64,000 nt of DNA. Source: an uncultured Pelagibacteraceae bacterium. Its GTDB lineage: Bacteria > Pseudomonadota > Alphaproteobacteria > Pelagibacterales > Pelagibacteraceae. The position numbers were made by a program, and so were the translations under genes. The stretch is taken from contig CACABZ010000001.1 of the NCBI GenBank assembly GCA_902530885.1, forward strand, positions 41,847 through 105,846, written 5' to 3'. This document shows, in pieces, positions 1 to 64,000 of the stretch. Position 1 is the first letter of the stretch. Each line of letters opens with the position of its first letter. The notes under the pieces were generated by a model. That model was not told where the DNA came from. It did no database searches and saw only the letters and a program-made list of their open reading frames with translations.

Positions 1-496
1 AATCTACTGGAGTTGGTCTACCAAATATAGAAACTGAAACCTTAAGTCTAGACTTTTCTTCATCAATTTCTTCAATTAATCCAGTGAACGAAGCAAAGGG
101 ACCGTCGCATACTTTAACTTTTTCTCCAATTTCAAAGTTTAAGCCTGTTTTCTGGTTTGTTGCACTTTCTGATACTTGGCCTAAAATTCTCTTAATTTCG
201 CCGTCAGAAATTGGCGTTGGCTTGTCAGATGATCCTAAAAATCCACTCACTTTTTGCAAGTTTTTTATCAAATGATAAATTTGTTTTGTAAGCTCAATTT
301 TAATTAAAACATACCCTGGAAAATATTTTTTTTCTTTTTTAGTTCTTTTGCCTTTTTTTACTTCTGTAACTTGATGAGTTGGTATTAAAAGTTGATCAAG
401 ATTAGCCTCTAGTTTGTGTCTTTTCAGCTCCTCTTTAATAGACTCCACCACTTTTTTCTCAAATCCAGAGTATGCTTGAACAATATACCAATTCAT
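1..496 (-). CDS. nusG: Transcription termination/antitermination protein NusG (3' end truncated by window edge)
   Basis: Reverse-strand reading from ATG at 496: MNWYIVQAYSGFEKKVVESIKEELKRHKLE...YFPGYVLIKIELT...VSGFLGSS...VKVCDGPFASF; NusG NGN + KOW; upstream of secE. Confidence 0.93.
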   Translation of the reverse strand, partial: MNWYIVQAYSGFEKKVVESIKEELKRHKLEANLDQLLIPTHQVTEVKKGKRTKKEKKYFPGYVLIKIELTKQIYHLIKNLQKVSGFLGSSDKPTPISDGEIKRILGQVSESATNQKTGLNFEIGEKVKVCDGPFASFTGLIEEIDEEKSRLKVSVSIFGRPTPVD

Positions 497-499
497 AAA

Positions 500-691
500 T
501 TAAAAACTTATAGTTAATATAATATTTAGTAAAAATCTTAGAAGTTGATCTAACAAAAGAAAAAAAATTGCAGCTATAGATGCTAACCCAAACACCATCA
601 AAGCACCTGTAAGAGTGTCTTTTTTTGTAGGCCAAGTTATCCTAAAAGCTTCCTGTTTAACTTCTTGTAAAAATCTTAATGGGTTTTTCAT
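500..691 (-). CDS. secE: Preprotein translocase subunit SecE
   Basis: 63 aa, single TM, FLQEVKQEAFRITWPTKKDTLTGALMV; between tRNA-Trp and nusG. Confidence 0.93.
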   Translation of the reverse strand: MKNPLRFLQEVKQEAFRITWPTKKDTLTGALMVFGLASIAAIFFLLLDQLLRFLLNIILTISF

Positions 692-701
692 ATTTGTATT
701 T

Positions 702-777
702 TGGCAGGAGCGGAGGGAATCGAACCCACAGCCTCCGGTTTTGGAGACCGGCGCTCTACCAATTGAGCTACGCTCCT
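702..777 (-). tRNA. tRNA-Trp (CCA anticodon)
   Basis: Cloverleaf AGGAGCGTAGCTCAATTGGTAGAGC...GGTCTCCAAAACC...GGTTCGATTCCCTCCGCTCCTGCCA; encoded 3' CCA. Confidence 0.95.
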
Positions 778-778
778 A

Positions 779-1969
779 TTATTTTATAATTTTAGTTACT
801 ACGCCAGCTCCTACTGTCTTACCACCTTCTCTAATAGCGAAATTTAAGTTTTCACTCATAGCAATAGGTGTTATTAGTTTTACAGTAAATTTACCGTCAT
901 CACCAGGCATTACCATCTCTGTGCCAGAGGGCAATGTAACTTCACCTGTAACGTCAGTTGTTCTAAAATAAAACTGTGGTCTATATTTTGTAAAAAATGG
1001 TGTGTGCCTTCCACCCTCTTCTTTTTTTAATATATATGCTTGACATTCAAACTCTGTGTGAGGTGTTACAGATCCTGGTTTAGCCAGAACTTGACCTCTC
1101 TCAACATCAGTTCTCTCTACACCTCTTAGTAAAGCGCCGATATTATCACCAGCTTCTCCACTATCTAAAAGTTTTCTAAACATTTCTACACCAGTGCAAA
1201 CTGATTTTTTGGTATCTCTAATTCCAACAATCTCAATCTCCTCACCAACTTTTATAACACCTTGTTCTACTCTTCCTGTAACTACTGTTCCTCTACCAGA
1301 AATGGAGAAAACATCTTCAACAGGCATTAAAAAAGGTTTATCTTTTGGTCTGTCCGGTTGAGGGATAGTTTCATCAACGGCTTTCATCAATTCCATAATT
1401 GCTTTTTTTCCTGTTGTTTCATCTTTACCCTCCACAGCGTTTAAGGCTGAACCTTTGATGATAGGAATTTTGTCTCCAGGAAACTTATAAGACGTTAAAA
1501 GTTCTCTAATTTCTTCTTCAACCAAATCAACAAGTTCTTTATCTTTTACTGTGTCAATCTTGTTTAAGAATACTACAATCGCAGGAACACCTACTTGACG
1601 AGCTAGCAAAATATGTTCTCTTGTTTGTGGCATAGGTCCATCAGCAGCGTTAACTACTAAAATTGCTCCATCCATCTGTGCAGCACCTGTTATCATATTT
1701 TTTACATAGTCGGCATGACCTGGACAATCAACGTGAGCGTAGTGCCTTTTGGCTGTTTCATATTCAACATGGGCAGTAGAAATAGTTATTCCTCTCTCTT
1801 TTTCCTCAGGTGCTTTATCTATTTGGTCGTAAGCAACAAATTTTGCACCACCTGCTTCTGCTAATACTTTTGTAATTGCTGCAGTTAAAGTTGTTTTGCC
1901 ATGATCAACGTGTCCGATTGTACCTATATTACAATGCGGTTTGCTTCTATTAAATTTTTCTTTCGACAT
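779..1969 (-). CDS. tuf: Elongation factor Tu
   Basis: 396 aa, [26 protein letters not shown]; full-length EF-Tu. Confidence 0.98.
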
Positions 1970-2000
1970 TTTGTTTCCTCTTATTTTAATTTTTTTATCT

Positions 2001-2074
2001 TGGAGCGGGTAAAGGGAATCGAACCCTTACATCCAGCTTGGAAGGCTAGCGTTCTACCATTGAACTACACCCGC
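2001..2074 (-). tRNA. tRNA-Gly (TCC anticodon)
   Basis: GCGGGTGTAGTTCAATGGTAGAACGCTAGCCTTCCAAGCTGGATGTAAGGGTTCGATTCCCTTTACCCGCTCCA. Confidence 0.95.
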
Positions 2075-2117
2075 TTAAACCAAACTTTTCGCTCAAAGTT
2101 GTAAAAGTTTTAAAGTT

Positions 2118-2203
2118 TGGTGGAGGGGGAAAGATTCGAACTTTCGAAGGCCGAAGCCAACGGGTTTACAGCCCGCCCCATTTGACCGCTTTGGTACCCC
2201 TCC
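2118..2203 (-). tRNA. tRNA-Tyr (GTA anticodon, long variable arm)
   Basis: GGAGGGGTACCAAAGCGGTCAAATGGGGCGGGCTGTAAACCCG...CCCCTCCACCA; 86 nt class II tRNA. Confidence 0.93.
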
Positions 2204-2328
2204 AATATGGGTACCAAATAACTTAAAAACCATTATACAACAAGGGTTTTATAGTCGAGTGATAAAATAATTGCAATAAATGATTTATTTTTTATTAGAC
2301 GATTTATCTGTTAAAAAGGGCTATTTTT

Positions 2329-3069
2329 ATGGAAAAATCAACATTTTTAATTATTGGAAAACATGCGGTGGTAGAAGCGCTTAAAAATTCGAGAAGAAAA
2401 GTAACCAAAATATACATTAATGAGCATGTTCATAAGGAAATTAATAGATCTAACCAACCTAAAAATATTTTTCAAAAAACTAAGGTAATATTTAAAAGTA
2501 AAAAAGAACTAGATAATCTTTGTGGCAGAGACCAAATAAATCATCAAGGTATCATAGGTGAAGTTTTAGAATTAGATAATAATTCACTTAAAACAGATTT
2601 AGAATTTTTAAATAAAGAAAATATAAATTTTTTAGCACTAGAGAATATATCTGACCCAAGAAATCTTGGATCAATAATAAGATCAGCTGCATCCTTTAAT
2701 ATTGATGGAATAATAGTAAACGAAAGAAAATTTCCTAATAAAAGTAAATTACTTTACAAAGCTGCAAGCGGTGCCATGGAACATATCAATATTTATAGAT
2801 TATCTAATATTAAAGTAGCTTTTAATTTATTAAAAAAAAAAGGTTTTTGGATAAGCGCATTTAGCTCTCATGCAGAAAAGAGTTTTACAACGAACAATTG
2901 GAAAGGTAAGAATATATTATTATTTGGTTCGGAGGGAAAAGGTTTAAAAAAAAATACTAAAGAAAAAGCAGATTTTTATTATAAAATTAATATCAAAAAT
3001 ATTGAAAGCTTAAATGTTTCAAACTCAGTATCAATTGTTTGTCATTTTATTAATGAAAAAATAAGCTAA
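2329..3069 (+). CDS. rlmB: TrmH-family 23S rRNA (guanosine-2'-O-)-methyltransferase RlmB
   Basis: SpoU motifs: ALENISDPRNLGSIIRSAASF, LLFGSEGKGL, LNVSNSVSIVC. Confidence 0.9.
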   Translation: MEKSTFLIIGKHAVVEALKNSRRKVTKIYINEHVHKEINRSNQPKNIFQKTKVIFKSKKELDNLCGRDQINHQGIIGEVLELDNNSLKTDLEFLNKENINFLALENISDPRNLGSIIRSAASFNIDGIIVNERKFPNKSKLLYKAASGAMEHINIYRLSNIKVAFNLLKKKGFWISAFSSHAEKSFTTNNWKGKNILLFGSEGKGLKKNTKEKADFYYKINIKNIESLNVSNSVSIVCHFINEKIS

Positions 3070-3159
3070 AAAAATTTAAATTATGTATATTGGGTCGTAC
3101 TAATTTCATTTATATAAATTTCTTGAATTATAAATAAAATTATCATAAAAGTTTGTCAG

Positions 3160-3235
3160 GCCCTCATAGCTCAATTGGTAGAGCAATTGATTTGTAATCA
3201 ATAGGTTCGCGGTTCGAGTCCGTGTGAGGGCACCA
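3160..3235 (+). tRNA. tRNA-Thr (TGT anticodon)
   Basis: GCCCTCATAGCTCAATTGGTAGAGCAATTGATTTGTAATCAATAGGTTCGCGGTTCGAGTCCGTGTGAGGGCACCA. Confidence 0.95.
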
Positions 3236-3239
3236 ATTA

Positions 3240-4322
3240 CTAGGATTTAACAAATATTTCAAATAATTGTTTTTTAAAGTTTTGTTTTTCTAATAAAGTT
3301 TTTTTTTGATATCTTTTATATGATTTAATTTCTTTCTTATAATTTTTAAAAATCAATTCAATTAACTTTATAATCTTCTTTATATTTTCACTATTTTCAT
3401 TAAATTTAAATTTTTTTGGTATAGGTATATCATGTGAATTTTTAGCACTACCTTTTAGATTCGTAATAACGCAATTATTAAACAAAACGGCTTCTCTGGG
3501 CATTTTATCTTTACCTGGATGATAACCAAAATCTAAATAAATTTTTGTTCTTTTAAATATGTTTATAACTTGATTTGCGCTCATATTTTTAAGTGCAATA
3601 AATTTAAAATTTAAAACTTTTTTTATTTCAAAGATAAATTGGTTGCTTTTGTGAGAATAACATATTTCATTTTTTTTCTTCACTTTTTCTTTACACTTTT
3701 TTAAGACCACATCACTTTGATAATCATATAATTTTTTTATATTTTTAAATTTATCTTTAAAATAATCAAAAGCGTATTGCGACTGCATCAAATGTAAGTG
3801 TGCTTGATCTACCTCTTTTTGTTTATGATATTTTGTAAAACTATAAATATATTTTAAATAATCATGGTAAGTTAGTATCCCAAAGTAAAATTTAGTTATT
3901 TTATTAAATAGAGAGATAAAATTGTAAGGTATTTTAATTATAGATCTTAAGAATTTTGAATTGTCTTCTCTAAATTTAAAACCAAAAAAATTATCAACGC
4001 TTAACCACCAAATGATTTTATTAATATTTTTATACCTTAAGGCATATTTAAGATAATAATATTGCTCTGGTAATATCAGAATATTATTGTTGTTATCTTC
4101 AACAGATTTGGAATAATTGGTCTTATATTTTAAAAAATTTTTGTGAACAGGTTTTTTAGCTTCAATTGGCAAGTAAACCATATAAGCTTTTGCCTTGAAC
4201 ACTTTTTTTAAATGAAATGCTAGCTGATGTAAACATCCAGGCCCTCCTGTAAATGTGTTTGCAGGTGCTAAAATAAAAATTTTGGTTTTATTATTAATAA
4301 TTAATTTTTTGGCTTTAGACAT
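3240..4322 (-). CDS. Glycosyltransferase-like protein (surface polysaccharide island)
   Basis: 360 aa; C-terminal YLDFGYHPGKDKMPREAVLFNNCVITNLKGSAKN resembles the sugar-nucleotide-binding region of GT-B-like proteins; next to a GT2 gene. Confidence 0.55.
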   Translation of the reverse strand: MSKAKKLIINNKTKIFILAPANTFTGGPGCLHQLAFHLKKVFKAKAYMVYLPIEAKKPVHKNFLKYKTNYSKSVEDNNNNILILPEQYYYLKYALRYKNINKIIWWLSVDNFFGFKFREDNSKFLRSIIKIPYNFISLFNKITKFYFGILTYHDYLKYIYSFTKYHKQKEVDQAHLHLMQSQYAFDYFKDKFKNIKKLYDYQSDVVLKKCKEKVKKKNEICYSHKSNQFIFEIKKVLNFKFIALKNMSANQVINIFKRTKIYLDFGYHPGKDKMPREAVLFNNCVITNLKGSAKNSHDIPIPKKFKFNENSENIKKIIKLIELIFKNYKKEIKSYKRYQKKTLLEKQNFKKQLFEIFVKS

Positions 4323-4329
4323 TTATAAT

Positions 4330-5085
4330 TTATTTCCAGCCATAATTTTTTAAAGAATTTAAGCTAATTGATAGAACTGATTTTATATTTTGTAAAAAAT
4401 TTAAATTGTTTCCTTTTTTATTAATAATCCATAAATTTAACAAATTCTCTAATTTGCTTGAAGACCTATTCGATTTATTTATTCTATAATAAGTGAAAGT
4501 GTTATTAATTTTAAATGATGTAGTACCTTTTCTTAAAATATCACATTTAAAAAGAAAATCCTCGTGCTTATAATCTTTAAATTTAATTTCATCAATTATT
4601 TTTCTTTTAAGAATAATTGAGGATGTGCTCATAGTAGAATTTTTTAAAAAATTCTTTAAATCATAAAAAATAGGAAGACTGGTAGTTTTTATTTTATTAA
4701 AATTTTCATTAAAAAAAAACTTAAAATCTGTATAAGTAAAATCGTAATCATTTTTTAACATATTGGTAATTTGAATCTGCAATTTATCTTTAGGCCAAAA
4801 GTCATCTGAGTCTAAAAAGGCTATAAGTTCTGATGATGATTTTTTTATACCTAAGTTTCGACAAAAAGCCGGGCCACAATTTGACTCTAAATACGTAATA
4901 CTAATTTTTGGATCATTCTTAAATTTATTTAAAATTTCTTTTGAATTATCGTTAGAAAAATCGTCCACTAAATAAATCTTCCAGTTTTTATAAGTTTGTT
5001 TTAGAACGGAATCTAGACATTCATTTAGATATTTAGCTTTATTATAATTAGGAATTATTATATCTATAGGTGGTGAGTAAATCAT
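4330..5085 (-). CDS. Family 2 (GT-A) glycosyltransferase
   Basis: IDIIIPNYNKAKYLNECLDSVLKQTYKNWKIYLVDDFSNDNS...LIAFLDSDDFW. Confidence 0.9.
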   Translation of the reverse strand: MIYSPPIDIIIPNYNKAKYLNECLDSVLKQTYKNWKIYLVDDFSNDNSKEILNKFKNDPKISITYLESNCGPAFCRNLGIKKSSSELIAFLDSDDFWPKDKLQIQITNMLKNDYDFTYTDFKFFFNENFNKIKTTSLPIFYDLKNFLKNSTMSTSSIILKRKIIDEIKFKDYKHEDFLFKCDILRKGTTSFKINNTFTYYRINKSNRSSSKLENLLNLWIINKKGNNLNFLQNIKSVLSISLNSLKNYGWK

Positions 5086-5116
5086 TACAATTTGTGACTA
5101 ATTTATTTATTATAAC

Positions 5117-5401
5117 ATGAAATCTGAAGGCAGCTTAAAAATTTTTTTTGTTAAACTAATTTCAATAACATTTGCTATTATAGTAGTACTTAATGTGTTT
5201 TATAACATTTTTTTAGCTGATAAATTGAAGTTTATAAACGATTTGAGCAAAATGGATAAAAGTACTGCTGAGATGATTAAAAACAAAATAAGATCTGAGT
5301 TACGTAGCGGACTAGAGAAAGATAAAATTTTAACTGACGAGGACGCAAAATTAATCAAGCAATTCTTAGACAAGATTTCATCGGAACTAAGAGCAAGATA
5401 G
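5117..5401 (+). CDS. Small membrane-anchored hypothetical protein
   Basis: 94 aa ORF, N-terminal TM then charged helix; abuts next ORF. Confidence 0.6.
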   Translation: MKSEGSLKIFFVKLISITFAIIVVLNVFYNIFLADKLKFINDLSKMDKSTAEMIKNKIRSELRSGLEKDKILTDEDAKLIKQFLDKISSELRAR

Positions 5402-6961
5402 TTGAGAAATATCTTACAATTATTATATAGATATGAATCAAAACTTAAATATATTTTAGTTTTATTTTCTTTTTATTGTGCAATTATTGTAGGTCAATCA
5501 TGGGATGAAGGATATTACAAAATTATTGGAAAAATTAATTTAGATTATCTTTTATCTTTTGGATTTATTAATGAAGAATTTTACGGTAAGTATAGATATT
5601 CAACTATCTACTGGACTTTCTCAAGTTTATTAAGTCAATTTTTTCCTAGAGAATATAATGTAGAAGCTCATCATATAATTAATACAGTCTTTGGTTTATT
5701 CTCTATACTTGGGTTATACAAAATTGTTAAAAAACTTTTTAATAAAAATATCGGAAAAATTTCATGTGTTTTTTTGTTTCTTACTCCAACTTTTTTCGGA
5801 CATTTAGCTATTAATAGTAAAGATACGATAATGGCTTCAGCACATTTATGGATTTCCTATTATTTAATTAAATACATATTTAAGAATTTAAATTTTAAAA
5901 AAAGATTGTCTTTAATACTAAAAGTCTCTTTATTATCAGCTATTGGTACTGGGATACAGTTGGTTTTTTTAGGATCAATGCTGCCTTTTTTTTTATTTTT
6001 TTTAATTGCTTGTCTTTATCTCGGTAAGTTTAAAAAGGATCTTTATATAGATATTATATTATATCTTATTATTTTTTATCTGATTTTAATTCTTTTCTGG
6101 GTTGATGTGCATAGTAATATATTTGTTCTACCTTATAAATTTTTTTTAAATGCTATAAGTTTAGAGACTGGTTGGCCATTTAATCTGTATAATGGAAAAT
6201 ATTTTTTTTCAAATACCGCGCCGATCAATTATATTTTATTAAATTTATATTATAAACTACCTGAGTTTACCTTATACTTGTACCTTATAGCTATACCAAT
6301 TATGATTATTAAAAGAAATGAGTTAGAAAGCTATTTCAGTTTTTTTAAATTTAAAATATTTTTAGTAATTTCTATTTTAATTTACCCTAATATGATAATG
6401 CTATTTATACCTTATGCTATATATGACGGTCTTAGACTTTTTTTATGGTTTATTCCCTACCTGACAATAATTCCTGCAATATGTTTGTATTTTATTTACC
6501 AAAATCGAAAAAAAATCATTTTTAACATTCATATTTATCTTATTTCAATATTATTTTTGTATCATTTAGCTATATTTTTTTCTATTACACCATATCAATA
6601 TACGTATTTAAATATTTTAAGTGGAAAAAAAAACGAACAGTATAAAAAGTTTGAAAATGATTATTGGTCTACCAGCTTAAAAGAGCTTATATTAAATTCT
6701 GATTTAGATCAAAAAAAGACCATTAAATTTTCCTCTTGTGGGATAAACCACCGAATAGCTATCAAATACATGAGCAAAAAATATCCTAAAGCTCTATATA
6801 CTGAATTAAATAAAGCAGATTATCTTATATTAACTAACAGAACACTATATTCTGATAAAAAAAAAGAAGTTACAAATTGTTTTGATGAATTCACATTTAA
6901 GAATATAAGTGCAGTATCGAGAAACGGAAATATTTTATCAGCGATAAAAAAAATTGAATAA
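5402..6961 (+). CDS. Multi-pass membrane protein, GT39/ArnT-like glycosyltransferase candidate
   Basis: 519 aa, TTG start, many TM segments, LAINSKDTIMASAHLW loop; located in polysaccharide cluster. Confidence 0.6.
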   Translation: MRNILQLLYRYESKLKYILVLFSFYCAIIVGQSWDEGYYKIIGKINLDYLLSFGFINEEFYGKYRYSTIYWTFSSLLSQFFPREYNVEAHHIINTVFGLFSILGLYKIVKKLFNKNIGKISCVFLFLTPTFFGHLAINSKDTIMASAHLWISYYLIKYIFKNLNFKKRLSLILKVSLLSAIGTGIQLVFLGSMLPFFLFFLIACLYLGKFKKDLYIDIILYLIIFYLILILFWVDVHSNIFVLPYKFFLNAISLETGWPFNLYNGKYFFSNTAPINYILLNLYYKLPEFTLYLYLIAIPIMIIKRNELESYFSFFKFKIFLVISILIYPNMIMLFIPYAIYDGLRLFLWFIPYLTIIPAICLYFIYQNRKKIIFNIHIYLISILFLYHLAIFFSITPYQYTYLNILSGKKNEQYKKFENDYWSTSLKELILNSDLDQKKTIKFSSCGINHRIAIKYMSKKYPKALYTELNKADYLILTNRTLYSDKKKEVTNCFDEFTFKNISAVSRNGNILSAIKKIE

Positions 6962-8097
6962 TGAATATTAAAAGAATTAAAAATAAAAGACCGGACCTTT
7001 TAATTGTTGGCGCTGGTCCTGTTGGCTGTGTAATTGCAGAAAGAGCAGCAAAAATAAAAAAATGGACTTCATTAGTAATTGATAAAAGAAACCATATAGC
7101 CGGCAATTGTTACGATGAAGAAAATAAATGGGGAATTAGAGTGCATAAATATGGTCCTCATTACATGAGATTTAAAAAAAGAAAAATTTTTAATTACGTA
7201 AGTAAATTTACAAAATGGATTAAAGGCAATTATATAGTTAAGACAAATATCAAGGGCAAATTATATCCCATTCCAATAAATTTAACGACGATTGAAAAAT
7301 TTTTTAAAAAAAAATTTAAAAATCCAAATGAAGCAAAAAAATTTATCAATAATTTAAAAATCAAAAAGAAAAAAATTCAAAACAGTGAGGACTTCATTTT
7401 AGCTAATTTAGGTAAAGAAATTTATGAAAATTTTTACAAAAATTACACTGTTAAACAATGGGGCATACATCCAAAAAATTTAAATAAAAGCGTTGTTGGC
7501 AGATTGCCAATTAGATATAACCGCGATCCATATTATGTAAATCAAAAATTAAAAGTTATGCCCAAAAAAGGTTACACAAATTTATTTAAAAATATGTTAA
7601 GTGATCAAAAAATTGAAATTTGTTTGAACACTTCTTATGAATTTTTAAAAAAAAAAGTCCGTCCAAAAGTTGCAACAATATACACTGGTCCTCCAGATGT
7701 TTTTTTTAATTTTAAATACGGTAAGTTAGATTGGAGATCGCTTGAGTTTAAATTTAATACTTTGAAGAGAAATAAAATTCAGGAATGTGTTCAAATTAAT
7801 TTTCCCAATGACTATAAATATACCAGAAAAGTAGAAATAAAGCATGTTACAAAACAAAAATCAAAATATTCAACGGTCTCTTATGAGTTTCCAAAATCCT
7901 CCGGTGATCCATATTATCCAATCAATAACAAAAAAAACATTAAACTTTTTGCTAAATACAAATCTCTTATTAAAAAATTAGAAAAAAAAAATATCTATTT
8001 TGAAGGAAGACTGGCAAATTATAAATACCTTAATATGGATGAGGTTATTGAATGTGCTCTTAACCTTTTTAAGAAACTTAAACTAAAATATAAATAA
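6961..8097 (+). CDS. glf: UDP-galactopyranose mutase
   Basis: LLIVGAGPVGCVIAERAA (FAD), DKRNHIAGNCYDE, HKYGPHYMRF, KQWG, NYKYLNMDEVIECAL. Confidence 0.9.
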   Translation: MNIKRIKNKRPDLLIVGAGPVGCVIAERAAKIKKWTSLVIDKRNHIAGNCYDEENKWGIRVHKYGPHYMRFKKRKIFNYVSKFTKWIKGNYIVKTNIKGKLYPIPINLTTIEKFFKKKFKNPNEAKKFINNLKIKKKKIQNSEDFILANLGKEIYENFYKNYTVKQWGIHPKNLNKSVVGRLPIRYNRDPYYVNQKLKVMPKKGYTNLFKNMLSDQKIEICLNTSYEFLKKKVRPKVATIYTGPPDVFFNFKYGKLDWRSLEFKFNTLKRNKIQECVQINFPNDYKYTRKVEIKHVTKQKSKYSTVSYEFPKSSGDPYYPINNKKNIKLFAKYKSLIKKLEKKNIYFEGRLANYKYLNMDEVIECALNLFKKLKLKYK

Positions 8098-8099
8098 TT

Positions 8100-9080
8100 A
8101 TGAAAAAAATTTTAGTCACAGGTGGTGCAGGTTATATTGGAAGTCATATTGTCGAACAATTAGTAAAACTGAAAAAAAAAGTATTAATCATAGACAATCT
8201 ATCTACTGGTCACAAAAGACTTATCAACAAAAAAGCTTTATTTTTCAATTGTGATATTAAAAATTTCAAAAAATTAAATAAGATTATAAGTAAATATCAT
8301 TTTGACTCGATCTTTCATCTCGCTGCTTGCTTAAGTGTTGAAGAGGCTGAAAAAAAACCAGCCAAATATTATAACAATAATGTTATAGGTACAAAAAATA
8401 TAATAAATGTTTGTAAAAAAAACCAAATAAAAAATTTAATTTTCTCTTCAAGTTGCGCTGTTTATAAAGATAAAATTCAACAAGTAAATGAGAAGTCCAA
8501 ATTAAAACCTAAGGGTATATATGGTAATTCTAAATTTTTAGCAGAAAAGTTAATTATAAAGGAGCTTTACAAAACCAAAATAAAATACGCGATTTTAAGA
8601 TATTTTAACGTAGCCGGGGCAAGTGAAAGTGGAAAAATTGGTCAAATTACAAGGGGTGACCAACTGTTTAAAAATCTTTCATTGGCCTCCATAAAGAAGA
8701 AACCGAAAATTTATATTTATGGAAATAATTATAAAACGAAAGATAAAACCTGTGTGAGAGATTATATACACGTTTCAGATCTAGCAAAAATACATTTATT
8801 AACGTTATCTAGAATAAAAAAATTAAAAAAATCTATAATATTGAATTGTGGCTATGGAAAAGGGGTTTCTGTTTTAGAGGCTGTAAATGAATTCCAAAAT
8901 CAAACTAAAAAAAACATTCTTGTTAAATACAAAAAAAGAAGAAAAGGCGATATGGAAAAAATTATTTCTAATAATTCAAGAATAAAGAATTTATTAAAAT
9001 GGTCTCCACCTAAAAATCCTCTGAAACTTATAGTTAAAAGTTGTATAAATTGGGAAAAAAAAATCTCTAAACTATACTAA
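8100..9080 (+). CDS. galE: UDP-glucose 4-epimerase (SDR family)
   Basis: MKKILVTGGAGYIGSHIVEQL, SSSCAVYKD, YGNSKFLAEK, RDYIHVSDLA. Confidence 0.88.
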   Translation: MKKILVTGGAGYIGSHIVEQLVKLKKKVLIIDNLSTGHKRLINKKALFFNCDIKNFKKLNKIISKYHFDSIFHLAACLSVEEAEKKPAKYYNNNVIGTKNIINVCKKNQIKNLIFSSSCAVYKDKIQQVNEKSKLKPKGIYGNSKFLAEKLIIKELYKTKIKYAILRYFNVAGASESGKIGQITRGDQLFKNLSLASIKKKPKIYIYGNNYKTKDKTCVRDYIHVSDLAKIHLLTLSRIKKLKKSIILNCGYGKGVSVLEAVNEFQNQTKKNILVKYKKRRKGDMEKIISNNSRIKNLLKWSPPKNPLKLIVKSCINWEKKISKLY

Positions 9081-10434
9081 AAATATCTTCAATTTCTTTT
9101 AACTGATCTCTTTTCGCTAATAAAACAACCAAATCATCTTTCTCAAAAATAAAATCAGACCTTGGTATTATGACGGCGTCTTTCCTTACTATAGCCCCTA
9201 TTCTAATATCCTTTGGTAAATTGCTTTCTTGAATTTTCTTATTAAGTAGTTCGGATTTTTCTAATACTTTTGCTTCAATAAATTCATATTCACCATCTAA
9301 CAACGAATAAACAGTGCCTATTGTTCCCTTGTGCACGTGCTCCATAATTCTTGATACTGTAGTCATTCTTGGATCAACCAAATCATCAATATTTAAAGAG
9401 CTTTGCAATAAGCTATAATTTGATTTATTTACAATAGCAATTGTTCTCTTTTTTTGTCCTGATTTTTCGGCCAAAACACAAGCCATAATATTATTTTCAT
9501 CATCATTTGTTAAAGCCAATACTGTCTCGGACTCTTCTAAATTTGCCTCTTTTAAAATCTCTTCGTCCAAAGCATCTCCATTAATTACTATAGATGAAGA
9601 AAGTTCAGTTGCTATCTCCTCTGCTCGTAATTTATTTTTTTCAATAATTTTTATTCTTGCGCCTTCAAAATTTTCCTCTAACATTTTTGCTAAATGAAAT
9701 CCTATGTTACCTCCACCTATAATTAAAATTTTTTTAGATGTCTTTTCCTCATGACCAAAAGCTTTCAAAATTTGAGTTAATTGGTCACTACTTACTACAA
9801 CATAGACATTGTCGCCCTCTAATAATTTGTCGTCCTTTTTTAAAAATTGAAACTTACCTTTTCTTACTAACCCAACTATATTCGCTCTAAAATTTGGATA
9901 TTTTAATGTAAGGTTTTTAAGTGGTGTATTGATTATTGGGCAAGATTTTTCTATTGCAATCTCCAACATCTTCACTTTATTTTCTGCAAAGGGGACATTA
10001 TCTAATGCCCCTGGGGCTTCCAATCTTCTGTATAATGATTTGGCAACTTCTTTTTCAGGAGATATAATTACGTCGATTGGTATATTAGACTTGTTATAAA
10101 GTTTATTCCATTTTCCTTCTAGAAAATCCTTAGTCCTTATTCTAGCTATTTTTTTAGAAATATTAAATAATGAGCTAGCTAATTGACAAACAACCATGTT
10201 TGTTTCATCGTTACGGGTCACTGCGATTATCATATCAGTATTTTCTGCACCAGCATTTTCTAAGACTGATGGCAAAGATGCTCTTCCCACGATTCCCTTG
10301 ACATCTTGCGTGTCATTAATTTTTTTTATATCTTCTGAAGATTGATCAATAACTGTAATTGAGTGGCCTTGAGCAGCTAATTGTTTACTAATAGAGAAGC
10401 CAACTTTTCCAGCTCCACAAATAATAATATTCAT
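9067..10434 (-). CDS. trkA: Trk potassium uptake regulatory protein TrkA
   Basis: Two RCK_N domains (IIICGAGKVGFSISKQL; ILIIGGGNIGFHLAKML) with RCK_C repeats; 14-nt convergent overlap with galE. Confidence 0.93.
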   Translation of the reverse strand: MNIIICGAGKVGFSISKQLAAQGHSITVIDQSSEDIKKINDTQDVKGIVGRASLPSVLENAGAENTDMIIAVTRNDETNMVVCQLASSLFNISKKIARIRTKDFLEGKWNKLYNKSNIPIDVIISPEKEVAKSLYRRLEAPGALDNVPFAENKVKMLEIAIEKSCPIINTPLKNLTLKYPNFRANIVGLVRKGKFQFLKKDDKLLEGDNVYVVVSSDQLTQILKAFGHEEKTSKKILIIGGGNIGFHLAKMLEENFEGARIKIIEKNKLRAEEIATELSSSIVINGDALDEEILKEANLEESETVLALTNDDENNIMACVLAEKSGQKKRTIAIVNKSNYSLLQSSLNIDDLVDPRMTTVSRIMEHVHKGTIGTVYSLLDGEYEFIEAKVLEKSELLNKKIQESNLPKDIRIGAIVRKDAVIIPRSDFIFEKDDLVVLLAKRDQLKEIEDIFSIV

Positions 10435-10435
10435 T

Positions 10436-11806
10436 CTAATTGATACCTTTTATACCTAGTTCTTTTATTTTACGGTGCAAAGCTGAACGCTCCATACCGA
10501 TAAATTCTGCTGTTTTAGAGATATTGCCCTGATTTTTTTTTAATTGTGTTATTAAATATTCTTTTTCAAATTGCTTTCTAGCTTCCTTAAGTGTTGAAGA
10601 AAATGAACTCTTAATATTTAGATTACTTTCTGTATTACTTTTATTAATCAAAATATCATTAATTAATTTATTTATATTTTCTTTACTCTCGTTCGCGGAG
10701 AGTATTGTAACTCTTTCTATTAAATTTCTTAACTCTCTAACGTTTCCAGGCCAATTATAAGTGTACAATTCATCGTTTTTAGTATCAATATCAATTTCTT
10801 GAACACCATTTATCTCTGATAGTTTTTTTTTAAAATAATTAATTAATTCTGGAATATCTTCAGTTCTAGCAGTTAAATGATTTAGTTCGATCGGAACAAC
10901 ATTTAATCTATGATACAAATCTTCTCTAAAATTACCTTTTGAAATTTCGTCTAACAAATTTTTTGAAGTTGAAGATATAATTCTTATATTTACGTTTACA
11001 TCACGTTTTCCATTAATTCTTCTAAATTTTTGGTCAATTAAAACTCTTAATATATTAGCCTGAGTATCCATCGGCATTTCGCTTACTTCATCAATTAGTA
11101 ATGTTCCTTTATTAGCTCTATCTAACACTCCAAACGAAATAGTTCCATCTTCAAATTCTTGACCGAATAACTCTTTCTCATAAATATTTTCTTTTAAAGC
11201 AGCTGCATTTATAACAACAAAGGCCTCTTTCCGTCTGTGAGAATGTTTATGAATTTTTCTCGCAACCAGTTCTTTGCCAGATCCTGTAGGTCCAGTAATT
11301 AAAACTCTACTCTCAGTTCCCGAAAGTTTTTCTATGGTTTTTTTAATTTTTATAATAGATGGGCTGCTTCCTATAAGATCAAAAGAATGGAATAGTTTAT
11401 TTTCAATTAAGTCCTTTTCTTTTTTTAAATTTGCCGTTTCTAAAGCTCGATTAACATAATTTAAAAGTTTATCTGTTGAGAAAGATGCACCTTTCTCAAT
11501 AAATTCATATGCGCCTAATCTTATAGACTCTAAAGCTATTTTAACAGTTGCATGGCCAGATATCATAATAACTGGTACTGAGCTTTTCTTTTGCATAATT
11601 ATTTTTAATAAATCTATTCCGTCTTTGTCTGCTTTATCAAGTTTTATATCAATAATCGCTAGATCTGGAATTTTTTTTTTTATTTCTAATACTGCCTGAT
11701 CATAATTAGCAGCTGATCTTATATTAAAATTCTTTTCTTTAAGAATATTACAAATCAAATATCTTATATCTGGATTATCATCTATTACTAAAATTTCTTT
11801 ACTCAT
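10436..11806 (-). CDS. ntrX: NtrX-type sigma54-family response regulator
   Basis: Receiver domain, AAA+ (GPTGSGKELVARKIH, GTLLIDEVSEMP), Fis-type HTH; next to histidine kinase and trkA. Confidence 0.92.
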   Translation of the reverse strand: MSKEILVIDDNPDIRYLICNILKEKNFNIRSAANYDQAVLEIKKKIPDLAIIDIKLDKADKDGIDLLKIIMQKKSSVPVIMISGHATVKIALESIRLGAYEFIEKGASFSTDKLLNYVNRALETANLKKEKDLIENKLFHSFDLIGSSPSIIKIKKTIEKLSGTESRVLITGPTGSGKELVARKIHKHSHRRKEAFVVINAAALKENIYEKELFGQEFEDGTISFGVLDRANKGTLLIDEVSEMPMDTQANILRVLIDQKFRRINGKRDVNVNIRIISSTSKNLLDEISKGNFREDLYHRLNVVPIELNHLTARTEDIPELINYFKKKLSEINGVQEIDIDTKNDELYTYNWPGNVRELRNLIERVTILSANESKENINKLINDILINKSNTESNLNIKSSFSSTLKEARKQFEKEYLITQLKKNQGNISKTAEFIGMERSALHRKIKELGIKGIN

Positions 11807-13575
11807 GTTATCGTGCTAGGTAAAATAATTTCAACCCTTGTTCCTTTCTTAAAATTGTTTATAAAAAATTCTCCAGAGTGTTCGTTTATAATTTTATTAA
11901 CTATAGGTAGGCCTAAACCAGTGCCTTTACTTTTAGTTGTAAAATAAGGAGTCATAGCTTTTTTTGTATCCGTAATTCCTTTACCGTTATCAATTATTGT
12001 GACTAATATATAGTCATTATTAGTTACGATTTCTATGTCAATTTTGCCTTTATAATCTGGGTTTTTAAGTATAATTTCATCTATCGACTCATCAGCGTTT
12101 TTAATTAAATTTATAAAAACTCTATAAAGTTGTTCTTCATCTCCATTGATTAAATTTTTGTCAGTTTTGTTAAAATTAATTTTGCTTTTGAGTGAAAGTT
12201 TTAAAAAATTTATTGAACGATCAACAACTTTACTTAAATCAATCTTTTTAAAAACAGGTCTTGGCATTCGCGCAAAATGAGAAAATTCGTTAACTAAATT
12301 CTCAATATCTTTTATCTGTCTATTAATAGTTTGCAAATAATCTTCAAATTGTTTTTTTTCATCTCCAATTTTTTTGGAGTATTTATCTCTAAGTCTTTCA
12401 ATTGATAGCTGAATAGGCGTTAAAGGATTTTTAATCTCATGTGCAAGTTTACGTGCAACTACTTCCCAAGCTTCATATCTTTCTGTTATTAAAAGTTTAT
12501 CCTGTTGTCTTTTAAATCTATTAATCATGTTGTTAAAATTATTATTTAATTTTTTTATTTCTTCATCTGCTTCGATATCTGGCACTTTAGTATTTAACTC
12601 CCCTTTGCTAATATTCTCCGAGGCGGTTATAAGATTAATAATTGGCTTAGTAAGTCTTCGAGCAAAAGTTATAGCTATTGCAGTTGATAAAAATAATAAT
12701 AAAGTTATGACAATTATATAAATTATCGCAAAAGTTATTTTAATTCCTGTTTGGCTGTTCTCTATTGAATAATAGAAATTTACGGCTTTTTCTGTCTCGT
12801 TTAAATACTTTAAAATTTCAGAATCTATATCTCTTGATATATACAAATAAGTATCAATGAAAGAATTTAATTTTATCATGACTGAGGTTTTATTTTCTAA
12901 ATTTCCAGGAATTATTACTGGCACTCCTTTCAAAGCCTCATCAAAAGTTTCTTCTGAAGGAATAGTAAAATCGTTAATCTGATCGTTTGTATCAGAAATT
13001 AATATATTTCCTGCACTGTCAATTAATAATACGTCGTCAATCCTCCTTAATATTTTTTCAGCATTAATGACTCTTAAAAATCTTTTAGGATTATTATAAA
13101 AAAAATTTGATGCCCTATTGAGACCTACACTCATAAGTATAACATCAGATTTTACATTTTTCTTACTTTCTTCTAGATAATTCTTTGCAACATCGTTAGA
13201 GTTATTTACTGCTTTTGATATTTGATCATCAAAATATTTTTGTAAACCAAAATTAAATATGAATAATGAAAATATAGCAACAAGAAGCGATGGTATAAAA
13301 GTGAATAAAGAAAAAAGTGAAACGTATTTTAAATTAGTCTGAGAGCCAGATTTATTTTTTTGGCCTGCGGTATAAAATCTTAAAAAATTAGTAAAAATAA
13401 GATAAAAAAAAGCAAGCAATAGAACTATATCAACAGTTAATAATATAAGTATATTGTTTTCCGTTAATGGTATAAAACCTTCATTAATAAAGGTTAGAAA
13501 AGTTATAATTCCAAGAAATATACAAATAAAAGATGATATTATAATCCAATTAAAGTTTTTAATAATTTTAAACAT
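11803..13575 (-). CDS. ntrY: NtrY-type sensor histidine kinase
   Basis: TM domain, HAMP, HEIKNPLTPIQLS, NLIKNADES, GLGLPIV. Confidence 0.92.
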   Translation of the reverse strand: MFKIIKNFNWIIISSFICIFLGIITFLTFINEGFIPLTENNILILLTVDIVLLLAFFYLIFTNFLRFYTAGQKNKSGSQTNLKYVSLFSLFTFIPSLLVAIFSLFIFNFGLQKYFDDQISKAVNNSNDVAKNYLEESKKNVKSDVILMSVGLNRASNFFYNNPKRFLRVINAEKILRRIDDVLLIDSAGNILISDTNDQINDFTIPSEETFDEALKGVPVIIPGNLENKTSVMIKLNSFIDTYLYISRDIDSEILKYLNETEKAVNFYYSIENSQTGIKITFAIIYIIVITLLLFLSTAIAITFARRLTKPIINLITASENISKGELNTKVPDIEADEEIKKLNNNFNNMINRFKRQQDKLLITERYEAWEVVARKLAHEIKNPLTPIQLSIERLRDKYSKKIGDEKKQFEDYLQTINRQIKDIENLVNEFSHFARMPRPVFKKIDLSKVVDRSINFLKLSLKSKINFNKTDKNLINGDEEQLYRVFINLIKNADESIDEIILKNPDYKGKIDIEIVTNNDYILVTIIDNGKGITDTKKAMTPYFTTKSKGTGLGLPIVNKIINEHSGEFFINNFKKGTRVEIILPSTIT

Positions 13576-13615
13576 ATAATTAACTATTTATATAAATATA
13601 CTATAATTTAATACA

Positions 13616-14761
13616 ATGAGTTTTTGCTTTATCATTTTAGCCGGCGGAAAAAGTTTGCGATTTAAATCCAAAGTATCAAAACCATATCAAAAATTAGGAA
13701 GTAAATCATTAGTTGAAATTAGTATAGATAAAGCCCGTAAATTTAAACTTATTAAAAAAATAATTCTTGTACATAGTAAAAAAGATACAAGTCGAGCAAA
13801 ATCGTTGAAATTAAAAAATGTTAAATTAATTCTTGGTGGTAATAATAGGCAGCAATCAGCATATAATGCTTTAAAGAGTATTAAAAAAAATAATAAAATA
13901 TCAAAAGTATTAATTCATGATGCGGCTAGACCAAATTTTTCATTAAAATTATTGCGCAATATAATAACTAACATGAAAAATTATAGAGCAGTTGTCCCCC
14001 AAATAGATATACACGATGCTATTAAGCAAAAATTAGAAAGCAGTCTCAATGAATACATAATTGGAAAAGACAGAGATAAATTATTTTTAACTCAAACTCC
14101 TCAAGCATTTAAATTTAATGAAATATATAGTCTACATAAAACAAAACGAGAAAAATATAGGGATGATGACATTTCATTATATCTTGATCTCAACAAAGTT
14201 AAATTTATTAAAGGAGAAAAAAATAATTTTAAAATTACAGATCAATCAGATTTTAACATTTTAAAAAGATATTTTAAGACTAACATCAATGTAGGTATAG
14301 GTTTTGATGTCCATAGATTAGTTCCAAATAGAAAACTTTTTTTAGGTGGGTTAAAAATTAAATCATCTTTGGGAACATTGGGCCATTCAGATGGTGATCC
14401 CGTGTTACATTCTGTAACCGATGCAATACTTGGAGCTTGTAAAATGGGTGATATAGGTCAAATGTTTTCTGACAAAAGCATTAAATACAAAAATATAAGA
14501 TCAACAATTTTACTTAAAGAAGTAATAAAAAAAATAAAGAACAATGGTTATTGCATTAATAATTTAGATATAAATGTTATAACACAAACTCCAAAGATAA
14601 AAATTTATAAAAATAAAATGTTAAAAAATATTTCAAAGCTATGCGAAATTTCAGAAGATCAAATTAATATCAAGGGTAAGACAACAGAAAAATTAGGTGT
14701 GATTGGCAAAGAAAAAGCTATTGCTTGTGAAGCAATAACTTCTGTCATCAAATATGATTAA
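13616..14761 (+). CDS. ispDF: Bifunctional IspD/IspF (MEP pathway)
   Basis: IspD ILAGGKSLRFKSKVSKPYQKL, VLIHDAARP; IspF GIGFDVHRL, GHSDGDPVLHSVTDAILGA. Confidence 0.95.
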   Translation: MSFCFIILAGGKSLRFKSKVSKPYQKLGSKSLVEISIDKARKFKLIKKIILVHSKKDTSRAKSLKLKNVKLILGGNNRQQSAYNALKSIKKNNKISKVLIHDAARPNFSLKLLRNIITNMKNYRAVVPQIDIHDAIKQKLESSLNEYIIGKDRDKLFLTQTPQAFKFNEIYSLHKTKREKYRDDDISLYLDLNKVKFIKGEKNNFKITDQSDFNILKRYFKTNINVGIGFDVHRLVPNRKLFLGGLKIKSSLGTLGHSDGDPVLHSVTDAILGACKMGDIGQMFSDKSIKYKNIRSTILLKEVIKKIKNNGYCINNLDINVITQTPKIKIYKNKMLKNISKLCEISEDQINIKGKTTEKLGVIGKEKAIACEAITSVIKYD

Positions 14762-15257
14762 AAAATTTAATTATTTATTCGTTACTTTTTTTGGGATAGG
14801 AACATTTAGATTTGCGACAGGAACAATTTCTTCTTTGGTAACTACGATTTTTCTTTTCAGTTTTTTTAATATAATGCATTTCTCTTATTACACAATTTTA
14901 ACTTTCCTTATAATCATATTTCTATACTCATTTTATGCTGTAGCGGATTATATCAAAAATAATGATAATAAAGATCCAAAAGAAGTAGTTATCGATGAAG
15001 TAATAGGTCAAGCAATACCGATTTATCTTTATGAAATTTCACATGGAGCAAATAAAAATTTAGAGGAAACTTTTTTTTATTATATTTGCATTTTCATTCT
15101 TTTTAGGTTTTTCGATATAAAAAAACCCTTTCCTATTAATATGTTGGACAAAAGATTTAAAAATAGTTTTGGTGTTATATTTGATGATGTGTTAGCAGGT
15201 ATTTATGTAGTTTTAACTTTGGTTATTTTTATGATTATTAAAACAAAATTTTTTTAA
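14754..15257 (+). CDS. pgpA: Phosphatidylglycerophosphatase A
   Basis: GIGTFRFATGTISSLVTT, VIDEVIGQ, FDIKKPFPI, DDVLAGIY. Confidence 0.9.
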   Translation: MIKKFNYLFVTFFGIGTFRFATGTISSLVTTIFLFSFFNIMHFSYYTILTFLIIIFLYSFYAVADYIKNNDNKDPKEVVIDEVIGQAIPIYLYEISHGANKNLEETFFYYICIFILFRFFDIKKPFPINMLDKRFKNSFGVIFDDVLAGIYVVLTLVIFMIIKTKFF

Positions 15258-15724
15258 TGAGTTTGGAAAATAAAATATTTTTACTTTTAAGGAAAAGAAA
15301 ATTAAAAATTTCTGTTGCTGAATCTTGCACTGGAGGAATGCTTTCAAGTTCTTTAACCTCAACAAGTGGTTCATCAAAAGTTTTTTCAATGGGACTAGTG
15401 ACTTACTCCAATCAGGCTAAAATAGATATTTTAAAAGTCCCAAAAAAAACCATTAATAATCATGGAGCAGTAAGTGTTCAATGCTGTTTGGCTATGGTAG
15501 AAAATTTAAGTAAAATTAGTAAAGCTAATTTATGTGTTTCAGTAACTGGAATAGCTGGGCCTAAAGGTGGTTCGAAACAAAAACCAGTTGGATTAGTTTA
15601 TATAGGAATAAAAAAAAAGAGAATTATTAAGATAAATAAGTATGTCTTTAAAAACCTTGGTAGAAAATATATTCAAAAGGCCACTGTAAACAGAGCTTTA
15701 AAATTAATTCATAATTTTCTCTAA
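15257..15724 (+). CDS. pncC: CinA C-terminal domain protein (nicotinamide-nucleotide amidase, PncC)
   Basis: ISVAESCTGGMLSSSLTSTSGSSKVFSMGLVTYSN, GIAGPKGGSKQKPVGLVYIG. Confidence 0.9.
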   Translation: MSLENKIFLLLRKRKLKISVAESCTGGMLSSSLTSTSGSSKVFSMGLVTYSNQAKIDILKVPKKTINNHGAVSVQCCLAMVENLSKISKANLCVSVTGIAGPKGGSKQKPVGLVYIGIKKKRIIKINKYVFKNLGRKYIQKATVNRALKLIHNFL

Positions 15725-15997
15725 TATTTGAACTGCTAAAATATTTAATAAAAAAAAAATAATTATTACGTCAATGTAAAGCAGAAAAACCAATTTGTTT
15801 CTAAATCTTCTTTTTTTCAAAATATTGGGCTTATCTGGGTTATAATCCTCTTTTTTGTCTGGCCTGAAATCATAAGAAAATTTCCAATAATTGAAATCGG
15901 TCTCATTTGGGTCACCCGTGTTAAAATATTTTATATATTCTACTAAATACCACCAAAAAACTGAAAAAATTAAGATTAAAAATATTGTCCCTGCCAT
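15704..15997 (-). CDS. Small two-TM hypothetical membrane protein
   Basis: 97 aa with two hydrophobic segments; 21-nt convergent overlap with pncC. Confidence 0.6.
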   Translation of the reverse strand: MAGTIFLILIFSVFWWYLVEYIKYFNTGDPNETDFNYWKFSYDFRPDKKEDYNPDKPNILKKRRFRNKLVFLLYIDVIIIFFLLNILAVQILEKIMN

Positions 15998-16440
15998 TAC
16001 TTAAATAATTCTATAGCTCTTTTTTCAAAAGCATCAGCAATTTTTTTTAAACCAAGATTAAAGGATCTTTTCATAATAGCATTTAATAAATTATTTTTTA
16101 ATTCAAAATCAATATAAAAATCCAGTTGAGTTGAATTATTAATTTCCTTAAATGTCCATTCATTTTTTAAATGGCTTAAAGGCCCGCCTAAATTTGATAC
16201 AATAATTTTATCAATTGACTTATGATAATGAACTAAACTTGTATATGTCTCATTTAAAAATCTTTTACCAACTTTGAGATCTGCCTTTATTTCGATTATA
16301 TCACTCGTTTCTTTTTTTTCATGAATTTTTCCACCCAAACACCAAGGTACAAATTCAGGATATTTTTCAATATCAAGAACCATATTTATCAATTGATCTT
16401 TTTTACAAGGTATAATTTTCTTTATTGATGCTGTTGACAT
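15997..16440 (-). CDS. COQ10/RatA-type START-like polyketide cyclase family protein
   Basis: [21 protein letters not shown]...[16 protein letters not shown]...[22 protein letters not shown]; downstream of lipA. Confidence 0.85.
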
Positions 16441-17369
16441 TCAAGCTGTTTGTTTCTGGCATCTTGTAATTTTTTAAAATCCTCATCAGCATGGTATGAA
16501 GATCTTGTTAAAGGGGACGAAGATACTAGTAAAAAGCCTTTAGTCTTTGCAATCGTTTCAAATTCTTTAAACTCGCTAGGATTATAATAACGATCTAATG
16601 GATGATGTTTTGGTGATGGTTGTAAGTATTGACCAATTGTTATGAAATCGACTTCTGCTGATCTTAGATCGTCCATAACTTGAATGACCTCATCTTTATT
16701 TTCACCCAAGCCAATCATAATTCCAGATTTGGTAAAAACTTTTTTATTAATTTTTTTTACATTTTTTAATAACTCTAATGAGGCAAAATATCGAGCTCCA
16801 GGCCTAACTTTTGTATAAAGTCTTGGAACAGTTTCTATGTTATGATTAAATACATCTAAGTCAGCTTGTAAAACTTTTTTGTAAGCATCTCCTTTTCTTA
16901 AAAAATCTGGAGTTAATACCTCTATTGAGGTTTTAGGATTTTTATCACGAGTAGCTTTTACAACTTTATAAAAATGTTCAGAGCCTCCATCTTTTAGATC
17001 GTCTCTATCAACAGAGGTAATTACTACATGTTTAAGATTTAAGTTTTTGACTGCGTTAGCAATTTTTGCTGGTTCAAATAAATCAAGTTTTGAAGGTTTG
17101 CCTGTTTTAACATCACAAAATGCACAAGCTCGTGTGCATGTATCACCCATGATCATAAAGGTAGCGTGTTTTTTACTCCAGCATTCTGTAATGTTTGGAC
17201 AATTTGCTTCCTGACAAACTGTTACTAGATTATTCTGATTTACAATTTTTTTTGTTTGGAAAAATACTTGTGAATTGGTTACTTTTGATCTAATCCAATA
17301 TGGTTTTTTTTTAATTGGATTAAAAGGTTTATTAACTTTTTCAGGGTGTCTTTTATCTCTATCAATCAT
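16422..17369 (-). CDS. lipA: Lipoyl synthase
   Basis: Radical-SAM [62 protein letters not shown]. Confidence 0.96.
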
Positions 17370-17662
17370 TTTATTTTAATAATAATCTCATCATTTTTAC
17401 CTAGCTTTAATTTTTCTCTATAAATCATATCTAAAAAATCTTCATTTACGTTCGTTGACAACATGTTGTTTTTCTTTTCAAGTTCAAAAAGTTCTATTGA
17501 AAGTTTTTTTTCACTCAATACAAGATTATCATGTATTTTTTGTTTTTCATAAAAAGATATTAAGCCTCTTTCGCCTCCAATTAAATTTATTCCTATGTAT
17601 AATGTTAGAAAAATATTAAATAAAATAAATTTTTTATTTTTTAAACTTTCAATTAGTCGCAT
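17366..17662 (-). CDS. ftsB: Septum formation initiator (FtsB/DivIC-like)
   Basis: 98 aa, N-terminal TM + coiled coil, [11 protein letters not shown]; downstream of eno. Confidence 0.75.
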
Positions 17663-17664
17663 TA

Positions 17665-18921
17665 TTAGATTTTAGCCATTTTAGCTTGATTTCCAAGTTC
17701 TTCTTCGATACGCAATAATCTATTGTATTTAGCCACTCTTTCTGATCTCGCAAGAGAACCTGTTTTAATTTGTGAAGATTTTGTCGCCACTGCCAAATCA
17801 GCTATAAATGTGTCCTCAGTATCACCCGACCTATGTGAAATAATTGTATTAAAATTTGCTTTTTTAGCTAATGAAATAACTTCTAAAGTTTCTGTCAATG
17901 TTCCTATTTGATTTGGTTTTACTAAAATGCTATTTGCAGATTTTTCTAAAATACCTTTCTGCAATCTTTTTGTGTTTGTAACAAACAAATCGTCACCAAC
18001 TATTTGGACACTATTTCCGATTTCGCTAGTAATTTTTTTCCAAGACTTCCAATCTTCCTCTGCAAACGGGTCTTCAATTGATTTTATAGGGTATCTTGAC
18101 GTTAATTTTTTATAATAACCAATGACATCATCAACTGGCGTAAAATTTTTCGATTGAATTGCGTATTCACCTTTTTTATTAGTCAATTCATTAGCTGCAA
18201 TATCTAAACAAATAACGACATCATCTCCAGGCTTTAAATTTGATTTTTCAATTGCATCCACAATTAATTCTAATGCTTGTTCATTTGTATTTATTGATGG
18301 CGCAAAACCACCTTCATCACCTACATTAGTTTGCATTTTTTCAAATTTCAATAATTTTTTTAAATTTTGAATAACTAAAAAACATTTTTCAATGGCATCT
18401 GTGAAATTTTGAGATGAGTCAGGTCTTATCATAAACTCTTGAATATTTAAATCATTGTCAGCATGAGCTCCTCCATTTATAATATTCATTAATGGAATAG
18501 GTAGAGAATAACTATTGCCTAGGTTTTTAAAAAGAAATTTCTTATTAGCTATTGCTGAACATTTTGAATTAGCTAATGATACTGCAAGTGTAGCATTAGC
18601 TCCAAGATTTGTTTTATTATCAGTTCCATCTAAATCTAATAAAACTTTGTCTATTTTTTTTTGATCATCTACATTTAAACCTTTCAATTTAGCTGAGATT
18701 TTATTATTTATATTTTCGACTGCAATGTTTACGCTCTTGCCCAAAAATTCATTATTATTTTGATCTCTTAATTCATGAGCTTCAAATTTTCCAGTTGAAG
18801 CACCTGAGGGTGAAATGGCATTTGCAGAAATGCCATTTTCTAAAAATATTTCCGCTTCAACAGTTGGATTTCCTCTACTGTCAAAGACTTGTCTGCCTTT
18901 TACTGATTTAATTCTTATCAT
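17665..18921 (-). CDS. eno: Enolase
   Basis: GRQVFDSRGNPTVEAE, NVGDEGGFAP, VGDDLFVTN, SHRSGDTEDTFIADLAV. Confidence 0.98.
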   Translation of the reverse strand: MIRIKSVKGRQVFDSRGNPTVEAEIFLENGISANAISPSGASTGKFEAHELRDQNNNEFLGKSVNIAVENINNKISAKLKGLNVDDQKKIDKVLLDLDGTDNKTNLGANATLAVSLANSKCSAIANKKFLFKNLGNSYSLPIPLMNIINGGAHADNDLNIQEFMIRPDSSQNFTDAIEKCFLVIQNLKKLLKFEKMQTNVGDEGGFAPSINTNEQALELIVDAIEKSNLKPGDDVVICLDIAANELTNKKGEYAIQSKNFTPVDDVIGYYKKLTSRYPIKSIEDPFAEEDWKSWKKITSEIGNSVQIVGDDLFVTNTKRLQKGILEKSANSILVKPNQIGTLTETLEVISLAKKANFNTIISHRSGDTEDTFIADLAVATKSSQIKTGSLARSERVAKYNRLLRIEEELGNQAKMAKI

Positions 18922-18923
18922 TA

Positions 18924-19745
18924 TTATTTTACTAATTTATCAATTTCAGCTAATTTTTTTAATAAATTTTTTATCTCTTTTAGTGGAATCATATTTGGAC
19001 CATCTGATGGGGCGTTATCTGGATCTTCATGAGTTTCCATAAAAATCGCACCGATACCAACGGCTACCGCTGCTCTTGCCAAATGAGGCACGAATTCTCT
19101 TTGACCACCACTTTTCTCTCCCATGCCTCCAGGTTGTTGGACAGAGTGAGTTGCATCAAAAACTATTGGATAACCAAATTTTGACATTATTGGTAAAGCT
19201 CTCATATCAGAAACCAAAGTATTGTATCCAAAACTAGCTCCTCTCTCTGTGATTAAAATATTTTTATTACCAGAGTCTTCAATTTTTTTAATTACATTAG
19301 ACATGTCCCAAGGAGCTAAGAACTGTCCTTTCTTTACATTAATTATTTTTCCTGTTTTGGCTGCTGAAATTAATAAATCTGTTTGTCTACATAAAAAAGC
19401 TGGAATTTGCAAAACATCAACATGATTAGCTACTAAAGAACATTGTTCAGTAGTATGTACATCAGTTAAAACTGGCACGTCGACTTCCTTTTTAATCTTA
19501 TCGAAAATGGGTAAAGATTTATCTAAACCAATACCTCTTTGTCCTTTTAAGCTAGTTCTATTAGCTTTATCAAAAGATGTCTTATAAATTAAATTAATAT
19601 TAAGCTCATCTGTTATCTTTTTTAACTCAGATGAAATTTTTAAAGCATGAGCTTCACTTTCAAGTTGACATGGACCAGCTATTAAAGTGAAAGATTTATC
19701 ATTAGCAATTTCAAAATTAGCACATTTGACTTTATGATTTGTCAT
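18924..19745 (-). CDS. kdsA: 3-deoxy-8-phosphooctulonate (KDO-8-P) synthase
   Basis: [41 protein letters not shown]. Confidence 0.96.
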
Positions 19746-21364
19746 TGTATCGAATTCTTTTTTGCGGCTTTTATAAATGATGAGAATAAAGGATGGGGTG
19801 CCAAAGGTCTAGATTTAAATTCAGGATGAAATTGTACTCCTATGAACCACGGATGATCCTTTAGCTCAATAATTTCTGGGAGTTTATTATCAGGTGATAG
19901 TCCAGAGAAAATCATACCTTTACCTTCAAAATGATTTTTGTAGTTAATATTAACCTCATATCTATGTCGATGTCTTTCATTAATTTTACTAGAATTATAT
20001 ATTTGACTGATTTTTGTGTCTTTTTTAAGTCGTGCTTCATAACTGCCTAAGCGCATTGTCCCGCCTAGATTTTTATCAGTACCCCTCATTATTTTTCCAT
20101 CTTTGATCCACTCGCTCATCAAACCCACGACTGAAGCCTTGGAATTGCCGAATTCACTTGAAGTAGCATTCTTTATTTTTAATTTGTTTCTAGCAAATTC
20201 TATGACTGCCATTTGCATTCCGAAACAAATTCCTAAAAAGGGAATTTTATTTTTTCTTGCATAGCTTATTGCAGCAATTTTACCCTCTGTTCCTCTTTTA
20301 CCAAACCCTCCAGGTATTAGAATACCTGCAACATTATTTAGTTTTTCTTTAATCTGATTTGGTTTTAAATTATCGGACTCAATCCTTATAAGATTGACTT
20401 TTAAATTATTGGCTATCCCACCGTGAGTTAAAGCCTCGTCTAGAGACTTGTAAGCATCTTTAAGCTCTACATATTTACCAATTACTCCAATATTTACTTT
20501 ATTATTTGTATTTAATACTAAATTAGTTATTCTTTTCCATGGTTTTAAATTTACTTTCTTTTTAGATTTAATTTTAAAATAATTTAGTACCCGCTCATCT
20601 AATTTTTCCTTATTAAAACTGATAGGAGCTTCATATATAGTTTTCACATCAACCGTTTCAATAACATCTTCAATAGATACATTACAAAATAAAGAGATCT
20701 TTTTTCTTTGATTTAGTGGTATAGTTCTCTCTGATCTACATATGATGATATCTGGTTGAATACCTATACTTCTAAGTTCTTTAACAGAGTGTTGTGTGGG
20801 CTTGGTTTTTATTTCATCAGAAGCTTTCATATAAGGCACTAAGGTAAGATGAATAAATAAGGTATTTGTTCGTCCGTATTCATTTGAAAATTGTCTAATT
20901 GCCTCTAAGAAGGGAAGGCTTTCTATATCACCTACGGTTCCACCAATCTCACATATTACGAAATCCTCTTTTGAAACATCATTTTTAATAAATTCTTTTA
21001 TTCTATTGGTTATATGAGGAATTACTTGAACTGTTTTTCCCAAATATTTTCCCTGACGTTCTCTTTTTAAAACATCGTTATAGATTTTTCCAGTTGTTAT
21101 GTTGTCGGTTTTTTTGGCTGAAATACCAGAGAATCTTTCGTAATGGCCTAAGTCAAGATCGGTTTCAGCTCCATCATCGGTAACAAAAACTTCTCCATGC
21201 TGAAACGGGCTCATTGTGCCTGGGTCTACGTTAAGATAAGGATCTAATTTTCTTATTCTAACTTTATAACCTCTTGATTGAAGTAAGTAAGCTAAAGATG
21301 CAGAAGACAATCCTTTACCTAAAGATGAAACCACGCCGCCAGTTACGAATATATATCGCGCCAT
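19742..21364 (-). CDS. pyrG: CTP synthase
   Basis: [60 protein letters not shown] domain [18 protein letters not shown]. Confidence 0.98.
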
Positions 21365-21404
21365 GGAAGTATGTTATACTTTAAAATTGTGTTAAAAAAA
21401 AGTT

Positions 21405-21707
21405 TTATTTACTTGACTCAGGTATTTGTGGAAGCGTCTCGTCTTTTTCTTCCTCTAATTCTAATACTGATTGGGTTTTTCTAATTTCATCTCTAGAGAT
21501 AGCTACTAAAACAATGCTACAAATTATGAATAAACTAGCAATTATTGTTGTTAATTTTGTAAGAAAAGTTCCAACAGACCTTGAAGACGTGAAATTATCC
21601 TGTGAAACACCAAGTCCAAGTGCTCCTCCCTCAGATCTTTGTAAAAGAACAACTACAACTAATATTATTGCTAAGATGATGTTTGTAATTACAAGTATAT
21701 TTTCCAT
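21405..21707 (-). CDS. secG: Preprotein translocase subunit SecG
   Basis: VVVLLQRSEGGALGLGVSQDNFTSSRSVGTFLTKLT; between tpiA and pyrG. Confidence 0.92.
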   Translation of the reverse strand: MENILVITNIILAIILVVVVLLQRSEGGALGLGVSQDNFTSSRSVGTFLTKLTTIIASLFIICSIVLVAISRDEIRKTQSVLELEEEKDETLPQIPESSK

Positions 21708-21712
21708 GAACT

Positions 21713-22459
21713 CTATCTATAGTAATTTTTTATTATATCAATAAATTTCTTTGATGTTTTGGATGCACCGCCTATTAAAAATCCGTCTATTGATGATATA
21801 TTATTAATTTTCTTTATATTTTTACCGTCTACAGAGCCGCCATATAAAACGTACGATTGTTTTTGTTTATTAAATATTTTTTTTGTTATCTCTTTTATTT
21901 TTTTAGTTATTTTCTCAAGTTCAATATTTGAAGGAACATTACCAGTCCCTATCGACCATATTGGTTCATAGGCAATTATTATATTATTTTGAGGCATTTT
22001 TCTTTCTAGGACTGATGATAATTGGTTACTTAAAATTTGATATGTTTTTCTTTTAATTTTATCTTTACTATTTTCACCTATACAAAAGATAACTTTTAGA
22101 TTGTTTTTCAATGCATGATTTAATTTTGCCTTAAGTATTTTGTTATCATCCCCTTCTGCCCTATTGTCTGAATGACCAATTATTACATACTTGGCATTTA
22201 CTTTTTTGATCATATATGAGCTAATTGCCGCTGTATCAGAAGCAAATCCATCTTTGTAAAAACAATTCTGTGCGCCAATTTCAATTGAACTTTTTTTAAA
22301 TTTTTTTGCAAAAGTTTCTATTAATGTAAAAGGAGGAGCAACGATAACTTTATATTTGTTTCTATTAGAATCCTTCTTAATAAATTTATTTATTTTGTTT
22401 AAAATAATAATAGATCGGGGAACGCCAAACATTTTCCAATTTCCTATAAAGAATTTCAT
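21713..22459 (-). CDS. tpiA: Triosephosphate isomerase
   Basis: FIGNWKMFG, IGHSDNRAEGDDN, AYEPIWSIGTG, YGGSVDGKN. Confidence 0.95.
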   Translation of the reverse strand: MKFFIGNWKMFGVPRSIIILNKINKFIKKDSNRNKYKVIVAPPFTLIETFAKKFKKSSIEIGAQNCFYKDGFASDTAAISSYMIKKVNAKYVIIGHSDNRAEGDDNKILKAKLNHALKNNLKVIFCIGENSKDKIKRKTYQILSNQLSSVLERKMPQNNIIIAYEPIWSIGTGNVPSNIELEKITKKIKEITKKIFNKQKQSYVLYGGSVDGKNIKKINNISSIDGFLIGGASKTSKKFIDIIKNYYR

Positions 22460-22514
22460 ATTTTACCTATAAAGAGTTTGATAAATTTGAATTTATAATT
22501 TAATAATTTATATC

Positions 22515-23969
22515 ATGATAAGTAAAATAAAAGAATACTCAAAATCTTTTTTTGTTAAAGTTCTAGTGGGCATAATAACTCTTCCTTTTATATTTTGGGG
22601 AATGGGAGACATTTTTAGTGGCGGTAGTCAAAATGTTGTTGCTAAAATTGACTCAGAAAAAATTAGTACACAGGAATTTATTAATTATGTGAGAATGTTA
22701 AACATTAATGAAAAAGATAGAGAAAAAATTATTAATAATAACATATTAGAAAAAATTCTATCGAGTTATATTGGAAACAAAGTACTTGAATTAGAATTAA
22801 ATGATTTGAGATTAATTATAAGTAATAAATCATTAAAAAATATTATTATTAATGATAAGACCTTTTTTAAAGATAACGCCTTTTCTAGAACTGAATACGA
22901 AAAATTCCTGATAACTAGTAATTTATCAGCTCCACAGTTTGAAGAAAATATTGCTCAACAAGAAAAAAAAAGACAGTTATTGGAGTATCTTTCAAATGGT
23001 ATAAAAATTCCGAAATTTATTACAGAAAATGAGTTTAATAAAGAAAATCAAATCAAAGAAATTAAATATATTAATTTAAGTAATTTATATAAAAAAAAAG
23101 GAATATCTAAAAATCAATTGGTAGATGCTTATAATAAAAATAAATCATTTTTTAAAGAAACTTTTAAAGAAATTAAATATTTATACCTAGATCCAGAATT
23201 AATTATAGGCAGCGAAAGTCCTAATGAAAAATTTTTCAAGATAATAAATAAAATAGAAAATGATGCTCTTGATGGAAAGCAAATGGATGCGATAAGGAAA
23301 AATTATAATTTGACCCTTAAATCTTTGAATTATGTCAATAGTCAGCAGCAAGACACAAAAGGTGAAGAGATAAGTTTTAATGATAATAAATTATTTGAAA
23401 AAATTTTTTCTTTACAAGAAAAGGGTCAGGTAGAAATAGTCAATCATAAGAACAAATATTATTTAGTTAAAATTTCAAATATTATTGAAAAGGAAAAAAA
23501 TATAGACGATCCCGATGTTATCAAATTATTAGAAGCTCAATTAAATATTGAAAATAAAATCAAAGAAAATATAGAAATTGCAAAATTAATTACCGCAAAC
23601 AATTTTAGCGAACAAGATATGATCACATTTGGGGAAAAAAATAGTTTGGAAATTAAAACAGAGACATTAAACGGTTTAAATACACAAAGTATTTTTACTA
23701 AAGGTATTAAGAAAAGAATATTTGAAACTAGTGATAATGAGGTAAATTTAATTACAGATAATAATTTAGAGAATAATTATATAATATTTTCTAAAAATAC
23801 AAAATATCGCTCAGTTAAACCCAGTACTAAGGAATATCTAACATTTGAAAAAAGAGCTAAGTTGAACCTATCAGATAATATTTTTAATAAATATGATCAG
23901 AATTTAAACAAAAAATATAAAGTAAATATAAATCAAAAAACACTAGATCGCATAAAAGACTCATTTTAA
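22515..23969 (+). CDS. SurA/PpiD-like periplasmic folding factor (SurA_N, single N-terminal TM)
   Basis: 484 aa; MISKIKEYSKSFFVKVLVGIITLPFIFWGMGDIFSGGSQNVVAKIDSEKISTQEFINYVR as in PpiD N-termini; catalytic parvulin domain not obvious. Confidence 0.8.
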   Translation: MISKIKEYSKSFFVKVLVGIITLPFIFWGMGDIFSGGSQNVVAKIDSEKISTQEFINYVRMLNINEKDREKIINNNILEKILSSYIGNKVLELELNDLRLIISNKSLKNIIINDKTFFKDNAFSRTEYEKFLITSNLSAPQFEENIAQQEKKRQLLEYLSNGIKIPKFITENEFNKENQIKEIKYINLSNLYKKKGISKNQLVDAYNKNKSFFKETFKEIKYLYLDPELIIGSESPNEKFFKIINKIENDALDGKQMDAIRKNYNLTLKSLNYVNSQQQDTKGEEISFNDNKLFEKIFSLQEKGQVEIVNHKNKYYLVKISNIIEKEKNIDDPDVIKLLEAQLNIENKIKENIEIAKLITANNFSEQDMITFGEKNSLEIKTETLNGLNTQSIFTKGIKKRIFETSDNEVNLITDNNLENNYIIFSKNTKYRSVKPSTKEYLTFEKRAKLNLSDNIFNKYDQNLNKKYKVNINQKTLDRIKDSF

Positions 23970-25426
23970 TGAAGTTGAACATAAATTTAAAAGATTTTAT
24001 AAAAAATCATAAATTAAATAAAAATCAAGTTCTCTATATAAAAAAGAATTGTAAAAATTATAAGAAGGTTGAAAATATCTTCAAATTTATTTTGTCGAAA
24101 AAAAATAGTTTTATTTTTGAGTCTGTTGAAAAAGGGGTTATTAGGGGAAGATACACAATTATTGGTTACAACTCCGACAAAATTTGGAATTTTAATGGCG
24201 GTAAATTGAGATTATTATCCAATGGCAAATATAAAACTATCAAAGTAAAACCTTTAAATTATTTAAATAATTTAATTAAAAACTTTAATGTTGATGTGCC
24301 TAAAAAAATTCCATCCATGTCGTCGATGTTAGTTGGTTATTTTGGATATGATATAATTAGATACATAGAAAAAATTCCTAATAAATGTGTAGATGATTTA
24401 AAAATACCTGATATTAGAATTCTCAGGCCAAAAAATTTAGTGATCTATGACAATCAAAAGAAAAACATATTTTACATATATAATTCTTTTTATGATGAAA
24501 AAATAAAAAACTTTTCTGGATTTTATGAAAATATAAGGAAGGATTTTGAAACTTTAGATTTCTACGAAAAAATAAATCTCCCTGAAAAATTTACATACAA
24601 ATCTAATCACCATAAAATAAAATCAAATATATCAAAAAAAAATTATAAAAGAATTGTTGTTAAGGCAAAGAAATATATTAAAAAGGGCGATATTTTCCAG
24701 GTTGTATTGAGTCAAAGATTTGAAAGAAAGTTCTTAAAAAAACCAATTGAAATTTATAATCAATTAAGAAAGTCAAATCCATCACCTTTCATGTTCTATT
24801 TTAATTTTGATGATTTTAAAATTCTTGGTAGTAGCCCCGAAATACTTGTAAGACTAAGAAAAAACCAGATTACTATTAGACCAATAGCTGGAACTAGACC
24901 AAGAGGAAAAAACAAAAAGCAAGATAGATATTATGAATTAGATTTACTGAAAGACAAGAAGGAGTTAGCTGAACATCTAATGTTACTAGACTTAGGGAGA
25001 AATGATGTCGGCAAGGTATCTTTAACAAACTCCGTTAAAGTTACTGAAAAATTTAAAATTGAAAAATATTCACACGTTATGCATATTGTTTCTAATGTTA
25101 CCGGTAAGGCTAATAAAAAATTTTCTTTATTCGAAACACTATTATCTGGTTTTCCGGCAGGAACTGTTAGTGGAGCTCCAAAAATCAGAGCAATGGAAAT
25201 AATTGACGAGTTAGAAAAAAATAAAAGAAAATTATATGCTGGTGGTATTGGCTATTTTACACCAAATAACGAATTCGACACTTGTATAACTTTAAGAACG
25301 GCATTAATTAAAAATAATAAATTTTATGTTCAAGCAGGAGCGGGTATTGTTGCAGATAGTACTCCCGAAAAAGAATTTATTGAAACTATTAATAAAGCTA
25401 AAGCATTAATGAGAGCAACAGATTAA
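23969..25426 (+). CDS. trpE: Anthranilate synthase component I
   Basis: IFQVVLSQRFERKF, SPEILVRL, RPIAGTRPRG, LLDLGRNDVGKV, SGFPAGTVSGAPKIRAMEIIDELE. Confidence 0.97.
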   Translation: MKLNINLKDFIKNHKLNKNQVLYIKKNCKNYKKVENIFKFILSKKNSFIFESVEKGVIRGRYTIIGYNSDKIWNFNGGKLRLLSNGKYKTIKVKPLNYLNNLIKNFNVDVPKKIPSMSSMLVGYFGYDIIRYIEKIPNKCVDDLKIPDIRILRPKNLVIYDNQKKNIFYIYNSFYDEKIKNFSGFYENIRKDFETLDFYEKINLPEKFTYKSNHHKIKSNISKKNYKRIVVKAKKYIKKGDIFQVVLSQRFERKFLKKPIEIYNQLRKSNPSPFMFYFNFDDFKILGSSPEILVRLRKNQITIRPIAGTRPRGKNKKQDRYYELDLLKDKKELAEHLMLLDLGRNDVGKVSLTNSVKVTEKFKIEKYSHVMHIVSNVTGKANKKFSLFETLLSGFPAGTVSGAPKIRAMEIIDELEKNKRKLYAGGIGYFTPNNEFDTCITLRTALIKNNKFYVQAGAGIVADSTPEKEFIETINKAKALMRATD

Positions 25427-25993
25427 ATGAAAATTTTATTAATAGATAACTATGATAGCTTTACTTATAATCTTTATCATTGCATATCTAAATTTAAAAA
25501 AAATATTGATGTGGTAAGAAATGATAAAATAGACACTAAAACTATACTAAAAAAAAAATATGACAAAATCGTAATATCACCTGGTCCAGGCAACCCTAAT
25601 CAAGCTGGTAATTGTCTAAAAATTGTAAAAGAGACATATAAAAATATACCTATTCTTGGTGTTTGTTTAGGTCATCAAATTATTGGGCAGGCTTTTGGTG
25701 GAAAAATAGTCAATGCTAATAATTTAATGCATGGAAAAACAAGTAAAATTAAACATACAAAGAAAGGATTATTTAGAAATATTCAAAATAATTTTGAAGC
25801 AACCAGATATCATAGTTTAGTAGTTGATCGTAAAAGACTATCAAAAAACCTAATAATTACAGCAGAGACAAAAAATAAGACTATTATGGGCCTTATGCAT
25901 AAATACTATGATATTCATGGCTTTCAATTTCACCCTGAGAGTATTAGTACTAAAGTAGGAATAAAATTAATTGAAAATTTTATAAAAAATTAA
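25427..25993 (+). CDS. trpG: Anthranilate synthase component II (glutamine amidotransferase)
   Basis: LLIDNYDSFTYNLYH, ISPGPGNP, GVCLGHQ, HGFQFHPES. Confidence 0.96.
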   Translation: MKILLIDNYDSFTYNLYHCISKFKKNIDVVRNDKIDTKTILKKKYDKIVISPGPGNPNQAGNCLKIVKETYKNIPILGVCLGHQIIGQAFGGKIVNANNLMHGKTSKIKHTKKGLFRNIQNNFEATRYHSLVVDRKRLSKNLIITAETKNKTIMGLMHKYYDIHGFQFHPESISTKVGIKLIENFIKN

Positions 25994-25994
25994 A

Positions 25995-26990
25995 ATGTCA
26001 AATATCAAAGAAAAGTTAAAAAAAGGACAAAACCTTTCTTTTGAAGAAAGTAAAATTCTTTTTTCAGAGCTTATGGAAGGAAAACATAATGAAAGTTCGA
26101 TAATAGATATATTAGAAAATCTTTTAGCAAAAGGCGAAACAAAAGATGAGCTTGCAGGTGGTATCTACGTACTCAGAGAAAAAGCGAGCAAAGTAAATAC
26201 AGATGAAAATACTATAGATACATGCGGTACAGGTGGTGACGGTCAAAACTCGCTTAATATTTCAACCGCCGCAGCTATAGTTTTAGCAAGTATGGATGTA
26301 AGGGTTGCTAAGCACGGCAATAAAGCAGTCTCATCAAATTGTGGTTCTGCAGACGTGCTTGAAGCTCTAAAAATTAATATTAATTTGAACCCCAAAGAAG
26401 CCGAAGAAAGTATTCAAAAATTCAATTTTGCTTTTATGTTTGCTCCAAATTATCATTCTGCAATGAAACATGTTGGGCCCGCTAGAAAAAAAATGGGAAA
26501 AAAAACAATATTTAATTTAATCGGTCCTTTGAGTAGTCCTGCGCAAGTAAAAAGACAGGTGATAGGAGTATTTGATAAAAAATGGATGAAACCATTTGCA
26601 GAAGCTTTAAAAGAAAACGGTGTTGTCCATGCTTATATCGTACATAGCGATGATGGAATGGATGAAATTTCGCCATTTGAAAAAACAAATGTGGTAGAAC
26701 TAAAGGGCAATAATATAACGCAATTTTCAATAGATCCAAAAAATCTTGGCTTAAATTCAACAAACAGAGAAAATTTAAAAGGAAAAAATGCTGAATATAA
26801 TTCTGAAAAAATTATTGAAATTTACAAAGGAAAAAATAACGAATTTTCTCAATCTGTAGCTTTAAATGTTGCAGCGGGTTTGATTGTTTCTGGTAAAGAA
26901 AATGATTTTAAGACAGCTTTTAAAACTGCTACAGAACATCTAAATTCTGGTAAAGTGTTTAAACATTTAAGTAAAATTCAATCTAATTAA
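25995..26990 (+). CDS. trpD: Anthranilate phosphoribosyltransferase
   Basis: IDTCGTGGDGQNSLNIST, KHGNKAVSSNCGSADVLEAL, FAPNYHSAMKHVGPARKKMG. Confidence 0.97.
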   Translation: MSNIKEKLKKGQNLSFEESKILFSELMEGKHNESSIIDILENLLAKGETKDELAGGIYVLREKASKVNTDENTIDTCGTGGDGQNSLNISTAAAIVLASMDVRVAKHGNKAVSSNCGSADVLEALKININLNPKEAEESIQKFNFAFMFAPNYHSAMKHVGPARKKMGKKTIFNLIGPLSSPAQVKRQVIGVFDKKWMKPFAEALKENGVVHAYIVHSDDGMDEISPFEKTNVVELKGNNITQFSIDPKNLGLNSTNRENLKGKNAEYNSEKIIEIYKGKNNEFSQSVALNVAAGLIVSGKENDFKTAFKTATEHLNSGKVFKHLSKIQSN

Positions 26991-27781
26991 TGAAAAATAT
27001 ATTAGAAAAAATTATAAACGATAAAAAACAATCTTTGGAGTTAATCAAAAAAGATAAGTCTTTAGACGCACTAGAAAAAAATATTAAAAATCAAAATTTT
27101 TATAATTTTAAAAAAGCAATTCAAAAAAATAATGGTGTTTCCGTAATATCTGAAATAAAAAAAGCAAGTCCGTCCGCAGGCGTTATTATTGATAATTTCA
27201 ATCATTTGGAGATAGCAAAAATGTATGTCGAAAACGGTGCTACTTGTCTTTCAGTTTTGACGGAGGAGAAGTATTTTTTGGGTAAATTAGAACATATTCA
27301 AGATATTAAAAAAAAGTTTAAAATTCCTATTTTAGCAAAGGATTTTTTTATAGATCCTTATCAAATACCCTTATCTAAAAGTTTTGGAAGTGATTGTATA
27401 TTAATTATTATTGCTGCTTTAAATGGCAGTCAAGCTGATGAAATATATTCAGAGGCTTTAAAACATGATCTTTCTGTTATAGTAGAGGTGCATGATATTA
27501 AAGAGGCTGAAATGGCATTAAAATATGATCAAGCTTTGATTGGAATTAACAATAGAAATTTAAAAACTTTGGAAGTTTCTATTAATAATACGATTTCAAT
27601 TTTTGAAGTTGTAAAAGCACATAAAGGACCTCTTTTGTCTGAAAGCGGAATAAAGGATGAGAGAGATGCACAATATATTTACGAAAAAACAGGTATTAAA
27701 AATTTTCTAATTGGAGAATCACTTCTAAAATCTGACAAACCTGATGAATTAATGAAAAGATTAATTCAAATAACTCAATAA
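26990..27781 (+). CDS. trpC: Indole-3-glycerol phosphate synthase
   Basis: VISEIKKASPSAGVI, LSVLTEEKYFLG, GINNRNLKTLEV, SESGIKDERDAQYI. Confidence 0.97.
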   Translation: MKNILEKIINDKKQSLELIKKDKSLDALEKNIKNQNFYNFKKAIQKNNGVSVISEIKKASPSAGVIIDNFNHLEIAKMYVENGATCLSVLTEEKYFLGKLEHIQDIKKKFKIPILAKDFFIDPYQIPLSKSFGSDCILIIIAALNGSQADEIYSEALKHDLSVIVEVHDIKEAEMALKYDQALIGINNRNLKTLEVSINNTISIFEVVKAHKGPLLSESGIKDERDAQYIYEKTGIKNFLIGESLLKSDKPDELMKRLIQITQ

Positions 27782-27814
27782 AACTAACGCTTATTTGAAG
27801 TTGTAATTTAAAAA

Positions 27815-27829
27815 GAACTTTTATAGAAC
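27815..27829 (-). promoter_or_regulatory. Putative SOS/LexA operator, GAAC-N7-GAAC (= GTTC-N7-GTTC on the minus strand)
   Basis: Sequence GAACttttataGAAC immediately upstream of lexA; exact match to the direct-repeat LexA box typical of Alphaproteobacteria. Confidence 0.75.
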
Positions 27830-27851
27830 ATAGATGTACGAGGTTTGTTCT

Positions 27852-28526
27852 ATGCTTACAAAAAAACAAAAAAACTTATTAATATTTATTAATAAAAAAA
27901 TCAGATCTTCAGGTATTTCTCCGTCTTACGAGGAAATGAAAAATTCACTCAACTTGAAGTCGAAATCTGGTATTCACAGATTAATAAGCGCTCTAGAAGA
28001 AAGGGGTTTTGTAAAAAGATTAGCTCACAAAGCTAGAGCTTTGGAGGTGGTTAAGCTCCCAGAAAATGCTAGTGCTAATGATATTTTTAACTCATTCACA
28101 CCAAGCGTGATTAAAGGTGGTTTAGATAAATCTAAAAATAACTCTTCTAAAGTTTCTGTCTTGGGAAGTATTGCAGCTGGTACTCCAATTGAAGCTATAC
28201 AACATGAAGTTGATAAGGTTGCTCTACCAGAAGATTTGCAGAAAAATGGTGAATATTTTGGATTAAAAGTTAAAGGTGACTCAATGATTGAGGCAGGAAT
28301 TAACGACGGTGACACAGTAATTATTAAAAAAACTTCAACGGCTGACTCAGGTCAAATCGCTGTAGTGCTAATTGACGAACAAGAAGCTACTCTTAAGAGA
28401 ATAAGAAAAAAAGGTAACACAATTGCTTTAGAGGCTGCTAACAAAAATTACGATACTAAAATATACGCTTCTAATAGAATAAAAATCCAAGGAAGATTAA
28501 TTTCTTTATATAGAAACTTTCACTAA
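27852..28526 (+). CDS. lexA: LexA repressor (track ORF begins at 27834; internal ATG at 27852 gives the canonical MLTKKQ start)
   Basis: wHTH ISPSYEEMKNSLNLKSKSGIHRLISALEERGF, cleavage site IAAGTP, catalytic GDSMIEAGINDGD and K in GQIAVVLIDEQEATLKR. Confidence 0.95.
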   Translation: MLTKKQKNLLIFINKKIRSSGISPSYEEMKNSLNLKSKSGIHRLISALEERGFVKRLAHKARALEVVKLPENASANDIFNSFTPSVIKGGLDKSKNNSSKVSVLGSIAAGTPIEAIQHEVDKVALPEDLQKNGEYFGLKVKGDSMIEAGINDGDTVIIKKTSTADSGQIAVVLIDEQEATLKRIRKKGNTIALEAANKNYDTKIYASNRIKIQGRLISLYRNFH

Positions 28527-28545
28527 AATAGTCTAAAAATACTGA

Positions 28546-29937
28546 ATGTCTTTTAATTGTAGGTTTGCTCCATCCCCTACTGGTCCACTTCATATTGGAG
28601 GGGTCAGAACAGCATTATTTAATTGGCTTCTTGCAAAAAAAAATAAAGGAAATTATTTTTTAAGAATAGAAGATACTGACAAAGAAAGATCTAAAAATGA
28701 GTTTAAAAAACAAATTATTTCATCACTAGCGTGGTTAGGTATTGAGCACGACGGCGAAGAATATATTCAGTCAAAGAATATTAAAAAACATATAGCAATA
28801 GCCGAAGAGCTTCTTAAAAAGGGATTTGCCTATAAATGTTATTGTTCTGAACAGGAAATTAATAAACAAAAAGAAAAATGCAAGAAACAAGGAATGCCTT
28901 ATGTTTACAATAGAAAATGGAGAGACGCAAAAGATCTTCAAATACCAAAAGACATACAACCCGTAATTAGATTTAAAAGTAAAATTTCAGGAAATACAAT
29001 CATTAAAGATTTAGTGCAGGGAGACAGAAATATTTCCAACTCTACTATTGAGGATTTTATAATATTAAGAAAAGATAATACTCCAACATACCAGCTATCA
29101 GCTACAGTGGATGATCATGAAATGAAAATTTCTCATGTGATAAGGGGAGATGATCATATGATTAATTCTTTCAAACAAAAACAAATTTACGAAGCTATGG
29201 GCTGGAGTGTTCCAAACTTTGCACACATTCCATTAATACACAGTGAAAAAGGAAAAAAGTTATCTAAGCGAGATAATGCCTCCACTCTTGAAGATTACAA
29301 AAAAATAGGAGTTATTTCAGATGCTTTAAGAAATTATTTATTAAGATTAGGATGGTCTTATAAAGATAAAGAGATTTTTACTAAGCAAGAAAGTATTGAT
29401 TTATTCGATTTAAGTGGTGTTGGTAAATCTCCCTCAAAATTAGATATGAATAGAATTTATTCAATAAACGAAACATATATAAAAACACTAGAAGAAAAAG
29501 TTCTATTTAATTTCTTCAAAGAGTACGTTTCCAAATACAAAAAGCCAATTGATCAAGCAAAAGAAAAAGTTCTTTTAAAATCAATGGTTTTTTTAAAGAA
29601 TAAAGCAAAAACTCTTGAGAATATTTGGAATAATGCTCAGTACATTATTAACGATAAGATTGAAATTGGCGCAGATGATAAAAAACTAATTGATGATTTA
29701 TCTAAGAAAGTAATTAACGACTTTATTATTGAATATGAAAAACTATCCTCTTTTTCTAGAGAAACTTTAGAGCCTTTAATTAAATCTCTTATTGATAAAC
29801 ATAAAACTAATTTTAAAGGTGTGGGACAGCCTCTAAGAATTGCACTGGTAGGAACAAGAATTGGTCCTGGTTTGTATGATGTTATTCTATCTTTAGATAA
29901 AACAACTGTTATTAATAGATTAAAGAAATTAACCTAA
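28546..29937 (+). CDS. gltX: Glutamyl-tRNA synthetase
   Basis: RFAPSPTGPLHIGGVRTALFNW, KKLSKRDNAS. Confidence 0.97.
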   Translation: MSFNCRFAPSPTGPLHIGGVRTALFNWLLAKKNKGNYFLRIEDTDKERSKNEFKKQIISSLAWLGIEHDGEEYIQSKNIKKHIAIAEELLKKGFAYKCYCSEQEINKQKEKCKKQGMPYVYNRKWRDAKDLQIPKDIQPVIRFKSKISGNTIIKDLVQGDRNISNSTIEDFIILRKDNTPTYQLSATVDDHEMKISHVIRGDDHMINSFKQKQIYEAMGWSVPNFAHIPLIHSEKGKKLSKRDNASTLEDYKKIGVISDALRNYLLRLGWSYKDKEIFTKQESIDLFDLSGVGKSPSKLDMNRIYSINETYIKTLEEKVLFNFFKEYVSKYKKPIDQAKEKVLLKSMVFLKNKAKTLENIWNNAQYIINDKIEIGADDKKLIDDLSKKVINDFIIEYEKLSSFSRETLEPLIKSLIDKHKTNFKGVGQPLRIALVGTRIGPGLYDVILSLDKTTVINRLKKLT

Positions 29938-29969
29938 GGCATAATTCATTGTATAATAAATAAACTAAT

Positions 29970-31022
29970 TTGATGCACTCCGCTAAAAATCATAACGATA
30001 AACAACTGTCATTAATTGATGGTTCAAAATCCTCTTACACCAACAAAAAATATGACTTTGGAAATCGATTTAGTTTTATAGATTTATTTGCAGGTATTGG
30101 TGGTTTTAGATTAGCCTTAGAGGCTTTAGATATGGATTGTCTTTTTTCGTCTGAATGGGATTTAAATGCTAAAAAAACTTACCAAAAAAATTTTAGTGAG
30201 TTACCTCACGGAGATATTAATGATGTAAAAATAGAAACAATTCCAAAATTTGACATTCTTACAGCCGGTTTCCCTTGCCAACCATTTAGTAAAATAGGCA
30301 TGAGGCAGGGTTTTAAACACAAAACTCAAGGTAATTTATTTTTTAATATTGCAGAAATATTAAGAGAAAAAGAACCTATATCTTTTATATTAGAGAATGT
30401 TAGTGGACTATTAACACACAAATCTAAAGATAAAAAAACTTTAGACATAATGTTTTCAGAGTTAGAAAAAATTGGATATGAAATAAACTACAAACTAATA
30501 GACTCATCAAATTTTGGAGTTCCACAAATTAGAAGACGAATATTTATAGTTGGTTTTTTAAAAAAACATTTTCCAAAACAAACTAATTTTATCTTTCCCA
30601 AAGGAAATAAAATAAAAACTAATATTGGCAAATTTATTGAAACCCATAAAGATGGGTATTGTATTTCAAAAAAATTACAAAAAAGTTATATTTATAAATT
30701 CAAAGATAAATTTCCTGAAATTGTTAATAAAAAATCGAAGATTCAAGTTAAAACTTTAGTGAGCAGTTATCACAAAATTCAGAGAATCACAGGAACTTTT
30801 GTAGAAGATGGAAAAACTGGCTTAAGACTATTAAGTGAAAATGAATGCAAAGCTATAATGGGTTTTCCTAAGAAATTTATTTTTCCAGTTTCAAGAACAC
30901 AGATGTATAGACAATTAGGAAATGCTGTAGTTGTTCCGGTAGTAAAAGAAATTGCTAAAGAAGTTATTAAAATATTAGCAGAAAAAAAAAGTTATGACAA
31001 AAAACTCAAAAAGTCAGCTTGA
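29970..31022 (+). CDS. DNA (cytosine-5-)-methyltransferase
   Basis: FIDLFAGIGGFRLAL (motif I), GFPCQPFSKIG (motif IV), LENVSGLL (ENV, motif VI), RRRIFIVGF (motif VIII), QLGNAVVVPVV (motif X). Confidence 0.95.
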   Translation: MMHSAKNHNDKQLSLIDGSKSSYTNKKYDFGNRFSFIDLFAGIGGFRLALEALDMDCLFSSEWDLNAKKTYQKNFSELPHGDINDVKIETIPKFDILTAGFPCQPFSKIGMRQGFKHKTQGNLFFNIAEILREKEPISFILENVSGLLTHKSKDKKTLDIMFSELEKIGYEINYKLIDSSNFGVPQIRRRIFIVGFLKKHFPKQTNFIFPKGNKIKTNIGKFIETHKDGYCISKKLQKSYIYKFKDKFPEIVNKKSKIQVKTLVSSYHKIQRITGTFVEDGKTGLRLLSENECKAIMGFPKKFIFPVSRTQMYRQLGNAVVVPVVKEIAKEVIKILAEKKSYDKKLKKSA

Positions 31023-31563
31023 TTATATAAGAGACCATTTTAAAGCTAATCCAAATAAAAATTTAGAGACAACAAAAGTTAAAGGAATAATTGAAAATAA
31101 ATATCTATCTGAGACAGGTAAAAGATTTGAAGATTGTGATAGAGGTATAAGGAGCCTTTACCAAAAAGGTTGGCTAATAAAAGTTAGAAAAGGATGTTAC
31201 AAATATGATCCAAATCATAAGTCAGATGACAAAACCTTACACGATTTTTCCGACAAAATAAAAAAACAAATTCTAAATCGAGATAAATTTAAATGTGTTG
31301 TTTGTAAACTTGGAAAAAAAGAGGGTTTAGACTTACATATTGATCATATCAAACCAAGAGATAGAGGTGGAAAGTCTACATTAGAAAATGGTCAAACTTT
31401 ATGTTCAAGGTGTAATTTTTTAAAGAAAAATATGAGTATGAACTCTCTAGGAAAAAAAATCTTCCAAAATTTATTAAAACAATCTATTAAATCGAAAAAC
31501 AGGGAAATGATTAAAATTGCTAAAGAGTTTCTTAATTTATTTGAAAAATATAAATTAAATTAG
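30994..31563 (+). CDS. HNH endonuclease with N-terminal winged-helix-like region; likely partner of the methyltransferase
   Basis: CVVCKLGKKEGLDLHIDHIKPRDRGGKSTLENGQTLCSRCN (HNH with zinc-binding CxxC pairs); start overlaps methyltransferase by 29 nt. Confidence 0.88.
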   Translation: MTKNSKSQLDYIRDHFKANPNKNLETTKVKGIIENKYLSETGKRFEDCDRGIRSLYQKGWLIKVRKGCYKYDPNHKSDDKTLHDFSDKIKKQILNRDKFKCVVCKLGKKEGLDLHIDHIKPRDRGGKSTLENGQTLCSRCNFLKKNMSMNSLGKKIFQNLLKQSIKSKNREMIKIAKEFLNLFEKYKLN

Positions 31564-31564
31564 A

Positions 31565-33280
31565 TTATTTTTTCAATATTTTTGACACTCTTTCATTGTC
31601 TTTATCAGATTGCTCAGCAGCTTTTTTTCCTCCACCACTCCATTCATCTAGGTTTTGTTGAATAAAATTTTCCCTTCCAATTTCATCCCACTCTAATTCT
31701 TTATGATATTTAATATAAATTTGAAGTGGAAACTTTACTGCAGCACCACTTATAAAACCTTGTCCTTTTCCAAACGCTTTTAACCATTTAGCATCTTGTT
31801 CAGACATTTGCTCCATAACATTTCTAACCCAGTTTTGGTCTCTTGGATTAACTAACTTTAAAACTAAAAAACTATTACATTGTGCTAATGTGGTCTCATC
31901 TAATCTTCCCGGTCTTTGGGAAATTAATATAACTCCTGTTCCAAATTTTCTTCCCTCTGTTAAAAGTCTTCTTATAGTTAGTAATGACGGCGACTCAGAT
32001 TTTTCTTCACCTTTTGATGGAACAAAATTATGAGCTTCTTCTATAACAGCACTGAATGCAGGAACTCTTCCTTTTTGCATACTTGATCTATCGTCAAACA
32101 AGTCTTCCAGAATTATTGAAACAATTGTACTTTGTACTACTCTTTCATACCCACCAAGATATAAAATAGAAATTTGATTTTGTCGTATAAATTTACCTGG
32201 GTTATCCTTTGAGTCTGGCATATCTTCAAATTTTAAACCGTGTTTTTTCATATTATCTTGAAGCCTTCTATTTGTAGTTTCCATAATTTTTAATTTTTGG
32301 ATAATCAATCTTAACTTTCTTTGTATTGGTCCTTTAGAAGCTTCAGCTTTATTCCCTCCACTAGGGGGACTATTAGTCTGGATAAAATGAGCCAAAGTTT
32401 CAATGTGATTTAGTAAATTATTATCAGCTTGATTTAGTTTTGCAACAAAAGCACCATCCCGAATATATGACTCAAAAACTCCTACTTGAGCTTCGGTCAT
32501 TGTTAATCCTAATTTTGTGACTAATTCATAAATCGCATCGGCAACTTTATCAGGTTTAGCAAGAAGTTTCGGAGACATAAGTTTTACTTTTAATTCCTTA
32601 TTTTTTGAAACTTCTTTTAATTTATTAACATGTTTAGATAAACCCAGGTAATCTCCATGAGGATCAAAAATAATCATCGGCTGTCCATAATTTGCTAATC
32701 CTGCAATAATAGTTCTGCACGCAACAGTTTTTCCTCCTCCTGTTTGAGCAAGCACTGCTAGATGTCTCGCGCATAACGATTCTCCTTTGAAAAAAATTTT
32801 AACATCTTTTCTGTTAATGAGCTCTCCTATAGGAATAGGCTTATCTTTTTTTAAATTTCCTGATAAAAGTTTATTGAGTATAGTAACGTCTGGTGTCATT
32901 ACTTTATTTGCTGGTTTAACGGGATAAGTAAGAGGTTCTAAAATAATATCATCAGCGTCTGATTTTTTAGCATCGGTACACCCCATAATTTGTACCTCGG
33001 ATCTTAAATGTTCTGATCCACTCATCCCTATAGTTTCGTTCATATCAAGATTTTCTCTTGCTAATTCTGCAGCAAATTCTGATGGAAATGTCGGATTTGT
33101 TCTTTCCATCCAAACTATTCTTCCCCATACCAAAACATCTTTGGTTAAAGGAGTTGATGATTTTGTAATAACGATATCTCCTACACTAGCACTCAAGTCG
33201 CTTATTACAAACTCATAGGTGTCAGTAGATGTCGTTCCAACGACTACACCTATTTCTTTCCATTTCTTTTCTATGCTCAT
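31565..33280 (-). CDS. HerA-like/DUF87 ATPase (FtsK-HerA superfamily)
   Basis: N-terminal barrel-like region, Walker A LAQTGGGKTVACRTI, FDPHGDYLGL, Walker B AVIEEAHNFVP, ISQRPGRLDETTLAQCN. Confidence 0.9.
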   Translation of the reverse strand: MSIEKKWKEIGVVVGTTSTDTYEFVISDLSASVGDIVITKSSTPLTKDVLVWGRIVWMERTNPTFPSEFAAELARENLDMNETIGMSGSEHLRSEVQIMGCTDAKKSDADDIILEPLTYPVKPANKVMTPDVTILNKLLSGNLKKDKPIPIGELINRKDVKIFFKGESLCARHLAVLAQTGGGKTVACRTIIAGLANYGQPMIIFDPHGDYLGLSKHVNKLKEVSKNKELKVKLMSPKLLAKPDKVADAIYELVTKLGLTMTEAQVGVFESYIRDGAFVAKLNQADNNLLNHIETLAHFIQTNSPPSGGNKAEASKGPIQRKLRLIIQKLKIMETTNRRLQDNMKKHGLKFEDMPDSKDNPGKFIRQNQISILYLGGYERVVQSTIVSIILEDLFDDRSSMQKGRVPAFSAVIEEAHNFVPSKGEEKSESPSLLTIRRLLTEGRKFGTGVILISQRPGRLDETTLAQCNSFLVLKLVNPRDQNWVRNVMEQMSEQDAKWLKAFGKGQGFISGAAVKFPLQIYIKYHKELEWDEIGRENFIQQNLDEWSGGGKKAAEQSDKDNERVSKILKK

Positions 33281-34716
33281 GGTCTATTCCATCCTTTTCT
33301 ACCGCTAAACAAGGATTTCAATGCCATGCTAACATATTCTTTATTTCCGGTCTCTATAGTTTTTTTCAATATTAATCTCTGATATTCATTTCTCATTGAG
33401 TTTCTCATCCAACTTGGAACTTTAGTCATTTTATCAACAATATTTAATCCAAGAGGAAAACAGTATTCAGGTAAAAGTTTGGTTGAATGATAAGTAAAAT
33501 CAATATCATCGTCATAACTTTTTAAGATATTTAATGTTTCAATCTTAATTGGTCTTTTAAGCTCTGAAACTTTTAAAAAGGTAATGTAGGGCTCAGGCAT
33601 AATCTTATGTAAAGGCATGCATGATCTAGGCCACTTTTGTTCTGGGTTTTTAACAATTTGGATTGGTTGAATATATTCTCCCTCATCTAATATTAAGTCA
33701 AAAAGGACTGCATCTGAAATTGGTCTTTGAGTAAACTCTTTAAATAATTGATCATGGACAGTTCTATCTCCCGCTTTTCTTATTTTCCATGAATTAGTGA
33801 GATGAGCTAATCTTGGATCATCACTATAACCTGGTCTTGCATTAGGCTGGCTTTTAATATGATATAATTCTCCCAACACCGCTCTTGTAACTGGACCAGG
33901 GCTTGAAAGACCACCAGATCTTTCAACTACGCCATAAACTGGAATCTTAGATTTTTTAATTTGATTTGTTATTTCAACATAAAGAGGAATGAAATATCTA
34001 TCCTCCTTTTTTAAAGATTTATTATTTTGATGAGTTAATATTTTCTTACAAAATTCTTCTTTGTAAGGGGGCATTTCATTTTCTACACCTCTGTCTCTAC
34101 TATTTTTTCTTTCCTCTGTTGCAAGATGGTACATGGTAGCTTCATAAACAATAGGACCATGAAGATATATTATGTCATTTGTAGTTGGTTTTGCTTTCCA
34201 CTTACCTTTAGCTGCAATTTGTTTCACCACTTCTGCGGTTTCCATAATCATTCTGGTTCCTGTAAGCATTTTGTTATACTCTAACATAAAGGTATCATCT
34301 TCTTGTTCATAATGACTTGTTGCTTTATCAATTAAGTTAGCAGTTAGAGTTGTGCTTTCATCACTATCTTCTCTTTGGTCACTTTTTTCGCCAGGTCTTA
34401 CTTTATATACACCAACTCTTAGACCCAAAGCAGCTGCCCCTGTTACCGAAAGAGATAGTTGACCACCATCAATATTATAAATATTTTTTTTTCCCTTAAA
34501 ATTCCAAAACTCTTTTGGTCTATACTTGAGTTTTTTTATCAAGTTTCTTTCTTGAAGCTTTTCTCTTATAAAAATTGCTAGCTCTTTAATTTTTTTCTTA
34601 TATTTAAAATGATCAGTTCCGGTTGCAGCTGCCAAAATTAACATATCTGTAAAAAAAGGTTTCTGAAGTCTGTCATCAATTTTTTTTTCCAAATCTTTAG
34701 AATTAATTTTAGTCAT
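33277..34716 (-). CDS. NurA-domain nuclease-like protein
   Basis: NIDGGQLSLSVTGAAALGLRVGVY (motif I-like Asp), IIYLHGPIVYE, KSKIPVYGVVERSGG, C-terminal EYCFPLGLNIVDKM; 4-nt overlap with downstream HerA gene. Confidence 0.72.
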   Translation of the reverse strand: MTKINSKDLEKKIDDRLQKPFFTDMLILAAATGTDHFKYKKKIKELAIFIREKLQERNLIKKLKYRPKEFWNFKGKKNIYNIDGGQLSLSVTGAAALGLRVGVYKVRPGEKSDQREDSDESTTLTANLIDKATSHYEQEDDTFMLEYNKMLTGTRMIMETAEVVKQIAAKGKWKAKPTTNDIIYLHGPIVYEATMYHLATEERKNSRDRGVENEMPPYKEEFCKKILTHQNNKSLKKEDRYFIPLYVEITNQIKKSKIPVYGVVERSGGLSSPGPVTRAVLGELYHIKSQPNARPGYSDDPRLAHLTNSWKIRKAGDRTVHDQLFKEFTQRPISDAVLFDLILDEGEYIQPIQIVKNPEQKWPRSCMPLHKIMPEPYITFLKVSELKRPIKIETLNILKSYDDDIDFTYHSTKLLPEYCFPLGLNIVDKMTKVPSWMRNSMRNEYQRLILKKTIETGNKEYVSMALKSLFSGRKGWNRP

Positions 34717-34957
34717 CTATATCAATTTCTTTAAGGTACTGTTCTACTGCAGCAATATTATTATTTAATACAGGGTTTATTGATTTTCCTTTTTGGGATC
34801 GTCTTTGCTGTCTACCTTTCATTTCTACAAATATTTCTTTTAAGATTTTTTTATCTTTCACTTTAAATGCTAATTGTGCTGATTTTAATAGATCATTTGC
34901 TCCATCCTTAAGACTAAAAGAATGGCTAGCATCAATTATGTATCTTCCTTGTGTCAT
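34709..34957 (-). CDS. Small hypothetical protein of the HerA-NurA operon
   Basis: 82 aa ORF overlapping neighbours at both ends. Confidence 0.6.
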   Translation of the reverse strand: MTQGRYIIDASHSFSLKDGANDLLKSAQLAFKVKDKKILKEIFVEMKGRQQRRSQKGKSINPVLNNNIAAVEQYLKEIDIDD

Positions 34958-35307
34958 TATTTACTATCCTGTTTCCAAATTTGTTTGGTTAATTCGAGAA
35001 ATTTAATTTCTCTATCTTTAACTATTAAATCAGCTGCAGCCAATCTTCTCATTAATTCCATTGAGATTTTTTGTAACTCTATATCTTGAATAGTGTTAAT
35101 GAAATATATACTCGCTGTATCAAAATCATCTCTAAATTTGTTATGAATTTGATCTAATTCTTTATCGATATCAGTTGAAAAATTTTTTTCAGAAATTAAT
35201 TTTTCAATAAACTCTCTCTCTTTTGAATGCAATTCATTATCAGAGATAGATAATAAAATTAAAAGACTAATTACAGCTTCTTCTTGTAGTTTATTGCTCA
35301 TATTCAA
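34957..35307 (-). CDS. TerB-like helical protein
   Basis: 116 aa; LLILLSISDNELHSKEREFIEKLISEKNFS...RRLAAADLIVKDREIKFLELTKQIW resembles TerB acidic/helical repeats. Confidence 0.55.
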   Translation of the reverse strand: MNMSNKLQEEAVISLLILLSISDNELHSKEREFIEKLISEKNFSTDIDKELDQIHNKFRDDFDTASIYFINTIQDIELQKISMELMRRLAAADLIVKDREIKFLELTKQIWKQDSK

Positions 35308-36823
35308 AAAGGTATTTTATCAAATGGAAAATTGCAAGCGTGTCTTTAGAGCAATATTCCAACAAAAGTTTTTTTTGGTTTTCTTTTTCTTCTTTTGTCT
35401 CATTAATATCTGTATTTTTAAACCATGCTAACTGAGCATCGGTACCACCAGAAATATTACCTTCATCCTCATAATTAATTTTACAATTTGGTATTGCTTT
35501 TACAATTGATTTAATTCCCCAATCACCATTCATAATAGGAGAATAAAAATTATGTTTAGCTATAATTGCGCTGTCTTCAATTCTTTTAATAATATTGTCA
35601 ATTTGAGAAGTTAGGCTTTTGCAATTGTCTTTGGTCTTAAGTTTTTCTAAAATTTTAATTTCTGTCCCTTTTGCGTTATGTGCGAATATAGTTCCTTTAT
35701 CACCTACTGCCTGAATAAGAGTTTCAATAAATTGTCTTTCTATATCTTGATCATTAAATTTTAAAAAAAACTTTCCTTTATCTACTGGTTTGTCTTTAGA
35801 TATCCATTTATGAACTGACCACTGGAAGGGTAATGGATAATACGGTGTAGTTCCTTTAATTATTGGAACTACTTGGCCTACAGTTTCAAAATCCATAAAA
35901 TATAAAGGAAATTTAAAGTTTTTTAATACATTTTTTAAGTTTGAATTAAACCAGGGTTTCTTTTTTTTGTGAGCTGATTGTATTATTTGGTGATATCCAG
36001 GAGCATAATCTTTTCGATCTTTAAAAAATCTTGTCGGAACTTTTTGCAAGTCATTTGTTTTTTTTTCAGTCATATAATCAATTAAATCTTGTGATTTTCC
36101 TATATAAGGTAATATTGTGAATGGAGTAATATTCTTTTCGTTAGAGGATGTATCACACCTGTCAAAATAATCACAAGAATAGGGTTTGTTGCAATGAATA
36201 CCGGTAGAAATTTTAGGGCAAATGGAGTCTTTACTTGTAATTGGTAACAGTTCTTTAATATTATTTGGGATTTCGTTCTCATTTAATCTTTCTGTAAGAT
36301 CATTTTCATCATTAATTAATCCTTGATAATCTCCTATTTTTTTTAAAGTAAATTTTGTATTAACATGTACTAATTTTATTTTTTTTAGTTTTTTTCCTAA
36401 TTTGTTTAAGCTTTTTCTAACCACATAAGATTGAATTGAAATGTCTGGTAAATGCTCGGGTTTTAACTTAGTGGATGATTTCGCTTCAAGTAAAATCCAA
36501 CCATCTGGTTCTCTTATTAAAACATCTGTTCTAACCAAAGTATTAGAAAATTCAAAAGCGGCTTCAAAAATGATGTCAATGTTTTCAGAATTAATTGCTT
36601 TAGTGGTTTTTTCAACTGGTTGCCTAAATTCTCCAGTTAAATCTAAAATATTTATTTCTTTTTTAGAGTAGTTTTTAATTACTTGACTTCCAAAACGATT
36701 ACCACCGTAAAAAATTGCCTTTTCTTTTTTTAAAGGTTGATGAACATCAAACCATAATTTTTTGTGACATTGAAGACCGCTTGTAATTTTAGTCTTAGTT
36801 AAAAAATCATATTTTCTAGGCAT
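35291..36823 (-). CDS. DUF2779-type protein: Cas4-like PD-(D/E)XK nuclease + DEDD/RNase H-like exonuclease
   Basis: DVLIREPDGWILLEAKSSTK (D...ExK), cysteine cluster CPKISTGIHCNKPYSCDYFDRC, YFMDFETVGQVVPIIKGTTPYYPLPFQWSVH, FAHNAKGTEIKIL, YCSKDTLAIFHLI. Confidence 0.82.
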   Translation of the reverse strand: MPRKYDFLTKTKITSGLQCHKKLWFDVHQPLKKEKAIFYGGNRFGSQVIKNYSKKEINILDLTGEFRQPVEKTTKAINSENIDIIFEAAFEFSNTLVRTDVLIREPDGWILLEAKSSTKLKPEHLPDISIQSYVVRKSLNKLGKKLKKIKLVHVNTKFTLKKIGDYQGLINDENDLTERLNENEIPNNIKELLPITSKDSICPKISTGIHCNKPYSCDYFDRCDTSSNEKNITPFTILPYIGKSQDLIDYMTEKKTNDLQKVPTRFFKDRKDYAPGYHQIIQSAHKKKKPWFNSNLKNVLKNFKFPLYFMDFETVGQVVPIIKGTTPYYPLPFQWSVHKWISKDKPVDKGKFFLKFNDQDIERQFIETLIQAVGDKGTIFAHNAKGTEIKILEKLKTKDNCKSLTSQIDNIIKRIEDSAIIAKHNFYSPIMNGDWGIKSIVKAIPNCKINYEDEGNISGGTDAQLAWFKNTDINETKEEKENQKKLLLEYCSKDTLAIFHLIKYLFEYEQ

Positions 36824-36999
36824 TAGTATAATTTAGAAACGTATCTTGCTAGGATTGGTTTAATAGAACTTTCACTCATTATCTCAATTCTACCGTCATC
36901 ATAATAAAAGTATACCCTATAAAAATGACGTTTTTCATCATAATCATAAACTTCTTCAACTCTTATTTCTTTAATTTTTTCAAGTTTTCTATTTTTCAT
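36823..36999 (-). CDS. Micro-ORF (58 aa), TAATG-coupled to the DUF2779 gene; not in supplied ORF track
   Basis: Reverse-strand translation MKNRKLEKIKEIRVEEVYDYDEKRHFYRVYFYYDDGRIEIMSESSIKPILARYVSKLY*; stop TAA overlaps ATG of next gene; start overlaps upstream ORF by 11 nt. Confidence 0.65.
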   Translation of the reverse strand: MKNRKLEKIKEIRVEEVYDYDEKRHFYRVYFYYDDGRIEIMSESSIKPILARYVSKLY

Positions 37000-37207
37000 T
37001 TTTTCCTTTAATTAACTTTGTTATTTTGTTTTCTTTATCAAATACTTTATTTTCTACTCTATCAACTCTTTCGGAAAGCATCTCTATTATCATTTTTAAT
37101 TTTCTGATTTCATCTTTTGATTTGATATAATCTGTTATAAAAAGATCTCCCTCAGATAAGCTTTTCTTTCTTAATAAATAAAAGTCTGTTTTATTTTTTT
37201 TTTTCAT
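36989..37207 (-). CDS. Small coiled-coil protein, first gene of the nuclease/HerA operon (ATG at 37207 preferred over the GTG at 37237)
   Basis: MKKKNKTDFYLLRKKSLSEGDLFITDYIKSKDEIRKLKMIIEMLSERVDRVENKVFDKENKITKLIKGKNEK; the GTG start would sit inside a strong hairpin. Confidence 0.55.
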   Translation of the reverse strand: MKKKNKTDFYLLRKKSLSEGDLFITDYIKSKDEIRKLKMIIEMLSERVDRVENKVFDKENKITKLIKGKNEK

Positions 37208-37226
37208 AATTTTACTTAAACGCGCG

Positions 37227-37279
37227 CCCCCTAGCACTAGAAACTAGGGGGTTTCTGTCAGAAAGGTTAAGGACAGAAA
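37227..37279 (-). other. Tandem stem-loops (GC-rich CTAG hairpin + TTTCTGTC/GACAGAAA hairpin) upstream of the nuclease operon
   Basis: CCCCCTAG (37227-37234) pairs CTAGGGGG (37244-37251), 9-nt loop; TTTCTGTC (37252-37259) pairs GACAGAAA (37272-37279). Confidence 0.75.
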
Positions 37280-37291
37280 TGCTTGAATTCA

Positions 37292-37513
37292 TTAATTTTC
37301 ACCTATACCCATTAACGCGTATCCTATTCCACCAAATATAAGTGGTGAAAAAGCTGAAACTGGACCTAAGAAATAAGTTAAGTTATTTCCAGTCCAAGAC
37401 ATTACGAAGTCAATAAATGCAAATCCTACAAATAATGCTCCGATTAAGTATGTAAAAGACATTTTTTCTTCTACTGTATTTATTTTTTTCATATTTACTC
37501 CTTTGTTTTCCAT
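37292..37513 (-). CDS. Small membrane protein (two TM segments)
   Basis: 73 aa; SFTYLIGALFVGFAFIDFVMSWTGNNLTYFLGPVSAFSPLIFGGIGYALMGIGEN; paralogue at 41381-41548. Confidence 0.65.
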   Translation of the reverse strand: MENKGVNMKKINTVEEKMSFTYLIGALFVGFAFIDFVMSWTGNNLTYFLGPVSAFSPLIFGGIGYALMGIGEN

Positions 37514-37636
37514 GGTTCATATATAGTTAGATTTTAGTTAATCTGCTTGTCTTTTAGTAAAGTCTGAATTGGACAAAGCGGATAAACACTACGTTTTTTT
37601 TGTCCAAAATAAATTGAAGAAATGGATAATGAGGTT

Positions 37637-39058
37637 TTAAATATTTGAGAAAGATAAAATAACTAAAAGTAAATATGTTATGGATCCGTAAAGTCTAGAT
37701 CTTTTATTGATCTTTACTGCTCTGCTATAATTTTTATTATTTATTCTACTAAAATAGATGGTTAAGAATGTTGGTATACAACAAAAGAGATAAGACAACA
37801 AAATATATCTGTCCATGCTTGTAAGGTAAGATAACTTCGGTAAATCATCATTAAAGACAAAATTATAAGCAATTAATGCTAATAAGGCTACAATTGAAGT
37901 TGTCAATCTAGACTCAACTTGATTTGGAGGTATCCATAAAACTGACCAAGCAATAGATAAAATCAGAAAAACAGGGATTAAAATTTTAAATATAAAATAG
38001 TTAGTATTTCTTTTTATAAAAATATTAATTTCTACAGTATCATTTTTAAAATTTGATATTTTATTTGAGTCAAATGGGTCTAGTGCTGTTTCAGATAAAA
38101 TTTTATTATTAATTGCATAATCTATGATCTTCCATTCTTTTAAAAGATTGTTTAATTTGTAATCTTCAATATTTTTGTAAACTGCTGGTTTTATATCAAA
38201 CAACCCAATATACGGTTTTGGTTGGTTATTATCCTCATTTAATTCTAAACCGATTGGGTGTTCTAAAACAATCTTTAAGTTTTGAACATCAAATGGAAAT
38301 TTTTTAAAATCAAAATTTGCTTTAATAACATGTAAACCCTCAAATGTTGAATTTGTGAAAGTTTTATCAAATTTTTCATAATAAACTTGATCAAAATAAC
38401 TAAAATTTTTATCTATATCGAATTTAATATGATCGATAAAAATAGTTTCATTAGTTACAGGTGAAAAAATTTTAGAGTTTTCTGTGAGTTCAGCGATATT
38501 ACATATCGTTAAATTTCCAATTTCTCTACCAGCCTCAATCCAGTCAGGTCTTTCGTGAGATACTCTAAATGAATAATCGATACCAAATTCACCAGACTTA
38601 GTGTCTATACTTTCAATGCTATTAAGTAAAAAATAATCGAGATCAAACTGATAGTAGTCGTATTTATTCGCATTTATTTTAAAAGACTGTTTATTTTGTT
38701 TAATATTTAAACTATTTTTTTTTAGTAAAGAGCTTATTTCATCATCATTTAAATTCGACAGGTCGTTATTATTGATCGATTGAATATGTTTTCCAGGTAC
38801 TAACCTTTCTTCAAAAAATGAGATTCTTAAAATTGGATATTTATTTTCATCTCTTTCGAGTTCTAATTTATTTGTTTCATAGTTAAATTTTTTAAGAAAA
38901 TAAATACCTGTATCGTATTTTGGTTGTTGACCATCACTTACTATACCATTTGCAGGGGTTGGTATGGACAACACTTTTTCTTCAAAATTCTTACACTCAT
39001 CTGCATAAACTTTAAAAAAAATAAAAAAGAAGTATAATACAAACAATTTTAATTTCAT
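37637..39058 (-). CDS. Pentameric ligand-gated ion channel (Cys-loop-receptor superfamily) with N-terminal extension
   Basis: Signal peptide; KFPFDVQNLKIVLEHP (FPFDxQ pro-loop); TM region LSIAWSVLWIPPNQVESRLTTSIVALLALIAYNFVFNDDLPKLSYLTSMDRYILLSYLF. Confidence 0.88.
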   Translation of the reverse strand: MKLKLFVLYFFFIFFKVYADECKNFEEKVLSIPTPANGIVSDGQQPKYDTGIYFLKKFNYETNKLELERDENKYPILRISFFEERLVPGKHIQSINNNDLSNLNDDEISSLLKKNSLNIKQNKQSFKINANKYDYYQFDLDYFLLNSIESIDTKSGEFGIDYSFRVSHERPDWIEAGREIGNLTICNIAELTENSKIFSPVTNETIFIDHIKFDIDKNFSYFDQVYYEKFDKTFTNSTFEGLHVIKANFDFKKFPFDVQNLKIVLEHPIGLELNEDNNQPKPYIGLFDIKPAVYKNIEDYKLNNLLKEWKIIDYAINNKILSETALDPFDSNKISNFKNDTVEINIFIKRNTNYFIFKILIPVFLILSIAWSVLWIPPNQVESRLTTSIVALLALIAYNFVFNDDLPKLSYLTSMDRYILLSYLFCCIPTFLTIYFSRINNKNYSRAVKINKRSRLYGSITYLLLVILSFSNI

Positions 39059-39134
39059 TTTTGTACTCTAAATATTAAAAACTGTTATGAAAAGTTAAAT
39101 TTTGCATTTTTTTCTTTATAAGATATGATTTGCT

Positions 39135-39599
39135 ATGGCTAAAATAAGAAAACCTGCATCGATAGAGAGCGGTATTTCAGAAGTGCTTAGGATTTTAACT
39201 GATCAAGAAATATTGGATACAATAGGAAAAGGATCGTCTTATTTACGAAAGTGTAGCGACCCAGATCTGCCCCAACAAATTGATCATAATGATAGCCTAA
39301 AGTTAGATATAGCTTGTATTAAAAAGAATAAAGCACCTCCTCTCTTAAATTCACATGAATATACAATTTCTTTAAATGCTGATAATTTTGAATTTAAAGA
39401 TAATTATCAAGATTTGGATGACTTATTGGTAAAATTTTCAATACTACACGGAAAGTTAGTTGAAGTTGTAAAAAAAGCTCAAAATCCTGCAAGTGATAAA
39501 GGTTCAAAAATTAGCCCTATAGAGAAAAAAAACATTTTTGACTCAATTAAACTAGTTGAAGATAAAATTTTAAAATTAAAATTTTCAATTGATAAATAA
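39135..39599 (+). CDS. Hypothetical protein
   Basis: 154 aa ORF divergent from the pLGIC gene; N-terminus SISEVLRILTDQEILDTIGKGSSYLRKCSDPD reads like a DNA-binding helical region (weak). Confidence 0.55.
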   Translation: MAKIRKPASIESGISEVLRILTDQEILDTIGKGSSYLRKCSDPDLPQQIDHNDSLKLDIACIKKNKAPPLLNSHEYTISLNADNFEFKDNYQDLDDLLVKFSILHGKLVEVVKKAQNPASDKGSKISPIEKKNIFDSIKLVEDKILKLKFSIDK

Positions 39600-39601
39600 G
39601 A

Positions 39602-40420
39602 TTAAGAAAAAGTATAAACTACAAATGTTAAAAATGAATAGAATAACAAAACAATCATTGCTGCCTTAGAGAATTCTTTAGCAGATATGACATAGTACCT
39701 ATTATTAAACATAGTTTTATTTAATTGACTTTTTTTGAAATTTTTAAATATAATAATTGCTCTAAAAAAAAATACAAAAGCAGTTATATAGGCGATTTGT
39801 TCACTAACTACCTGGCTAGACATACTGTAGTTCCATAGACCATGTATGCCTACCGGAACCGCTAAGGCTAATATAAGATTGTAAAAATTATATTTTTTTT
39901 CAAATAAAGTTTGAGATATTAAAAAACCCATCATAACTCCACACAAAGCATGTAATGGAACGGCAGAAAACGCTCTTACGATCGCTACATAAAGTGAAGG
40001 GTCATAAACTATCTTTCCAGACTCATTAATATAGAACAGAACATAATCTATATTTTCCCAAGCAGCGTAACCTAAAGATGCAGCCACTCCATAAACTAAA
40101 CCATCCATGGGTTCATCGAAAGCGGTTTTTCGAGTGCAATAGAAAACTATTATCATCATTTTAAATATTTCCTCTAGAAATGCAGCTCTAATGAAGCTAT
40201 CAAAAAAAAAGTAAGTTTCACCAGTCAAATTTTTTTCTGAAAATCTATCGAAATCTCCTATAAATAGATCTAGAGCGATGGTTATAGCTGCCCCAAAAAT
40301 AAAAGTTTTTATTACTATTTCTTTAGGCTCGGGAAACACATCTTGTTTAAATACGTATAATAAAATGATTATTGCAGGTAGTATTGCAGCTAGAATATAA
40401 AAAAAATTAGATATTAACAT
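39602..40420 (-). CDS. PrsW-family intramembrane protease
   Basis: AFLEEIFKMMIIVFY (EExxK-like), DGLVYGVAASLGYAAWENIDYV, RAFSAVPLHALCGVMMGF. Confidence 0.85.
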   Translation of the reverse strand: MLISNFFYILAAILPAIIILLYVFKQDVFPEPKEIVIKTFIFGAAITIALDLFIGDFDRFSEKNLTGETYFFFDSFIRAAFLEEIFKMMIIVFYCTRKTAFDEPMDGLVYGVAASLGYAAWENIDYVLFYINESGKIVYDPSLYVAIVRAFSAVPLHALCGVMMGFLISQTLFEKKYNFYNLILALAVPVGIHGLWNYSMSSQVVSEQIAYITAFVFFFRAIIIFKNFKKSQLNKTMFNNRYYVISAKEFSKAAMIVLLFYSFLTFVVYTFS

Positions 40421-41370
40421 TAATCTTTATCTAATTTTTTTCTTTTATTTTTTGATCTTGAGCTAGAACTCTTATTGTTTCTTTCTCCTCGCATATAGCC
40501 AAAAGCTGCAAGAGGCGCTAACAATATCCACCAAAATTTTGCGAGTAACGGCAAAAATTTAGCAAAAAAACCTGTTTTAGCTATAACTTTTGCGCCTAGT
40601 GATCCAGCAACTAAACTACCTACGCCTACGGCTGCAATTTTATCTCCGGATTTATAATCTGTATGTTTATAACCATCAGAAAAAATTACACCATTTACAA
40701 AATCTTTAGAATATTCAGCTTCCTCTCTAAAATTAATATTTTTATTATTTAGTGTTATAATGTAAGTGGTTTCAATGTAACCTTTTTTACCAAGGATAAA
40801 ATTTTTAGACTCTAAAGTTTTCTTGCCATCATTCCAGAATACCTTGTATGAATAACTTACCGATCTGTTTTTTTGGTTCAATTCAGGATCGAATACCCAC
40901 TCAAAATCCGTAGCATAATTGAGATTATTTTCTTTATAATATGATTCATTTGATTTGGCAATTTGCTTAAGATCATTTAATAAGTCTTTTGATTTAACAT
41001 TTTTCCAATCATCTAATTTTACGTAACCATTTTCGACATAATAAGCATAAATTGAATAATTTTCTCCTTGCAGAAAAAAAATAGTATCGGAGGTTACACC
41101 TTCACCAAATTTCCACCAATAAAATTGATTAATTTCTTCATACCCTTTTAAATAATACTCATTATCATAAACTTGAATTTTTGCGTTAGCTTTTGGAATT
41201 TCAGTACTGTGATTTTTGCTGTTAGTATAATTATACCAGGTAAGTGTTAGTAGTTTTTCTCTTAGTTCATCTTCATTTGTAATCTTTTTTTTTTCTAAAG
41301 CATGAAGGGTGGTTAAAAAAAGAAAAAGATAAATAATTAAAAATGAAAAAATTTTATATAGTTTTTTCAT
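40420..41370 (-). CDS. Secreted/membrane-anchored protein with DUF2167-like C-terminus
   Basis: Signal peptide; DKIAAVGVGSLVAGSLGAKVIAKTGFFAKFLPLLAKFWWILLAPLAAFGYM. Confidence 0.55.
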   Translation of the reverse strand: MKKLYKIFSFLIIYLFLFLTTLHALEKKKITNEDELREKLLTLTWYNYTNSKNHSTEIPKANAKIQVYDNEYYLKGYEEINQFYWWKFGEGVTSDTIFFLQGENYSIYAYYVENGYVKLDDWKNVKSKDLLNDLKQIAKSNESYYKENNLNYATDFEWVFDPELNQKNRSVSYSYKVFWNDGKKTLESKNFILGKKGYIETTYIITLNNKNINFREEAEYSKDFVNGVIFSDGYKHTDYKSGDKIAAVGVGSLVAGSLGAKVIAKTGFFAKFLPLLAKFWWILLAPLAAFGYMRGERNNKSSSSRSKNKRKKLDKD

Positions 41371-41380
41371 TAATCTTTAC

Positions 41381-41548
41381 TTATTTTTTATTGCCAATGT
41401 TTAATAATAAACCACCTAATAGTCCTATAGCAATAGGAGAATATCTTGAAATCTCAGGAGGTAAAAAAGGTGTAAGATTAATACCCATATAAGACAGACC
41501 GAAGTCTGCAATTGCAAACACTATTAAAATGATACCTATAATTTGCAT
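41381..41548 (-). CDS. Micro membrane protein (55 aa), related to 37292-37513; not in supplied ORF track
   Basis: Reverse-strand ATG at 41548: MQIIGIILIVFAIADFGLSYMGINLTPFLPPEISRYSPIAIGLLGGLLLNIGNKK*. Confidence 0.65.
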   Translation of the reverse strand: MQIIGIILIVFAIADFGLSYMGINLTPFLPPEISRYSPIAIGLLGGLLLNIGNKK

Positions 41549-41624
41549 AATTTATCTTAAAAAAATTGTTAAAGATTTTCAACGAATTTATTTTCTTTTA
41601 ATTCAGCTAATTCAAGTAGTAAGT

Positions 41625-42314
41625 CTATCTGAGGTTGTTATTTGAGTCACACTTTAAGCCCTCTTGCTCAAGAATTGTTTTTATCTTGTTATGTTTTAGC
41701 TCTCGATTGAAACCAGTAAGAACTACGTCATTCATAATCATACAAAACACAATACTATTTTTACTTGCTATATTTTTAAAGTCATCAATTGTATTAACAG
41801 GTGTAAATGTTCCAGCGTACCATGCAATTCTATCTCTCACAGAAAAATCAAATCCCTGGCCTCTTGAAATATAACCATTGATGCTTATGAAACCATCGTT
41901 AGTAACAAACTTGATTGATTGATTGCCACCCCACTCTTCATAAATATGACTAAAAGTATTTAATAAATATCTTGGAGTGAACCACGTTTTTTCATTTCCA
42001 CTAACACCAGTTCCTTTTGGCTGTATCGCAACTGTTAAATCTATATTTTCATTTCCCTCAAAAACTTTTTTAAACCATTTATAGCCACCGTATTGTATGA
42101 TTTCAGCATTATTATTATTATCAGAATATCTGTACATAAACATGACCGCGTCAAAATCTTCCTCAATTAAAATAGAGTAACTTACATCGGTATAAGTCTT
42201 ATTATTGTTGTTAGACTGGTTTGAGCTATCTGTACCTTTTTTCTTAGTTCTTTCAGCTGATAGCTGACTTATTGTTAAAAGAAAAAATATGATTAATAAT
42301 ATTATTTTTTTCAT
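41625..42314 (-). CDS. Secreted hypothetical protein
   Basis: 229 aa with signal peptide MKKIILLIIFFLLTISQLSA; no recognised domain. Confidence 0.6.
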   Translation of the reverse strand: MKKIILLIIFFLLTISQLSAERTKKKGTDSSNQSNNNNKTYTDVSYSILIEEDFDAVMFMYRYSDNNNNAEIIQYGGYKWFKKVFEGNENIDLTVAIQPKGTGVSGNEKTWFTPRYLLNTFSHIYEEWGGNQSIKFVTNDGFISINGYISRGQGFDFSVRDRIAWYAGTFTPVNTIDDFKNIASKNSIVFCMIMNDVVLTGFNRELKHNKIKTILEQEGLKCDSNNNLR

Positions 42315-42353
42315 TATAAATCATCTCAAATCTAAATATCATTTGCAACTAAT

Positions 42354-43484
42354 TTATAATTTATTATTTAGTATATCTGAAACTAAATCGGTTGGTAAGT
42401 TCTTTGTTCTAAAGCTTTCTAAAACTTTTTCAGTATTAGATATTTGTTTTTTTATTTTATTTTGATCTTCTAAAAAACTAGAAACCAATTTGTAAATTTC
42501 TTTAGGGTTACACTTTGATTGTAATAATTCAGGAATTATCATCTGTCCAGCAGCAATATTTAATATATTTGCATATTTTACTTTTACTAACATTTTTACA
42601 ATTAAAAAATTTATAAAATTCATCTTATAAATAATTATTGAAGGTATTTTTCTTTTGCTTATTTCAAGAGAAATGGTGCCAGACTTTGAAACGGCAAAAA
42701 TTGATTTTTTTAGTATGTGATCTTTAATTTTATCATCAGAAATAATTTCTGTATTATTAATTTGGCTTTTATTAATTATTTTTTCTAAATTAGATCTTTG
42801 GGCTTTTGTCGAATGAAAAACATATAAAAAATCTTCATACTTTCCATTCATGAGTTTAATAAACTCCAATAATATTGGAGTAAGTTTTTTTACTTCGCTA
42901 TCTCTACTTCCTGGAAAAACAGATATAATTGCTTTATTTTTTTGGATAACTTGATTAAGTTCAATCTTGTCTTCCTTGTTGTTTTCTAAAAGTGGATGAC
43001 CGACAAATTCACAACTTACATTTTCTTTTTCCCAATATTTTTTTTCAAATTTGAATAAAAGCAATATATGATCGATAAATTTTTTAATTTTCTTTACTCT
43101 TCCCTCTCTCCACACCCAAACCTGTGGGGCTACAAAATGTATTGTTTTTATATTAGGTGAATTATTTTTCACCTTTTCGGCAACTCTTAATGTGAAATCT
43201 GGGCTGTCTACTGAAAATAAAATATCTGGATTAAAATCTAATATTTTTTGAGCAGTTTCATTTATTTTTCTCTTAATATTAAATATATTTAATAATACTC
43301 GAGTAAAACCTAAGTACGTTACTTCGCTTAGATTTGAGATTGAATTAATTCCTAGAGATTTAAGCTCTTCTCCACCTAAACAAAGATAGTTGATACTTGG
43401 GTCCTTGATTTTCAGTTTCGAGATGACTTTAGCAGCTAATTTATCTCCTGAAGGTTCACCCGTTAAAATAAAGATTTTCCTCAT
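42354..43484 (-). CDS. lpxB: Lipid-A-disaccharide synthase
   Basis: IFILTGEPSGDKLAAKVI, FSVDSPDFTLRVAE, HFVAPQVWVWREGRV, VFPGSRDSEV. Confidence 0.95.
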   Translation of the reverse strand: MRKIFILTGEPSGDKLAAKVISKLKIKDPSINYLCLGGEELKSLGINSISNLSEVTYLGFTRVLLNIFNIKRKINETAQKILDFNPDILFSVDSPDFTLRVAEKVKNNSPNIKTIHFVAPQVWVWREGRVKKIKKFIDHILLLFKFEKKYWEKENVSCEFVGHPLLENNKEDKIELNQVIQKNKAIISVFPGSRDSEVKKLTPILLEFIKLMNGKYEDFLYVFHSTKAQRSNLEKIINKSQINNTEIISDDKIKDHILKKSIFAVSKSGTISLEISKRKIPSIIIYKMNFINFLIVKMLVKVKYANILNIAAGQMIIPELLQSKCNPKEIYKLVSSFLEDQNKIKKQISNTEKVLESFRTKNLPTDLVSDILNNKL

Positions 43485-44542
43485 TTAAACATTTTCCAAA
43501 TACTACCGTTATCAGAAATTAAATAAATTTCTCCTGTTTTTTTATGAATTTTAATATCTCTTATTCTTCCAATATTTCCCTTAAATATTATTTGTTCAAT
43601 AACAAAAGAATCTTTAAAACTAATTTTTCTTAATGACTGATCTTTTAATGCTGTAACAAGTGCGTCTCCGTTCCATTCTTTAAATTCTTCCCCTTTGTAA
43701 ATTGCGATCGCGCTTGCTGCTATAGATGGTACCCAATATTTTATAGCCTTTGTAAATCCTGGCTTCCACTTTGGACCAATTTTTGTTCCACTATAATTTG
43801 TTCCTCCCCAACCTAATATTTTCCAACCATAATTTTCACCATAGTTTGCTGTACCAAACCAATCACCTCCTTTCGCACCATGATTACTTAAATAAATTTT
43901 ATTATCAAATGGTGATAAAGCCATTCCTTGAGGATTTCTTACGCCTATCTGATATATTTCAGGTAACCAATCTTTTTTATCTTTAAACTTTGGATTATCT
44001 TTTGGAATAGAACCATCTAAATTTATTCTTATAATACTGCCAGGATGCTTTTGAGGATCTTGAGCAATCATACCTTCACCTCTCTCTCCAGCTGTTATAA
44101 AAAGTTTGTCTTTCTTAATAACTAATCGTGATCCAAAATGGTATCCAGAATTTATAGGGGGTTCAGCTCTAAAAATATTTTTAAAACTTATACTCTTATT
44201 ATTGAATAATCCTCTTGCAACAGAGGTGCTAGATTGCGAATTTCCTCTATTTTCAGAATATGAAACATAAACATATTCATCATGAAACAAAACATCTAAC
44301 AAACCACCTTGTCCATCTTCCAAAACAGATAAGTTATGCTTAATAACCGATTTTTTCTCATTTTCTAAATTTACGATCAAAAGATTTCCAGGTTTTTCTG
44401 TAATCAAAATATTATTTTCATCAACAAAAGATAAACTCCATGGTTTGTTCAACCCGTCGAATATTTTGATGAGTTTTATTTCTGAAGAATATGAGTAGGA
44501 AAAGGTAAAATATATAAAAAGTAATAAAAGCGTTTTTTTCAT
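43481..44542 (-). CDS. PQQ-dependent sugar dehydrogenase family (soluble aldose sugar dehydrogenase-like), signal peptide
   Basis: GLNKPWSLSFVDENNILITEKPGNL, GEGMIAQDPQKHPGSIIRIN, GVRNPQGMALSPFDNKIYLSNHGAKGGDWFG. Confidence 0.88.
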   Translation of the reverse strand: MKKTLLLLFIYFTFSYSYSSEIKLIKIFDGLNKPWSLSFVDENNILITEKPGNLLIVNLENEKKSVIKHNLSVLEDGQGGLLDVLFHDEYVYVSYSENRGNSQSSTSVARGLFNNKSISFKNIFRAEPPINSGYHFGSRLVIKKDKLFITAGERGEGMIAQDPQKHPGSIIRINLDGSIPKDNPKFKDKKDWLPEIYQIGVRNPQGMALSPFDNKIYLSNHGAKGGDWFGTANYGENYGWKILGWGGTNYSGTKIGPKWKPGFTKAIKYWVPSIAASAIAIYKGEEFKEWNGDALVTALKDQSLRKISFKDSFVIEQIIFKGNIGRIRDIKIHKKTGEIYLISDNGSIWKMFK

Positions 44543-45330
44543 TTTGATAAAATAAACATTTTATTTTTATTTGCGAAATTAATACATTTTATTCTCTCTA
44601 AAAAAATATTTTGCTTATTCTTTACAACAATGCCTTTGAGTCCTGCTAACTTACATTGCTTTAAAGTTTTTAGTCCAACGGTTGGTAAATCTATTCTTAA
44701 ATCTTGTTTTTTTTTTGGAAATTTCACTAATACACCATTATTTTTAAATTTTTTATTTTTTGATTTTTTTAACAACTTGTCAGTACCTCCACTTTTTTCT
44801 ATAGCTATTAATTTTTTATTTCTGACTACTGAGCCTTGGGTAAAATTGTATTTATTTAATTTATGCAAAGTCGAAATTGCTATATTTATATCAGATTTAT
44901 CTAATTTGTTTGGTTTAATTTTTGTATAGATGCCTTTTTTTAAAGTTAGTTCAGGATTAAATGTTAAAGAACTAATTGTTTTAATTTTTTCTTTTTTCAA
45001 AATATTGATTATTTCTTTTAAAATAGCTGCATCTCCTAACTTAGCACTTTTAATAATTCTAGGCATGTAATAAACTCCTTTAAAATCTAGTCGAAGTTTA
45101 GAAAATTTTGGTTTTTTGACTTTTCCTGCAAACAAAACTCTTTTACATTTATTCTCTTTTAAAATTTCAATAATTTTACCAAATTGCCCTAAAGAAACTG
45201 AAAAGGAGTTTTTATCTTTTTTGAAAGTTTTATTTTTAGTCAAATCAATAATTACATATTCTTTTTTATTCTTTAATTTTTTTAAAATTTGTTTTGGAAA
45301 ATCAGTCTCTCCAAATAGTAGGCCTATCAT
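44539..45330 (-). CDS. lpxI: UDP-2,3-diacylglucosamine diphosphatase LpxI (DUF1009); ATG at 45330 preferred
   Basis: MIGLLFGETDFPKQIL, VLFAGKVKKPKFSKLRLD, KLGDAAILKEII, DLPTVGLKTLKQCKLAGLKGIVV; between lpxA and lpxB. Confidence 0.88.
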   Translation of the reverse strand: MIGLLFGETDFPKQILKKLKNKKEYVIIDLTKNKTFKKDKNSFSVSLGQFGKIIEILKENKCKRVLFAGKVKKPKFSKLRLDFKGVYYMPRIIKSAKLGDAAILKEIINILKKEKIKTISSLTFNPELTLKKGIYTKIKPNKLDKSDINIAISTLHKLNKYNFTQGSVVRNKKLIAIEKSGGTDKLLKKSKNKKFKNNGVLVKFPKKKQDLRIDLPTVGLKTLKQCKLAGLKGIVVKNKQNIFLERIKCINFANKNKMFILSK

Positions 45331-45331
45331 T

Positions 45332-46168
45332 TTATTCTTTTGAAAATGGCGTGCATATAGATCTTTTTTTATCGTCTCCAATAAAATCTATCACATCTTT
45401 GACTAAAGGATTTTTTTTAAATAAACCGTTCATTTTTTTAATATTATCATTGAGATTTTTAGTAGCAAAAATCTCATGAAATGCTTTAGATAGCTCAAGC
45501 ACATTTTCTCTATGATATTTCATATCGGCTTGTCCTCCATGGTGTGTGCTATTAATTGTAGTTTTTAAAAATGCTCTTTTTAATCCAATTAAGTTGAGTC
45601 CTTTTAAATAATTTCTGTTTCCAATTGACAATCCGTAAGGAATCACATCATTTAAAACACCTGTCATACCACCAACCATTGCTAACTTTCCAATTCTTGT
45701 AAATTGCTGTACTGCAGAATTTCCACCTATTATAGCTTCATCTTCAACTATCACATGTCCGCCAAGCGGTACATTATTTGCAATAAGTACATTATTTCCA
45801 ACAACACAATCATGAGCAACATGTGATGAGATCATAAATAAACAACCGTCTCCAACTTTTGTTATGCCTCCACCATTTTCGGTTCCAAGATTAATAGTAA
45901 CATATTCTCTAATTGTATTATTTTTTCCAATAACTAGTTTGGTATCTTCTCCTTTGTATTTTAAATCTTGTGGCGATGTTCCAATGCTCGCAAATGGAAA
46001 AATTTTTGTACCTTTGCCTATTTTAGTATTTCCTTCAATGTGCACATTAGAGATTAATTCAACGTTTTGTTGAAGCTCCACATTTGGTCCTATGTAGCAA
46101 AAAGGACCGACTTTGACATTGTTTCCTATTTTTGCTTTTTTATCTATTACACTTGAACTATGTATCAT
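45332..46168 (-). CDS. lpxA: UDP-N-acetylglucosamine acyltransferase
   Basis: Hexapeptide repeats; IGTSPQDLKYKGEDTKLVIG, HVAHDCVVGNNVLIANNVPLGGHV. Confidence 0.95.
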   Translation of the reverse strand: MIHSSSVIDKKAKIGNNVKVGPFCYIGPNVELQQNVELISNVHIEGNTKIGKGTKIFPFASIGTSPQDLKYKGEDTKLVIGKNNTIREYVTINLGTENGGGITKVGDGCLFMISSHVAHDCVVGNNVLIANNVPLGGHVIVEDEAIIGGNSAVQQFTRIGKLAMVGGMTGVLNDVIPYGLSIGNRNYLKGLNLIGLKRAFLKTTINSTHHGGQADMKYHRENVLELSKAFHEIFATKNLNDNIKKMNGLFKKNPLVKDVIDFIGDDKKRSICTPFSKE

Positions 46169-46169
46169 T

Positions 46170-46625
46170 TTATTTCCTATCGACTATAGTAGCTGACCAT
46201 TCAGCATCTGCCATTCTTTTTCCATCAACTTTAGCTGTACCTTTATATTTCCAAACTCTTCCGTGAGATCTTATTGCCTCTATTTCTAAGTGAAGTTCAC
46301 AATCAGGGAAAACTGGGTTTCTAAATTTAGCTTTCTCTACACTCATTAAATAAACTAATTTATTATCATATTCTTTTGGATCAATCCCACATGCTGTCAA
46401 CGCCGCTGCCGCTTGACCAAAGGCTTCTACGATTAAAACTCCAGGCATTACTGGTTGACCTGGAAAATGTCCTTGAACATAAAATCCGTCTTTTTTTACA
46501 TTCATTATTGCAGTGGCAGATTTTAAATGAACAATTTTAGTAAGTTTATCTATAAGCAACATAGGGGCTCTATGAGGGAGTAACTGCTCAATTTCTTTTC
46601 TATCTATTGATTCTTTTTTAATCAT
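46170..46625 (-). CDS. fabZ: (3R)-hydroxyacyl-ACP dehydratase FabZ
   Basis: IEQLLPHRAPMLLIDK, GHFPGQPVMPGVLIVEAFGQAAA. Confidence 0.96.
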   Translation of the reverse strand: MIKKESIDRKEIEQLLPHRAPMLLIDKLTKIVHLKSATAIMNVKKDGFYVQGHFPGQPVMPGVLIVEAFGQAAAALTACGIDPKEYDNKLVYLMSVEKAKFRNPVFPDCELHLEIEAIRSHGRVWKYKGTAKVDGKRMADAEWSATIVDRK

Positions 46626-46626
46626 T

Positions 46627-47586
46627 TTATTTTTTTTTTAAAAATTCCTTTAGAGGTACTGCTGGGTAACCCATCACTATAGTATTATCAGGAATATCTT
46701 TTACTACACCACTGCCTCCACCAATTTTAACATTATTTCCAATCCTTAAGTGACCTGAAATTCCAGCCTGACCTCCTATTGAAACACTATTACCTAGCGT
46801 AGTGCTACCAGCAAATCCTACTTGACCAGCTATCATACAATTTTCTCCAATCTTAACATTATGCGCCATGTGAACTTGATTATCCAAGAAAGTATTTTTC
46901 CCTATTACAGTGTCGCCTATTGATCCTCTATCAATTGTACAAGAAGCTCCTATTTCAACATTATCCTGTAAAATCACTTTTCCAATATGTGGAATTCTAA
47001 AATTTTTTTCTTTCAGGGGGACAAATCCAAAACCTTTTAAACCAATTTTTGCTCCATCTTGAATGACAACACTATTTCCTATAAATGAATTCTTAATCAT
47101 AATCTGCGAACCTATCGTACAATTTTTACCTATATTAACATTTTGTTCTATTATTGTATTACTACCTATAAGCGATGATTTACCAATTTTAACATTTTTT
47201 CCAATTAAAACATTGTTACCAAATTTTACTCCAGGAAATTTGGATTTATTTGGTTTTTTTAATGAAATATCTGGATAATCTAAATCAGCAAAAGGATAAA
47301 ATTTTAAAGTTACTCTTGCTAATTCAAATAAGACGCTTTCAACACATATCACTTCACAAGACTTTGGTAGATATTTTTTAAGATTTTCTTTTGTAATACA
47401 ACAACTAGCTTTTGTACTTTCTGCTAAATCTTTATAGTTTAAGGAGTCAAAAAAAGTTAAGTCTAATTTTTCTGCTTTATTTAACGATTTAATATCTTTG
47501 ATGTTAGTTTTTGAATTTGAGTGTTTAGGAAATAGAACATTAAGTCTAAAAGGACCCTTGCTTTTAAAAAAAATGTTTTTAGACAT
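46627..47586 (-). CDS. lpxD: UDP-3-O-acylglucosamine N-acyltransferase
   Basis: Hexapeptide repeats; [43 protein letters not shown]. Confidence 0.95.
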
Positions 47587-47590
47587 TAAT

Positions 47591-48118
47591 TTAATTTAAA
47601 TTAATTGATTTCAACTCTTTATTTAATATTTCTATTATCTGAGTGGTAAGTTCAAATTTTTTATTTCCCATTAAAATATTTTTTTTGTCTAAAACTACAG
47701 AAATTTTATTTTCTTCCATATACTCGCTCAATATTGGGTTTAATTTCTTAAATAATTCATCTTTAGCTTTTTTCCTTTTTGAAGCTATATTCTTTAACGA
47801 GGTTTCTCTCTCTTTGTTTAAATTAAAAACTTTTTTTCTTAATTCGTCAGCTTTTTTTTTGTATTCTTCTTTGCTTAGAACATTTTTTTGACTTATAATT
47901 TTATTTTCTTCATCTTTGATTTTTTTTGCTGTTTCTTTAAATTTCTTATTCGAACTTTTTAAAGAACTTTTTAAATAATCCTGTGCTTTTTTTCCCGCTT
48001 TGCTTTCATTCATTACTTTTGCAAAATCAATAAAGTAGATGTCATTTGCAAATGTGCTGCTAACAGAATAAGTAAAGACTATTATTGCAAATAACAATAT
48101 TTTGATAATATTTTTCAT
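47591..48118 (-). CDS. skp: OmpH/Skp family periplasmic chaperone (start at internal ATG MKNIIK)
   Basis: Signal peptide, [26 protein letters not shown], lysine-rich helices; downstream of bamA. Confidence 0.85.
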
Positions 48119-48119
48119 A

Positions 48120-50348
48120 TTAAAAAGTTGTACCCAATCTAAAGTTAAAAGATTGATCAACATCTGTGCTTGCTTTTGTTATATTCTGAGAAAAAATGAA
48201 CGACAACGGTCCTGCAGGTGACAACCAACTCGTATTTATGCCTATTGTGGATCTTAATTCATTTGAGTCATCCAAAGCATCGCTATAGTCCACACCCCAA
48301 ACATTACCTGCATCTAAAAATAAGCCTATTTCAGCATTACTTTTTTCAGGAAAAAAGTTTGGTAAATTAGCCTCTAGATTCACAGAGTAAGCATAATTAC
48401 CACCAATAAAATCTTTACCGTCTTTTGGACCAATTTTTCCTGGTTCAAAACCTCTTAATTTTCTGCTGCTTAAATTTAATCTTTTACTGATTTTTACATC
48501 ATCATCATTTAAACCGTTTACCGCTGTAGCAGTAAACTTTAATGCAGCAATCAAATCTTCTGTTACTTCCTTATAATGATTAGAAGAAAAACTATTTTTT
48601 ATATAGACATCTTCAGCATACATAGGAAGCTCTTGATAAAAACTTGTTCTATAGCCAGATGTTGGCATGAATGTTCTATCTCTTTTGTCAGTAAATAAAG
48701 AATAATCAAACATTAAGTCTGAAGAACTACCTGATTGTTTTTTTAATAATGACGAAGCCGTTTCATCAGTTTCAAGATCGTCTATTGTAAGTTTTACGCC
48801 AGGAGCAAAATAAATATCTTTGAATTTTTCATAAGAGACTCCTATTCCTGCACCTAAAACGGAGTTTTCATATCCTGAGTCAGGTTTATCATTTTTAATA
48901 TTTTCTAAACTATATGTTAACTCTTTACCTGTGAAATTATAGTTAGTGTCTGTAAATGCTAATGATCCCCGAACAGATTCTGCGCTGACATCAGCGTTGG
49001 CTGAAATTCTTATACCTTTACCTAAGTAATTATTCTCTTTAACCGCAAAAGCAAAAGAGCCACCATTTGTTCCAATACCAGCACCTGCACTTATCTCACC
49101 AGTGGGCATCTCCTCAACTGAAATCTTAATACTTTTAGAGTTAGGATTGTCTCCCTTAATCACTTCCTCTTTAACAGAGGCAAATAATCTACGACTTTTC
49201 AAATTTGCAATTGATTTGTCAACTTTAACTTGACTAAAAGGATCTCCTTCATCCAATAGAAGTTCACTTCTAATTACAGACTCGTTTGTAACAGAATTTC
49301 CAATTATTTGAATACTATCAACTGTAATTTTTTGACCTTCAAAGACATTAATCTTAATTGCTATAGTGTCGCCTTCAATTATCTCATTTACATTATGCTC
49401 TACAAACTGCAGATCAGCATTTGTTATGATTAAATCTAACTCGTCTAATAATTTTTTTACCAGAAAAGGTGAATAATAATTACCAACCACTTTATTGTAG
49501 ATTTTATTTAAAGGTAAAAATAATTCTTTATCCAAAACAGTGTCTACCTCAGTTTGAATTTTACTAATTTTGTATCTTGTGCCTGCATTTATGTTATAAG
49601 TAATTTCAGCCTGGAAATTTTCTTTTAACTCAACTATTTCAGATAATACTTTAACATCATAATAACCTATTGATTTGTAATAATTGGTAAGAAGTCTTTT
49701 GTCTAATTCAATATTTTTGGAATTTACTCTTGTATTTTTTGTTAAAACTTTCCAAAATTTATCTTCTTGAGATGTAATAACATCTCTTAACCGTCTATCT
49801 CTTATTTTTCTATCACCTTTAAAGTTTATTTTAGAGATTTTTGTTAATTCTCCTTTATCTAAATTAAAATAAACATTTACTCTTTTTTTTGGAAAGGTTT
49901 CTATTTTAGATTTTACTTTTAAAAAGTTAAATCCAAGACTTGAATATAATTTTTTTATTTTCTTTTCATCTTCAGCTATGAACGATTTTATAAAAGGTCC
50001 ATTTTTTTTTGATTTAATATTTTCTTTGATGGCATCTTTAAACTTTGAAGCCTTTTCACCTGTTATAATGATTTCGTTTATTGTTGGATACTCGTTTAAT
50101 CTTATTATCAAAGTCTGACCTTTGATCTCAACCTTAACGTCTTCAAAAAAATTTGTAGAATATAAATCTTTTAATATTTGATTTATTTTAAATTCATCGA
50201 CATTATCGTTTTCTTTTATATCACCGTACACTTTGATTGTTTCGTTGCTTATTCGCTCATTACCTTGAATTACAATTTTATTTATAATTTCAGCGGCTAA
50301 ATTTGAGCTGTAAAAAAGTATCGATAAAATAAAGAATATTTTTTTCAT
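48120..50348 (-). CDS. bamA: Outer membrane protein assembly factor BamA (start at MKKIFF; track ORF begins at 50402)
   Basis: POTRA repeats, GNERISNETIKVYGDI, C-terminal barrel ending in F. Confidence 0.95.
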   Translation of the reverse strand: MKKIFFILSILFYSSNLAAEIINKIVIQGNERISNETIKVYGDIKENDNVDEFKINQILKDLYSTNFFEDVKVEIKGQTLIIRLNEYPTINEIIITGEKASKFKDAIKENIKSKKNGPFIKSFIAEDEKKIKKLYSSLGFNFLKVKSKIETFPKKRVNVYFNLDKGELTKISKINFKGDRKIRDRRLRDVITSQEDKFWKVLTKNTRVNSKNIELDKRLLTNYYKSIGYYDVKVLSEIVELKENFQAEITYNINAGTRYKISKIQTEVDTVLDKELFLPLNKIYNKVVGNYYSPFLVKKLLDELDLIITNADLQFVEHNVNEIIEGDTIAIKINVFEGQKITVDSIQIIGNSVTNESVIRSELLLDEGDPFSQVKVDKSIANLKSRRLFASVKEEVIKGDNPNSKSIKISVEEMPTGEISAGAGIGTNGGSFAFAVKENNYLGKGIRISANADVSAESVRGSLAFTDTNYNFTGKELTYSLENIKNDKPDSGYENSVLGAGIGVSYEKFKDIYFAPGVKLTIDDLETDETASSLLKKQSGSSSDLMFDYSLFTDKRDRTFMPTSGYRTSFYQELPMYAEDVYIKNSFSSNHYKEVTEDLIAALKFTATAVNGLNDDDVKISKRLNLSSRKLRGFEPGKIGPKDGKDFIGGNYAYSVNLEANLPNFFPEKSNAEIGLFLDAGNVWGVDYSDALDDSNELRSTIGINTSWLSPAGPLSFIFSQNITKASTDVDQSFNFRLGTTF

Positions 50349-50352
50349 CAGT

Positions 50353-51528
50353 TTATTTCTTTTCCAAAATTTTGGTCGCTTGCTCTCTCGCCCACTTGTC
50401 AATACTTATTATTGAATTTAAATTAGTGGACTTTTTTATAGCATATTTTCTGATTTTTGGGTCTTTTAAAAGTTTGAAAAGATTATAAATAATTGAGTAA
50501 AAACTTATCTTTTTTTTCAAAAATTGATCAACAAATATTTCATTTCCCGCATTTACCACGATGGGCAGACTATTAAATTTGCTCAATATAGGTTTAAGCT
50601 TGATTGCTGGAAATTTATTTTTATCAACTTTAAAAAATTCTAATTTTTGTTTAATTATCAAATTGTTTTTCTTAGTCTTAGTATTTAAATAATTTTTAAT
50701 GTCTAAACCTTGATCAGAAATAGCATTACAAATTGGAATAGTCATATCTGGTTCAAAGTATAATAACGTACTTAAACCGTTTTTATATTTTATAATCGCA
50801 TGAACTAAGGATTGCGGGTGTATTAAAATTTCAATTTTATTTAGATTAATTGAAAATAGCTTGCTTGCTTCAACTACTTCGAAAATCTTGTTCATAAGTG
50901 TTGCTGAATCTATTGATATTTTTTTACCCATTTTCCATTTAGGATGCTTTATTGCCTGAGAGGGTGTGGCATGTGCAATCTGTTTTTTATTAAATTTTAA
51001 AAAAGGACCGCCAGATGCTGTTATAAAAATTTTCTCTATATCGTTGTTTTTGATTTTTTTAAGTATTTGCATTATTGAGAAATGCTCAGAGTCAATGGGA
51101 ATTATTTTCACTTTATATTTTCTTGACTCTTTTTTTATGAGATTCCAGCCGCAGATAATTGACTCTTTATTGGCTATCAAAAGTTTTTGGCTTCTCTTTA
51201 CAAAATCTAAAGTAGGTTTTAAACCATCAATTCCTGGTATAGCTGTAATTATGATATTGGAACTTTTGATTTTGTAATTCAAATAATTATGTGCATTCAA
51301 AATAATAACATTAGTAGATTTAAGTTTCTTTTTTACTTTTTCATAGGTATTTAAATCAAAAATTATAAATATTTTCGGTTTATATTTTTTTATTTGATAA
51401 ATAATTTTTTTGTAGTTTTTGTATCCCGATAAAACATAGACTGAGTAATATTTTTTTTTTTTCTCTATAATTTTCAGTGAAACTTCCCCTATTTTGCCAG
51501 TGGAACCTAATATTGAAATTTTTTTCAT
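50353..51528 (-). CDS. dxr: 1-deoxy-D-xylulose 5-phosphate reductoisomerase
   Basis: ISILGSTGKIGEVSLKII, ANKESIICGW, PIDSEHFSI, TASGGPFL, HPKWKMGKKISIDSATLMNK. Confidence 0.96.
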   Translation of the reverse strand: MKKISILGSTGKIGEVSLKIIEKKKKYYSVYVLSGYKNYKKIIYQIKKYKPKIFIIFDLNTYEKVKKKLKSTNVIILNAHNYLNYKIKSSNIIITAIPGIDGLKPTLDFVKRSQKLLIANKESIICGWNLIKKESRKYKVKIIPIDSEHFSIMQILKKIKNNDIEKIFITASGGPFLKFNKKQIAHATPSQAIKHPKWKMGKKISIDSATLMNKIFEVVEASKLFSINLNKIEILIHPQSLVHAIIKYKNGLSTLLYFEPDMTIPICNAISDQGLDIKNYLNTKTKKNNLIIKQKLEFFKVDKNKFPAIKLKPILSKFNSLPIVVNAGNEIFVDQFLKKKISFYSIIYNLFKLLKDPKIRKYAIKKSTNLNSIISIDKWAREQATKILEKK

Positions 51529-51532
51529 AATT

Positions 51533-52186
51533 TTATGAAGATAAGATTAGAGTAAAAATTAATCCACAAGGTATTCCTAACAGTATTCCATCAACTCTAT
51601 CAAGTACACCTCCATGTCCTGGTAAAATATTTCCAGTATTTTTTAATGATGATTTTCTTTTTAAAAAAGAGAAAAATAAATCTCCTAATTGGACAGCTAA
51701 TGATACTGTAATTCCTAAGGTTACATTAAATATAATTCCAGTATTCAATGTTAAGTTTAATAAAAGAACACTAATTAATATTGAAAAAATAAAAGAACCT
51801 AAGCTTCCTGAAATAGTTTTGTTTGGGCTTATTTTTGTAAGCTTTGGACCCTTAAACAACTTACCTATTAAAATACCACCAATATCAGATGCTACACAAA
51901 TTAACAAAATTAAAAATAACACTATTTTTAATTGAAAAAAATTAATACCTAAAAAAAAAATAGATAAGAAAAGACTCAAATAGAAAATAAAAATTACATT
52001 TATTATTAATTGAAATGTCTTCTTTTTGGAAAAAATAATTGATATCATTCTAGAAAATTCTACAAATATTAATGCAAATAACGCAAAAGAAACAAAACCA
52101 TAAATTATGTCATTTATAAACATTAAAATTAGAATTAAAATTAGTATGAGTGAAGTTATGATTCTTTTTTTTAATTCCAAGTACAT
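51533..52186 (-). CDS. cdsA: Phosphatidate cytidylyltransferase
   Basis: CVASDIGGILIGKLFKGPKLTKISPNKTISGSLGS...KNTGNILPGHGGVLDRVDGIL. Confidence 0.94.
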   Translation of the reverse strand: MYLELKKRIITSLILILILILMFINDIIYGFVSFALFALIFVEFSRMISIIFSKKKTFQLIINVIFIFYLSLFLSIFFLGINFFQLKIVLFLILLICVASDIGGILIGKLFKGPKLTKISPNKTISGSLGSFIFSILISVLLLNLTLNTGIIFNVTLGITVSLAVQLGDLFFSFLKRKSSLKNTGNILPGHGGVLDRVDGILLGIPCGLIFTLILSS

Positions 52187-52858
52187 TTAAATTCCTCCAA
52201 AGTTTCTTTTAATTTTATAAAATTCATTTATAATTTTTTTCAAATCTCTTGGCATAAAATCGGGCCAGAGTTTATCTAAAAAAAATATCTCTGCATAGGC
52301 TAATTGCCATAACATAAAATTACTTAATCTCTTTTTTCCTCCAGTTCTTATTAATATATCAGGATCTAGAAGTTTGCCCGTATACAGGTTCTTACTTAAT
52401 TTTTTTTCATTTATTGAGCTATACTTCAACTTTTTAATTGTGCTTATTATTTCTTTTTTTGATCCATAATTTAGTGCTAAATTTACGATTATTTTTTTAT
52501 TATTAATAGTGCTCTTAATTGTCGTATTTAAAATTTTTTTCAAATTTTCTGGTAAATTTTTTAATTCTCCTAATATATTTATTTTTATTCCATTTTTAAC
52601 AACTTCGTCCAACTCATCCTTAAAATACGAAGAGATTAAGTTAAACAAATATTTAATTTCTGATTTTGGTCTTTTCCAGTTTTCAGTCGAAAAAACATAA
52701 AAAGTTACAATTGGAATTTTAAATTTTATGGAAGCCTCAACAATTTTTTTTACTGTTTTTACTCCAGCGTAATGACCAAAGTTTCTTCCCCTGCGTTTTT
52801 TTTTACCCCATCTTCCATTACCATCCATTATGAATGCGACATGGTTTAGCTTATTCAT
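52187..52858 (-). CDS. uppS: Undecaprenyl diphosphate synthase
   Basis: HVAFIMDGNGRWGKKK, RTGGKKRLSNFMLWQLAYAEIFF. Confidence 0.95.
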   Translation of the reverse strand: MNKLNHVAFIMDGNGRWGKKKRRGRNFGHYAGVKTVKKIVEASIKFKIPIVTFYVFSTENWKRPKSEIKYLFNLISSYFKDELDEVVKNGIKINILGELKNLPENLKKILNTTIKSTINNKKIIVNLALNYGSKKEIISTIKKLKYSSINEKKLSKNLYTGKLLDPDILIRTGGKKRLSNFMLWQLAYAEIFFLDKLWPDFMPRDLKKIINEFYKIKRNFGGI

Positions 52859-53415
52859 AGTTGAGATATTTCTTTTTCTTTGTCCTGGGTTGTCTTTTCA
52901 ACTAAAGAGATATATTGATCTGTCAAAGTTTGAATATTTTTTTCAAATTTTTTATTGTCATCCTCTGAAATAGTCTTGTCTTTTAGTTTCTTTTTAAGAT
53001 CTTCATTTGCTTCACGTCTTATATTTCTAATAGAAATTTTTCCTTTTTCAGCCATAGTCTTTAAAACTTTAATTAAATCTTTTCTTCTCTCCTCTGTTAA
53101 ATCAGGAATTCTAATTCTTACAGTTTGTCCATCTATTTGCGGGTTCACTCCTAAATCAGATTTTTTGATTGAACTATCAATAAGATTGACATTAGATTTA
53201 TCCCAAACCTGTATTGAGATTAAACGAGCTTCTGGAACTGAAATTGTTGCAAGTTGATTTATCGGCATTAGTTGTCCATAAACATCAACTTTGATTGTAT
53301 CCAACATAGATGCATTTGCTCTACCGGTTCTTAATGTTGATATTTCTTTTTTAAAGGATTGGATAGATTTATCCATTTTTTGTGAAAATATTTTATCGCT
53401 AAATTCTGTGCTCAA
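52855..53415 (-). CDS. frr: Ribosome recycling factor (probable TTG start at 53415, following GAAGGA; track ORF begins at 53454 inside tsf)
   Basis: KMDKSIQSFKKEISTLRTGRANASMLD, MPINQLATISVPEARLISIQVWDK, PDLTEERRKDLIK. Confidence 0.93.
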   Translation of the reverse strand: MSTEFSDKIFSQKMDKSIQSFKKEISTLRTGRANASMLDTIKVDVYGQLMPINQLATISVPEARLISIQVWDKSNVNLIDSSIKKSDLGVNPQIDGQTVRIRIPDLTEERRKDLIKVLKTMAEKGKISIRNIRREANEDLKKKLKDKTISEDDNKKFEKNIQTLTDQYISLVEKTTQDKEKEISQL

Positions 53416-53416
53416 T

Positions 53417-54268
53417 TTATATTCCTTCACCAACTTTGAATCTTGTAAAATCAACTATCTCAATTTGTTTTTTTTCCTCTTTAAGTATATCAGAAACCTT
53501 TTTCTTTGGATCCATAATCCATATCTGATTTAACAAGGTATTTTCGGAAATAAATTTATTAATTTTACCTTTTGAAATTTTTTCAACCATTTCTCCTTTT
53601 TTTCCAGAATTTTCTAGTTCTGCGGTAATAATCTCTAACTCTTTATCAATCAATTTTTTATCTATACCATTTTCATTGATCGCTAAAGGATTTGATGCAG
53701 CTACATGCATGGCCATTTTTAATCCAAATTCTTTATTATCACAGTTCTTTAATGTCACTACTGATACTATTTTACCAATATTTTTTTCCATTGCGGAATG
53801 AACATAAACATAATTATTTCCATTTTCTTTTTTTAAAAATTTACTTCGCCTCAAAGTAATTTTTTCACCTATCTTAGATATTAAATTAATTAAATTATCT
53901 TCAACTTTATTTTTATCTGCCATTTTCAATGATTTTAATTTTTCTAGGTTACCATTTACCGAAAAATTTAGTTTGGATATTTCTTTACAAAATTTTAAAA
54001 AGTTTTCATTTTTTGCGACAAAGTCTGTTTCACTATTGACTTCTATTACAGAAACATCTCCGTTTTTTTCTTCTACTAAAATTAATCCCTCTGAAGCACT
54101 TCTGCTCATTTTTTTTGATGCTTTTGCGATACCTTTTTTTCTTAAAAACTCAACCGATTTTTCTATATCACCATTACTTTCATCTAATGCTAACTTACAA
54201 TCTTTAAAACCCACGCCAGTTAGTTCTCTCAACTTTTTTACATTTTCCATTATGTTTTTATTTGACAT
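53417..54268 (-). CDS. tsf: Elongation factor Ts
   Basis: VKKLRELTGVGFKDCKLALDE, VNSETDFVAKNENF, HVAASNPLA. Confidence 0.96.
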   Translation of the reverse strand: MSNKNIMENVKKLRELTGVGFKDCKLALDESNGDIEKSVEFLRKKGIAKASKKMSRSASEGLILVEEKNGDVSVIEVNSETDFVAKNENFLKFCKEISKLNFSVNGNLEKLKSLKMADKNKVEDNLINLISKIGEKITLRRSKFLKKENGNNYVYVHSAMEKNIGKIVSVVTLKNCDNKEFGLKMAMHVAASNPLAINENGIDKKLIDKELEIITAELENSGKKGEMVEKISKGKINKFISENTLLNQIWIMDPKKKVSDILKEEKKQIEIVDFTRFKVGEGI

Positions 54269-54282
54269 TATAGATGATTAGA

Positions 54283-55071
54283 TTAGTTTTTTTTCTTTAT
54301 ATCTTTTTTTTCTTTAGAAGCTGGCTTTTTTTTATCTTTTTTAGGCTGCTCAATATTTTCTTTAGGTGTTTCATTTACCTCAATATGTTTCTCAGCTTCT
54401 AAAATTGTATTTTTTATCAGATCACAGTATAAATTTATTGATCTTCTTGCATCATCGTTACCAGGTATCGGATAATCTATTCCTGTTGGGTCTGAATTTG
54501 TATCCAAAACAGCTATAATGGGTATGTGTAATTTTTTTGCTTCGTTTACAGCTAGCGACTCAATGTTTGTGTCTATAATAAATATTAAATTCGGTATTTT
54601 TTTCATATCAGCAATACCGCCCAACGACCTCTGTAATTTATCTCTCTCTTTTCCAAATTTTATTATCTCTTTTTTTGTGAAACCCGTATTGTCCTTAGAT
54701 AACTGATCGTCTAAGTTTTTCATTCTTTTTATAGAATTTTGTATTGTGTTCCAATTTGTTAACATTCCACCTAACCACCTATAGTTTACATAAAACTGAT
54801 TTGTTTCTTTTGCTAACAAGCTTACTTGCTCAGAGGCTTGCTTTTTTGTTGAAACTATTAATATTTTTCCTCCACTCGAAATACATTTGTAAACTTCGTT
54901 AAGTGCAGTTTTAATAAAGTTTACGGTCTGAGTAAGATCAATAATGTGAATAGAGTTTTTTTCCCCAAAAATATAATTTCTCATTTTAGGGTTCCAACGT
55001 AAAGTTTTATGGCCTAGATGAACTCCAGCTTCTAATAATTGTTTTATATTTACCTCAGGTATTTTCATCAT
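54283..55071 (-). CDS. rpsB: 30S ribosomal protein S2
   Basis: LLEAGVHLGHKTLRWNPKM, NYRWLGGMLTNWNTI, PIPGNDDARRSI; lysine-rich tail. Confidence 0.97.
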   Translation of the reverse strand: MMKIPEVNIKQLLEAGVHLGHKTLRWNPKMRNYIFGEKNSIHIIDLTQTVNFIKTALNEVYKCISSGGKILIVSTKKQASEQVSLLAKETNQFYVNYRWLGGMLTNWNTIQNSIKRMKNLDDQLSKDNTGFTKKEIIKFGKERDKLQRSLGGIADMKKIPNLIFIIDTNIESLAVNEAKKLHIPIIAVLDTNSDPTGIDYPIPGNDDARRSINLYCDLIKNTILEAEKHIEVNETPKENIEQPKKDKKKPASKEKKDIKKKN

Positions 55072-55140
55072 TTTTTCCGGTTAATCCACCACAACTACTC
55101 CATTTAAGGACCGGGGGGGCATTTGCCCAAAAATTGTGTG
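55072..55140 (-). ncRNA. Candidate structured 5' leader of rpsB-tsf (ribosomal-protein leader type)
   Basis: On minus strand GGGC-AAAT-GCCC hairpin (55117-55128) and CCGGT...ACCGG long-range pairing (55110-55114 with 55077-55081) directly before the rpsB start; GC-rich patch in an AT-rich genome. Confidence 0.55.
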
Positions 55141-55185
55141 CGAAATCAACTTTTGATATATTTAATTTCTAGAAAAATCAAGTGC

Positions 55186-58100
55186 TTAAAATATGATTTT
55201 TTTCACATATTCTCTGCTTTTTACTTTATTAAATAAATTCATATTGAATTTTCTATTATTTAATAATTTAAAAATAATTTTTTCGCCATTTTTTTTTAAA
55301 ATTAGATTGACTTCTGTTTTTCCTTTTTCCTTTAAAAAATTTTTTAATTCCTCTAAATCGCAATTATTGTTTAGCTCAATTGAAATTTTTTTATAATCAC
55401 CATTTACCATTTCATTGACAGATAAAATTTTTTTAACATTAATTCTTTGTTGAGTTTTATTATTATTTATATCTTTGAATAAAGTTAATATAAAAGACTC
55501 TCCTTCTTTTAAGAACTCTCTATTTTTTATCAAAATTTCAGAAAATAAAAATAATTCGAATTCTCCAAATTGATCACTAAACTTAACAATGGCAAATGGG
55601 GTTCCTTTTGAACTTTTTTTTTCTTGAATTGACATTACTGTGCCAGCTACCAAGCCTTCATTCTTATCATTTTGGAAAAAATCTTTGTAACTGATAATAC
55701 TTAATTGATTGAAAATTCCTTTGTACTCATTCAGTGGGTGGTCTGAAATAAAAAAACCTAAAGATTTAAACTCTTCGTTCAATAATTTTTTTTTTGACCA
55801 TTTATTATTTATTCGATTATCAAAAATTTCTTTTTCTTCATTTTTGTCATCACCAAAAAGATCATTTTGTTTGCTTATTTTATTTTCATAATGAAATTTA
55901 TTAAGTTGAATAATTTTAGGTATAGAGTGATATAATAGTTCTCTATTTTTTTCTAACTCATCGAAAACACCAGATTTTACCAAACCTTCTAATTGTAATT
56001 TATTAATATCTTTGGGATTAACTCTCTTTATAAAATCTAATAATGACACATAATTTCCATTTTTTTCTCTTTCTATTATTAAATTAGAAACAGCTTCAAA
56101 ACCAACATTCTTAATAGCTCCCAAGCCATAAAAAATTTTATTTCTTTGAGCTTTAAAATCAGCAAAGCACAAATTTATGTTTGGACTTACTACTTCAACT
56201 TTCAGCCTTTTTAATTCATCTACAAATTCTCTCAATTTAGAAGTATTTGTAAGTTCTGTTGACATTGTTGCGGCTATAAACTCTTCTTTAAAATATGTTT
56301 TTAAAAAAGCAGTTTGAAAAGCTATTAAAGCATAAGCGGCTGCATGACTTTTATTGAAACCATATTCGGCAAATGGCTCGATCTTAGTAAAAATATAATT
56401 TGCTAGATCTTTCTTGATTCCATTTTTAACTGCTCCTGAAATAAATCTTTCCTTTTGTTTTTCTAATTCAGCCCTTTTTTTCTTACCCATGGCTCTTCTT
56501 AAAATATCAGCCTCACCAGCTGAAAAACCAGCTAATGTTTGTGCTATTTGCATAACTTGCTCTTGATAAATAATTATTCCATAAGTTGGTTTTAAAATCT
56601 TTTCAAGTGTTGGGTGAATATAATCTGGTTTGCGATTTCCATTTTTACAATCGTTATAAATTGGAATGTTACTCATAGGGCCTGGTCTGTATAAAGCTAC
56701 TAAAGCTATGATGTCATCAAATTTATTTGGTTTCATTTGTTTAATGGCCTCTCGCATTCCTGTACTTTCTAATTGAAACAGTCCAGTTGTTTCTCCAGTA
56801 GACAACAGCTCAAAAACTTTTTTATCTGACAGATTGATTTTTGTGATGTCTAATTTTACGTTATTTTTATTAATCATTTTTACTGTTTTGTTAATAACTG
56901 TTAGAGTTTTAAGACCAAGCAAGTCAAACTTTACTAAGCCAGCGTTTTCTGATGAATACATATCGTATTGTGTGGATGGCAATACTAAATTTGAAGAATG
57001 ATCAACATAAAAAGGAATTTGGTCAGAGAGTTCTTCTCCAGCTATAACAACGCCTGCAGCATGGGTTGCCATATTTCGATTTAATCCTTCAAGTTTAAGT
57101 GATAACTCAATTAATTTTTCAACTTTTTGACTTTTGTGAATTTCCTCTTTAAACCGTGGTTCCCTATCAATAGATTCTTGAAGTGTTAATGGCCTTGAAG
57201 GATCAAAGGGTATCATTTTACAAATTTTGTCTACATGACCATATGGTAAACCTAACACTCTGCCTACATCTCTAAGAACCATTCTAGCTTTAAATTTACC
57301 AAAAGTTATTATATGTGCTACGCCTTTACCGTATTTACTTTTAAGGTATTCCAAAACTTTGTCTCTTTTTTCCTCGCAAAAATCTATATCAAAATCTGGC
57401 ATAGAAATTCTGTGTGGATTTAAAAATCTTTCAAAAATCAAATCAAATTTAATTGGATCTAGGTCAGTTATATCAAGACAATAAGCTACTAAAGAACCTG
57501 CTCCAGATCCTCTTCCTGGGCCCACAGGGATAAAATTTTTTTTAGCCCACTTTATATAATCGGAAACTATTAAAAAATAACTTGAGTAATTCATTGAATT
57601 TATTATTTCAATCTCGTGGTTTAATCTATCAAGATATAAATTTTTAAGTTTTTTTTCGTCTTTTTCATAATCTTTAAAACTTTTAAATGATTTAAGTCTA
57701 TTATCTAATCCTATTTTTGCTTGTAAAAATAATTCTTCTTCAGAAGTATTTTTGGTCTTCAATTTCAAACTTGGTAGCTTTGGTTTTGATTTTTTAAGTT
57801 TAAAATTAAATCTTTTTGAAAAATTGTAATTATTTTCTAATGCTTCAGGTATATCATGGTACAGATCTTGGATCTCTTTAGTATCTTTTAAATAATGATG
57901 ATTATTATACTTTTTCCTATTATCATCATCAATAAATTTTTTTTCTCCTATGCAAATAAGTGCATCGTGTGCTTCGGCCATATCTTTCTCTATATAAAAA
58001 ACTTCTTGAGATGCAATAATTGGTAAATCCAATTCTTTCGAAATGTTAAGAATAAATTCCTGAAAAATATTTTCATTGTTATTTTTATGTCTTTGTATTT

Positions 58101-58599
58101 CTAAATAAAATCTGTCTTGAAAATTATCTTTTAAATTTTTTAAGATTTCCTTGATTAGTTTTATTTTGTTAGCTTTGTATAATTCGCCAAATAGATCATT
58201 TGCACCGCCTGATAATACTATTAGACCATCATTCATTGATATTAAGTCAGAAATATTACAATGAGGGTGGTTATTTTCTACTTCTAAGTAACTTTTAGAT
58301 GATAGTTTTGTTAGATTTTTATAGCCTTCATCCGTTTTAGCAAATATTGGCAATCTTGCGATGATATTTTCAATTCTAAAGTTAATTTGACTTCCAATAA
58401 TAGGTTGCGTTCCAATTTTACTTATTTTTTCTGAAAACTCTAGAGCACCACACAAATTGAAGCTATCACAGATACCTACAGCTTTTACTTTATTGGTTTT
58501 ACAATAATTAGAAAGTTCATCTATTTTTACCGCTCCTTCGCATATTGAAAATTGAGAATGAATTTTAAAATTTACAAATTGTTTTTCATTGTTGGGCAT
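55186..58599 (-). CDS. dnaE: DNA polymerase III subunit alpha
   Basis: 1137 aa; FVNFKIHSQFSICEGAVKI (PHP), VGPGRGSGAGSLVAYCLDITDLDP, PDFDIDFCEEKRD, GFNKSHAAAYALIAFQTA. Confidence 0.97.
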   Translation of the reverse strand: MPNNEKQFVNFKIHSQFSICEGAVKIDELSNYCKTNKVKAVGICDSFNLCGALEFSEKISKIGTQPIIGSQINFRIENIIARLPIFAKTDEGYKNLTKLSSKSYLEVENNHPHCNISDLISMNDGLIVLSGGANDLFGELYKANKIKLIKEILKNLKDNFQDRFYLEIQRHKNNNENIFQEFILNISKELDLPIIASQEVFYIEKDMAEAHDALICIGEKKFIDDDNRKKYNNHHYLKDTKEIQDLYHDIPEALENNYNFSKRFNFKLKKSKPKLPSLKLKTKNTSEEELFLQAKIGLDNRLKSFKSFKDYEKDEKKLKNLYLDRLNHEIEIINSMNYSSYFLIVSDYIKWAKKNFIPVGPGRGSGAGSLVAYCLDITDLDPIKFDLIFERFLNPHRISMPDFDIDFCEEKRDKVLEYLKSKYGKGVAHIITFGKFKARMVLRDVGRVLGLPYGHVDKICKMIPFDPSRPLTLQESIDREPRFKEEIHKSQKVEKLIELSLKLEGLNRNMATHAAGVVIAGEELSDQIPFYVDHSSNLVLPSTQYDMYSSENAGLVKFDLLGLKTLTVINKTVKMINKNNVKLDITKINLSDKKVFELLSTGETTGLFQLESTGMREAIKQMKPNKFDDIIALVALYRPGPMSNIPIYNDCKNGNRKPDYIHPTLEKILKPTYGIIIYQEQVMQIAQTLAGFSAGEADILRRAMGKKKRAELEKQKERFISGAVKNGIKKDLANYIFTKIEPFAEYGFNKSHAAAYALIAFQTAFLKTYFKEEFIAATMSTELTNTSKLREFVDELKRLKVEVVSPNINLCFADFKAQRNKIFYGLGAIKNVGFEAVSNLIIEREKNGNYVSLLDFIKRVNPKDINKLQLEGLVKSGVFDELEKNRELLYHSIPKIIQLNKFHYENKISKQNDLFGDDKNEEKEIFDNRINNKWSKKKLLNEEFKSLGFFISDHPLNEYKGIFNQLSIISYKDFFQNDKNEGLVAGTVMSIQEKKSSKGTPFAIVKFSDQFGEFELFLFSEILIKNREFLKEGESFILTLFKDINNNKTQQRINVKKILSVNEMVNGDYKKISIELNNNCDLEELKNFLKEKGKTEVNLILKKNGEKIIFKLLNNRKFNMNLFNKVKSREYVKKIIF

Positions 58600-59276
58600 T
58601 AAGTCTTTAATATATTACCATTTGTAATACTCAACTTATAATCCGCTCTGTTAGCAAATTCTCTATTATGGGTTGCAAATATTATCGCCTTATTAAGTTT
58701 TTTAAAATTTAAGAAGTAATCAAATATTTCCTTGGAGGTTTTATGATCTAAATTTCCAGTCGGCTCATCTGCTAAAATTAGGTCAGTTTCTGATATAAGA
58801 GATCTAGCTATTGCAACCCTTTGTTGCTCTCCGCCAGATAATTCGTAAGGAAAATGATTCAACCTATTATTTAATTTAACTTTTTTTAAAACTTTTTTAG
58901 ATTTTTCGATTGATGCGTTTCGATTTTCACTTTTAATAAGCATTGGAAACATTACGTTTTCAAGTGCTGTAAAATCAGAAAACAAATTATTGTTTTGAAA
59001 AATAATTGAAATAACATTTCTTCTTAGTAAATTTTCTTCAATTTGACTTAAGTTTTTAAGATTTTTTTTTTTTAAAATGATTTTTCCTGATGAGGGTTTA
59101 TCTAAGTGAGCAATCATATGTAACAGAGTAGATTTACCTGAACCTGAAGGTCCAGTCAGCGCAACAAGCTCACCTTTTTTAATTGAGAAATTTATATTTT
59201 TAAATAATTCAATTTTACCATCTTTGTGAGAAAATGATTTGCTTAAATTTTTTATCTCCAGAATTGTTTTATTCAT
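58599..59276 (-). CDS. lolD: Lipoprotein-releasing ABC transporter ATP-binding protein LolD
   Basis: ALTGPSGSGKSTLLHMIAHLD, YELSGGEQQRVAIARSLI, ILADEPTGNLD. Confidence 0.93.
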   Translation of the reverse strand: MNKTILEIKNLSKSFSHKDGKIELFKNINFSIKKGELVALTGPSGSGKSTLLHMIAHLDKPSSGKIILKKKNLKNLSQIEENLLRRNVISIIFQNNNLFSDFTALENVMFPMLIKSENRNASIEKSKKVLKKVKLNNRLNHFPYELSGGEQQRVAIARSLISETDLILADEPTGNLDHKTSKEIFDYFLNFKKLNKAIIFATHNREFANRADYKLSITNGNILKT

Positions 59277-60495
59277 ATTTTAATGCTTGTGTCGTATTCA
59301 TTTTTGATATGGCAGTAGCTGGAAAATAAGATGCCATCGAGGTTATTAGTAATGATAATAGGAAAATAAAAAAAACAGACAAAAAATCAATTTGACTTGG
59401 CATTTGTTCCAAAAAATATACATCTGAGGGAAAAATATTAATTTTAAACACCATAGATAAAAAATTTCTTATATTTTCAATATAATGAGAGAATACTACT
59501 CCAATGATTGTCCCTGAAATGGTTGCAAATAATCCAATTGTGAAACCAGTTAGAAAAAAAGATTTTTTAATAGAAGTATTTGATAAACCTAAAGTTTTCA
59601 TTATTGCTATTTCCTTTGTTTTGTTTTTAATCAAAATTGTTAAACCCGATATTATATTAAACGTTGCAACGATAACAATTAATGACAAAATTATAAACAT
59701 AACATTTCTTTCAACTTTCAAAGCACTAAAAAAAGATTTATTTATATCTGTCCAAGAATAAATATAAATACTGTCATTTAGTAAGCTGATTTTATTTTTA
59801 TATTTATCTGCATTATAAGGGTCAAAGGTATATATCTCTAATTCCATCTCTTTATCTATGTTATTAAAAATGTAGTTGGCATCATCTAAAGTAATATAGA
59901 TTAAATTTTGATCAAATTCGTAAAAACCACTATTAAAAATTCCAACTATGTTGTAACTGTCCTGTGCTGGTATACTTCCAAATGGAGTACTAACAAAATT
60001 AGAAGAAACTAAATTTATTTTATCTCCAATACTCAAATCTAAATTGAAAGCTAGCTCACCTCCAATAATAACACCGCCTTTATTAAAATCCTGTAGAGAT
60101 CCTTTTATAAGTTGTTTTTCCAAAGGACTATAAACATCATCGGTCCTATCTATACCCTTAACAAAAACACCTTTTGCTTGATTTTGACTTAAAACGACTC
60201 CCTCTCCACTTATAATTTTTGAAAACTTAAAGTTTTCAAAATTATTTTTAATTGTATTCTTAATATCATCTATAGACTGCTCATTTGTTTTAATAACTAT
60301 GTGTGGATTGAGTCCGATGATCTTATTAGTCAATTCTGTCCTAAATCCATTCATTACTGACATTACAATAATTAAAATTGCAACACCTAGCATAATACCC
60401 AAAAAAGAAAATAACGATATTACCTTTAAAAAACCTTGTTTTCTTTTAGGTCTAAGATTTCTAATTGCTATTAATTTTTCAGTGTTAGTGAACAA
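59269..60495 (-). CDS. Lipoprotein-releasing ABC transporter permease LolC/LolE
   Basis: SLFSFLGIMLGVAILIIVMSVMNGFRTEL, KTKEIAIMKTLGLSNTSIKKSFFLTG. Confidence 0.93.
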   Translation of the reverse strand: MFTNTEKLIAIRNLRPKRKQGFLKVISLFSFLGIMLGVAILIIVMSVMNGFRTELTNKIIGLNPHIVIKTNEQSIDDIKNTIKNNFENFKFSKIISGEGVVLSQNQAKGVFVKGIDRTDDVYSPLEKQLIKGSLQDFNKGGVIIGGELAFNLDLSIGDKINLVSSNFVSTPFGSIPAQDSYNIVGIFNSGFYEFDQNLIYITLDDANYIFNNIDKEMELEIYTFDPYNADKYKNKISLLNDSIYIYSWTDINKSFFSALKVERNVMFIILSLIVIVATFNIISGLTILIKNKTKEIAIMKTLGLSNTSIKKSFFLTGFTIGLFATISGTIIGVVFSHYIENIRNFLSMVFKINIFPSDVYFLEQMPSQIDFLSVFFIFLLSLLITSMASYFPATAISKMNTTQALKYE

Positions 60496-60496
60496 T

Positions 60497-61810
60497 TTAA
60501 TTTTTTAATTTCAATTTTATTTCGTCCAAACTCAAAATCGAACTAGCAGAATTTACCTCTTTAAATTCAAATTTTGTATCTGTGGAATTTGATCCAACTA
60601 TAATCTGATAAGGTACTCCTATTAAGTCGTGTTTTTTGAATTTTTGAGACATACTTTCATCAACATCATCTAACAATACGTCAATATTTTGTTTTTTTAA
60701 ATATTGGTAAATTTTTATTGATTTAGTAAGGTTTTCTATATTGTTTTTGCTTAGGCTTGGTATGATCACAACATCGTAAGGTGAGACAGATTTAGGCCAT
60801 TTCATTATTTCATTTTCATACTTTGCCTCTATAATTGCTCCCACAAGTCTCGAAACTCCAATACCGTACGAACCCATTTTAATTGAATTTTTTTTTCCAT
60901 CTTGATTATCAACAAAACAATTTAAAGGATCGGAATATTTATCACCAAAATAAAAAATATGCCCTACCTCAATACCTTTTGTCATTACCTGATTTTTTTT
61001 TGGCACTTCTTTGTCAAAATTCTTTTTTTCAAATTTTTCATCTGTAACAGCATATAAAGATGAATAATCTGTGCGCATTTTTTTCAATGACTCTTTTTCA
61101 AAATCATAGTTTTCAATATTTATGTTAAAAATATTTTTGTCTGCGTAGATCTTACTTTCTCCAGTTTCTGCTAAAATTATAAATTCATGAGAAAGATCTC
61201 CGCCAATTGGGCCGGTATCTGCGGACATTGGGATTGCTTGTAGTCCTAACCTTTTAAATGTTTTAAGATATGAGAAGAACATTTTATTGTATGAAATTTC
61301 TGCATTGGTATCGTTTAAGTCAAACGAGTATGCATCTTTCATAAAGAATTCTCTGCACCGCATTACACCAAATCTTGGCCTTATCTCATCTCTAAACTTC
61401 CATTGAATATGATAAAGCATTTGAGGTAGTGCCTTGTAAGACTTAATAGAGGATCTAAAAATATCAGTAATCAGTTCCTCATTAGTAGGCCCATATAGCA
61501 TTTCTCTTCCCTGTCTGTCTTTTATCCTAAGCATTTCCTCCCCATAATCGTTATACCTACCACTTTCTTTCCACAAGTCAGCTGATTGTATTGTTGGCAT
61601 TAGTAGTTCTTGGGCACCAATTTTATTTTGCTCTTCTCTAACTACTTGTTCAATTTTTTTCATTACTTTTAATCCAAGTGGCAACCAAGAATAAATGCCA
61701 GCTGAAGACTGTTTAATCATACCTGCTCTTAACATCAATTGGTGAGACTTAATCTTTGCATCTGAAGGCAAATTTTTTGTTATTGGCAAAAATAGTTTTG
61801 ATAAAAACAT
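60497..61810 (-). CDS. proS: Prolyl-tRNA synthetase (short form without large editing insertion)
   Basis: 437 aa; MLRAGMIKQSSAGIYSWLPLGLKVMKKIE, GPTNEELITDIFR, EFFMKDAYSFD, GSYGIGVSRLVGAIIE. Confidence 0.95.
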   Translation of the reverse strand: MFLSKLFLPITKNLPSDAKIKSHQLMLRAGMIKQSSAGIYSWLPLGLKVMKKIEQVVREEQNKIGAQELLMPTIQSADLWKESGRYNDYGEEMLRIKDRQGREMLYGPTNEELITDIFRSSIKSYKALPQMLYHIQWKFRDEIRPRFGVMRCREFFMKDAYSFDLNDTNAEISYNKMFFSYLKTFKRLGLQAIPMSADTGPIGGDLSHEFIILAETGESKIYADKNIFNINIENYDFEKESLKKMRTDYSSLYAVTDEKFEKKNFDKEVPKKNQVMTKGIEVGHIFYFGDKYSDPLNCFVDNQDGKKNSIKMGSYGIGVSRLVGAIIEAKYENEIMKWPKSVSPYDVVIIPSLSKNNIENLTKSIKIYQYLKKQNIDVLLDDVDESMSQKFKKHDLIGVPYQIIVGSNSTDTKFEFKEVNSASSILSLDEIKLKLKN

Positions 61811-62064
61811 TATTTGATAAATTCTCTTAAATTAAAATGATCATTGATCACAATATAATATATTACTATGAAAATTACTGTAGTTATTAAGGTTGTGTAT
61901 AAAAATTTTTTTAAGATATTTGGGTTTTTTGGGGCTCCGGGATCAATGCCCTCTAGGTTATTATTGAAACGTTTATCGTCATGTTTTATTCCAATTGGTA
62001 ATGCAGAAAAAAAAACTATCCACCATATTATGACATAAACTACAATTGATCCTGTTATACTCAT
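61810..62064 (-). CDS. DUF1467-family small membrane protein
   Basis: 84 aa, VVYVIIWWIVFFSALPIG...DPGAPKNPNILKK. Confidence 0.75.
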   Translation of the reverse strand: MSITGSIVVYVIIWWIVFFSALPIGIKHDDKRFNNNLEGIDPGAPKNPNILKKFLYTTLITTVIFIVIYYIVINDHFNLREFIK

Positions 62065-63722
62065 TAAACTCTAGCTATGTTAACGTTAGTAAATGGTCTT
62101 TTCCCTGTTTTTTCTCTCACTATTTTTCTGCAGTTTTGTTTAATTGCATCAATTAAATTTTTTTCCTGATTAAAATTGTTTACCGCAAATGACTTACAAG
62201 TTTTCGTAATTTCATCTTCTAAGTCAAATTTAAAAGTTTCACCAATTTCATCCTCGGGAATACCTCTATAAGATATAACGGGTTTTTTTATCTTTCCATT
62301 ACTTGAAATAATTATAGTAATCTCTAAAAAACCGTTGATTGAAATATTTTTTCTTTCTTTAATAGAGTTGGAGTCATAACTTACAGCTATATTACCGTCG
62401 AGATACATTTTACCAGTAGGGGCTTTATCAATAATTTCTGGCTGCTTGTCTTTAGATATTTTAATTATATCACCGTTTTCTACCTTTAAATTAAAAGGTA
62501 TTTGCATTTTTTTGGCAAATGTAATGTGCTCTTTCATGTGTCTATGTTCACCATGAACTGGAATAACGCATTTAGGTTTTACCCAATTATACATATCTTT
62601 GAGATCATCTCTATTTGCATGACCAGATACATGTACAAAGGCATTTTCCTCAGTGATGACGTCAATATCTCTCTTAACAATTAAATTTTGTAATCCATAT
62701 AATTTTTTTTCATTACCAGGAATTATTTTAGAAGAAAAAATTACTGTGTCTCCATTATCTAAATTAACATCTGGATGTGTTTCATTAACTATTCTATTGA
62801 GTGCTCCTAACGGTTCACCTTGGCTGCCAGTACATAAATATAAAATTTTTTCTTTTGGAATTTTATTTGCATCTCTAGGATCTAGAGGTTCTATTAAATC
62901 TTTTAAATATCCACATTGCTTCGCCGCCTTATATATTCTATGCATAGATCTACCGACTAAAGAAATATTTCTCTTTGTTTGTTTTGCAATATAAAAAATA
63001 CTTTCCATTCTAGCAACATTCGATGCAAACGATGTTACTAAAACTCTTTTTTTTTGGTTAGAGATGATTTTTAATAAACTCTGTCTAACATCATTTTCAG
63101 ATCCAGCTCTTCCTGGACTAAATACATTTGTTGAATCGCATATCATAGCTACGACACCTTTATCACCAATAGATTTTAATTTTTGCTCGTCTACTTTATT
63201 GCCTATTAGCGGATTAGGATCTACTTTCCAATCACCTGTATGCAAAACAACACCTAAAGGAGTTGTTATACTTAATCCATTAGGTTCCAAAATTGAATGG
63301 GTCAAAGTTATAAAATCAATCTCAAATGGACCTAACTTGATTTTACTATTGAGCTCTACTATTCTAAGATAGTCAGTAATATCAATTTTTTTTTCTTTAA
63401 ATTTTTCTTTTATCAAAATTGCAGTAAATGGAGTTGCAAAAATTTTACACTTTAATTTAGGCCATATGTGAACAATTGAACCAATATGATCCTCATGAGC
63501 ATGAGTGAAAACTATACCGAGAAGATCTTCTTTTTTATCAATTATGAATCCTGCATCAGGATAGATCAAATCTATTCCAGGAATAGACTCGTCTGCAAAA
63601 GTAACTCCCATATCTACTATTATCCATTTTTGATTATCTTCAGGGCCATAAGCATATAAATTCATGTTCATGCCAATTTCTCCAGATCCTCCAAGCGGAC
63701 AAAAAAATAATTCTTCCTTCAT
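62064..63722 (-). CDS. rnj: Ribonuclease J (beta-CASP metallo-beta-lactamase)
   Basis: VFTHAHEDHIGS, LTHSILEPNGLSI, GSQGEPLGAL, HVSGHANRDDLKDMYNWVKPKCVIPVHGEHRH. Confidence 0.95.
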   Translation of the reverse strand: MKEELFFCPLGGSGEIGMNMNLYAYGPEDNQKWIIVDMGVTFADESIPGIDLIYPDAGFIIDKKEDLLGIVFTHAHEDHIGSIVHIWPKLKCKIFATPFTAILIKEKFKEKKIDITDYLRIVELNSKIKLGPFEIDFITLTHSILEPNGLSITTPLGVVLHTGDWKVDPNPLIGNKVDEQKLKSIGDKGVVAMICDSTNVFSPGRAGSENDVRQSLLKIISNQKKRVLVTSFASNVARMESIFYIAKQTKRNISLVGRSMHRIYKAAKQCGYLKDLIEPLDPRDANKIPKEKILYLCTGSQGEPLGALNRIVNETHPDVNLDNGDTVIFSSKIIPGNEKKLYGLQNLIVKRDIDVITEENAFVHVSGHANRDDLKDMYNWVKPKCVIPVHGEHRHMKEHITFAKKMQIPFNLKVENGDIIKISKDKQPEIIDKAPTGKMYLDGNIAVSYDSNSIKERKNISINGFLEITIIISSNGKIKKPVISYRGIPEDEIGETFKFDLEDEITKTCKSFAVNNFNQEKNLIDAIKQNCRKIVREKTGKRPFTNVNIARV

Positions 63723-63725
63723 ATT

Positions 63726-64000
63726 TTAATCGATCAATTTTAACAAACCTTGTATAGTCAAATCTTTATTAATTATAACCTTTTTTTTGATTATATTTTT
63801 AAATAAACTTGAAAGACCGCCAGTAAAAATTAAGTAATATTTTTTTTTTGTTTGTCTCTCAATCATATTTATAATGTTTTCAATTAAGCCTTGATAGCCC
63901 CAATAAAAACCAGATCTAACCGCATTTTGTGTACTTTTTCCTATAATGCTTTTCACTTTTAATAACTTAATATTTGGAATCAACTTTGCTCTATTTGAAA
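63726..64000 (-). CDS. coaX: Type III pantothenate kinase, C-terminal part (5' end beyond window)
   Basis: IGKSTQNAVRSGFYWGYQGLIENIINMI...IFTGGLSSL; frame stays open to window edge. Confidence 0.85.
   Translation of the reverse strand, partial: SNRAKLIPNIKLLKVKSIIGKSTQNAVRSGFYWGYQGLIENIINMIERQTKKKYYLIFTGGLSSLFKNIIKKKVIINKDLTIQGLLKLID

Follow-up and report, generated by a model that had tools for sequence, protein, structure and literature searches.

Does a run of seven overlapping genes in a SAR11 genome encode one DNA-degrading machine, or do several systems adjoin one another there? The question is raised by the window (the whole stretch of 64,000 nucleotides analysed here, from an uncultured Pelagibacteraceae bacterium), in which the first-pass annotation described seven minus-strand ORFs as probably one co-translated unit joining a motor, three nuclease activities and several small proteins. 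All seven frames are open at the coordinates given there (Table 1), with successive overlaps of 11, 1, 17, 1, 8 and 4 nt that match the claimed range of 1-17 nt. Homologues of all seven products are found in other genomes, which rules out chance ORFs. As the start of the first gene, the ATG at 37207 agrees with the homologue in locus L028 and is preferred over the GTG at 37237. Promoter and terminator scans performed no better than shuffles and therefore no transcription-unit boundary was set; co-transcription of these co-oriented, overlapping ORFs is likely in the source genome.

Table 1. Genes of the array and its convergent neighbours (window positions)
Product	Position	Strand	Basis or context
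72-aa small protein	36989..37207	-	First gene of DUF2779 block; 61-aa homologues before DUF2779 in L028, L093, L094
58-aa small protein	36823..36999	-	DUF2779 block; homologues precede DUF2779 (L028, L029) and ExoI (L064)
DUF2779 protein	35291..36823	-	PF11074, 3.1e-23
TerB-like protein, 116 aa	34957..35307	-	PF05099, 21.1 bits, below threshold
82-aa protein	34709..34957	-	52% identity to C-terminus of L032 protein
NurA-family nuclease (predicted fold), 479 aa	33277..34716	-	AlphaFold/Foldseek and homologue L090
HerA-type hexameric DNA-translocating ATPase, 571 aa	31565..33280	-	Pfam DUF87, PADLOC HerA
HNH endonuclease, 189 aa	30994..31563	+	Pfam HNH, 8.4e-12
C5-cytosine DNA methyltransferase (Dcm/M.HhaI type)	29970..31022	+	Pfam DNA_methylase, 2.1e-92

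A HerA-NurA pair

The identification of the last gene of the array as a HerA-like ATPase is borne out by family models (Pfam DUF87, 1.7e-23; PADLOC HerA, 1e-49). Its Walker A (TGGGKT), Walker B (EEAHNF) and HGDYLG motifs are intact and invariant across the homologue alignment, and NCBIfam scores it higher with the repair HerA model (167.5 bits) than with those for anti-phage HerA (100.7 and 92.7 bits). Among solved structures the nearest relative is an archaeal HerA that partners NurA, that of T. kodakarensis (9x1l, 2.9e-42), and TdpA is a weak match in the same kind of search (1.9e-4). Two further HerA operons (L102, L103), which are 28% identical and carry a Ser/Thr kinase, were judged to belong to a different system.

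The adjoining gene had been called NurA-like, and this too is upheld, by predicted fold and by a bridging homologue, despite the absence of any credible NurA match in Pfam, PADLOC or NCBIfam. The window protein does not reach the gathering score of the Pfam NurA model PF09376, whereas its homologue in L090 exceeds it (1.8e-10, 41.2 bits). A usable AlphaFold model was obtained from 15 sequences (pLDDT 70.7, pTM 0.76; a four-sequence version gave a pLDDT of only 36), and when it was compared with the PDB by Foldseek the top ten matches were all NurA (2ygk, 1.5e-6), the first match outside canonical NurA being TdpB (8wfd_G, E 2e-3). The predicted fold is RNase H-like, and DGG, E159, D181, LHGP, E265, D335, E393 and D428 are conserved in the alignment. 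Taken with the intact motifs of HerA, the modelled NurA fold of the adjoining nuclease indicates that a HerA-NurA pair is present.

This nuclease is patchily distributed, occurring in 15 of 397 genomes of the family. Sequence searches of the PDB, phages and plasmids gave no match, PF09376 was not found in the 120 genomes of the phylum that were searched, and an alignment search of 385 genomes of the class matched the window's own genome alone. A scan of the genome collection likewise returned Pelagibacteraceae only, with strict peptide patterns that may under-sample the wider bacteria.

A portable cassette with a convergent methyltransferase

On the plus strand, and absent from the first-pass annotation, a cytosine methyltransferase (hereafter Dcm) and an HNH endonuclease face HerA tail to tail, the end of the HNH gene lying 1 nt away from the stop codon of HerA. 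Dcm matches M.HhaI (1.5e-53). The HNH protein weakly resembles the PADLOC model REase_II (6.3e-9) and has a small N-terminal region, possibly a winged helix, ahead of its HNH domain. These genes are part of a conserved arrangement. The TerB-like protein, the 82-aa protein, NurA and HerA form the portable cassette that they face, and the convergent order is found in four further Pelagibacteraceae loci. In L032 and L034/L065, elsewhere on the chromosome, genes for TerB, an 82-aa or 274-aa protein, NurA and HerA face HNH and Dcm; in L033 and L035 HerA-NurA faces a Dcm of another type and HNH is absent. The two contigs from outside SAR11, L090 and L091, have the order NurA-HerA-AIPR-Dcm, again with HNH absent.

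SAR11 HerA-NurA pairs do not make up a single system, a possibility that was considered and rejected: beside the lineage of the window's pair (type A), a second lineage, type B, forms a separate clade at a separate kind of locus, with RmuC and mostly also ExoI nearby and no Dcm. A nearby Dcm accompanies HerA-NurA at 7 of 7 type A loci versus 0 of 14 type B loci; the type A count does not represent seven wholly independent cases, since L032 and L034 are near-copies at a single site. In the HerA tree L090 and L091 group with SAR11 type A weakly (62/31). HNH is an accessory, present at three of the seven type A loci, with orthologues of 88% identity in L032 and L034; among 297 genomes of the family, orthologues of at least 88% identity occur only in genomes carrying type A NurA. 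Between genera, Dcm and HNH are 91% and 88% identical, as against 66% for HerA, 52% for NurA and 64% for the core gene gltX, and because of these discordant identities the Dcm-HNH and HerA-NurA halves do not always travel together.

The two small cassette proteins are less sharply defined. The TerB-like assignment stands as a sub-threshold match only: the score is 21.1 bits, where the cut-off is 24.4, and homologues score 17 bits. A 60% identical homologue occupies the corresponding position in both L032 and L034. The 82-aa protein corresponds to the C-terminal domain of a longer protein of 262-274 aa, with DksA/TraR and topoisomerase-type zinc-ribbon elements; Pfam zinc fingers are found in the L032 and L033 proteins, and the N-terminal zinc fingers are missing from the window's version. 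The remark that the exact gene set is not known as a named system holds as far as NurA and the 82-aa protein are concerned, neither of which matches a catalogued system in PADLOC.

Interpretation of the locus

If all seven genes formed one composite machine, three nuclease activities would be combined, the third supplied by the DUF2779 protein. That protein is indeed of the kind claimed, the family being classed as a Cas4-like plus DEDD nuclease (PMC3985635): the PF11074 match is accompanied by an N-terminal Cas4-like PD-(D/E)XK domain (D100, E113-x-K115 and conserved Cys in the alignment) and a C-terminal DEDD 3'-5' exonuclease-like domain, while the Cas4 model of PADLOC gives an E-value of only 0.099 and a profile search of the PDB gave no match. 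The overlapping, co-oriented frames, including the 17 nt shared by DUF2779 and TerB, and their likely co-transcription suit a single machine, as does L034, in which another Cas4-like nuclease lies directly upstream of TerB. Relatives nevertheless divide the array into two blocks, and the seven genes are not a single conserved unit. At the gltX hotspot the DUF2779 block is found with an MZA system (L028), with Dcm and a convergent gene pair of no assigned identity (L094) and alone, with no cassette (L093), whereas the cassette core lacks DUF2779 in L032 and L034 (TerB-82aa-NurA-HerA) and in L033 (82aa-NurA-HerA). The DUF2779 gene and its two small companions thus make up a co-oriented nuclease block of their own, one that belongs to the hotspot and not to the cassette core, and a seven-gene machine is very unlikely.

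The functional unit is probably the segment 29970-35307, acting as a restriction-modification-like system against invaders in which Dcm marks self and HerA-NurA degrades unmarked DNA. The setting is of the defence type that had been supposed, with a patchy NurA and a swappable slot also used by MZA; the proposed composite DNA-degrading machine gives way to modification-gated restriction as the likely mechanism because the conserved partner is a C5 methyltransferase. Gene content, fold, convergent order, recurrence and modularity are shown, and the methylation gating and the defence function are inferred; the proposed course of events is as follows. Dcm, to judge from its family, would methylate cytosines of host DNA. 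Unmethylated invader DNA would license a complex of a HerA hexamer and a NurA dimer to move along the duplex. By analogy with the activity known for the complexes of T. kodakarensis and D. radiodurans, HerA would feed the duplex to NurA, which would cut both strands. The TerB-like and zinc-ribbon/82-aa proteins are presumed adaptors or sensors and, more speculatively, HNH, where present, might make a first cut at unmethylated sites and so provide HerA-NurA with a DNA end.

Two other readings keep the pair and alter the role of methylation. In archaea and Deinococcus, HerA-NurA resects DNA ends (PMC12977600, PMC9960219), and the pair could serve such repair here while Dcm-HNH is a conventional type II restriction-modification pair that is independent of it and shares the same island; a related convergent Dcm-HNH pair occurs without HerA in L092, and the discordant identities of the two halves point the same way. 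We nonetheless regard this as unlikely, as a gene set found in 15 of 397 genomes at a swappable location is unlike housekeeping repair, a Dcm of another type adjoins HerA where HNH is absent (L033, L035, L090, L091), and it is the type B loci, with RmuC and mostly ExoI, that have no Dcm. That same lack of Dcm in type B would fit a HerA 'capture' system directed against plasmids or conjugating DNA, as has been proposed for HerA/FtsK (PMC10853773, PMC12839542), with Dcm put to another use, for example protection from HNH only, and methylation not the mark of self. Dcm is, however, constant in type A, and no ORC/CDC6, STAND, REase or DndFGH partner was detected with Pfam or PADLOC, so that capture is highly improbable beside the restriction-modification-like reading.

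Comparison with known systems

More tentatively, the restriction-modification-like reading may extend to an unnamed class of immunity in SAR11 and unrelated bacteria, with a HerA-NurA restriction arm, a C5 methylation mark, interchangeable sensors (TerB-like/zinc-ribbon or AIPR) and exchange with MZA at a hotspot, which would make it the methylation counterpart of TdpAB. If this is true, a motor-nuclease known mainly from DNA repair in archaea now serves methylation-based immunity as its restriction arm, SAR11, one of the most abundant groups of bacteria and one with very small genomes, gains one more defence system, and the gltX-side hotspot can be named as an exchange site for such systems.

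In TdpAB the self mark is a phosphorothioate. TdpAB(C) of Thermus (PDB 8wfd, 8wet), with HerA-like TdpA, NurA-like TdpB and DNA phosphorothioation, is the nearest precedent: both systems combine a HerA-like translocase, a NurA-fold nuclease and a DNA-modification enzyme. Here, however, modification falls to a C5 methyltransferase, no TdpC-like phosphorothioation enzyme was seen among the ORFs adjoining the cassette, and the sequence relation is distant. HerA-DUF4297/SIR2 and the DndFGH/HerA-capture systems are alike in that a HerA-family ATPase drives a nuclease-containing defence complex; the nuclease partner in the cassette has the predicted NurA fold and is not DUF4297, SIR2 or REase, and no DUF4297 or SIR2 partner was found with Pfam, PADLOC or NCBIfam.

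The archaeal and Deinococcus HerA-NurA complexes (T. kodakarensis 9x1l/9x1m; D. radiodurans) are the same motor and nuclease pair and gave the best sequence match for HerA and the best fold match for NurA. Those are repair genes, whereas the pair described here lies in a patchy, swappable island with methyltransferase, HNH, TerB-like and zinc-ribbon partners. The MZA system (MORC/MutL-Z1-DUF4420-AIPR with Dcm) shares its location and company: in G062 it fills the gltX slot, paired convergently with Dcm downstream of the DUF2779 block, and AIPR (MzaE) also accompanies NurA-HerA-Dcm in L090 and L091. MORC/MutL ATPase, Z1, DUF4420 and AIPR, all four present in G062, were not detected among the window neighbours with Pfam or PADLOC; in the window's cassette it is HerA-NurA that would fill the motor and nuclease roles.

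The gene array and its nuclease

The seven consecutive minus-strand ORFs from the 72-aa protein to HerA (Table) are all open and overlap by 11, 1, 17, 1, 8 and 4 nt in turn, within a partial assembly of 721 kb from a member of Pelagibacteraceae (SAR11). HerA and DUF2779, so named in the first-pass annotation, have strong Pfam matches; the TerB-like protein also has a match to its family, but it falls below threshold. The nuclease and the 82-aa, 58-aa and 72-aa proteins have no credible match among Pfam, PADLOC and NCBIfam families.

Structure prediction bore out the NurA-like assignment of the nuclease. An AlphaFold model built with four related sequences was unusable; with 15 sequences it reached pLDDT 70.7 and pTM 0.76, and its top ten fold matches in the PDB are NurA throughout (best 2ygk, E 1.5e-6). 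The Thermococcus kodakarensis HerA–NurA complex is among the matches (E 1.4e-5), and TdpB of TdpAB follows directly after the ten NurA entries (E 2e-3). TM-scores over the query reach only 0.28-0.39; the fold family is clearly NurA, but structural details of the model are not clear. By sequence, a homologue adjoining HerA in L090 (blastp 2e-71 to the window protein) matches Pfam NurA (1.8e-10), which agrees independently with the fold result. The acidic or histidine positions D83 (in DGG), E159, D181, H186, E265, D335, E393 and D428 are invariant in SAR11 and non-SAR11 members of the alignment.

Coordinates of features in the window and in compared loci (L) of compared genomes (G)
Feature	Locus	Position	Remark
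Dcm	window	29970-31022 (+)	convergent with HerA
HNH	window	30994-31563 (+)	convergent with HerA
HerA	window	31565-33280 (-)	
NurA	window	33277-34716 (-)	
82-aa protein	window	34709-34957 (-)	
TerB-like protein	window	34957-35307 (-)	
DUF2779	window	35291-36823 (-)	
58-aa family member	window	36823-36999 (-)	
72-aa protein	window	36989-37207 (-)	
Channel homologue	window	37637-39058 (-)	adjoins island
58-aa family member	L028	10620-10796	
58-aa family member	L029	8901-9062	
58-aa family member	L064	2522-2692	
MZA-type system (MzaB, C, D, E + Dcm)	L028 (G062)	776-10971	same gltX hotspot as window cassette, adjoins same DUF2779 block
NurA-HerA-AIPR-Dcm cluster	L090	1092-9912	
NurA-HerA-AIPR-Dcm cluster	L091	4141-10709	
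Dcm-HNH pair, small ORFs, 1048-aa protein	L092 (G652)	8777-14288	
HerA-kinase operon	L102	6037-11729	
HerA-kinase operon	L103	5970-11696	

A resident nuclease block at gltX

Comparison does not support the proposal that all seven genes form one machine, since three further genomes have DUF2779 and its small ORFs at the gltX hotspot with other neighbours or none. The block accompanies a complete MZA system facing Dcm in G062 (MzaB, C, D and E by PADLOC) and Dcm with a 262-aa/99-aa pair in G560 (L094), where the 262-aa protein has no match in Pfam; in G532 (L093) no genes separate it from gltX. DUF2779 thus belongs to a nuclease block resident at the hotspot, and different systems insert on its downstream side; in the window genome, block and cassette may nevertheless share a transcript. 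G063 carries DUF2779 at another place, together with DUF2130. The reading of DUF2779 as a Cas4-like and DEDD nuclease agrees with its motifs (D100, E113-x-K115, conserved cysteines, DFE...YCSKD) and with PMC3985635, where the family falls in the exonuclease clade and has a DUF83 (PD-(D/E)XK-like) domain associated with it.

The exonuclease-type gene that a member of the 58-aa family precedes differs between loci (DUF2779 or ExoI), which suggests a small partner common to these genes. L092 holds a convergent Dcm and HNH pair but no HerA; next come small ORFs and a COG2251-like 1048-aa protein (PD-(D/E)XK, RNase_H_2 and helicase), a fused analogue of DUF2779. Adjoining the island in the window is a homologue of prokaryotic pentameric ligand-gated ion channels (Pfam Neur_chan_memb 5e-8, FPFD motif).

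Association of HerA–NurA with Dcm

In a systematic tblastn table, Dcm accompanies HerA–NurA in all seven loci of the type A lineage versus none of the 14 type B loci; as L032 and L034 are near-copies, about six of the type A cases are independent. TerB and HNH are each found in three loci, and DUF2779, among type A loci, in the window only. Both L032 and L034 (the latter one locus with L065) have the order TerB-like, 274-aa protein, NurA, HerA, then convergent HNH and Dcm, flanked by FAD oxidoreductase and alanine dehydrogenase at a chromosomal site different from that of the window. The 274-aa protein carries zinc fingers of the DksA/TraR and topoisomerase types in its N-terminal part, and its C-terminal domain corresponds to the 82-aa protein of the window. 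In L033 and L035 the Dcm that faces HerA–NurA is a different one and HNH is absent, and in L090 and L091 (IMG/VR contigs of other bacteria outside SAR11) NurA–HerA adjoin an AIPR protein and Dcm; L090 also has Vsr and an AspBHI/Mrr-like modified-DNA endonuclease.

Across 297 genomes of the family, the only HNH orthologues with at least 88% identity are those of the window genome (G000) and G753, of another genus, both of which carry type A NurA. Between these two, Dcm (91%) and HNH (88%) are far closer than gltX (64%), HerA (66%), NurA (52%) or TerB (60%). Dcm–HNH was therefore transferred more recently than the remaining genes, which makes the two arms partly modular. Trees of HerA and NurA alike split SAR11 types A and B with high support; L090/L091 are not securely placed with respect to the two types in the HerA tree, and the NurA tree is unrooted.

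Type B is a Dcm-free lineage in a conserved multi-gene Pelagibacteraceae island (L008, L010, L036-L039, L041, L059-L064) at recurrent chromosomal places. It carries RmuC, in most loci exonuclease I, and in several an AAA_15 ATPase and a PD-(D/E)XK protein; a 300-aa sigma-like protein, a small basic protein and small membrane/CxxC proteins also belong to the island. L102 and L103 (IMG/VR contigs) hold a different HerA operon, comprising a distant HerA (28%), an unassigned 380-aa protein without a Pfam match and a Ser/Thr kinase.

A proposed restriction–modification-like system

The window cassette and Dcm are best read as a restriction–modification-like system, in which C5 methylation would serve as the self mark and HerA–NurA as the restriction arm. 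In T. kodakarensis, HerA–NurA cuts the two strands of dsDNA in an ATP-dependent manner, with NurA Asp49 essential (PMC12977600), and in Deinococcus radiodurans the duplex is translocated into the NurA dimer (PMC9960219). Methylation would presumably gate HerA–NurA; the TerB-like and zinc-ribbon proteins may have roles in the system, possibly with help from HNH.

Neither NurA nor the 82-aa protein matches a PADLOC family. NurA goes unmentioned in surveys of HerA-capture and BREX systems, and a search of open-access papers found no description of HerA, NurA and a methyltransferase as one defence system, although one may exist elsewhere. The analogue of the proposed system is TdpAB, structures of which are found among the PDB matches of both window HerA and NurA: there a HerA-like/NurA-like pair is tied to phosphorothioate modification, here HerA–NurA is found with a C5 methyltransferase.
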